Part shown: positions 1 to 26,059 of the stretch, piece by piece
Layout: each line of letters starts with the position of its first letter
How positions within the stretch are numbered: the first letter of the stretch is position 1
Virus record (IMG/VR): IMGVR_UViG_3300040801_003555
Coordinates: 1-26,059 of that record
DNA from: a virus
Strand: one strand, 5' to 3'
DNA length: 26,059 bases
Notes under the pieces: generated by a model
Told to the model about the DNA's origin: nothing
The model's database searches: none
The model's input: only the letters and a program-made list of their open reading frames with translations
Made by a program: the position numbers and the translations under genes

Positions 1-929
1 TCTCGGCCAACGCTCCGAATGCTGGCCATTCAGCCTACGACAATGAGGGCCGTCTGTTCATCCACAAAGTCCTGCCGAGCGGCGTGTTTAACTGCCCCAA
101 GTATATCATGGTAGGGCCTGGCGCGGTGTTCGACCCTGCTCGTCTGGAAATGGAAGTGAGCGACTTGATGGAAGCCGGACACATCGTCAAAGATTACACC
201 GAGGTCCTAGTTCACAACAACGCGGTCGTGCTTACCGACAAGATGCGCGACATGGAAGCGATGTCGGCAGTAACCGGTATTGCTTCTACTGCGCAAGGCT
301 CCGCAGCCGCGATGGTAGCCAAGATCATGCGAGACAAGGACAATTCCCCCATCGCCAGGGATTGCTACAGGCCCAATCCTAATTTGCCTATTCGTCTGGC
401 TACCAACAACTATTGGCAGTCAATAATGTTATACGCCAACCGTGTTCTGGCCGAAGGCGCTCAGGGATACAGCCTCGGGATCAACCAAGATTTTTACCCG
501 TACGGCACCAGCCGAGACTGCGGTCCGGCCCGGTTTCTGTCGGACATGGCAATCCCGGTTGGAAGGCTGCGACGTGTAATCGGTGTCGCCCGTACCTTCC
601 CGATCCGAGTCGGCAACACCGACAAGGGCAATAGCGGAGGTTGGTACGCGGACCAGAGAGAATTGACTTGGGACGAACTGGGAGTGACCCCGGAGAAGAC
701 AACCGTTACCGGGCGGATTCGCCGCGTGGCGTCGTTCTCAACCATACAGTTCGAGGAAGCTTTGGTCGAAATGTCCATCAACGAAGTTTTCTTGAACTTC
801 ATGAATTACGTTACCGAAAACGAGCAAAAACCAATCGTAAACGACCTGTCCGAGATCGCCGGTAGGCACGGCGCTGCCATTCGATGGCTCGGTTTCGGTC
901 CCAAAACCACAGACGTAAAGGCTATCTGA
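1..929 (+). CDS. purZ: PurZ-type adenylosuccinate synthetase homologue, 5' end missing
   Basis: The reading frame is open from base 3 to the TGA at 927-929, so the gene starts upstream of the window; the GTG at 84 is internal. The visible part carries adenylosuccinate synthetase signatures in order: NAGHS and LPSG near the left edge, GPGAVFDP, STAQGSAAA, EGAQGYSLGI, YPYGTSRD, RVGN, and TTVTGRIRR near the C-terminus. The N-terminal P-loop-like WGDEGKG segment is outside the window. In the PurZ branch of this family the enzyme joins aspartate to dGMP, giving the precursor of 2-aminoadenine (Z) deoxynucleotide. Assignment to PurZ rather than cellular PurA rests on the compact C-terminal half (about 310 residues visible, no long insertions) and on the neighbours, datZ 1 bp downstream and a mazZ-like gene. 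The residue that distinguishes PurZ from PurA in the active site lies upstream and cannot be checked here. Confidence 0.88.
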   Translation, partial: SANAPNAGHSAYDNEGRLFIHKVLPSGVFNCPKYIMVGPGAVFDPARLEMEVSDLMEAGHIVKDYTEVLVHNNAVVLTDKMRDMEAMSAVTGIASTAQGSAAAMVAKIMRDKDNSPIARDCYRPNPNLPIRLATNNYWQSIMLYANRVLAEGAQGYSLGINQDFYPYGTSRDCGPARFLSDMAIPVGRLRRVIGVARTFPIRVGNTDKGNSGGWYADQRELTWDELGVTPEKTTVTGRIRRVASFSTIQFEEALVEMSINEVFLNFMNYVTENEQKPIVNDLSEIAGRHGAAIRWLGFGPKTTDVKAI

Positions 930-930
930 C

Positions 931-1440
931 ATGAATGTACAGGATCAAGTAAGAGCGGTCGACGTGAAACGTTGGACCACCGTTCGCACCACCAGAAGCC
1001 AGTCGGTGGCCGAGCATTCGCATGTCGTGGCGCTGATTTCCATGAGGATGTGTCAACTCCTAGGGAGACCGGACATCCTTCCGTTGTGTGCTGCCTATGC
1101 CTGTATTCACGACCTGGACGAAGTAATCACCGGAGATATACCGTCCCCGACCAAGCGCAGATTCGATGAGACCACGCAAAAGACGTTGGGGTTGTATTCC
1201 GACGCGCTGGCCGTCACGTACGGGATTGATGTCCCGGAAGTAAAGAGCCTGGTCAAAGTGGCCGAGCGACTGGAAGAGGCGTGGTTCATAAACGAACACG
1301 GGGCCAGCATCCACGCATATCAGGTCCAGGGCAACATCATCGACAAACTGTACGAGGACTTCGACAGCCAAGAATCGCCCCTTTGGTTGGCAGCCAAGAA
1401 GATTTGGGACGATTTGGTGGACGGCAAACGCACCTGGTAG
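931..1440 (+). CDS. datZ: DatZ-like HD-domain dATP triphosphohydrolase
   Basis: This 169-residue protein starts at an ATG one base after the purZ stop, so it is probably translationally coupled. It is a small YfbR-type HD phosphohydrolase: SVAEHSHVVA (His29), the HD pair at 60-61 followed by LDEVITGDIPSPTKR, and an amphipathic segment VKVAERLEEAW at about 108-118. DatZ enzymes of Z-phages strip triphosphate from dATP, removing the competitor of dZTP during genome synthesis. Length matches the DatZ family (about 170-180 residues). The final metal ligand, usually Asp in an AD-x-LE context, appears here as Glu112 (AERLE). Glutamate can bind metal, so the enzyme may still be active. A generic 5'-deoxynucleotidase is the alternative; the position between purZ and mazZ favours DatZ. 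Confidence 0.85.
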   Translation: MNVQDQVRAVDVKRWTTVRTTRSQSVAEHSHVVALISMRMCQLLGRPDILPLCAAYACIHDLDEVITGDIPSPTKRRFDETTQKTLGLYSDALAVTYGIDVPEVKSLVKVAERLEEAWFINEHGASIHAYQVQGNIIDKLYEDFDSQESPLWLAAKKIWDDLVDGKRTW

Positions 1441-1446
1441 ACCCCG

Positions 1447-1866
1447 GTGAGTGAAGCCAAACTACGGGACTATTTGATTTCGAACATGGATTTTCGAGGT
1501 CACTTCAGTCCCATAGAAGCTCATTCCAGCCAACCGGGAGTGCCTGATTATGCTTACACTATTGAAGGCATCAATGGTTGGCTGGAACTCAAATGGGGAA
1601 CTCCGAAGAAGCCGCCCGAGCTGCGGCTGATGCAGCAAGTGTGGATGCGCAGGAACGTCAAACACGGAGGAAACGCTTTGATTTTCTGCGGAATTCAGAC
1701 AGAAGATGCTCGGACCTTCGGCCTTATTCACGCCAATAGATACAAACAAATATATCTTACCAAGGGGTGTGGCCCGTGGCTGAAGGCAATGAACGTGTCG
1801 TGGCCCGGAAAGGTGGATTGGGCCGAGTTCCTGCAAATTCTTAAACAACCAGAATCGTTGAGGTGA
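1447..1866 (+). CDS. VRR-NUC-like PD-(D/E)XK nuclease
   Basis: This 139-residue protein starts at a GTG (1447), 6 bp after datZ. The core motif is clear: GVPD at 31-34 followed by WLELKW at 45-50, giving Asp34...Glu47-x-Lys49, then Q-x-x-W (QQVW) around 64-67 and a glycine before a beta-strand (GNALIFCG). This is the arrangement of VRR-NUC and related Holliday-junction-type phage nucleases. Such proteins cut branched, flapped or foreign DNA using a divalent metal. Here the gene lies between datZ and mazZ in a nucleotide-metabolism operon, so it may recycle host DNA into nucleotides, act in recombination, or discriminate A-DNA from Z-DNA; the sequence does not decide among these. The fold assignment is fairly secure and the substrate is unknown. 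Confidence 0.72.
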   Translation: MSEAKLRDYLISNMDFRGHFSPIEAHSSQPGVPDYAYTIEGINGWLELKWGTPKKPPELRLMQQVWMRRNVKHGGNALIFCGIQTEDARTFGLIHANRYKQIYLTKGCGPWLKAMNVSWPGKVDWAEFLQILKQPESLR

Positions 1867-1870
1867 TTAT

Positions 1871-2290
1871 ATGGCCGGATTCAAGTATGACTCAGGAAAA
1901 ACCCGCTGGGAACTGTTGCCGATGGAAACCGTCGAGGAACTGGCAAAGGTCATGACCTACGGGGCCACCAAATACCCAGACGACAACTGGAAGAAGTTGG
2001 AGAATGCCGAGGACAGGTATTTCGCTGCGGCCATGCGTCATCTTTCAAAGCACAGAGCCGGGGAATTGGTGGATGAAGACTCGGGATTGCTGCACGCGGC
2101 CCATGCTGCATGCTGTTTGCTGATGGTACTGTGGTTCGCCACGCACCCGAAGGCACAGTGTGTGCCGCCCATGCAGCCACCCAGGCCGGAATTTCAACCA
2201 GAGAGGTTCCGAGTTCCGCCGCCACCGCCAATACCTCCTCTCCGGGTAGGGCAGTACCCGGCTCCGGTCGAGGACAGTTGCGACGATTAG
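1871..2290 (+). CDS. mazZ: MazZ-like dATP/dGTP diphosphohydrolase
   Basis: This 139-residue protein has a strong GAGGTGA ribosome-binding site 5 nt before its ATG. The N-terminal 95 residues match the dATP/dGTP diphosphohydrolase N-terminal domain (formerly DUF5664): KYDSGKTRWELLP at the start, VEELAKVMTYGATKYPDDNW, a central RYFAAAMRHLSKH helix, and DEDSGLLHAAHAACCLLML-like helices with the acidic and His residues of all-alpha NTP pyrophosphohydrolases. In Z-phages this class converts dGTP to dGMP, the substrate of PurZ. The last ~40 residues form an unusual proline-rich tail (PPMQPPRPEF... then PPPPPIPPL) that looks disordered and may mediate protein contacts. It is the final gene of the plus-strand cassette and ends just before the convergent late operon. 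The name mazZ is by context and family; nucleotide preference is inferred. Confidence 0.75.
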   Translation: MAGFKYDSGKTRWELLPMETVEELAKVMTYGATKYPDDNWKKLENAEDRYFAAAMRHLSKHRAGELVDEDSGLLHAAHAACCLLMVLWFATHPKAQCVPPMQPPRPEFQPERFRVPPPPPIPPLRVGQYPAPVEDSCDD

Positions 2291-2298
2291 TGTTTAAT

Positions 2299-2344
2299 GG
2301 CCCGGACGCGTTCCCCCGCTCACGGAAGGACGCTCGTCCGGGCC
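2299..2344. terminator. Inverted repeat at convergent junction, possible bidirectional terminator
   Basis: A perfect 10-bp inverted repeat, GGCCCGGACG at 2299-2308 and CGTCCGGGCC at 2335-2344, encloses a 26-nt loop in the gap between the end of the mazZ-like gene (2290) and the end of the last minus-strand gene (2370). The placement between converging transcripts fits a two-way terminator. Neither side has a run of T after the stem, so it is not a canonical intrinsic terminator. A smaller competing hairpin (GGAC/GTCC, around 2328-2339) overlaps the right arm. Confidence 0.5.
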
Positions 2345-2369
2345 GACACCCGCAGGAAAAGACCCTAAA

Positions 2370-2624
2370 CTATTCGGGAACGAACCCGCCGCCATATGGA
2401 AGGTCGCAGCAGTCCTTCGTAGGCATTCCGTCCGGGTCGGCAGTCCAACTGGCGTGACCAGCATCCCAGTACGCGGCCAGAACCGTGTCTTCGGAAGGGG
2501 TGGGGTTGTCGGCAATCAACAACCCGGCAGCCGCCGCCGACCTACCTTCGCAGTACGCCGTCATCTGTTTGGGGTTAGCATCCAGTTTGTTGGCGTCTTC
2601 GTTGTAGGCTAGTTTTCCGGGCAT
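2370..2624 (-). CDS. Small RMF-like protein, 84 aa
   Basis: The start is set at the ATG at 2624 because a GAGGAG box lies 6 nt upstream; the longer in-frame start at 2669 would overlap the preceding gene and lacks this site. The pattern AYCEGRSAAAAG, a proline-containing turn, and AAYWDAGHASW resembles short phage proteins related to ribosome modulation factor (E-G-x-x-A-x-x-G ... W-x-x-G-x-x-x-x). Members of that loose group are small, often annotated only as hypothetical, and some may bind ribosomes. It is the last gene of the late operon, 13 bp after the 527-aa virion gene. Function is unproven. Confidence 0.55.
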   Translation of the reverse strand: MPGKLAYNEDANKLDANPKQMTAYCEGRSAAAAGLLIADNPTPSEDTVLAAYWDAGHASWTADPDGMPTKDCCDLPYGGGFVPE

Positions 2625-2637
2625 CGTAATCTCCTCG

Positions 2638-4221
2638 CTAAAATTTCCCACGACCATATTCATCACCAAACTCTCGACCGCCGCTGACTCCCAAAATTTG
2701 AGATAGTTCCGGTAGCGGGTACGGAGTGTTTAGGCCCAAAGCGCCTGTTACTCCAAAATGTCCGCCAGTATTAAGATATGCTTTGGACATAATTGGACTC
2801 ATTATTCTGGCCGGTAACGTCATGGGATTGTTGATGGCCGACTGTAAAGCGGCCCCGGTTGGGGTGCCGGAATTCGGAACCGGGTTTTTAAAATAGTTGG
2901 CATTTATTGCTAACTCGTCAAGTTCGGATTTAGGCTTAACATATCCAGATTTTCTACGCGCATACTGGTAGAACATAGATGGCCTAAAATTACCACTATC
3001 GAGCGCTTTTGACCTTTCGATGTCCTTGAGGTTACGCCATTGATCTCTGTATTCCTTAAGCTCAGGTAGTCGGCCGAATTCCTTTTCGAATTCGTAGTCC
3101 AGGCCGTCTCGTAGGTCATACAAAGCTCGCTGCATGCCTCCGTCATCGGTTCTTCTGGCCAGCTTCGCCAGGTCCGAGGCATATTGTTGATATGCCTCGA
3201 CAGAGATGTACTTACCGTCGGCAATTTCAAGCATGTTGTCGATCAGCTTGGACAGTTTGGGGTCTCGCAGCAACCCTCGTTGGTATCCCGCATCGACCTC
3301 GTCCAGTTTGTTTATAAAATCATCGGTAAGAGGAACGAACCCCTTGCCTTTGCCTACCAACTCGTTGAATTTGTCCCCGAGTTCTTTGTGACGAAGGTCC
3401 AGCGTATAATCATCGATGCGGTCGGTCCCTTCCAAGCCGATGGCCCTGCGAGCAATCCCATTGGCCACGTCTTGGTTTCTGGCTTCGACCTCCAAGAATG
3501 GACCCGACATAAACGGGTCTCGAGCCATCCCGGCTTCTATTTGCTGTAGATGTGAACTGCCGCGACGTTGCGCCGGGGTGAGTTCCATTCCTAACCGTTT
3601 AGCACTGGCTACCTTTTCGGCGTGAACGCCTTGGTCGATTCCGACATTGGGTGCTCTTGGTCGACCGATAAGTGCACTGGACAACAGCTTCCCGCCCATG
3701 GCCCCGGCACCGCCAAATGCTGCTGATTGCAGCGCATCTCCGACTTGGCCGCCGCTGGCTACATATTCGTCGGCCCCAGATATCCCGGCGTTGATTAAAC
3801 CAGTTCCGATAAACCCTTTGGCCAAATTGCCACCAGGAATAGCCATGGACGGCAGAGCTTCGCCCACACTTGTTGCGACGGGAGAAATTTCGCGCAACGG
3901 GGCAAATTCCTCTTCGCGCCGTTGGCGCAAAACATCTTGCTCGGCCATGCCGGATTCATCTCCGGTCAACCAATCAAACCCCTTGGTTAGGCCACCACCC
4001 CAGTCGGTTATTTTTTTGCCGGCACCTACCATCATTGGGCCAATAATCGGCCCCAGATCGGCGCTGGCATTGGATTGGGCTTGGGCCTGTTTGTCCCACT
4101 TGGGCAACTGGTTGCTGACCTTCATTCTGATGCGATCAGCTAGCCCGGCATCCCCCATGGACATGGCCAGTTGGTATGCTTCCCTGAGACGTTTTACTTC
4201 TGGATGTTCTTCAAGTTGCAT
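2638..4221 (-). CDS. Large internal/ejection virion protein, 527 aa
   Basis: The ATG at 4221 overlaps the upstream gene's stop as TAATG, indicating coupled translation. After a charged helical N-terminus (residues 1-50) come several glycine-rich hydrophobic stretches (about 57-80 GPIIGPMMVGAG, 130-150 NLAKGFIGTGLINAGISGA, 160-187 SAAFGGAGAMGG), then a long helical region (about 200-430) containing LTPAQRRGSSHLQQIEAGMA. Amphipathic glycine-rich segments beside long helices are typical of podovirus internal proteins that leave the capsid with the DNA and line a channel through the host envelope. Its place directly after the tail-lysozyme protein supports this. No enzymatic motif is visible, and the role is inferred from composition and position. 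Confidence 0.62.
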   Translation of the reverse strand: MQLEEHPEVKRLREAYQLAMSMGDAGLADRIRMKVSNQLPKWDKQAQAQSNASADLGPIIGPMMVGAGKKITDWGGGLTKGFDWLTGDESGMAEQDVLRQRREEEFAPLREISPVATSVGEALPSMAIPGGNLAKGFIGTGLINAGISGADEYVASGGQVGDALQSAAFGGAGAMGGKLLSSALIGRPRAPNVGIDQGVHAEKVASAKRLGMELTPAQRRGSSHLQQIEAGMARDPFMSGPFLEVEARNQDVANGIARRAIGLEGTDRIDDYTLDLRHKELGDKFNELVGKGKGFVPLTDDFINKLDEVDAGYQRGLLRDPKLSKLIDNMLEIADGKYISVEAYQQYASDLAKLARRTDDGGMQRALYDLRDGLDYEFEKEFGRLPELKEYRDQWRNLKDIERSKALDSGNFRPSMFYQYARRKSGYVKPKSELDELAINANYFKNPVPNSGTPTGAALQSAINNPMTLPARIMSPIMSKAYLNTGGHFGVTGALGLNTPYPLPELSQILGVSGGREFGDEYGRGKF

Positions 4222-5831
4222 TAGAGCCCAAACTCCTTACGAAGTTTTTGATACGTGTCGATCTCTTCAGGAGAAGCCCCCGGAGTCCCTCCAGGCCCGA
4301 CCCGCTGGGGCAGTACCGGTCCTAGGCCGGGAGCGCCGCCCGCGCCCGAGGACGAGGCAGGAGAGGCCATCGCTCCTGGGGAGGGCGGCCCGACATCCTC
4401 GAAGTCGTAGTATTCGACCGTCTCCGGGTCCAGAAGGTATTCTTCGATGGACTCCCGTTTCAACCTGTCCATGGTCCGGCGCAAGGCCGAAGCCTTGGCT
4501 TGTTGAATTTCCTTGACTTTCTTCAGAACGGCAATGTTCTGCTCTTCGTTCATGAAGGGACTTGCCCACATCTTCCTCATCAGGTCGATTTCGTAGTTCG
4601 AAACCGGGGCCAAGTTAGTGATCTGAAGGTTCTGAAGAACCTGTGTCATCTCTTGGGACATCAACTCGGCAGTCTGCGGGTCGAAGAACTGTTTGATACG
4701 ACCAGCGATGGCTCCGACGTCGCCGTCATATTTGCCGGATTCGAATTCCTTCAACAGCCGATCGGTGGCCATCAAAGAATCTTTGGTCTTACCAAGTTGG
4801 CCGCTGATGTCGGCAATTGTCTTGACCTGAAGGTCTCCGAACGCAGCCCCGACCTTACCGGCTCGAGCCTGGTCGGAAATAACCCGCTCGTAACCCTGTT
4901 GGTCTTCCTGGCTCAACGGTGTGGTTGTCGGTCGCCCGCGCTCGTCGTACCGAACCTCATAAATGCGGTCACCTACGGCTTTGACCTGAGTACCACCAGG
5001 GGGAACCGTCCCTGTAAACGCCATCGACAAAGCCTCGGCTTCCGACAGGTCCGGGTACATCTGCTTAAGTATCATCAACTCGCGGATGTTGTCCGGCAGT
5101 TTTGGAGCAGACGCCGCCCTGGACCGGTTCATTTCCATCTCTAGCATTTGGGATTGCTGCATGGCTTGACCGGCAGCCAAAGCCCCTTTGCCGATGGACT
5201 GCATTGGATTGCCGTTGCCGCCTTCGGGGTTGGCCAAGATTCCGGCACCGAACGCCAACATTGGGTCCAACCCCATCGGTTGCTGTCGAGGCTGTTGTTG
5301 CTGAGGCATGATACCCAGTGCTGCGAGCATGGCCGGGTCCATTCCTTGAAATGCGTTCGGATTCATGGTGCCTACCGATAGTGGTGGTTCGCTCATGGCC
5401 ACGGCTTGTCTGCCGTATTCTTCAGGAACAGGCCCGTCCATACCGGCATACACCATCATTTTCGGCAAAAATTTCACCCTGCGGGCAACATCTTTGTCCG
5501 GTTGTGCCGGTCGTTCAAAATGCCTGACGAACCAGTCGGTGGCTTGCTCCGGGGTTTCGAACCTGGTGCTTATGAATTCGCGACCTTCCGGCTCATCCAG
5601 AGCATGGTCTACTTGAGTGCGCCAATCCGTAGGGTTACGTCTGGATTCCAGTGCCGTGCGTCTCGGCCCCTGGTGTTGAAACAGCCCTAAAGATGCCCCG
5701 TCATCCCCGAGTACGCCGGGTCGAAACCCGCTTTCCCCCTGGATGTTGGCAAGGATGGCAGCCGTATGTAACGGCGAAACACCCTTATACCTCAAGTACG
5801 AAGCAACCTCTTGGGGCGATACCGTAGACAC
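4221..5831 (-). CDS. Virion protein with N-terminal phage tail lysozyme domain, 536 aa
   Basis: The likely start is a GTG at 5831, two bases after the previous stop, with GGAAG upstream. Residues 1-125 match the phage tail-lysozyme (Phage_lysozyme2) type: a helix ending HTAAILANIQGESGF with candidate catalytic Glu33, then ASLGLFQHQGPRR at 46-58 and later helices including ATDWFVRHFERP. The remaining ~400 residues are rich in Met, Gln and Gly (140-230) and then helical, with a flexible Pro/Gly/Ser tail near 490-525. Such proteins are carried in the virion and open the peptidoglycan locally as DNA enters the cell. It belongs to a run of four ejection-type genes (2638-7519). A purely structural protein with an inactive lysozyme domain is possible. 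Confidence 0.75.
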   Translation of the reverse strand: MSTVSPQEVASYLRYKGVSPLHTAAILANIQGESGFRPGVLGDDGASLGLFQHQGPRRTALESRRNPTDWRTQVDHALDEPEGREFISTRFETPEQATDWFVRHFERPAQPDKDVARRVKFLPKMMVYAGMDGPVPEEYGRQAVAMSEPPLSVGTMNPNAFQGMDPAMLAALGIMPQQQQPRQQPMGLDPMLAFGAGILANPEGGNGNPMQSIGKGALAAGQAMQQSQMLEMEMNRSRAASAPKLPDNIRELMILKQMYPDLSEAEALSMAFTGTVPPGGTQVKAVGDRIYEVRYDERGRPTTTPLSQEDQQGYERVISDQARAGKVGAAFGDLQVKTIADISGQLGKTKDSLMATDRLLKEFESGKYDGDVGAIAGRIKQFFDPQTAELMSQEMTQVLQNLQITNLAPVSNYEIDLMRKMWASPFMNEEQNIAVLKKVKEIQQAKASALRRTMDRLKRESIEEYLLDPETVEYYDFEDVGPPSPGAMASPASSSGAGGAPGLGPVLPQRVGPGGTPGASPEEIDTYQKLRKEFGL

Positions 5832-5832
5832 G

Positions 5833-6267
5833 TCATCTTCCCGTGTTGTACATTCTGCTCATGAGTTGGTATTTATTCAGCCCGCTTACGTCAAACATGC
5901 CGTCCGGGGGTTGATAATCATAGGTTCGGTTCGGTTCAGGCAACACATAGCTCGGAGTGTTGACTTGTTGGGTCTGCGGGCGTTGCTGCGGCTGCTGCAT
6001 GGCCAACATGTTTTGGTAGCCAGATGGGTCCTGCTGTTGCAGCATGGCCGCACCGACGTTCGGTGCCTGTTGCCCCCACCACGGCATGGCGAAATCGCCC
6101 TGAGCCCAAGCCGGGGCTCCGGTGCCCACTCCGGTTTGAGGGGTTCCCATCTGCATCGGGTTCTGAGGAATCGTCGGACCCATGCCGCCCCACCCGGTAT
6201 TGTTCAACTGGGTCTGGGGCGGAGGGGTCTGCTGAATCTGTCTGGGGGTTTTAGCTTTGCTGCCCAT
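5833..6267 (-). CDS. Pro/Gln/Met-rich small virion-region protein, 144 aa
   Basis: No family is recognised. The protein is mostly low complexity: proline and glutamine rich throughout (QQTPPPQTQ near the start, QQPQQRPQTQQ around 90-100) with scattered Trp and Met, and a short folded-looking C-terminus (GLNKYQLMSRMYN). It starts at 6267, 7 bp after the 414-aa gene, and ends 2 bp before the tail-lysozyme gene, so it is part of the ejection cluster. It is probably a disordered linker or minor internal protein; this is inference from composition and place. Confidence 0.6.
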   Translation of the reverse strand: MGSKAKTPRQIQQTPPPQTQLNNTGWGGMGPTIPQNPMQMGTPQTGVGTGAPAWAQGDFAMPWWGQQAPNVGAAMLQQQDPSGYQNMLAMQQPQQRPQTQQVNTPSYVLPEPNRTYDYQPPDGMFDVSGLNKYQLMSRMYNTGR

Positions 6268-6274
6268 ATGTCAC

Positions 6275-7519
6275 CTAAAATACTCTCATTTGTTGCTGAG
6301 CTGCCGGAGGTGCTTGGTATGGTTGCTGATATTGGTTGTATTGGTTATACAGACCCATTCCCATCGCCGCTCCGCCCATTGCCGACACCCAGGGGTTCTG
6401 ATAATTGGGGTTGTTGCCGGTAGTCGTCTGATTGCCGGACCCATAAGTGGTACCGAGCGGCTGCAACGCCCCCAATACGCCCTGGACATTCCCGGCGCGC
6501 TGCCACGGCTCCTGATACATGTGGTTGAACCGGTTCATCTGGTCCTGCAGTGCCATTTGGTGGTAGCCTTCGACGGTCTTACCGCCCTGGCCCAACCATT
6601 GCGACGCCAGATTCTGGTCCATTACCCCTTGACGACCAGCGTTGTATCCGCTCATGGCTTGATCCCCGGCCATTCCGTACATGCCGCCAGCAGCACCCAA
6701 GGCGGATCCGCCCTGACCCATCAAATCCCCGGCCATGCCCATGCCGACTGCCGGGGCCATTTGAGCCCCGGTCATGTTTTGGGTAGCACCGAGAGCGCCT
6801 TGCTGCGCTCCGAGGCCCTGACCGTAGGCATTCAACATGGTGCTGGCGTTGGTGTTGGCCAATTGTTGAGCGGCCCGTTCCAGACCTTGAGACTGCACGA
6901 TGGCGTGGCGATCGCCGCCGAGAGCGTTTACTGCTTCCGCCCCTTGGTTGATTTGCGGCATCCACTGTTCACGCAATTGCTGACCGACCGATTGTTCGTT
7001 GGCCTTTATTTGGCCTTGGACATATGGGTTGTTGGCGACATCCGCCGCCCCGGACAGGAAATTGAAATTCCTGTTGGAGGTATCCACGATTCCCTGCTGA
7101 GCTGCCGTAGCGTCGCGAGCCATGTTGGAAGCTTGTTGATACAGCGGCGCTTGGCCGCGAAACATTCCGGCAGAATTCATGAAATCGCCGGTGCCGCCGG
7201 CATACAGGGCGGCAATCTCCGGGGCAAACCCCGACAATTGCTGCATATTCTCGGCCGACCCTCGCAACCCCGCGATGCTGTCTTGTGTCATCTGTGATGG
7301 GGACACGTAACCTTGACCCGGATAATAGGGGGTAGGGGTCTGCATCATGTTGTTGCCCAGACCGGACAACCACCCATACATGTCTGCCGATGCCGGATTT
7401 GGGTTGAACTGCGAATAGCTGTTGGTGTTCTGAGTAGTCTGCTGAGTCGGAGACTGGTTCCGAGACCCCAAATACGAACCGGCTGCGCTGATACCGGCTG
7501 CTGCGAGCATGGGCCACAT
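6275..7519 (-). CDS. DNA ejection / injection-type protein, 414 aa
   Basis: The start at 7519 shares an ATGA overlap with the GNAT-like gene. The N-terminus, MWPMLAAAGISAAGSYLGS, is a short hydrophobic glycine/alanine helix as found at the start of many podovirus DNA-transfer proteins. The rest is unusually rich in Gly, Ala, Gln, Asn and Met with helical repeats (for example ATAAQQGIVDTSNRNF, QLREQWMPQINQGAEAVNALGG) and ends in a Tyr/Gln/Pro-rich tail. Such composition fits a protein that unfolds through the narrow tail and inserts in the host membrane. No catalytic motif is seen. Function is inferred from composition and neighbours. Confidence 0.65.
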   Translation of the reverse strand: MWPMLAAAGISAAGSYLGSRNQSPTQQTTQNTNSYSQFNPNPASADMYGWLSGLGNNMMQTPTPYYPGQGYVSPSQMTQDSIAGLRGSAENMQQLSGFAPEIAALYAGGTGDFMNSAGMFRGQAPLYQQASNMARDATAAQQGIVDTSNRNFNFLSGAADVANNPYVQGQIKANEQSVGQQLREQWMPQINQGAEAVNALGGDRHAIVQSQGLERAAQQLANTNASTMLNAYGQGLGAQQGALGATQNMTGAQMAPAVGMGMAGDLMGQGGSALGAAGGMYGMAGDQAMSGYNAGRQGVMDQNLASQWLGQGGKTVEGYHQMALQDQMNRFNHMYQEPWQRAGNVQGVLGALQPLGTTYGSGNQTTTGNNPNYQNPWVSAMGGAAMGMGLYNQYNQYQQPYQAPPAAQQQMRVF

Positions 7520-7929
7520 TATGATGACTCCTGGTTGTGACCGGCATCACCGATCGGTAATTCCCAAGCAATTATCGGCGTAGCACCTAGCTTTCGTAAC
7601 CAACCTGGTCTGCCTTCGCCGTATATTCTGTTACACCCGCAATCCGCCGCGACTTGTTTGAGCTGAGGGAAAGACTCAAACCAATTACCTTCTCCGGAGA
7701 ACAGCAACACCGTCAATCTGCGCGTGTCTTGGGTCTGTTCTATTTGAGTGGCTCCTGATCCTATGATTATATCATCCTCTTCTACCTTCCACAATACTAT
7801 ATCGCCCCGCAATGCCGCCAGAGCCACTCCTTGTAGGCTCCAGTCCTTGACTCTGGCTATGGCTTTTGCCAAGTATGGCTCACAGTTTTTCCAATCTGCC
7901 GGAATTGCCGTTGACAATTTTACGGTCAC
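7519..7929 (-). CDS. GNAT-like phage protein, 136 aa
   Basis: The last third has the pattern seen in small phage GNAT-fold proteins: FPQLKQVAADCGCNRIYGEGRPGW, where a helix leads into C-x-x-[IV]-x-x-x-GR-x-GW and then L-R-K-L-G. Proteins of this shape sit beside ejection or internal virion genes in many podoviruses, and T7 gp13 is a comparable case. Whether it acetylates anything is unknown; many of these lack a convincing acetyl-CoA loop and I do not see the classic R/Q-x-x-G-x-G/A motif. It starts inside the end of the fibre gene (4-bp overlap) and ends with an ATGA overlap with the 414-aa gene. Confidence 0.6.
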   Translation of the reverse strand: MTVKLSTAIPADWKNCEPYLAKAIARVKDWSLQGVALAALRGDIVLWKVEEDDIIIGSGATQIEQTQDTRRLTVLLFSGEGNWFESFPQLKQVAADCGCNRIYGEGRPGWLRKLGATPIIAWELPIGDAGHNQESS

Positions 7930-9152
7930 AGCAACATTTCCGCATCAAACTTAACTTCGGTTGCTAAATAAATAGCAGACTGGTAGGCTGTCCCTCCGGT
8001 TCCTCCCGCCAAGTTTGGTCGCCACCTTTTAGAGTCAACAACATATGTGGTAGTTCCTCCTGAGACAGGAGAAACAATAGACTGCCCTACCGCAGTGACT
8101 GCCGGAAGAGATCTCATCGGAACCGGAAACACTAAATTGTTAAATGCGGCTGTGCCAGTCCCAGTCAGTGCTCCCATCTGCAAAAATACACCAGTCGATT
8201 CCGGGGCTTTGGTGGTCCAGAAATACCTCATCAACGCTAGCTGTTCTTCGTGTTGACTGCGTACCTCGTACGCGCTGGCTTCAGAGGCATACTCGAATTG
8301 AACCCCTGTACAATCAATGTCTATAACTTTGTTGCCCTGGCTAAATTCAACTAGAACGTTGGTTCCGTGGTCGGTTCCTAAAGTCTTACCGGACATCGAC
8401 GGAAGTGTGGCGGTGAACTCCACTCTCTTCCATGTGACATCGTTAGGAATTGCCGTCAAGGGGCTTGAAAGATAAACGTCGGCGGATCCGCCCGTGCCGA
8501 AATTTTGACCGATATGTAAACGTACTGAGTCAGCACTGGCAGATCTGGACCTGAACCACGCGGACACCGTTATGGTTCTGGAGTCCGAATTCCTGAGGTT
8601 TTCAATGACCTGGCCGAGACGCATGTGATTGCCGTCGCTTGGACCGGGGGTAACCACACGATAACGAAGATACCCTTTTGGATTCCATCCCAGTACCGGA
8701 GTGGCTTCCCCGGCACCGAACGATTCCAAAGTTATATTTACTACCTGCCCGGAACCCCCGCACATGTGTAGCCATCTGTTGGGGCCAGGAGTATTGAACA
8801 CACAAGTGGTCCAGGACGAACCTCTGTCGGCGCTCCAAAATTCTCCGTTAAGTATCCAGTTCCGCCAGCCTCTGTTGGCTAATAGTCCCTCGGCGGAATC
8901 AAGCCTGTCTTCGGCATCATCAAGCCTGTCCTCGGCATCGTCCAATCTGTCCTCGGCTGAATCTATATCTTCCCCCAAAGTTGTCAACTGGCTTTCCGTA
9001 GACAGCATCCTGTCATCCGATCCGACTATCCAGTCCCTGATTCGGTTGAACTCTGACCTTAGCCATGCCGATGCCGTACCGGAAAATTCAGACGGTACTC
9101 TTCCCGGCACATATGAAATAGGCTTATCGCTCACCGTCGTGTTCCCAATCAA
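7926..9152 (-). CDS. Tail fibre with heptad coiled coil and carbohydrate-binding-like domain, 408 aa
   Basis: Residues 1-45 probably attach to the tail. Residues 46-92 form a trimer-type coiled coil ending in four near-identical heptads based on D-[SD]-A-E-D-R-L. From residue 96 (GWRNWILNGEFWSADRG) begins a beta-rich domain resembling CBM_4_9-like jelly-roll modules found in phage fibres: NWILNG(E)F, an ITVSAWFR strand, LPSMSGKTLG, and a closing FEYASEASAYE. The C-terminal ~110 residues (HEEQLALMRYFW onward) resemble the common fibre tip segment with QLALCQRYF-like start. The protein would bind a cell-surface glycan. It overlaps the nozzle gene by 29 bp. The host-range role is inferred. Confidence 0.72.
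   Translation of the reverse strand: MIGNTTVSDKPISYVPGRVPSEFSGTASAWLRSEFNRIRDWIVGSDDRMLSTESQLTTLGEDIDSAEDRLDDAEDRLDDAEDRLDSAEGLLANRGWRNWILNGEFWSADRGSSWTTCVFNTPGPNRWLHMCGGSGQVVNITLESFGAGEATPVLGWNPKGYLRYRVVTPGPSDGNHMRLGQVIENLRNSDSRTITVSAWFRSRSASADSVRLHIGQNFGTGGSADVYLSSPLTAIPNDVTWKRVEFTATLPSMSGKTLGTDHGTNVLVEFSQGNKVIDIDCTGVQFEYASEASAYEVRSQHEEQLALMRYFWTTKAPESTGVFLQMGALTGTGTAAFNNLVFPVPMRSLPAVTAVGQSIVSPVSGGTTTYVVDSKRWRPNLAGGTGGTAYQSAIYLATEVKFDAEMLL
8880..8963 (-). repeat. Four tandem 21-bp heptad-coding repeats in the fibre gene
   Basis: Fibre residues 64-91 read as four consecutive seven-residue units (DSAEDRL, DDAEDRL, DDAEDRL, DSAEGLL). The DNA is also repetitive, with the plus-strand text cctcggcatcgtccaatctg recurring with few changes. 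Slippage here would lengthen or shorten the fibre shaft in 7-residue steps without breaking the frame. Confidence 0.85.
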
Positions 9153-10746
9153 CGGTAAGTGAATTAAATCTGAAATACCCGGCGAATCCTACGGTCTCCA
9201 GTCTATAGCCGATATACCTTCCGGTGGCTCTTACATCCACATGGTTATCCAATATGGATGAGTACGGGCCGTTTATGGTGAATGGTCCGCTCCATGTTGG
9301 AGCCGAGTTCAGCGTGTCCATGCCGCATATTGATAGATTCATGGGCATGTCGGACACCATGTCCAGCCAGATGTCCGTAACGGCAGCCACTCCATCCGAT
9401 CCCTCGATAGGTATCCCTACTCTTTCTATTTTGGTGTATATCGGGTTGTCGTTGGGGTCAGTGACTACGGTGTTGTTTATGGCAGTAACGAACCACGACC
9501 CCAGAGGAATTATGCCGCCAGGGTCTTGGCCTTCGTATGCTATCAAGTCGGACGAACTCGAATCGAATACTTGTTCGTCCCAAGTTCCCCCAGTCTGTTG
9601 GTCCCAAGGCAACCCAGGTATCCATCCGGACGTCGGTTCCGGAACCACCGCCGAACCCAGTTCGTCCCAAATAAACTTCTCGGACGATTTAATCTTGATG
9701 GAACCCAAACCATAGAACGACCCGAACGTTTTCTGTCCCCAAGTATTTTTGTTCAAATCCAGTATGTAGGCGCTTCTGAGGGCTCCGTTTGCTTCCGACG
9801 ACGGGATGCACAACCACAAAGTTGAACTGGCGGCGTGGACATATACTTGAGTTTTGGAAGCGAATTGACCGGACAGAATCTCGGCAACAATTCTCCTGAG
9901 TCTTCCGGAAGTCAACGACGTGGACTGTTGGCCGTCGTACATGACCAAATCGGTTTTGGTGGCTACGGCCATGCCGCCATGAAGTTCAAAGAACCCCTTG
10001 AAGAACGGCGTGCCTACCTCACCCTGCAGACGTCTCGTCTGCATGATGTAGGAACCGCCGACCCAATCCATAGAATGAATGGAATCTTCCTTCACCACCC
10101 AGAAACTTTCTTGGACGTTCGTGCCCCCGGTGATGTGTCCGGGGGTGTCGCCCAATATATCGTTACCGGCAGAATTGCTAGCTGACGGCACCCACTCGGT
10201 AGGAATGGCACCTGGCTCGGCAGCCGTGCTCCAGCGGACTTCGTGTGGATATTGAGCCAAGTCCCTGGTCATGTTCATTGCGATAAGGTAATATCGATAT
10301 GACCCCATCGCCTTGCATCGCCAGGTGGAGGGCCATCCGGTCAACGGCAACGCCTCGACCAAAACACCGTTCCAATAGAACGGGCCACTTACGGACGAGT
10401 TGATGACCAAGACTGTGTTGAGAACACAAAAAGTGACTAGAGCGCCAGAGGCCGCGAACCCTGTGGGGGTTATGTCGGTAATGGCACCCTCGTCGCTGAT
10501 GGCAATAAGATCTTCGGCGTCGCTGGTTATATACCACCCCTTTCCAGTGGCGTCGATGTATTCGAAGTGCCACAAAGGCTCCACCAATAAATCGATAATC
10601 TTAGCTTGGCCCGGAGCTTGGGTTACGGAATTGTCATAGCATATGGCGTTGACCATATCGCCAAATGAATTCGGCGGCACGGACGACGCTACCGGGTCCG
10701 CCATCAACCCGTACTGACCCATGTTGTCGATTCTTTGACGAGGCAT
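9124..10746 (-). CDS. Tail hub/nozzle protein, P22 gp10-like, 540 aa
   Basis: The start is placed at the ATG at 10746 (MPRQRIDNMGQYGLMAD), 2 bp after the adaptor gene and preceded by GAGAT; an in-frame upstream start at 10788 would lie inside the adaptor gene. The N-terminus resembles podovirus nozzle proteins that close the tail. The body is beta-rich with repeated Trp/Gly/Tyr strand units (RCKAMGSYRYYLIAMNM, ESFWVVKEDSIHSMDWVGG, STLWLCIPSS, YILDLNKNTWGQKTFGSFYG) that fit a beta-propeller. Such proteins form a hexameric tube below the adaptor and retain packaged DNA. The gene follows the adaptor and precedes the fibre, the usual order. The fold is inferred. Confidence 0.75.
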   Translation of the reverse strand: MPRQRIDNMGQYGLMADPVASSVPPNSFGDMVNAICYDNSVTQAPGQAKIIDLLVEPLWHFEYIDATGKGWYITSDAEDLIAISDEGAITDITPTGFAASGALVTFCVLNTVLVINSSVSGPFYWNGVLVEALPLTGWPSTWRCKAMGSYRYYLIAMNMTRDLAQYPHEVRWSTAAEPGAIPTEWVPSASNSAGNDILGDTPGHITGGTNVQESFWVVKEDSIHSMDWVGGSYIMQTRRLQGEVGTPFFKGFFELHGGMAVATKTDLVMYDGQQSTSLTSGRLRRIVAEILSGQFASKTQVYVHAASSTLWLCIPSSEANGALRSAYILDLNKNTWGQKTFGSFYGLGSIKIKSSEKFIWDELGSAVVPEPTSGWIPGLPWDQQTGGTWDEQVFDSSSSDLIAYEGQDPGGIIPLGSWFVTAINNTVVTDPNDNPIYTKIERVGIPIEGSDGVAAVTDIWLDMVSDMPMNLSICGMDTLNSAPTWSGPFTINGPYSSILDNHVDVRATGRYIGYRLETVGFAGYFRFNSLTVDWEHDGER

Positions 10747-10748
10747 GA

Positions 10749-11321
10749 TTATCTCGTGGATGCGGACACTGAGTAATTCATGTCCCACCCCTGGTTTATC
10801 AAGTCATCGACTCGACGCTGGTATTCCATCGACCACAACGCAACTTGATCGGCTTTTCTCAGGTATACCGAGGCTTCCTTCAACATGCCGTATATATACA
10901 CGTCGGGGTGGTTCATGACCACCCAATTGTCGGTAACCTGATCGCTGGGAACCAACAGTTTACCTTGATATTCGACGACGAAATTGGATATCTCGACAGG
11001 AGTAGGAAACAGTTCGGCCTGAAGACCGTGCAGAATATACCCGGATGCTCCGGAATCGGCCCTTGCCGGAGATAATTGGGTCAACGCTTGAGTTCCAAAC
11101 CTGATGACGGTCAAAGCCCGTAAATCTTCCGGCATCTGCAGGAACGTGTCGGAACCGGGGTCAAACGTTACGGACGCCATCTGGTTGTTGAGAGGATGGT
11201 CCGTAAGCTGCCGATTCAGGTCGGACGTAACCATGGCCGCCCAACTGTCCAGCGAAGCGTCCGGCGTGTTGGGACGGTTCAGATAATCACGAACAGAATC
11301 TTTAATCTCGTTCCATTGCAT
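10749..11321 (-). CDS. Head-tail adaptor protein, SU10/P22 gp4-like, 190 aa
   Basis: The N-terminus MQWNEIKDSVRDYLNR and the segment SWAAMVTSDLNRQL are typical of phage adaptors, which start with a helix bundle that docks onto the portal. A beta-rich middle (LQMPEDLRALTVIRFG, ISNFVVEYQGKL) follows, then the characteristic helix NHPDVYIYGMLKEASVYLRKADQ with A-L-W-S-M-E-Y-Q-R-R-V-D-D-L. Twelve copies are expected between portal and nozzle. It starts 20 bp inside the Cys/His protein gene and is followed 2 bp later by the nozzle gene. Confidence 0.78.
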   Translation of the reverse strand: MQWNEIKDSVRDYLNRPNTPDASLDSWAAMVTSDLNRQLTDHPLNNQMASVTFDPGSDTFLQMPEDLRALTVIRFGTQALTQLSPARADSGASGYILHGLQAELFPTPVEISNFVVEYQGKLLVPSDQVTDNWVVMNHPDVYIYGMLKEASVYLRKADQVALWSMEYQRRVDDLINQGWDMNYSVSASTR

Positions 11322-11598
11322 CGCCGTTGCCTATTTTGCGAACGGAATTCTTCTCTGCGGCCATGGACAACATGCCGACGAAAGCGTCATTGCCCTTGAC
11401 CACCTCGTTGCGAAATGACTCTACTGCCGCAGACGTTTGGTGCTGCTGCTTGCTGTTTTCGATCAACAACACCGGAATCCACGCAATGGCGCAATCCCAA
11501 GTATCGATGATGGCCCCGGTTTGCGGGTGTTGACCGGACACGTGAACATGCCATAAACAACTGTCGCAGGTGTGTCCCAATGGACAAGTCTTGCTCAT
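11302..11598 (-). CDS. Small Cys/His-rich conserved phage protein, 98 aa
   Basis: The start is the ATG at 11598, overlapping the collar-fibre stop as ATGA; longer in-frame starts lie inside that gene. The N-terminus, C-P-L-G-H-T-C-D-S-C with a following H-V-H and a Cys at about 50, looks like a zinc-binding knuckle. A conserved-looking LLIENSKQQHQTSAAVESFRN helix follows. Similar short proteins with the same C-x4-C-x2-C start occur beside adaptor or fibre genes in other podoviruses, to my knowledge without a known function. It overlaps the adaptor start by 20 bp. Confidence 0.68.
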   Translation of the reverse strand: MSKTCPLGHTCDSCLWHVHVSGQHPQTGAIIDTWDCAIAWIPVLLIENSKQQHQTSAAVESFRNEVVKGNDAFVGMLSMAAEKNSVRKIGNGDAMERD

Positions 11599-12380
11599 GA
11601 TGTTCTCGAGCACAAAATTACATCTAAATATCTCGGAGTCCAGTTCGATGCAGACGCATTGGCCGCAGTGGTTCCAGAAAACGCATGAGTGTGTTGAGCG
11701 CTGTGTCCACCGGTGGTGCCGCTCACTGTGTGGGTGTGACCGGCGCTTATTCCCCCGGTAGAGCCGCTTATGCTGTGAGTGTGAGCGCCGTCCGAACCGG
11801 AATTGGCAGTAACGGTGCCTTCCCAAAATGCTCCCGCCCCGCCGGAAGCTCGAGCTTGGGTGGAATTTCTGTACGAATAAGTGTGAGTATGGGCACCGTT
11901 GGATACTGCCGCCAATGAGCCTGACCCGTGGGTGTGGTCACTGCTCTGAGCGCCGGTGGTGGCACTAAACGTGTGCGTATGGTCGTTGCTGGTTCCTACG
12001 GTGTCGCCGGAATATGTGTGGGCGTGGGTCGCTACTTTGTTGTTGAGTATCGGGTCGTCGGAGCCCCCGGACGCAGCCCCTGACATCGCGTTCGAAACCA
12101 CTCTCAACATAAAGGTGCTAGCTGCGGTGGCCCTGGTCCATCCTACTGGGGCAGTGGCATTATAAAATACCGTAAGCGACCCTACCGGCACGGACCCGCG
12201 ATTCAGAGATGCCAAGTCTCTGGTTACCGGTCCGTTCATGCCGGGAAAGGTCTTTTTCAGGACATTCTTGATGCCGCGCAGATGGTCGTCGCCAGCGTCG
12301 GGGGTATCGATGGCACCGTCCGGCCAGGTCTCGTTCAACGAGTTTATATATCTGTTGCCTGTTAGATTTTCCAGCGGCAT
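11595..12380 (-). CDS. Short tail fibre / collar protein with HxH metal-binding repeats, 261 aa
   Basis: Residues 1-60 form an attachment helix region (DGAIDTPDAGDDHLRGIKNVL is typical of phage fibre starts). Residues 64-95 match the phage tail-collar domain: VPVGSLTVFYNATAPVGWTR...FMLR. From 119 onward the protein carries seven H-x-H motifs (119, 134, 149, 164, 200, 215 and 230), mostly exactly 15 residues apart and separated by Ser/Gly/Thr-rich strands. In T4 long and short tail fibres such H-x-H sites bind metal ions along the trimer axis and stiffen the shaft. The tip (SNWTPRYLDVILCSRT) is short. GGGTG lies 8 nt before the ATG, and a TATAAT hexamer lies about 18 nt upstream. Confidence 0.8.
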   Translation of the reverse strand: MPLENLTGNRYINSLNETWPDGAIDTPDAGDDHLRGIKNVLKKTFPGMNGPVTRDLASLNRGSVPVGSLTVFYNATAPVGWTRATAASTFMLRVVSNAMSGAASGGSDDPILNNKVATHAHTYSGDTVGTSNDHTHTFSATTGAQSSDHTHGSGSLAAVSNGAHTHTYSYRNSTQARASGGAGAFWEGTVTANSGSDGAHTHSISGSTGGISAGHTHTVSGTTGGHSAQHTHAFSGTTAANASASNWTPRYLDVILCSRTS

Positions 12381-12397
12381 GGTAGATTCACCCGGTT

Positions 12398-12426
12398 ATT
12401 ATAGGTACCAAGTCGTAATTAAGTAG
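12398..12426 (-). promoter_or_regulatory. Possible weak internal promoter before the collar-fibre gene
   Basis: On the minus strand a perfect TATAAT (12398-12403) stands about 18 nt before the collar-fibre ATG, and 17 nt further upstream lies CTACTT (12421-12426), a poor -35 match. It overlaps the end of the 49-aa gene. The -10 match alone makes this a tentative call. Confidence 0.3.
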
Positions 12427-12548
12427 CCAACGAATGCCCCGGCAACAAACGCGAACGCCATTGCCCAATTTTCCCACCACGGAGGGCTGATTGCAGCAAT
12501 AATTTCATCGCGCAGTCTATCTAGCTCTTCGTGTAGGTCGCTGTCCAT
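12399..12548 (-). CDS. Single-span small membrane protein, 49 aa
   Basis: The ATG at 12548 overlaps the stop of the 100-aa gene as TAATG, and the frame runs to TAA at 12399-12401. The sequence begins MDSDLHEELDRLRDEIIAAI, an amphipathic charged helix, then PPWWENW and a single hydrophobic span (AMAFAFVAGAFVGYLITTW). With about 20 charged/helical residues inside and one membrane helix, it could be a pinholin-like, antiholin-like or accessory lysis protein. Its coupling to the lysis cassette supports that place, but no family is recognised. Confidence 0.6.
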   Translation of the reverse strand: MDSDLHEELDRLRDEIIAAISPPWWENWAMAFAFVAGAFVGYLITTWYL

Positions 12549-12850
12549 TACTGCCGACCCCGCTCTCGTATTGCTGAGATGTCTTCCCTGGTCTTCTCTA
12601 AAGTGCTTTGAAGTTTATCAATGAGAAACTTGCAGTCGACGCGGGCAAGTGAATTGATGGAGTTCTCGGTTGCAATACTTGCCGTGAGTGTCTCCAGTGC
12701 CCCGACTCGACGCTGGAGATCATCAACGGTTTGCCCAGTAAGGGCAATGTCGCGCCAAGAAACAAGGCCAACACCAAATGCAGAGCCGGAAAGACCGACC
12801 ACGAAAGCCAAAAGCACCTTCGGTATTTCTTTGAGTACGGTGTCATTCAC
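12548..12850 (-). CDS. Membrane-anchored coiled-coil protein, candidate inner-membrane spanin, 100 aa
   Basis: This protein has a short N-terminal tail, a hydrophobic segment (KVLLAFVVGLSGSAFGVGLV, about 11-30), then a long predicted helix with heptad character (TVDDLQRRVGALETLTASI, then FLIDKLQSTLEKTREDISAIRERG). One N-terminal membrane anchor plus a periplasmic coiled coil is the design of Rz-type i-spanins. It starts with an ATGA overlap with the preceding 82-aa gene and ends in the TAATG that opens the 49-aa gene. It is shorter than typical Rz (about 150), so the spanin role is a suggestion only. Confidence 0.6.
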   Translation of the reverse strand: MNDTVLKEIPKVLLAFVVGLSGSAFGVGLVSWRDIALTGQTVDDLQRRVGALETLTASIATENSINSLARVDCKFLIDKLQSTLEKTREDISAIRERGRQ

Positions 12851-13095
12851 GTTCCAACCCTGGCCTCGTACTTGAGCCGCGTGAAGAAGATAATGCCGTC
12901 AATTAAAATGCCAGCCGGTGCCTTGCGCAAGCGCTCGACCTCATCCCAAAACTGCTCTATCACCAATTCCTTTTTCTGCGTGCCGGGCATGTCCGAGAAG
13001 ATTAATTTGCGCACCAATTCCGACACTCGATCGAATTGAGCAGTCCCGAGCCACCAACGAAAAGCAGCAAAAGCGGTGTTAAACAGTGCATTCAT
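12847..13095 (-). CDS. Unknown lysis-cassette protein, 82 aa
   Basis: The start is taken at the ATG at 13095 because GAGGTG lies 9 nt upstream; a GTG at 13107 is a less likely alternative. No family is recognised. The N-terminus is mildly hydrophobic (MNALFNTAFAAFRWWLG), followed by a charged helical section (DRVSELVRKLIF, KKELVIEQFWDEVERLRK) and a short hydrophobic stretch (GILIDGIIFF). The size and place between the holin-like and spanin-like genes fit a phage lysis accessory protein. The stop overlaps the next ATG (ATGA). Confidence 0.6.
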   Translation of the reverse strand: MNALFNTAFAAFRWWLGTAQFDRVSELVRKLIFSDMPGTQKKELVIEQFWDEVERLRKAPAGILIDGIIFFTRLKYEARVGT

Positions 13096-13394
13096 CAGTA
13101 CGGGCACCTCACTCCGATCAAAAAGTCACTCAGGGTCCAGCGGTCCGCGCTGTCGGCCCCAGTACCCACCGTCGCGTTTCCGGTCGGACGACACAGTTGG
13201 AACCTGATCGTGTCGCGCTCGCTTGCGCACGACAGCAGGAACGCGAATATCACGACTGCCGACGCGAGCAACCAGAGTCGGATCGAGTGGACCCTTTGCC
13301 TTGACTGCGCCGACGACCGACTGGCCGAAGCCGAATGCAGCGAGGAGCAATCCAACGACTTCCGCCAACCGCTTTCCGACCTCGATAGCGGCAT
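13095..13394 (-). CDS. Possible embedded lipoprotein (Rz1-like o-spanin), out of frame in the upstream gene
   Basis: A second minus-strand frame runs through the end of the PG-binding/holin-like gene and stops 31 nt beyond it. From the ATG at 13394 it encodes 99 residues: an Arg/Ser-rich N-region, a hydrophobic span (LWLLASAVVIFAFLLSC) ending in a lipobox-like L-L-S-C, and then a short polar tail with no further membrane segment. Its TGA overlaps the ATG of the next gene (TGATG), as expected of a translated coupled gene. Nested lipoproteins of this kind are the classic layout of o-spanins. Against it, the start is uncertain and GC-rich genes often hold open antisense or shifted frames. Confidence 0.35.
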   Translation of the reverse strand: MPLSRSESGWRKSLDCSSLHSASASRSSAQSRQRVHSIRLWLLASAVVIFAFLLSCASERDTIRFQLCRPTGNATVGTGADSADRWTLSDFLIGVRCPY

Positions 13395-13725
13395 CGATCT
13401 GGGGGCCAGATTCATAAATGATCTCCACGGCGCGACCGGCGTCGATGTTCTCGGCACCAGACCAAAACAGGGCCACGACGCCGACGACGGTTCCGGCCCC
13501 GAGCTTCGCCCAACCGCGCCCGCGCCGAGACTCCCACCACGGTTTTGTCGGCGCGGGCGATTTGAGTAAATCCTGTTCGCGCGCCCTGAGCGCTCGCAAC
13601 GTAGCCGGGCCGAGGTATCCATCCGCGCTACTTAAACCTCGGCCGTTGAGCTCCGGCAAATAACCCTGCTCGATCAGCTCCAGTTGAAGCGCTCGGGTCT
13701 CGTAGGAGAAAACGTCAGCGTTCAT
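13126..13725 (-). CDS. Peptidoglycan-binding protein with two membrane segments, holin-like, 199 aa
   Basis: The start is the ATG at 13725 (MNADVFSYETRALQLELI), inside the last 11 bases of the endolysin gene. Residues 5-50 look like a PG_binding_1-type fold: a first helix, GYLPELNGRGLSSADGYLGP and ATLRALRARE. Two hydrophobic segments follow (about 75-89 KLGAGTVVGVVALFW and 119-140 RLAEVVGLLLAAFGFG), then a basic C-terminus. A murein-binding head fused to membrane helices beside an endolysin suggests a holin or a membrane-tethered lysis protein. The C-terminal coding part is overlapped by the candidate lipoprotein frame. Exact family unknown. Confidence 0.65.
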   Translation of the reverse strand: MNADVFSYETRALQLELIEQGYLPELNGRGLSSADGYLGPATLRALRAREQDLLKSPAPTKPWWESRRGRGWAKLGAGTVVGVVALFWSGAENIDAGRAVEIIYESGPQIDAAIEVGKRLAEVVGLLLAAFGFGQSVVGAVKAKGPLDPTLVARVGSRDIRVPAVVRKRARHDQVPTVSSDRKRDGGYWGRQRGPLDPE

Positions 13726-14326
13726 TGAAGGGACCCTTGCGCGTGATCGGAAATCGAGCAGAAGCGTCGGCGTTGCCCTCCTCCGGCTTTGGTCTGGGCT
13801 CTTCCTCTCGCTCAACGCTCTGATTTTCCACCATTGCTAAAGCATCACGTTCGACATCGAGAACCCGGCGCGACCATCCACGCCCGAACGTGCGCCACGT
13901 GCTCAGCGTCTTCAGCCACGCCAGTCGGCGCGAGCACAGCCTACGAATTGTCTCTTCGATGTCTTGCCGGTCCGCCTCGGCAATCACATTGGAATTCACG
14001 ATGGAACGATCAGGAATACCCAAAGCCGAACAAAGAAATCGCACTGCGCGAGCGGGTCCTGAATTCACCGCAAAGTCGAACACCGCGTAATCCAGCCCGG
14101 ACGGCAGGTCATCGCCACGTACGACGTCCCAGTATCCCTCCAAATAAATCTTCCGCACTTTGGCCATCGGGATGGATCGCATCGAGCCCATATAGCCGTG
14201 AGATCTGGCCGTGCGGCGCGTTATGCCGTAGTTCGTCTCACCACCAGGGTCTCTCGGGTGATTTACGTACCCGCCCTCGTGAGCGAGGACGTGGTGTAAT
14301 GCAATCTCGAAATTTTCGGATGTCAT
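13715..14326 (-). CDS. Endolysin, GH108-type muramidase with C-terminal peptidoglycan-binding domain, 203 aa
   Basis: The start is the ATG at 14326, coupled by ATGA to the 154-aa gene. Residues 8-40 carry the GH108 signature: a helix leading into HEGGYVNHP with catalytic Glu17, and DPGGETNYGITRRT at 26-39. AKVRKIYLEGYWD and YAVFDFAVNSGPARA follow as in the family. Residues 115-175 fit the PG_binding_3 domain, including RRLAWLKTLSTWRTFGRGW and RVLDVERDAL. The last ~30 residues are a charged Glu/Pro tail. It cleaves peptidoglycan glycan strands once the membrane is opened. No signal peptide is seen, so it needs a holin. Confidence 0.88.
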   Translation of the reverse strand: MTSENFEIALHHVLAHEGGYVNHPRDPGGETNYGITRRTARSHGYMGSMRSIPMAKVRKIYLEGYWDVVRGDDLPSGLDYAVFDFAVNSGPARAVRFLCSALGIPDRSIVNSNVIAEADRQDIEETIRRLCSRRLAWLKTLSTWRTFGRGWSRRVLDVERDALAMVENQSVEREEEPRPKPEEGNADASARFPITRKGPFNER

Positions 14327-14787
14327 CCTTCTGGATCCGGAAACAACGCATTTATCTCTTCTTGTGTCATTAGAGAGGCCGCAGCAGATGCCGGCAGCAT
14401 ATCCCCGAGACGCACTGAAATAACCGGCTCTTGTCCGTTCAGAGATGGATCGCCGCGATCCGGTAACGCCTGGAGTGCACCGACGATTTGAGACCATCCC
14501 GCAATCTCAGCAGGCTCGGGTTGACTAGCGAAATTTTTCAGCAACACCCCAACCGTGCCGCTGGTTAATGGATCTGAATAAACGATACCATCTTTATGAA
14601 CGACAACATCGTAATCCAAATCGAGCCGGATTGCTCCGCGCCCATCGGGCAATTCGATGGATTCAAACATCCTAGCCCCGACATCTTGTTTAGCGATGCT
14701 GTAGGGGCGGCCGAGCCGGTATAGCTGTTGGGAGCAAGCGTCAGCCTCTTCGATTGACGAAAATCCTGGGTAATATTTAATATTCAT
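14323..14787 (-). CDS. Unknown protein next to the variable-type display protein, 154 aa
   Basis: No family is recognised. The start at 14787 has GGGTGG just upstream and lies 10 bp after the 602-aa gene. The protein is acidic and looks globular: YYPGFSSIEEADACSQQLYRLG at the start, a strand-turn segment (AIRLDLDYDVVVHKDGIVYSD), and a helical end (SLMTQEEINALFP). A small gene directly after a display protein could be a fibre-assembly helper, and the following gene is the endolysin, so either link is possible. Confidence 0.6.
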   Translation of the reverse strand: MNIKYYPGFSSIEEADACSQQLYRLGRPYSIAKQDVGARMFESIELPDGRGAIRLDLDYDVVVHKDGIVYSDPLTSGTVGVLLKNFASQPEPAEIAGWSQIVGALQALPDRGDPSLNGQEPVISVRLGDMLPASAAASLMTQEEINALFPDPEG

Positions 14788-14797
14788 GTTCCACCCA

Positions 14798-16606
14798 TTA
14801 AGCGACGAAAGCCGGGCGAGCGCCGATGAACGGGCTCGCGTTCACGCGAGCGCTGGTCAGGTTAAACGCGAACACGCCAGCGTCGGCCGCGCTGGCCCAA
14901 TAGCCGCCGCGGCGCGGCAGACGCTCTCCGGACTCGGTCCAGTAAAATCGATCGCTGTTGAGCCCGCTCGGGGCGATCGGAAACAGCCCGAGACGCTTGC
15001 AGAGCGCCAGCGCATCCGCGCCGACGGGGGTCGCCCCCGGATTGCTCATCGTCTCGACCGGCGCGCCGGTCGCCGCGACCAGGCTGTAATCGGCCGTGCC
15101 GGACCCGGCGTAGCGCACCACACCGGAGGACCCCGGTGCCACCAACGCGCCGGTCGCCCCGTCGATCGCACGCCAAGCCACTGAGCCGACAGCATCATCC
15201 GTCGCGCTCAGCGCCATGTCGTTGTCGGCAATTACGTTGATCTCGCCATCGACGATCCGCAGGCCGGGTGCCCACTCCCAGACGTTTCCGCAGAGATCCG
15301 CAATACCGGACGGCGTGCGGTCGTGCCGCCATGCGCTCGGCCCGGAACCGGTCAGCGTGCGTTCCCCGCCGGAGCCGGAGCCCCCGATCGTGATCGCGCG
15401 ACCATTTTCCTGGATACCGTACTCGCTCGTATCGTCGCTGGATCGACCGTAATCGGTATTGCCGCGCGGCATCCAGCCACCTTTCCAGCAGCGCAAACTG
15501 ATGGCCGCCCATTCGGCGTTGGTCATCACGTGCCAGCCCGCGCCGTTGGCGCGGGCCAGGGCAACGGCGCCATCGTGATTGATCGTGTGCGCAACCGCGC
15601 GCCCCGGCTGGCTGATCAGCTCGCCGTTGACGGATGCGCCGCAGAATTGTCCGATCAGGATTTCCGACTTCTCCACGCCGCCGACGACAAACGCCGGATG
15701 GGTGCCGGTGCCGAGGCTGGCGTCGATCTCTTCGACATTAAATTTTGGCAGCACGTACATCATGCACGGCTGCCCCTTGGCGGTGTAGAGCACCGTGTTG
15801 CGCCCCTGGCTTTGCGCTTCGACCTGATTTCTCAAGGCATCAGGTGTGTAGATCGTGAGCAGAGTCGGGGTGTGGAGTGCGTTGAGATAAAGGGGCGATT
15901 GCCAAAACTGGGAGGCATTCCTTGCAGCCGCAACCAAGTCGGATGCAGGAGTATCCGATTTAAGTATGTGTTGCTCGTTGGCATTCAGCTCGTAAGCACC
16001 GCTGGCAATCGACGGGATCAACGACAGATGGACGTTCTTTTCGTGGTCCACGCGTAATTGATACGCGTTGGTCAACCCGCTCGGCAACGTTGCTGCCACA
16101 TAAGTTCCGGCTGCTGCAGAAATCGGTAACCGTGCCTCGGAAAGATCGACGTGTGGTTGCGCAGCCGTCGTCGTTTGAACTGCATTCGCACTTCCTTCCC
16201 CGAGCGCATACATCCGCGATATCGTTACCGCGCTTGCACCTGCCCAGGTTAATACTGCGTCGGGCGACAAGAACCCGCGATTGTCGAACCCGAAATCTTC
16301 CTCGTCACTGTCCGATGTTCTGCGTAGCGTTACCCCGGTTTCTCCGCTGTCGCGAGAAATGTCGCGCATGCTCCAAGCGTGAAGGAGGTCTGTCGGATCT
16401 GTTAGGTGCTCCAGTATGCCGCCGATATCCAAACTCGACAAGTCAAATCCGGCACCAATAGGATAAATAGTTTTATCGAATCCGATATCGCAAAACGGAC
16501 CGGGCAAGTCTGATTGCGGAATATAGCTCAAAGCCGCTTCAACGGCCCCGGCGTCGCTCATGTCGATGCCGGTAGGTAAAACGATGAGGCCGTTGTTCGC
16601 CGCCAT
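14798..16606 (-). CDS. 602-aa display protein with C-terminal C-type-lectin/FGE fold, DGR-target-like
   Basis: The ATG at 16606 directly follows the previous stop (TAAATG). Residues 1-130 look beta-rich (LamG-like at a guess) and 130-290 form a helical/beta linker. From about 290 there is a formylglycine-generating-enzyme-like C-type-lectin fold: GRAVAHTINHDGAVALARANG, GWHVMTNAEWAAISL, RTPSGIADLCGNVWEW (CGNVWEW at 439-445), then FYWTESG and RGGYWASAADAGVFAFNL near the end, closing IGARPAF. This is the standard layout of proteins diversified by retroelements (Mtd/TvpA class), which bind receptors through the final ~40 residues. The C-terminal half is much more GC-rich than the N-terminal half. 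It lies between head and lysis genes. No reverse transcriptase is in the window. A fixed, non-DGR adhesin is the alternative. Confidence 0.7.
   Translation of the reverse strand: MAANNGLIVLPTGIDMSDAGAVEAALSYIPQSDLPGPFCDIGFDKTIYPIGAGFDLSSLDIGGILEHLTDPTDLLHAWSMRDISRDSGETGVTLRRTSDSDEEDFGFDNRGFLSPDAVLTWAGASAVTISRMYALGEGSANAVQTTTAAQPHVDLSEARLPISAAAGTYVAATLPSGLTNAYQLRVDHEKNVHLSLIPSIASGAYELNANEQHILKSDTPASDLVAAARNASQFWQSPLYLNALHTPTLLTIYTPDALRNQVEAQSQGRNTVLYTAKGQPCMMYVLPKFNVEEIDASLGTGTHPAFVVGGVEKSEILIGQFCGASVNGELISQPGRAVAHTINHDGAVALARANGAGWHVMTNAEWAAISLRCWKGGWMPRGNTDYGRSSDDTSEYGIQENGRAITIGGSGSGGERTLTGSGPSAWRHDRTPSGIADLCGNVWEWAPGLRIVDGEINVIADNDMALSATDDAVGSVAWRAIDGATGALVAPGSSGVVRYAGSGTADYSLVAATGAPVETMSNPGATPVGADALALCKRLGLFPIAPSGLNSDRFYWTESGERLPRRGGYWASAADAGVFAFNLTSARVNASPFIGARPAFVA
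14810..14945 (-). other. Candidate variable repeat (VR) of a diversity-generating retroelement
   Basis: This segment encodes residues from about 553 to 598 of the display protein. At positions where related variable proteins usually have Asn (in the pattern GG-N-W-N-N-x-x-N-A-G-V-F-A-x-N-L-N-N-A-R), the codons here are TAT, GCC, AGC, GAC, ACC and AGC. All end in C or T, as expected if AAC/AAT template codons were changed only at their adenines. No matching template repeat was found in the window. Confidence 0.4.
14834..14851 (-). repeat. Perfect 7-bp hairpin inside the candidate variable repeat
   Basis: GCTCGCG (14834-14840) and CGCGAGC (14845-14851) flank a 4-nt loop near the 3' end of the display-protein gene. 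Short GC-rich hairpins or cruciforms near the 3' end of variable repeats are known to matter in retroelement homing; here it lies within the coding region. It could also be incidental in GC-rich DNA. Confidence 0.55.
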
Positions 16607-16822
16607 TTATGTCACCGATATGCAAGAGTCATCGTCAACGTGGATGTCGCTGATCGAATACGACTTGAAGGATTCCACCAAGACACAACTGTCGGCATCC
16701 AGAGACGCAGCTACAGGAGGTCCGGCCGAAAACCGATGGCCGCTGGTCTTGATCCACGTATTGGGTCCGACGCGAGTGGCCACGACCCTACCAAAACGCA
16801 TCGGAACCAATGTCCTGAGCAT
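16607..16822 (-). CDS. Unknown head-region protein, 71 aa
   Basis: It starts at the ATG at 16822, adjacent to the previous stop (TAAATG), with GGAGC about 7 nt upstream. No family is recognised. The sequence looks beta-rich and compact (GRVVATRVGPNTWIKTSG, then a Ser-rich strand region FKSYSISDIHVDDD). The position between capsid genes and the display protein suggests a head decoration, head completion or fibre-attachment role, but nothing in the sequence shows which. Confidence 0.6.
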   Translation of the reverse strand: MLRTLVPMRFGRVVATRVGPNTWIKTSGHRFSAGPPVAASLDADSCVLVESFKSYSISDIHVDDDSCISVT

Positions 16823-17203
16823 TTACGTTGCTCCGGAAACCGCGACGCGCGGAGACGGGGAAAATATTCTGGGGGTTTCGATGAACCACTCCGGGTGAGC
16901 GCGCTTGATCTTGGCAGCAGCCGCTTCTCTGGTGATCTGGTCCTTGGAGTGCAGGCTGCGGTACAGGTCGGGTTGCTTGCGCTTGAACAGATTCCATTCC
17001 GTCTCGTTGACCTGGAGAACGTGAATGACGCGGGCTCCGTCTAGTTGGAGCCCGACCTTATCATTTTGCCGGAACGTTCCGTTTAGCCGGTGACTTTGGT
17101 TGTTTTCGAGAACTGGCTCGTTGTGGATCGTCGTCTCCACGAACAGCTTGCTCTCCTCCACCTTCACCCGCTTGGTTACGTTCGGCTCCCGAATTGTCTT
17201 CAT
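16823..17203 (-). CDS. Unknown protein downstream of the major capsid gene, 126 aa
   Basis: Two closely spaced ATGs occur, at 17209 and 17203; GAGG sits 3 nt from the first and 9 nt from the second, so the second (MKTIREPNVTKRV) is preferred. No family is recognised. The N-terminal half looks beta-rich (KLFVETTIHNEPVLEN, GTFRQNDKVGLQLDGARVIHVLQV). The C-terminal half is helical and basic (EWNLFKRKQPDLYRSLHS, AAAAKIKRAHPEWFI). It overlaps the 3' half of the 76-aa frame upstream by about 140 bp. A head-completion or capsid-associated role is possible from position only. Confidence 0.65.
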   Translation of the reverse strand: MKTIREPNVTKRVKVEESKLFVETTIHNEPVLENNQSHRLNGTFRQNDKVGLQLDGARVIHVLQVNETEWNLFKRKQPDLYRSLHSKDQITREAAAAKIKRAHPEWFIETPRIFSPSPRVAVSGAT

Positions 17204-17291
17204 CGACATGAACCTCGGTATTGGCCGAGGAGGGCTCCGAATCGAAGCCCTCCATCAGCTTACCGTCAACTACTCGTTGCCAGTAAGCCAT
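17061..17291 (-). CDS. Possible small protein after the major capsid gene, overlapping the next gene, 76 aa
   Basis: The ATG at 17291 lies 6 bp after the capsid stop, with AGGG 8 nt upstream, a normal spacing for the next gene in this operon. The first 30 residues (MAYWQRVVDGKLMEGFDSEP...) look like a real protein start; after that the sequence becomes low-complexity (Gly/Glu/Arg-rich, GEGGGEQ, SSRKQPKSPAKR) exactly where the 126-aa gene begins in another frame. Either this is a short gene with a long overlap, or only its start is translated, or ribosomes shift from it into the 126-aa frame. No slippery heptamer was found. Confidence 0.42.
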   Translation of the reverse strand: MAYWQRVVDGKLMEGFDSEPSSANTEVHVDEDNSGAERNQAGEGGGEQAVRGDDDPQRASSRKQPKSPAKRNVPAK

Positions 17292-17297
17292 TTGCTG

Positions 17298-18347
17298 TTA
17301 CCCTGCAGTGACCGCCAAGGCCGGGTTGATGCCCATGATTACGAACGAAGATTTTTCGTTCTTGGCGATGTTGCAGTAGTCCACCGACATCAGCCGCTTT
17401 TCCGCAAGACCGGTGCGGGCCAACGGCTTGGTCATGATTTTCTGCAGATAGCCGATCGCCCAGTACTCCGGGTCGAACCCGTAAACGTTACAATTGGCCA
17501 CCACGTTGGTGTAGGTCAACTGAGACCGGTTCGGGCACAGCTCCAGGGTGTGGAAATCGGTGATGATGGTGGTCACCGAGCCGATTGCCGTGACACCTTG
17601 ACGTTCGTACATGCCGTCCTTGACGCTTGACGGAGTGACGTTCGACTGGATGGTAGCGATACGGGCCGAGGAGGAGAACAGGTACTCGGACAGCTTGCGG
17701 ATCAGAGCCGGGACCGACATCAGGATCGACGGCATGCCGCCAGCCGTGTAGGCGAGCTCCGAACCGTTACGAACGTCCATTTCGGTCATCGCCCGAGACG
17801 CGCTCGGGGTAGGAGCCGAGAAGATACCGTTCAAGAAACCGCCAGCGGTGCCGTTGATGATGTTCGTTTCGAACATCGCTCCACAACCGGCGGTTTTACC
17901 GGCGACGGCATCGCCGTTGTCTTCGACCGAAGCTTGGTTGCTCAGGAAAGTGGCTTCCATCCGCTTCTTCAGCTCCTTCTGGCGCTCCATCAACTGGTAC
18001 ACCAGCTCATCGGACCGACCGATGGTGTCGACGTTACGAGCACGGTCGGAGACCTGAACGATCTTGGTGGATTCCTGGTGGTGGTTGCCGATACGGCGCC
18101 CGGTAGTGGAATCGTTGCCGGTAACGTCGGCACCGTCAACCACTGCGTTGGCCAACTGCACGGCTTCGAGGGAATCCTGCGTCCAGGACCGATATTGGTT
18201 CTTAGACTTGGGAGCCTCACCGGCCATGTCCTGGTACGGCAAATCCACCGGGTCCAGGCTGTAAATGGCGTCCATCACGTCTTCACGGATGAGACCTTGA
18301 TAAGGACGACCCTTGAGATCGGCAGCGTCCAAATTGGTTGTGGCCAT
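17298..18347 (-). CDS. Major capsid protein, SU10-like (DUF5309 type), 349 aa
   Basis: AGAGGT lies about 6 nt before the ATG, the best ribosome-binding site in the operon, fitting the most abundant virion protein. The sequence has the SU10/DUF5309 capsid pattern: GLIREDVMDAIYSLDPVDLP then PYQDMAG, an N-Y-R-S-W-T-Q-D-S-L segment, NHHQESTKIVQVSDRAR, a long helix with ERQKELKKRMEATFLS, and a C-terminal NVYGFDPEYWAIGYLQKI and SVDYCNIAKNEKSSFVI. The size (349) suits an HK97-fold shell protein. It follows the scaffold gene by 3 bp. Hundreds of copies would form the capsid. Confidence 0.88.
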   Translation of the reverse strand: MATTNLDAADLKGRPYQGLIREDVMDAIYSLDPVDLPYQDMAGEAPKSKNQYRSWTQDSLEAVQLANAVVDGADVTGNDSTTGRRIGNHHQESTKIVQVSDRARNVDTIGRSDELVYQLMERQKELKKRMEATFLSNQASVEDNGDAVAGKTAGCGAMFETNIINGTAGGFLNGIFSAPTPSASRAMTEMDVRNGSELAYTAGGMPSILMSVPALIRKLSEYLFSSSARIATIQSNVTPSSVKDGMYERQGVTAIGSVTTIITDFHTLELCPNRSQLTYTNVVANCNVYGFDPEYWAIGYLQKIMTKPLARTGLAEKRLMSVDYCNIAKNEKSSFVIMGINPALAVTAG

Positions 18348-18350
18348 GAT

Positions 18351-19397
18351 TTACCTCTTGCGACGACTCGCGAAAGCTGATTCCAAAATGGCTCTTCCGG
18401 CCGCGATTTTGTCCTCGGGACGTCGCGACTTTTGAGCCCGCTTGATTGTTTCCGCCAGTCGAGCCTGAGCCGTATCTTTCGCAGCTACCGCCGACCCTCT
18501 CTTCAGGGTCACCGGAGCCTTGGCCTGGACTTGCCCTTTCTGCTGTTGCATCTTGTCGTACAACCACGCCTTTCTCAGGATATCGCGATGTCTCCAGTCG
18601 ACAGCCCCCGCCAACTCTTGATCTTCGAACTGATAGCTGGATTTGGCCCAGCCGAGCAATTCATTGATCTGTTCGTTGGCTACTTTCGGGTCCTGCCACT
18701 CTTTGACTTTCTGCAACAACATTTGGTCGTGATACTGCTTGGCTTGCGTATATTGCTGTTGGGCATATTGGGCAGATCGTTGATTGGCTTCGTCCAAAGC
18801 CCGTTTTGCTTGGGCGTGCCTCTGCAACAGATTCTGCTTCTCGAGAGCGGCCCGACCGGGGTCGATGTTCTCGAGTGCCTTCCAGTCAATACGCTGAAAT
18901 TCGGCTTCCGCCGTCATCAGCTCCGCGTAAGCTTCCCGACCTTGAGCATCCAGTTGGGATTCGGTTTGACTCAACTGTTGGTAGTGGTTGGCAAGTTGGT
19001 TGCGCTCATAGCTGAGACGCTGACGTTCCTGCTCCACCTCTGCTTGGGTTCGTTGGTATTGCTGGAGTCGGTCCTTGGCTTCTCCGATCGTGATTTCCTC
19101 ACCCGTATCGGATAGCCCCATCTTGAGGCTGTAAAGCACTTCCGGATCAACACCCAACAAAGGGGCCAACTCTACGAACTTTTCAAGCGGAGCTTCCGGG
19201 TCGATTACCGGCGCATCTCCGCCCTCTTGTTCACCCTCGCCTTCGCTTTCGGCTTCGTCGTCGAGGTTCTGTTCGCTCTCGCCCTCGATTTCTTCGCCAT
19301 ACCCCTCGATGTAACCGTCGGGATTTTCCTCGGATTCCACCTCGGAGCCACTGCGCTCCGACAGCTTCTCAGCCAATCGGTCTGCTAATCCTTCCAT
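18351..19397 (-). CDS. Capsid scaffolding protein, 348 aa
   Basis: The ATG at 19397 directly follows the stop of the 71-aa gene. The N-terminal ~65 residues are strongly acidic (EGYGEEIEGESEQ, EAESEGEGEQEGG). The middle is a long Gln/Glu-rich coiled coil (about 105-225, with RLQQYQRTQAEVEQERQRL and QQQYTQAKQYHDQML). The C-terminus is basic (RAQKSRRPEDKIAAG, ending SRRKR), suited to binding the capsid shell. Acidic head, coiled coil and basic tail next to the major capsid gene are the usual marks of podovirus scaffolds. It guides shell assembly and then leaves the procapsid. Confidence 0.85.
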   Translation of the reverse strand: MEGLADRLAEKLSERSGSEVESEENPDGYIEGYGEEIEGESEQNLDDEAESEGEGEQEGGDAPVIDPEAPLEKFVELAPLLGVDPEVLYSLKMGLSDTGEEITIGEAKDRLQQYQRTQAEVEQERQRLSYERNQLANHYQQLSQTESQLDAQGREAYAELMTAEAEFQRIDWKALENIDPGRAALEKQNLLQRHAQAKRALDEANQRSAQYAQQQYTQAKQYHDQMLLQKVKEWQDPKVANEQINELLGWAKSSYQFEDQELAGAVDWRHRDILRKAWLYDKMQQQKGQVQAKAPVTLKRGSAVAAKDTAQARLAETIKRAQKSRRPEDKIAAGRAILESAFASRRKR

Positions 19398-19613
19398 TTA
19401 CCGCCTCTCAGCGCTCGTGATGTCGTTTAACCTTGCCAATAGTTCAAGATGAACCAAAATCAAGGCGTCGTATTTCATTCTGGCCTTCAACAAGTCTTCC
19501 GAATTCACGGTGCCGTGCAGGATGACATCTACGTATTCTTCGCGCAAACTCTCGAATGCGGCCGTGAACGCCGGATTGTTTACTACCTGCTCTGCTTGTT
19601 CTCGTGTCGCCAT
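19398..19613 (-). CDS. Small helical protein of the head module, 71 aa
   Basis: No family is recognised. The sequence is almost fully helical (EQAEQVVNNPAFTAAFESL, DLLKARMKYDALILVHLELL). Its ATG (19613-19611) lies only 6 nt after the TATACT of a near-consensus promoter, so mRNA starting there would be leaderless, and no Shine-Dalgarno site is evident. It directly precedes the scaffold gene. It could be a small terminase- or scaffold-associated factor; this is inference from position. Confidence 0.65.
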   Translation of the reverse strand: MATREQAEQVVNNPAFTAAFESLREEYVDVILHGTVNSEDLLKARMKYDALILVHLELLARLNDITSAERR

Positions 19614-19619
19614 AAACGT

Positions 19620-19648
19620 AGTATAGCACGGTTTCCGACCGGCGTCAA
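19620..19648 (-). promoter_or_regulatory. Sigma70-like promoter for scaffold and capsid genes
   Basis: On the minus strand TTGACG (19643-19648) and TATACT (19620-19625) are 17 nt apart, with TG one base upstream of the -10 (TGCTATACT), an extended -10. It lies in the 42-bp gap between the ART-like gene and the 71-aa gene. The expected start point is at or next to the A of the ATG at 19613. The same two hexamers and spacing occur before terS. Confidence 0.8.
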
Positions 19649-19655
19649 TGGCCGG

Positions 19656-20942
19656 TTATTTCTTGGTCTTGTAGGTAACGTTTCTCATAGTCTCGAAAAA
19701 TTCCTGACGAGCCCTGTCGACGGCCCTGGCATTTTTTCTCATTTCGGGGCTGGCCCTAGGGTAGTTTTCTATTCCCATTTCCATGATTTCTTCCAACGAT
19801 TTAATTTTGCCGCCAGACCCCATAGGAGAAGTTGAAAATTTGATCTGAGCATTCTCGAAATTCAAAGCAGCTTCAGATATTTTAGATAAATCTTCGGGAC
19901 TATATGTCTTTTTTAATCCCTCCGCCACATCTGCATATGGAAGCCCGGCAACCCCAGGGCGTGTGTTTAAGTATTTCATTCCTTTAGAAAATGCATATGC
20001 CAACTCGTCTACAAAATTGTTAAAAGTGGCTCTGTTGCCGCGAACCGACTCCATGGCCGACACGATGTTCTTGGGTGTTGGCTGACTACTGCCAGTCTTG
20101 AGTCCTTTTATGATGTTTTCCAGATTATCATATATTTCCGCGTATTTTTGAAGTTCATTTACGCTTTCGGTCGTATTTGGCTCCATATGCATAGTCGGAA
20201 TTGCTCCGCCTGACGCTACGTCGCGTTTTGCAAACCACTCAGATTCATTGTTTCCTAAAGCGGGTTTTTTATATACGTCGGTAAGGCCGGACGGCTGTGT
20301 TTGATCATAATATAAGTCCGGGGGCAAGTTCCAAACCTCTTCTGGTCTTATATTGGCCTTTACTCTATTTACGTTTGATGGATTTCTCGGATTCCCGCTA
20401 AACTGCCGCAACGACCACAAGGGATCTTCTGAAACTGAAGTTCCGGGCAATTGTGATTCTCCCGACGCCCCTTTTGAGAACCCGTTTCTCAGTATATCTT
20501 CTTCTGAAGATATACGCCCGTGGGCGAATGATCCTCGGCCGTGATACAACGGCGGTATGCGCTTGACGCCTCTGAGACTACCTGCAACCGCGCCAGCCAC
20601 CGGTAACGGCCCGTCAGCAACATCAGCTACCAACATCAACGGATCCAATATTTCCGGCTTCAGTCGCCAGTTCATCGGACTCTCGGAGCTGAAGTCAGCA
20701 TAAACGTTCGGCTCCCCTTCGGCCGAGCGACGAGCAGCATTCAACGTTGGCTCCAACATCCAATTGACGAGCGGGCCAGCTACCGACTGCAACCCCGTCT
20801 CCCGAGACTGCGCCCAGTCCGCCAGAGGACGTAAATTGTTGTAGGCAGCAATACCGAAACGCTCCTGCCAAGGCAACTTAGCGGAACGCATTTCACCGGT
20901 AACTAGAGAGTTGTAGTAATCTTCAAGCGTCGGCTTTGGCAT
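19656..20942 (-). CDS. Putative virion-associated ADP-ribosyltransferase-like protein, 428 aa
   Basis: It overlaps the portal gene by 20 bp. Residues 1-130 are helical with a moderately hydrophobic stretch (about 98-122, DPLMLVADVADGPLPVAGAV). From 130 the pattern suggests an ADP-ribosyltransferase of the R-S-E type: PPLYHGRGSF (Arg136), ILRNGFSKG, LPGTSVSEDP (Ser-Thr-Ser-like at 167-171), a strand RVKANI, and NNESEW with E-S-E at 233-235. After 255 it is helical. If active, it would use NAD+ to modify a host protein, possibly after injection with the DNA, as known for some phage head-borne ARTs. From about residue 134 the DNA turns AT-rich, suggesting a domain gained by transfer. The motif match is by eye; a non-enzymatic portal-associated protein is the alternative. 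Confidence 0.45.
   Translation of the reverse strand: MPKPTLEDYYNSLVTGEMRSAKLPWQERFGIAAYNNLRPLADWAQSRETGLQSVAGPLVNWMLEPTLNAARRSAEGEPNVYADFSSESPMNWRLKPEILDPLMLVADVADGPLPVAGAVAGSLRGVKRIPPLYHGRGSFAHGRISSEEDILRNGFSKGASGESQLPGTSVSEDPLWSLRQFSGNPRNPSNVNRVKANIRPEEVWNLPPDLYYDQTQPSGLTDVYKKPALGNNESEWFAKRDVASGGAIPTMHMEPNTTESVNELQKYAEIYDNLENIIKGLKTGSSQPTPKNIVSAMESVRGNRATFNNFVDELAYAFSKGMKYLNTRPGVAGLPYADVAEGLKKTYSPEDLSKISEAALNFENAQIKFSTSPMGSGGKIKSLEEIMEMGIENYPRASPEMRKNARAVDRARQEFFETMRNVTYKTKK
20492..20515. repeat. Perfect 10-bp inverted repeat inside the ART-like gene
   Basis: GTATATCTTC (20492-20501) and GAAGATATAC (20506-20515) flank the 4-nt loop TTCT. It lies within coding sequence, about 35-50 bp inside the point where the gene changes from GC-rich to AT-rich, and could form a hairpin in RNA of either strand. 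Its role is unknown; it could mark an old recombination junction. Confidence 0.7.
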
Positions 20943-23022
20943 TTGACTGACCCATACTGTCGGGAACCGGCTCGTTGTCGTGAACAGCGTTCATTTCGAT
21001 CAACTTGATGCGCTGCTGGATGACGCCGAGGGCGTAATCCAAGTTGGCCTTCATCGACTCGGTTTCGCTCTTGGCGTCCGATTGGTATGCTGCGGCCTGA
21101 GCCTTGATGCCTTCCAACTGCAACATGAGCTGGCGCTGAGCCTCGGCTTCTTGTTGTGCCTGTTGTGCTTGCTGCTGAGCTTGCTGCTGCTTGGACTGGG
21201 CTGCCAACTTGGACTCTTCGCTGAGCGGATTTACCCAGTATCTCTCCGGGTAGTTTACGCCCATGAGCCGGGAATAGTCCACCCTGGCGTTGTACATCCC
21301 GTTCTGGTTTACCAAGATACCGTCAAGTCCGGCCTGAGCGTCTGCGGTCTGTTGAGCGATGACGGAAGCGATGTTTTGGGACTGGCGCAACCGGGTGCCC
21401 ATCGACAACCCGACCGATACCTCGGTGGCATTTCGCTCAGCCCACAGCTCCGGAACCCCTTGAAGCCAAGTGCCCTCGATCCGCGCCGAGATTACCCCGC
21501 GCCAATGCTTCTTGAGGATGCGGTGCAACTTCAAGTATATTTCGGATACCAACGTTTCCGCCAAATTCTTGGCGAACATGGCCCCGTTCTGTTCGATGGC
21601 CGACATGATACGCTCGAGTCCGTGAGCGCTGTCCACGCCGATTTCCTGGCTCTGCGGAGCGGTATCGATGGCACCACCGCCAGACTCACGGCGAGCTGAA
21701 TCGAGCTTGTCGATCAACATGTAACTTTCGTGCGGAACCTTAACGTCCTGCAGCACGAACACGGCACTGGGATCCTTGACCCTGACATAACCACCACGGT
21801 TGGACGTGCGCAAATCGTCCATGTTGGCCATGCGCTCGACTACACCGATACGCTGGTTTAGATTTCGCCAGCCGGCATCCAATATCTGCCTCATCAGGTC
21901 TGATTTGTAGTCTTGAATCTTGTATAACCGGTCGTACAACGAAACACCACTGAACCCTCTGGCCGGGAACATTGCCACCCCGTGGGCAAAGGGTTGTTCC
22001 GGCCACGGCTCTTCCAACAGCAATTTGTCGGTGCCTTTGTCGCCGCCAGCGGTTATGACACGCCTCAGCTCTGCAATACCGTCACCGTCATAATCAACTC
22101 GATAATAACTTTCCGCAATAGTGATTGGTCTGGTGCTTTTGTGAGCGGTATCGAGGTCCAGGTCGTCATGCCCGGTTGTCTCCAAAGTTCCGCTCGACGC
22201 TTCCTTCAACCCGTCAACCATTTCGCGGTCGAAACCAACAGCCACCAAATCGGAAGCCGGGACGTTTCTCCTGTGAACCACCAGACGAGCGGTATCCAAG
22301 GTGATGTCTTTGTGGTCCGGATTTACGAATACTTCTTCTCTCGGAACCCAATCGACTTTTGGCTTACCGGCGTTGCCGACACGTTTTACGTCGACAGTAA
22401 AGGTTCCGTCTTCGTTTTCGAACCCGCCAGAAATATCTGGTATCAAAGGGAGTATATCGGGAGTGACATCGCGCAGCCTCTCCCCGTATACGCACGACGA
22501 CGGGTCCCAATACACTTTGGCCAGCGCATCTCGACACAACAGAGCATCCTTGAACGCTCTGTTCAAGACTGTATAGCCTTTGTTGGATGTCATGAACACG
22601 TGGTTTACGATTTTGGTTTCCGAGGAAGCCTGTTCGTCGTCGCCAGGTCCGTTCGGAACGAATACCACGGGCTGGTCCCCGTAGAACCCAGGGAGTATTT
22701 CGGCTAACGTTGCTTCGACTGCGTTTCCGACTTCGTTGGAAACATAGTCGTTGAAACTCCCGGCGTCATCGGCTTCGTCATCGGACGATTGTGCAGCCGG
22801 TAGCTTGCCGTCGTAGTAATCAATGGGAGTCTGGATGATTTCGAAGTCGAAGTCGTTGATGGCGTTGGTGACTTCTTCACGAATCGCCGCCAATAATTCG
22901 TCTTCAGTCATTCCCTCGGGCTCTTCCTCTTCCATTGGATACTGACCCTCCACCATCTGGTTACGGGCGATTTCCTGCTCCAGCAATTCCAATTCTTCTT
23001 GACTCTGACCGTTTATCATCAT
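20923..23022 (-). CDS. Portal protein, P22-type, 699 aa
   Basis: The start at 23022 overlaps the terL stop (ATGA). An acidic N-terminus (MEEEEPEGMTEDELL) precedes a helix region, then IDYYDGKLP and a typical podovirus portal core: SSETKIVNHVFMTSNKGYTVLNRAFKDALLCRDALAKVYWD, a beta-rich wing with VDWVPREEVFVNPDHKDI and TARLVVHRRNV, and the stem/crown part RLYKIQDYKSDLMRQILD, NLNQRIGVVERMANMDDLRTSNRGG and AIEQNGAMFAKNLAETLV. Residues about 590-680 form a long Gln/Ala coiled coil, probably the barrel. Twelve copies form the DNA entry and exit ring. Length 699 fits the P22-type class. Confidence 0.88.
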   Translation of the reverse strand: MMINGQSQEELELLEQEIARNQMVEGQYPMEEEEPEGMTEDELLAAIREEVTNAINDFDFEIIQTPIDYYDGKLPAAQSSDDEADDAGSFNDYVSNEVGNAVEATLAEILPGFYGDQPVVFVPNGPGDDEQASSETKIVNHVFMTSNKGYTVLNRAFKDALLCRDALAKVYWDPSSCVYGERLRDVTPDILPLIPDISGGFENEDGTFTVDVKRVGNAGKPKVDWVPREEVFVNPDHKDITLDTARLVVHRRNVPASDLVAVGFDREMVDGLKEASSGTLETTGHDDLDLDTAHKSTRPITIAESYYRVDYDGDGIAELRRVITAGGDKGTDKLLLEEPWPEQPFAHGVAMFPARGFSGVSLYDRLYKIQDYKSDLMRQILDAGWRNLNQRIGVVERMANMDDLRTSNRGGYVRVKDPSAVFVLQDVKVPHESYMLIDKLDSARRESGGGAIDTAPQSQEIGVDSAHGLERIMSAIEQNGAMFAKNLAETLVSEIYLKLHRILKKHWRGVISARIEGTWLQGVPELWAERNATEVSVGLSMGTRLRQSQNIASVIAQQTADAQAGLDGILVNQNGMYNARVDYSRLMGVNYPERYWVNPLSEESKLAAQSKQQQAQQQAQQAQQEAEAQRQLMLQLEGIKAQAAAYQSDAKSETESMKANLDYALGVIQQRIKLIEMNAVHDNEPVPDSMGQSNAKADA

Positions 23023-24473
23023 CGTCTCGCTCTGGTGATTCGTCGCTTGGCCACGTTTACCGGAACGTTCCAGTCGGTATACTGACCATATCCGTCTCCG
23101 CCCATCAACACGTCCCCATCACCTATGCCGAGGCTTAAATACTGGAGCGCTTCACAGATGTGGGAATAGATATTTTTGGACGGAACATCGTGGAATTTTT
23201 CGTCGCCGGATACTTTTACTCGACGATATTGATAGTGACCTGCCATACCTTTCTTCAACACCTTACATCGGGGGTGTATCAGAATGGACGGTTCCGACGT
23301 CATTGTTAACTTGCGCAGCCTGGAACCCACGGCATCGCGCCTCAATCCGAAATCGTTACTGGGGGCAGCAATTATGTCAAACTTGTTGGCTTGCAACATC
23401 ATGAACGGCGTTTTCTTGTCGGCTTGGCTACCTTGAGCCCCTGCCGGGTCTCCCCATCCGTGGCCCCATCGCAACCAAGGGTAATCGGTTGCTCTTCGTT
23501 CCTTGGCTAATTCGGCCAACTCTTCGGCCGAGAAGTTTTCGGTAACTATCTCGTCAAACACCAACAATTGCCCGTTCAATTCCTGTGCCATAACCATGGC
23601 CGGAGTCAACCCGAAGTCGACCCCGTAAATGATCGGCAGGTCCGGCAACACTTCGAACTTTCTGACGTGGGTGTCTACGTTGAATTCTTCATATACCGGC
23701 TTGCCATCAGCCGACGACCCGAACATGTTTGCTAGGTTTACTTTAATCCACTCTTCGGACTTGCCGTGGATCAACTTCTCGTAATATCCTTCCGGCAAGT
23801 TTTGGGTGTTTTCGGCTCGCGACGACGGCACCCAAATCCCATCAATCTTCTCGACCGCCCCTGGTTGTACGAAAAACTTCCAATTCTTCGGGGCGTCGCC
23901 CTCGTGTATGGCATACCAGTGGTCGTCGTCGGGGGCATTCGTGTCACCGACAATCCGCCCTTCATGCGAACAGTCGACGCCAGCCAAAGCGCGCGAAGGG
24001 TAACGACCAAGACGTGCATCCAGCATCGATAAAACCGACTTAGGTAATTCTTTTGTTTCATTCAACCACCCTATGGTTCCCTGAGCGCCGCGCAGTTTAC
24101 GAACATGTTCCTCTCGGTCCAAGGCTATGAACAACACGTCGCATTCAACGGTCGTGCCGTCACCCATGGCGTACGAAATCAACTGAGTAGGTGGGTGTGC
24201 CATCTTGATGGGGGCTATGTCACGCGTCACTGCCGCCCAATCTCGAATGGTCGTCGTCAACAGGTCAGGATAGGTGTTTCTGATGATGAACAGTCGCGTC
24301 GGCCGAATGCCCTTGTCGTTGGGCTCTTGCTCCTGCATCATACAAAGCAGTTTCAGGATGGTGGTCTGGGTCTTGGCACTACCAAGGGGTCCTCGAATAA
24401 ACGACACCGTTGACCTATCCAGGAAATAGTCTTCGAGGATGTCTGACGGCGGCTCAAAGCGGATCTTTATCAC
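23019..24473 (-). CDS. terL: Large terminase subunit (packaging ATPase/nuclease), 484 aa
   Basis: It overlaps terS by 20 bp. The ATPase domain shows a Walker A variant G-P-L-G-S-A-K-T (28-35), an adenine-binding or coupling R-N-T-Y (65-68) and a Walker B region ending GWLNETKE with catalytic Glu139. The nuclease domain shows YGVDFG (Asp286), a WGDPAG motif (Asp342) and the closing helix HICEALQYL (His438/Glu441), the RNase-H-like set of terminases. It cuts concatemeric DNA and pumps it into the procapsid through the portal. Because the template may be Z-DNA, its ends may be cut on a modified substrate. Packaging type (cos or headful) cannot be read here. Confidence 0.92.
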   Translation of the reverse strand: MIKIRFEPPSDILEDYFLDRSTVSFIRGPLGSAKTQTTILKLLCMMQEQEPNDKGIRPTRLFIIRNTYPDLLTTTIRDWAAVTRDIAPIKMAHPPTQLISYAMGDGTTVECDVLFIALDREEHVRKLRGAQGTIGWLNETKELPKSVLSMLDARLGRYPSRALAGVDCSHEGRIVGDTNAPDDDHWYAIHEGDAPKNWKFFVQPGAVEKIDGIWVPSSRAENTQNLPEGYYEKLIHGKSEEWIKVNLANMFGSSADGKPVYEEFNVDTHVRKFEVLPDLPIIYGVDFGLTPAMVMAQELNGQLLVFDEIVTENFSAEELAELAKERRATDYPWLRWGHGWGDPAGAQGSQADKKTPFMMLQANKFDIIAAPSNDFGLRRDAVGSRLRKLTMTSEPSILIHPRCKVLKKGMAGHYQYRRVKVSGDEKFHDVPSKNIYSHICEALQYLSLGIGDGDVLMGGDGYGQYTDWNVPVNVAKRRITRARR

Positions 24474-24939
24474 GACGGCTCACTATTTCGATCGATACGG
24501 AAATAGGAGCCGTTGATTTCTGCTCCAACCCCAACAACGCTATCGCCAGCCGATCCGAACCTCCGACATAAACCGGCCTACCGTTCGGGTCAAATGCCGG
24601 GTTCCCGAGGTCGTCCGTCTGTTGGTAGCCCATGGCACGCACTAGGACTGCCCCCTGCAATTCCTCTTTGGCTGCTACCAAAGTTTCATTGTACAACTCC
24701 AGAAACTCCGGGTCGCGTTTCCAATTGCTGTAGGTGCTGTACGGTATTTCCAGACGCTTGCACGTCATCGACGGAGACAACAGCTTAGAAAACGTTGCCA
24801 GCCACTCCAATTGGAGCGCACGCTTCTTTCTAAGTGTTTCCTTGTTGTGATCCGCAATCGGCACCACGGCCCGCTTCTCGCGGACGGCGGCCCGCATTTG
24901 GTCTATGGTTGCTTGCGGTATCATTTGGGGCAGGCTCAT
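24454..24939 (-). CDS. terS: Small terminase subunit, 161 aa
   Basis: The start is placed at the ATG at 24939. Longer in-frame starts run across the divergent promoter region and are unlikely. The protein has an HTH-like core: ALQLEWLATFSKLLS, CKRLEIPYSTYSNWKRDPEF, then the helix LYNETLVAAKEELQGAVLVRAMGYQ typical of TerS oligomerisation and DNA-binding segments. No Shine-Dalgarno site is visible; the ATG is 7 nt past a TATACT, implying a leaderless message. It recognises the packaging site and loads TerL. It is the first gene of the late operon and overlaps terL. Confidence 0.8.
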   Translation of the reverse strand: MSLPQMIPQATIDQMRAAVREKRAVVPIADHNKETLRKKRALQLEWLATFSKLLSPSMTCKRLEIPYSTYSNWKRDPEFLELYNETLVAAKEELQGAVLVRAMGYQQTDDLGNPAFDPNGRPVYVGGSDRLAIALLGLEQKSTAPISVSIEIVSRRDKDPL

Positions 24940-24946
24940 GCCCGTA

Positions 24947-24975
24947 AGTATATCACAGGCATTTGGCTGCGTCAA
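24947..24975 (-). promoter_or_regulatory. Sigma70-like late-operon promoter upstream of terS
   Basis: On the minus strand TTGACG (24970-24975) and TATACT (24947-24952) are separated by exactly 17 nt. The expected start point falls at or one base before the terS ATG at 24939. This layout is repeated before the 71-aa gene at 19613. Confidence 0.85.
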
Positions 24976-24994
24976 GGGACGATTGGCCTTGACG
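24970..24994. repeat. Inverted repeat uniting the two divergent -35 boxes
   Basis: CGTCAAGG (24970-24977) and CCTTGACG (24987-24994) are perfect inverted copies separated by 9 bp. Each arm contains a -35 hexamer, one for each direction. A dimeric regulator bound here could cover both promoters at once. Confidence 0.75.
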
Positions 24995-25017
24995 ACATGT
25001 GCCACACGTGGTATGAT
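24989..25017 (+). promoter_or_regulatory. Sigma70-like promoter for the plus-strand early-type genes
   Basis: TTGACG (24989-24994) and TATGAT (25012-25017) are 17 nt apart. The predicted start is near 25024, giving a leader of about 24 nt before the ATG at 25048. The spacer contains ACATGT and CACGTG palindromes. Confidence 0.82.
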
Positions 25018-25036
25018 GGTGACTCCAGAGATCACC
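25018..25036. promoter_or_regulatory. Possible operator at the plus-strand start point
   Basis: GGTGA (25018-25022) and TCACC (25032-25036) form a 5-bp inverted repeat with a 9-bp gap, centred just downstream of the predicted transcription start. The placement suits a repressor site, but the arms are short. Confidence 0.3.
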
Positions 25037-25047
25037 GGCACCTCCAA

Positions 25048-25272
25048 ATGTTTTACGAGAAAGCTTGCCTTACCGCCATATTGTGTGCCAGGTACCTTAC
25101 CAGAGAGGAGAACATTGAAAATCGTATGTTGTTGAGAAACGCGGCCGCTTTGGCTAAGTTTTGGATTAAGTGCCCGACTTCTCAAGGTAAACGCCCGGTT
25201 CGTTTCTCGTTGCCGGTACCGATGGAGTCGTGGTACGACGACATCACAACCAAATTGGACCCTGAAAGATGA
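25048..25272 (+). CDS. Unknown small early-type protein, 74 aa
   Basis: The ATG at 25048 is the first in-frame start after the predicted transcription start near 25024; a longer frame exists but would overlap the promoter and terS. No family is recognised. The protein is a helical, basic peptide (YEKACLTAILCARYLTREEN, LLRNAAALAKFWIKC) with a polar C-terminus. No good Shine-Dalgarno site stands before the start; a GAGAGGAG box lies 15 nt before a later in-frame ATG (25126), too far to be clear. Its stop overlaps the next ATG (ATGA). Confidence 0.55.
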   Translation: MFYEKACLTAILCARYLTREENIENRMLLRNAAALAKFWIKCPTSQGKRPVRFSLPVPMESWYDDITTKLDPER

Positions 25273-25496
25273 TTGATGACCCTCTGAACCGATTGAAAGT
25301 AGCCCGTGGCGAAGATCTGCCACAATCTAAACTCACCGAAGCTGACGTCCGAGCTATTCGTGCCAAACTGGAACGCCGCAACCAACTATTGGAGGAAGCC
25401 AAGACCCTTACCAATGACGCCATCGCCAGGGAATTTGGCGTTTGTCGCAGCAGCATCAACAAAATAGCCATGGGCTATACCTGGAGCCACATATGA
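25269..25496 (+). CDS. Free-standing helix-turn-helix protein, 75 aa
   Basis: It starts with ATGA overlap (25269). Residues 19-75 resemble the DNA-binding tail of phage HNH endonucleases and related small regulators: SKLTEADVRAIRAKLERR, then the HTH core TNDAIAREFGVCRSSINKIA and the closing GYTWSHI, which matches the usual G-x-T-W-x-x-[IV] end. Here this module is alone, not fused to a nuclease. It may regulate the nearby divergent promoters, or assist the HNH protein encoded two genes downstream. DNA binding is inferred from the motif. Confidence 0.72.
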   Translation: MIDDPLNRLKVARGEDLPQSKLTEADVRAIRAKLERRNQLLEEAKTLTNDAIAREFGVCRSSINKIAMGYTWSHI

Positions 25497-25735
25497 GCGG
25501 AGCGTTTCATCTTTACAAGCCGACAGCCGGGTGCCGAGATTCCAAGTCCAAAATGTTGTTGGGCGACTGCGAATGTTGCGGGGCCGAAGACCAATTGGTG
25601 ATATACGACGCATTTCTGCCCCCGTACGGACTGTGGGCGTGGGTGTGCCAGGACTGTTTGAGTAAAACCGGAGGTCGAACCGGAACCGGGCTCGGCCAGC
25701 GCTACCAAATGGTCAACGATGAAGAGGACGAATAA
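25493..25735 (+). CDS. Small zinc-ribbon protein, 80 aa
   Basis: The ATG at 25493 overlaps the HTH gene's stop (ATGA) with CTGGAG 6 nt upstream. Two Cys pairs, CECC (about 43-46) and CQDC (about 69-72), about 22 residues apart and joined by a Trp/Pro/Tyr-rich loop (FLPPYGLWAWV), form a likely treble-clef or ribbon zinc site. The C-terminus is acidic. Such short phage proteins can bind DNA, RNA polymerase or host factors; the role here is unknown. Confidence 0.65.
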   Translation: MSGAFHLYKPTAGCRDSKSKMLLGDCECCGAEDQLVIYDAFLPPYGLWAWVCQDCLSKTGGRTGTGLGQRYQMVNDEEDE

Positions 25736-25736
25736 C

Positions 25737-26059
25737 ATGAAATTAAACAAAGACGGGTACGTTGTATTCGGGAAAAGCAAGATGGAACATCGTGTTGCAG
25801 TCGAGACCAAACTTGGAAGGCCGCTGCTGCCGGACGAAGTGGTCCACCACAAAGATCGCAACAAAAGGCGTTGTAGGTTTTGTAAAGAGTACGACGACCA
25901 AAATAACCTAAAACGATCCGGACAACGTTATTGGTTTCACCCCAAATGCCGCATCTATAACGACAAGGAAATACAATCTAGACCGGAAGTAATCGCCAGA
26001 CGAAACGCCGCTCGAGCTGTCAGACGGGCTCGGAAAAAGGAACTCGGCATCGATGAACA
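25737..26059 (+). CDS. HNH endonuclease-like protein with adjoining Cys/His cluster, 3' end missing
   Basis: The ATG at 25737 lies 1 bp after the zinc-ribbon stop; 107 residues are visible and the frame is still open at the edge. Residues 17-43 match the HNH_3-type nuclease core: EHRVAVETKLGRPL (His18), then PDEVVHHKDRNK (His37-His38, Asp40, Asn42). Normally an N-x-x-x-N-L-x-x segment follows. Here the chain instead enters CRFC (46-49), DDQNNLK (53-59) and a W-F-H-P-K-C end (66-71), which may be a zinc finger set into the fold. The tail (76 on) is basic and helical. This could be a homing endonuclease or a packaging/recombination nuclease. Confidence 0.68.
   Translation, partial: MKLNKDGYVVFGKSKMEHRVAVETKLGRPLLPDEVVHHKDRNKRRCRFCKEYDDQNNLKRSGQRYWFHPKCRIYNDKEIQSRPEVIARRNAARAVRRARKKELGIDE

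Follow-up and report, generated by a model that had tools for sequence, protein, structure and literature searches.

The window analysed here, the entire IMG/VR record IMGVR_UViG_3300040801_003555 (26,059 bases), is best read, with a probability of about 0.6, as an uncultured phage with an SU10-type head that carries the end of a phiVC8-type Z-genome module. At this module a lone DUF5664 protein, which belongs to a different enzyme family, most likely replaces MazZ, as in several branches of the same clade, and the replacement probably passed through an intermediate having both genes. The Z-genome gene set itself is known; in the variant described here the MazZ slot is empty and an enzyme of the known DUF5664 type, encoded in the same cassette, probably does the job of MazZ. 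In the proposed scheme PurZ would use dGMP and aspartate to form the dZMP precursor, with host enzymes completing dZTP as published for relatives, and the DatZ homologue would remove dATP. The lone DUF5664 protein behind the nuclease would convert dGTP to dGMP and feed PurZ, a step normally carried out by MazZ. The features concerned are the following.

3..929, + strand: purZ, 5′ end cut by the contig start, 308 residues (PurZ models, tree, structure search)
931..1440, + strand: datZ homologue, HD-domain dATP triphosphohydrolase family (PHROG, Pfam, alignment)
1447..1866, + strand: nuclease of Holliday-resolvase / VRR-NUC fold, with conserved PD...ExK residues, at the position of the ZP6 nuclease gene
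1871..2290, + strand: stand-alone DUF5664 (PF18909) with a proline-rich tail (Pfam profile), proposed MazZ replacement
2298..2345, no strand: inverted repeat where the cassette and the structural arm converge; its outer stem, judged by eye, has 10 bp
10749..11321, − strand: SU10-type adaptor protein (SU10_adaptor match)
17298..18347, − strand: major head protein (phrog_1328; PHROG)
20923..23022, − strand: portal, SU10_portal family (Pfam SU10_portal, 2e-107)
23019..24473, − strand: large terminase (PHROG match weak, at 0.0027; identity of 69-70% to the head-gene contigs L003 and L004)

PurZ and the DatZ homologue of the cassette

The four cassette frames lie on the + strand with gaps of 1, 6 and 4 bp, in agreement with the 1-6 bp given in the first-pass annotation, and none of them is interrupted within the contig. 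Apart from MazZ, phiVC8, ZP6 and Bm1 have the same gene order (purZ, datZ, nuclease, last gene), likewise convergent with the structural genes. Of the three-enzyme Z-cassette that had been proposed, PurZ and the DatZ homologue stood; the third enzyme proved to be something other than MazZ, and a fourth gene, the nuclease, had gone unmentioned.

The first base of the contig falls inside purZ, and alignment with phiVC8 indicates that about 34 N-terminal residues are missing. The NCBIfam model amino_Aden_PurZ matched the frame at 9.5e-75 with 251.5 bits, which for this protein lacking its N-terminus is below the whole-protein cut-off of 300, and the best PurA model gave 95.8 bits. The PHROG family '2-aminooxy adenylosuccinate synthetase' matched the same frame (2.7e-62). 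Of 50,697 phage records, 199 contain a match to the window's PurZ, the strongest at E 2e-76, and the assignment is therefore not due to chance. Among solved structures phiVC8 PurZ (6fm1) scored best with 260 bits, followed by S-2L PurZ (7odx, 165) and, lower, by 7vf6 (79) and 2d7u (57). In the PurZ tree, which was built without cellular PurA, the window's sequence shares a clade with phiVC8 and ZP6 (SH-aLRT 99); PurA was compared only by model and structure-search scores, and was dropped as an identity because these lie below those of PurZ. PurZ0 was dropped on the basis of the tree and of the FLNF-x-NY motif, which is present in the window as in nearly all PurZ rows, with Wayne and Archimedes carrying an Asp-bearing motif instead. 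By analogy with PurA, this site would bear on the choice between ATP and GTP as phosphate donor. Ser occupies the place of the PurA catalytic Asp13 in 79 of 80 PurZ frames of relatives (near-duplicates included), the remaining one being cut off; the window's own residue precedes the contig start. The earlier identification of a partial PurZ was thus upheld by model scores, tree and structure matches. In viral_contigs no relative was found with the window's PurZ as a single query sequence, and relatives were found with the PurZ alignment as query. A scan of genome_contigs gave 2 loci, and a DNA-level search of the phages collection with 24,900 of the 26,059 bases returned no match.

The second frame is a DatZ homologue, as had been claimed: it was matched by the PHROG dATP triphosphohydrolase family (1.3e-31) and by Pfam YfbR-like (4.4e-13). 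In a 73-row alignment (S-2L DatZ numbering) R19, W20, H34, H66, D67, K81 and K116 are all present, and the residue agrees with S-2L DatZ at 12 of the 14 positions compared. At D119 the window alone has Glu, the other 72 rows having Asp; at I22 the window and one relative, L040, have Thr, and I, L, M or V is found in 69 of the 73 rows. The ligand residue D119 and an I22-like hydrophobic residue are both absent from the window's DatZ. For S-2L DatZ, PMC8065100 describes D119 as a metal ligand and I22 as the residue that keeps out 2-amino purines. Because of these unusual residues the dATP step is uncertain. The two substitutions could mean that DatZ is impaired, that the Z trait is being lost and that the DNA is only partly substituted; this is very unlikely, as the 12 positions shared with S-2L and the unbroken cassette frames argue against it. 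The claim of a Z-genome cassette is well supported by the PurZ clade, the adjoining DatZ homologue and the shared gene order, and from this gene content the virion DNA would be expected to contain Z.

The MazZ slot in nuclease-type clusters

The product of 1871-2290 had been called a MazZ-type hydrolase, and this did not hold. PF18909 (dGTP_diPhyd_N / DUF5664) matched it at 3.3e-32 with 110.8 bits (cut-off 27) and was the sole Pfam family found there at 0.01, and models for MazZ-1, MazZ-2 and Pfam MazG gave no match anywhere in the contig. The gap of 1 bp between purZ and datZ leaves the usual slot of MazZ, a MazG-HisE-type gene, empty. PMC8342488 describes ten complete phages, in all of which MazZ lies between datZ and purZ; for Vibrio phage J26, PMC12038007 reports ORF8 as a 'MazZ domain of dATP/dGTP diphosphohydrolase' and ORF52 as a PurA. 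The Z-clusters of phiVC8 and ZP6 (purZ, MazZ-2, datZ, nuclease) share gene order and convergent layout with the window, whose PurZ is 45% and 43% and whose DatZ is 43% and 31% identical to theirs, respectively; the ZP6 nuclease is 31% identical. In contrast to the window, they have MazZ between purZ and datZ, a DUF6378 protein instead of DUF5664 behind the nuclease, and different head proteins.

Nuclease homologues were detected in 42 of 80 PurZ loci (tblastn, 1e-6). In a set of 50 nuclease-type Z-clusters, MazZ occurs by itself in 34 and together with a lone DUF5664 in 6; the remaining 10, one of which is the window, have DUF5664 without MazZ, and no cluster lacks both. A lone DUF5664 thus stands behind the nuclease in 16 of the 50. 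The nine other clusters with the MazZ-less order purZ-datZ-nuclease-DUF5664 are from IMG/VR Z-phages (L039, L040, L043/L044, L048, L049, L051, L064, L071, L080); they differ from the window in their divergent DUF5664s, and the SU10 portal was matched in 0/9 of their records. PF18909 was present in all 10 MazZ-less records and MazZ-1, MazZ-2 or Pfam MazG in none (five of the records are 36-38.5 kb and some are partial). Pfam MazG is a weak probe, having matched 6 of 24 records. MazZ models built from reference phages alone likewise gave no match in the 10 records, and the same models matched control records not used in building them in 10/10 and 9/9 cases (19/19 overall). MazZ loss amounts to about 4 changes on the tree. 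When MazZ loss was compared with DUF5664 in a phylogenetic sign test, the result was not significant; the test was underpowered, starred branches supplying 2 independent pairs and all branches 4, with no pair in the opposite direction. In a wider set, 6 of 18 MazZ-less clusters had no DUF5664 nearby.

Some of these observations would also be explained by an ordinary Z-phage, in which the part not sequenced encodes MazZ or a different dGTP pyrophosphohydrolase and DUF5664 is an accessory. The contig begins in purZ, and the polymerase genes that would be expected before it are missing: PolA, the candidate for a DpoZ-type polymerase, was not found in the contig, and the region upstream of purZ where relatives have it falls outside. 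Eight of the nine MazZ-less relatives carry PolA upstream of the cluster, and L048, the other one, is truncated. Coexistence of MazZ with a lone DUF5664 is also seen, in the 6 clusters above and in three further distinct contigs (L134, L136 and L139, the last equal to L140). However, MazZ, where present in nuclease-type clusters, either overlaps the purZ stop or starts no more than about 45 bp from it; in all 10 MazZ-less clusters the datZ frame starts at or before purZ stop +2, and MazZ was not detected in any part of the five MazZ-less relatives that are 36-38.5 kb long. This explanation is unlikely. With replacement of MazZ as the preferred reading, the phages having both genes look like the intermediate.

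The stand-alone DUF5664 protein

According to PMC12884076, the DUF5664 of phage Wayne converts dATP, dUTP and dGTP to dNMPs, and dATP/dGTP pyrophosphohydrolase activity is published for this protein and for the SH-Ab fusion. Since the Wayne enzyme makes monophosphates from dGTP and dATP, we infer that DUF5664 replaces MazZ in the window. In Arthrobacter phage Wayne it is likewise a stand-alone DUF5664 (DUF5664-1) in a PurZ-family cluster, 32-35% identical to the window's; the Wayne system differs in its PurZ0 and its published DutZ/DmtZ, no DatZ was found in the Wayne locus, and the two DUF5664s are not established as sisters. Acinetobacter phage SH-Ab 15497 also has a DUF5664 domain in a PurZ and DatZ cluster, but there it is fused to MazZ-1/DUF550 (DUF5664-2) and lies between purZ and datZ, whereas the window's stands alone behind the nuclease.

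DUF5664 is common across phages (353 records matched), and in the DUF5664 tree the window's protein groups with domains of 8 phages (98/98), rows that were picked among its own BLAST hits; none of the 8 carries PurA/PurZ. Orthology of the window's protein with the other lone DUF5664s is for this reason not established. In AU tests, uniting it with the other lone ones (p 0.068 and 0.053) or joining it to the SH-Ab type (p 0.226) was not rejected. Such a distribution would suit a generic phage dNTP hydrolase unrelated to Z, with the host pool giving PurZ enough dGMP. The recurrence of a lone DUF5664 behind the nuclease, its presence in every MazZ-less nuclease-type cluster and the action of the Wayne homologue on dATP and dGTP make this quite improbable. 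More tentatively, and still doubtful, the replacement reading may be extended: as in PurZ0 phages, a single DUF5664 would here have taken over both dGTP to dGMP conversion and dATP removal, the tasks of MazZ and DatZ respectively, and DatZ would be drifting as a result (Glu at D119, Thr at I22); the protein would have been recruited from a non-Z phage into the same operon slot, separately from the other MazZ-less lineages.

Fold searches of the PDB revealed no clear relative of the predicted DUF5664 model, which has a pLDDT of 80.5 and is weak outside residues 11-100. RS21-C6, a MazG-like pyrophosphohydrolase, appeared with Z 3.4, which is within noise, and a shared MazG fold is therefore not claimed. 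Nor was a useful match obtained when solved structures were searched by profile (best E 0.063).

Head genes and meaning for Z-phages

The first-pass annotation had described an SU10-like capsid with a P22-type portal. The SU10-type head genes stood; the portal belongs to Pfam SU10_portal, and P22 is not its best label. Placement in a phiVC8-type lineage holds for PurZ and the cassette, but the virion proteins differ from those of phiVC8, ZP6, K300 and BUCT555. Among 44 other Z-phage records, many of them incomplete, both the SU10 portal (over cut-off) and the window's major head protein were matched in one only, Ochrobactrum phage vB_OspP_OH (Wolominvirus); BUCT555 gave a sub-threshold trace of the portal. 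This Z-phage shares the SU10-family portal, a head protein (25-30%) and a GH108 endolysin (37%) with the window; it differs in a PurZ distant on the tree, the presence of MazZ-2 and a helicase gene behind datZ.

A chimaeric contig, with a Z-phage end joined to an SU10-like head, would explain why the SU10 portal (over cut-off) and the window's head protein are both absent from all phiVC8-type Z-phage records tested, and the two arms do meet near an intergenic stretch. We consider it extremely unlikely: the layout, with the cassette converging on the structural arm and + strand genes past the terminase, is as in phiVC8 and BUCT555, weak tail and endolysin similarity to two Z-phage loci (L085 and L038) was found, the portal family is shared with vB_OspP_OH, and GC is similar along the contig. 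The inverted repeat at the junction is possibly a two-way terminator; the RNA fold of 2287-2360 is −36.4 kcal/mol, calculated without a shuffled control, and the terminator scan of the contig did not report the repeat. No terminal repeat was listed at the contig ends. The contig is a fragment; judging from relatives of 36-41 kb, roughly 10-15 kb are probably missing.

In systems published so far, the position of MazZ between datZ and purZ is constant and stand-alone DUF5664 occurs with PurZ0. If the replacement reading is true, the repeated occurrence of PurZ clusters with a lone DUF5664 and no MazZ would be a further functional convergence in the making of Z-DNA by phages, and would suggest that PurZ needs some dGTP pyrophosphohydrolase, not one particular enzyme. 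These small enzymes could be used for testing dGMP supply in laboratory bacteria making Z-DNA. The combination of an SU10-type head with a phiVC8-type cassette adds a Z-phage lineage and fits module transfer between head types.

Gene content and PurZ of the cassette

By gene content the window carries a true Z-genome biosynthesis cassette, as the first-pass annotation had claimed, with a phiVC8-type PurZ and a DatZ homologue. The sequence, an entire IMG/VR record (26,059 bases), opens inside a + strand gene.

3-929, + strand: purZ, 5′ end cut by the contig start
931-1440, + strand: datZ homologue (PHROG dATP triphosphohydrolase, 1.3e-31)
1447-1866, + strand: nuclease, from its predicted fold and conserved PD...ExK residues
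1871-2290, + strand: DUF5664 gene (PF18909)

The gaps between these genes are 1, 6 and 4 bp, in keeping with the tight packing (1-6 bp) noted earlier. The purZ frame scored 251.5 bits with the NCBI PurZ model, whose cut-off of 300 bits applies to the whole protein while this frame is cut, and 95.8 bits at best with PurA models. In the phages collection it matched 199 of 50,697 records, the best being Vibrio phages of the VP2/VP5/phiVC8 group (45-46% identical). Against solved structures the scores were 260 bits for phiVC8 PurZ, 165 for S-2L PurZ, 79 for 7vf6, which we take to be PurZ0, and 57 for 2d7u, presumably archaeal. In a PurZ tree of 84 rows, made by a quick method (10 near-duplicate loci omitted, some close pairs such as L055/L057 retained), the window was placed inside a 53-row clade with phiVC8 and ZP6 (SH-aLRT 99), its position within the clade not being fixed, and separate from Wayne and Archimedes (support 100). 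Thus, the partial PurZ recognised at the window start is upheld by both scores and tree. The PurZ/PurA-discriminating residue falls upstream of the contig start; it is Ser in 79 of 80 related loci (the best 80 of 152), the remaining one being cut off. The window has the FLNF-x-NY motif of nearly all PurZ rows, and Wayne and Archimedes have an Asp-bearing motif. Going by PurA structures, this difference may report ATP versus GTP use. The introduction and section 24 of PMC12884076 name the phosphate donors in opposite order, and the introduction was adopted here. The same paper describes Wayne, an Arthrobacter phage, as a PurZ0 phage; Archimedes was taken as PurZ0 from its neighbour.

Two loci came from bacterial bins. 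A Z-phage contig (L126, JALVAL010000103.1) was binned in a Gammaproteobacteria MAG, and it and the IMG/VR contig of L076 are both 36,591 bases, a possible host hint. A Clostridia MAG contig (L127, CANDFN010000073.1) carries a PurZ-like gene (34% identity); DatZ gave no match within the 4,957 bases covered.

Contig layout and head lineage

From 2370 onward the - strand holds the assigned genes, among them several for structure or lysis, the products being a tail lysozyme, GH108 endolysin, SU10-type adaptor, major head protein, scaffold, SU10 portal and terminase. At the right end + strand genes resume, one of them matching HNH weakly (below threshold in Pfam; PHROG 4.3e-7). The layout is common to phiVC8 and BUCT555, with an early arm ending in the Z-cluster and converging on the structural arm. 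By comparison with relatives of 36-41 kb, about 10-15 kb would be absent from the window, probably including the purZ start and the region that holds polymerase and primase in phiVC8 and ZP6.

The structural genes gave no tblastn match in phiVC8, ZP6, K300 or BUCT555. Among 44 other Z-phage records (many incomplete, a few near-duplicates), only Ochrobactrum phage OH had an SU10 portal above cut-off, with BUCT555 giving a portal trace of 14.8 bits, and only OH matched the major head protein. The nearest head genes are on contigs L003 and L004 (portal and head protein 57%, terminase 69-70%), which are too short to reveal any Z-cluster. A Z-cassette and SU10-type head genes do occur on one contig, as proposed, the cassette at 3-2290 being accompanied by an SU10 portal and an SU10-type adaptor.

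A small gene of 84 residues (2370-2624, - strand) has a plausible ribosome-binding site by eye and no match in Pfam or PHROG. The 602-residue protein at 14798-16606 (- strand; phrog_2889) strongly matches PDB 5vf4 ('Uncharacterized protein', 6.5e-87). Its C-terminus resembles what we take to be the variable region of a diversity-generating retroelement target; neither a reverse transcriptase nor a template repeat for it was found in the window contig.

The nuclease, the MazZ slot and DUF5664

With the nuclease model (pLDDT 93.2), the top 13 VIA-align rows were RecU, Hjc and VRR-NUC nucleases, with Z of 9.0-11.3 across 89-133 residues, and all 18 sequences compared keep the PD...ExK residues unchanged. 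By tblastn in the phages collection it matched only ZP6's nuclease (2 records). Behind it lies DUF5664 in the window, whereas phiVC8, ZP6, BUCT555 and K300 have PF19905 (DUF6378), the match falling below threshold for phiVC8 and BUCT555.

The best 80 of 152 PurZ-bearing IMG/VR loci were surveyed with profiles for PurZ, DatZ, MazZ-1, MazZ-2, DUF5664, nuclease and PolA. Fifty clusters had the phiVC8-type nuclease (44 IMG/VR loci, 5 reference phages and the window): 16 with lone DUF5664, 14 with a DUF6378-type gene (among others L034:21350-21646, L031:21133-21405, L030:16210-16572 and L033:20519-20854), 20 with neither and none with both. The DUF6378-type protein is possibly another nucleotide hydrolase.

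The third enzyme had been read as a MazZ-type hydrolase; the protein is instead PF18909. In ten complete phages, according to PMC8342488, MazZ invariably stands between datZ and purZ; in the window the 1 bp between these two leaves no room for any gene. Among the 50 clusters, MazZ without lone DUF5664 was found in 34, both in 6 (L036, L038, L042, L052, L069, L079), DUF5664 without MazZ in 10 (the window, L039, L040, L043, L048, L049, L051, L064, L071 and L080, L039 and L043 being close kin) and neither in none. DatZ was undetected in 3 of the 50 (L041, L060, L082). In all ten MazZ-less clusters the datZ frame starts no later than two bases beyond the purZ stop. Whole-record searches of these ten with MazZ-1, MazZ-2 and Pfam MazG gave no match, nor did MazZ models from reference phages alone, which matched 10/10 MazZ-1 and 9/9 MazZ-2 control records, none used in building. 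Of the ten records, five measure 36-38.5 kb; for the other, shorter ones the absence covers the records only. A second scan raised the number of contigs with both genes by three: L134, L136 and L139, with L140 being the same as L139.

On the PurZ tree, 4 changes are needed for MazZ loss and 6 for DUF5664. Independent pairs differing in MazZ number 2 on well-supported branches and 4 on all branches; in the 2 well-supported pairs DUF5664 was on average concordant in 1.1, showed no difference in 0.9 and was never opposed. With 2 (or 4) such pairs, significance cannot be reached for the link. When the set was widened to 73 clusters, MazZ was missing from 18, of which 6 had no DUF5664 close by (L081, L084, L086, L087, L088, L105). 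As labelled by eye, L084, L086 and L105 have a MazG-like small protein directly after purZ, with an EER-FQ start in common, and between purZ and datZ L087 has a dUTPase-like protein (2096-2527) and L088 a nucleotide-kinase-like protein (4191-4778). The MazZ slot is thus variable, and within the present sample the rule that clusters without MazZ have DUF5664 applies to the nuclease-type clade alone. In the MazZ-less clusters L106, L108 and L199, purZ and datZ flank a lone DUF5664, accompanied in L108 by a second small frame; the PurZ tree places L106 and L108 close to the fused SH-Ab type.

DatZ, the origin of DUF5664 and its likely role

The DatZ identified earlier is borne out by its PHROG match; by tblastn it hit 62 phage records, nearly all of them from genera that the PurZ matches include too. 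At 14 S-2L DatZ positions, discussed in PMC8065100 or conserved in a 73-row alignment, the window agrees at 12. Metal ligand D119 is Glu in the window and Asp in the other 72 rows, and I22 is Thr. PMC8065100 describes I22 as the residue excluding 2-amino purines and reports relaxed purine specificity for the S-2L I22A mutant. Thr is also found in L040, likewise MazZ-less, and Asn in L085 (with MazZ) and L105 (without). With two odd active-site residues in the window's DatZ, its removal of dATP is putative.

A tree of 33 DUF5664 domains, each about 95 residues long, groups the window's domain (98/98) with 8 domains of non-PurA/PurZ phages, plus Wayne, L069, L107 and L110; the other MazZ-less lone domains are on the opposite side. 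No PurA/PurZ gene was found in the 8 whole records, and the BUCT555 positive control was found. The 8 rows came from among the hits of the window's DUF5664 itself, which biases towards this grouping, and forcing the window's domain among the other MazZ-less lone domains was not rejected (p 0.068 or 0.053). For the lone DUF5664 of L064 and L080, too, the best matches lie in other phages, e.g. GP100 and PT11-V22. This tree and these matches suggest that DUF5664 may have been recruited separately into different lineages. On the PurZ tree L052, with both genes, lies beside the DUF5664-only L040, L048, L064 and L071 (support 83), and L036 and L038, also with both, lie inside the same larger set (support 97), as expected if DUF5664 was gained before MazZ loss. 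DUF5664 thus may have arrived first, MazZ being lost afterwards.

According to PMC12884076, Wayne DUF5664 converts dATP, dUTP and dGTP to monophosphates, with a kcat for dATP tenfold above that for dGTP; PurZ phages mostly have DatZ with MazZ-2 or DUF550, often DUF5664-fused, and lone DUF5664 occurs with PurZ0. Its sections 4, 24, 25 and 26 contain no account of a PurZ cluster that lacks MazZ and has a DUF5664 standing alone. Judged by the activity of a homologue and by a distribution that reflects few independent changes, the reading with the best support, at a probability of roughly 60%, is that DUF5664 has replaced MazZ; DUF5664 would then take over the role of the missing MazZ in this cassette. 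The novelty of the cassette lies in combination and not in kind: a phiVC8-type PurZ stands with a DatZ bearing two unusual active-site residues and with a lone DUF5664, the MazZ slot is empty, and the head is of SU10 type.

Follow-up and report, generated by a model that had tools for sequence, protein, structure and literature searches.

TaqVP, encoded by a prophage of Thermus aquaticus, is a diversity-generating retroelement (DGR) variable protein of solved structure (PDB 5VF4; PMC6328139). It has an FGE-type C-type-lectin domain with a C-terminal variable region of the form RGG-x-W...GARPAFV, and its gene sits in a DGR with avd, a template repeat (TR) and a reverse transcriptase (RT) gene. 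Efficient homing in BPP-1 depends on a GC-rich hairpin, its loop of the GRNA type, that lies just after the variable repeat (VR) (PMC3240598). Two phage systems have targets of the TaqVP-like family. Pseudomonas phage Bise, which has contractile-tail genes, carries a DGR consisting of an FGE gene, a four-helix-bundle/Avd gene and an RT gene, with both TR and post-VR hairpin present. The DGR of Vibrio phages VHML and VP58.5 looks active: the two phages share one TR sequence, and the 11 bases at which the VRs diverge are all TR adenines. Incomplete loci have also been described: in Thiohalocapsa PB-PSB1, degenerate DGR loci consist of target genes lacking part of the machinery; intact DGRs are present in the genome too, and for some of the degenerate loci diversification in trans has been inferred (PMC10907252).

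The 26,059-nucleotide stretch of viral DNA analysed here (the window) encodes a TaqVP-like protein of 602 amino acids (14798..16606, minus strand). Like the degenerate Thiohalocapsa loci, this target gene stands without its machinery; unlike them, it is not accompanied by an intact DGR in the DNA in view. Most likely the protein is a DGR target that has been orphaned (decommissioned): a podovirus-like Z-genome (2-aminoadenine) phage would have acquired its gene as a module, and the protein would now have a fixed role in display or receptor binding.

The target protein and its relatives

Family and structure matches identify the ORF as a homologue of TaqVP and a member of the DGR-target family. 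Its FGE/C-type-lectin domain spans residues ~250-601; residues 253-601 match TaqVP (E=6.5e-87) and residues 243-602 match phrog_2889 (E=1e-117), although Pfam on its own does not detect the FGE domain. The AlphaFold core matches 5VF4 in Foldseek (E=3.8e-31, TM 0.72, target-normalised), and the structural alignment gives 44-45% identity. The ORF is real, and a preliminary description that had read its C-terminal end as an FGE/C-type-lectin fold is borne out in its landmarks, CGNVWEW at residues 439-445 and a terminus that reads RGGYW...AGVFAFNL...IGARPAFVA. Compared with TaqVP, the protein has an extra N-terminal part of 250 residues, for which no family was found and phage matches are weak only; the AlphaFold model of this part is unreliable (pLDDT ~25-50).

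The C-terminal domain has homologues in 54 phage records, 10 viral contigs and ~20 bacterial genomes, and an RT and/or a TR adjoins the target gene in 33 of the loci examined. In a tree built from the domain minus its VR, the window protein nests within the DGR family and belongs to a clade with 100/99 support. The state of the machinery varies within this clade: two members (L001/L002) have a DGR, and a prophage from a Paraperlucidibaca MAG (L053) and the Klebsiella phages lack RT. Bise, which has a DGR and whose target domain is 45% identical to that of the window, adjoins the clade. Over the whole tree, lack of RT changes at least four times. Phages thus repeatedly keep a diversifiable lectin after losing the retroelement, or never take the retroelement along, and because orphan targets recur in this way, annotation as a variable protein does not by itself imply hypermutation.

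The Paraperlucidibaca prophage is the closest full-length relative (56%). As in the window, neither RT nor TR was found in its genome, a MAG that may be incomplete; unlike the window, it retains a hairpin with a GATA loop 46 bases behind its VR, so that L053:5989-7130 is an orphan FGE target with its hairpin intact. A gene for a Dam-like methylase follows this target on the opposite strand, and a Dam gene likewise follows the RT gene in Bise. Klebsiella phages KPN N137 and Kp4871-1, Salicola phage CGphi29 and Vibrio lentus phage 1.119.O have an FGE gene with no hairpin and no RT in the whole record; none of the four has PurZ, for which the window has a candidate gene.

The variable repeat and its codon footprint

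Alignment with 16 TR/VR pairs places the former VR (GERLPRRGGYW...IGARPAF, residues 560-600) at 14807..14929 on the minus strand, slightly different in its bounds from the repeat at 14810-14945 that had been proposed. The TR/VR pairs of relatives are mismatched almost solely at template adenines, and their templates have AAY codons (Asn) at ten columns, with a few templates deviating at single columns. The ten columns, which the window has in common with VHML and VP58.5, correspond in the window to minus-strand codons spanning 14828..14902: 14900-14902, 14894-14896, 14891-14893, 14882-14884, 14861-14863, 14855-14857, 14852-14854, 14840-14842, 14834-14836 and 14828-14830. In that order they read TAT GCC AGC GAC AAC ACC AGC AAC AGC TTC and encode Y A S D N T S N S F. 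All ten are of the form NNY, as expected of the TaqVP-like family, and they include the six codons ending in C or T that had been singled out earlier (TAT, GCC, AGC, GAC, ACC, AGC).

Against the NNY rate of the window domain itself (0.59), ten of ten has a probability of 0.005. With the amino acids fixed and the third bases alone free to vary, third-base agreement has a probability of ~0.10-0.12, so that the codon pattern by itself is supportive but modest. The protein keeps the codon footprint of adenine mutagenesis. The second probability is also what favours the reading that the protein is an FGE-fold phage protein that was never a DGR target, its codon pattern reflecting chance and base composition. 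That reading is nevertheless very unlikely, given the identity to TaqVP in the structural alignment, the strongly supported nesting among DGR targets, and the fit of all ten columns to the template layout without a gap.

The footprint shows ancestry rather than present activity. DGR-bearing loci have NNY at nine or ten of the ten columns (8/9 in one locus with a gapped column), and RT-less phages are of both kinds: four of six RT-less phage records are eroded, with 5, 6, 7 and 8 of 10, and two are intact. The Klebsiella phages KPN N137 and Kp4871-1, at 7-8 of 10, are among the eroded ones, in contrast to the window. The two intact cases, Salicola phage CGphi29 (L019:4749-5933) and Vibrio lentus phage 1.119.O (L022:4557-5921), are further orphan targets. 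That the window footprint is whole when most RT-less records are eroded counts against an orphaned target, and suggests either recent loss of the machinery or diversification that is still ongoing from elsewhere.

Missing machinery and landing signal

Apart from the target gene, no component of a DGR was found in the window, which covers an estimated two-thirds of the genome. The PF00078 profile finds no RT in the 26 kb, consistent with the preliminary description, and the same profile matches 17 of 26 relatives. Nor does the window contain an Avd-like gene according to PF05635, a model that matches all five DGR-bearing control phages, or a TR on either strand. The search that had been proposed for RT, Avd and TR thus comes back empty for the 26 kb, and the invariant core of the VR has no exact match in the collections of viral contigs and species genomes.

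The gene neighbourhood also leaves little place for an adjacent cassette, and none lies beside 14798-16606. Every TR found in relatives is downstream of its VR, at a distance of 526-1137 bp. In the window the next gene begins 10 bases after the stop codon of the 602-aa ORF and encodes, at the place of the relatives' TR and Avd, a 154-aa protein of unknown function (14323..14787, minus strand) that has no known relative in the phage collection. It is followed by a GH108 endolysin ORF (13715..14497, minus strand), whose true start is probably internal, so that there is no room for the usual TR, Avd and RT. Directly upstream of the target gene are a 71-aa protein with no family match (16607..16822, minus strand) and, further on, the major capsid protein (17298..18347, minus strand).

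The landing signal is missing as well. No GRNA-loop hairpin was found in the stretch behind the VR (14680..14806, minus strand), and none with an exact stem of at least 6 bp anywhere in the 26 kb. The hairpin is present in 31 of the 33 loci with a DGR, usually 42-50 bases beyond the VR, and in one, L053, of the eight RT-less loci, among which the window is counted. The association gives Fisher P=1.2e-5 (4.8e-5 when the window is left out), values that are nominal because related loci are not independent. A GRNA-loop hairpin at this distance is a readable sign by which live and orphaned targets can be told apart in this family. Its absence from the window speaks against homing by a DGR located remotely or in the host, no less than by a local one. 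Counting the other way, 2 of the 33 DGR loci likewise lack a recognisable hairpin.

The window is a 26-kb fragment and, judging from the 41-kb Ochrobactrum phage OH, about one-third of the genome lies outside it; this counts against an orphaned target and leaves a remote DGR a small probability. An active DGR in the remaining third, diversifying the target from a distance, would account for the intact footprint, and remote targets do escape surveys (PMC8144416). The short TR-VR distances in relatives, the missing hairpin and the lack of RT in nine Z phages, OH and BUCT555 among them, make such an arrangement very unlikely. Least probable of all is diversification in trans, whether the DGR belongs to the host, to a resident prophage or to a co-infecting phage. 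Although such diversification is inferred for some of the incomplete Thiohalocapsa PB-PSB1 loci, the VR core has no exact match in the species genomes and viral contigs searched, which need not include the host, the hairpin that BPP-1 needs is missing, and VRs that lack machinery are frozen among isolates of other phages: those of five RT-less Vibrio lentus phages are 100% identical and those of six RT-less Klebsiella isolates are 99.4-100% identical.

With machinery and landing signal both missing from view, the target protein is most likely a frozen leftover, and we infer that the phage has no DGR machinery elsewhere. An orphaned target would have arisen as follows. An FGE/C-type-lectin domain of the TaqVP type, with DGR-diversified targets as its ancestors, would have been fused to a different N-terminal part, and the gene module may have entered a podovirus-like PurZ/DatZ phage between the capsid and lysis genes. 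TR, Avd and RT would have stayed behind or been lost, and the hairpin after the VR would be gone. The ten former variable residues would stay as a fixed ligand-binding face, and further change would come by point mutation and recombination only. With that face kept, the protein is most likely an ordinary virion display or receptor-binding protein.

A probable Z-genome phage with a putative accessory target gene

The left end of the window carries genes expected of a phage with 2-aminoadenine DNA. A PurZ-like 2-aminoadenylosuccinate synthetase gene (3..929, plus strand), whose N-terminus is cut by the window edge and whose product is 45% identical to phiVC8 PurZ, is followed by genes for a DatZ-like HD dATP triphosphohydrolase (931..1440, plus strand) and a dATP/dGTP diphosphohydrolase (1871..2290, plus strand). 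Between the latter two is a gene for a 139-aa protein (1447-1866) that matches phrog_2165, a family labelled DNA helicase. The presence of PurZ together with dATP hydrolase genes makes a Z-genome phage plausible. The gene order resembles that of phages OH and BUCT555, which suggests that the window covers the structural arm and that the replication arm, with any DpoZ, lies outside it; a DpoZ polymerase would lie beyond the left end of the window, as in OH and phiVC8.

The preliminary description had raised the prospect of a DGR operating in such a phage. What stands of this is a DGR-type target, with its family and codon footprint, in a possible Z phage with PurZ and DatZ genes; an operating DGR is not supported, as the 26 kb have no RT, Avd or TR, no post-VR hairpin and a cassette place that is already filled. 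Wider searches point the same way. No RT was found in nine other Z phages (the syntenic OH and BUCT555 among them), and no PurZ in 33 other phage or viral records, 17 of which have RT. No FGE homologue was detected in the nine Z phages, in a search without a positive control. A literature search found no paper on DGRs in 2-aminoadenine phages, and no example of a DGR working in Z-DNA was found. A functioning DGR, remote or in trans and independent of the hairpin, that diversifies the display protein of a phage with 2-aminoadenine DNA is very unlikely given the missing hairpin and cassette.

Searches by portal, terminase and PurZ for closer relatives of the phage returned only short contigs (the best two with 57-70% identity) or known Z phages. 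In the nearest contig that covers this region (L027, TerL ~70%), the target gene is absent at this place, which makes the gene look like an inserted accessory module. The window (2370-2669) and L027 (6957-7556) also encode, at different genome positions, small proteins that share motifs of the AYCEGR...ALPYGGGF type.
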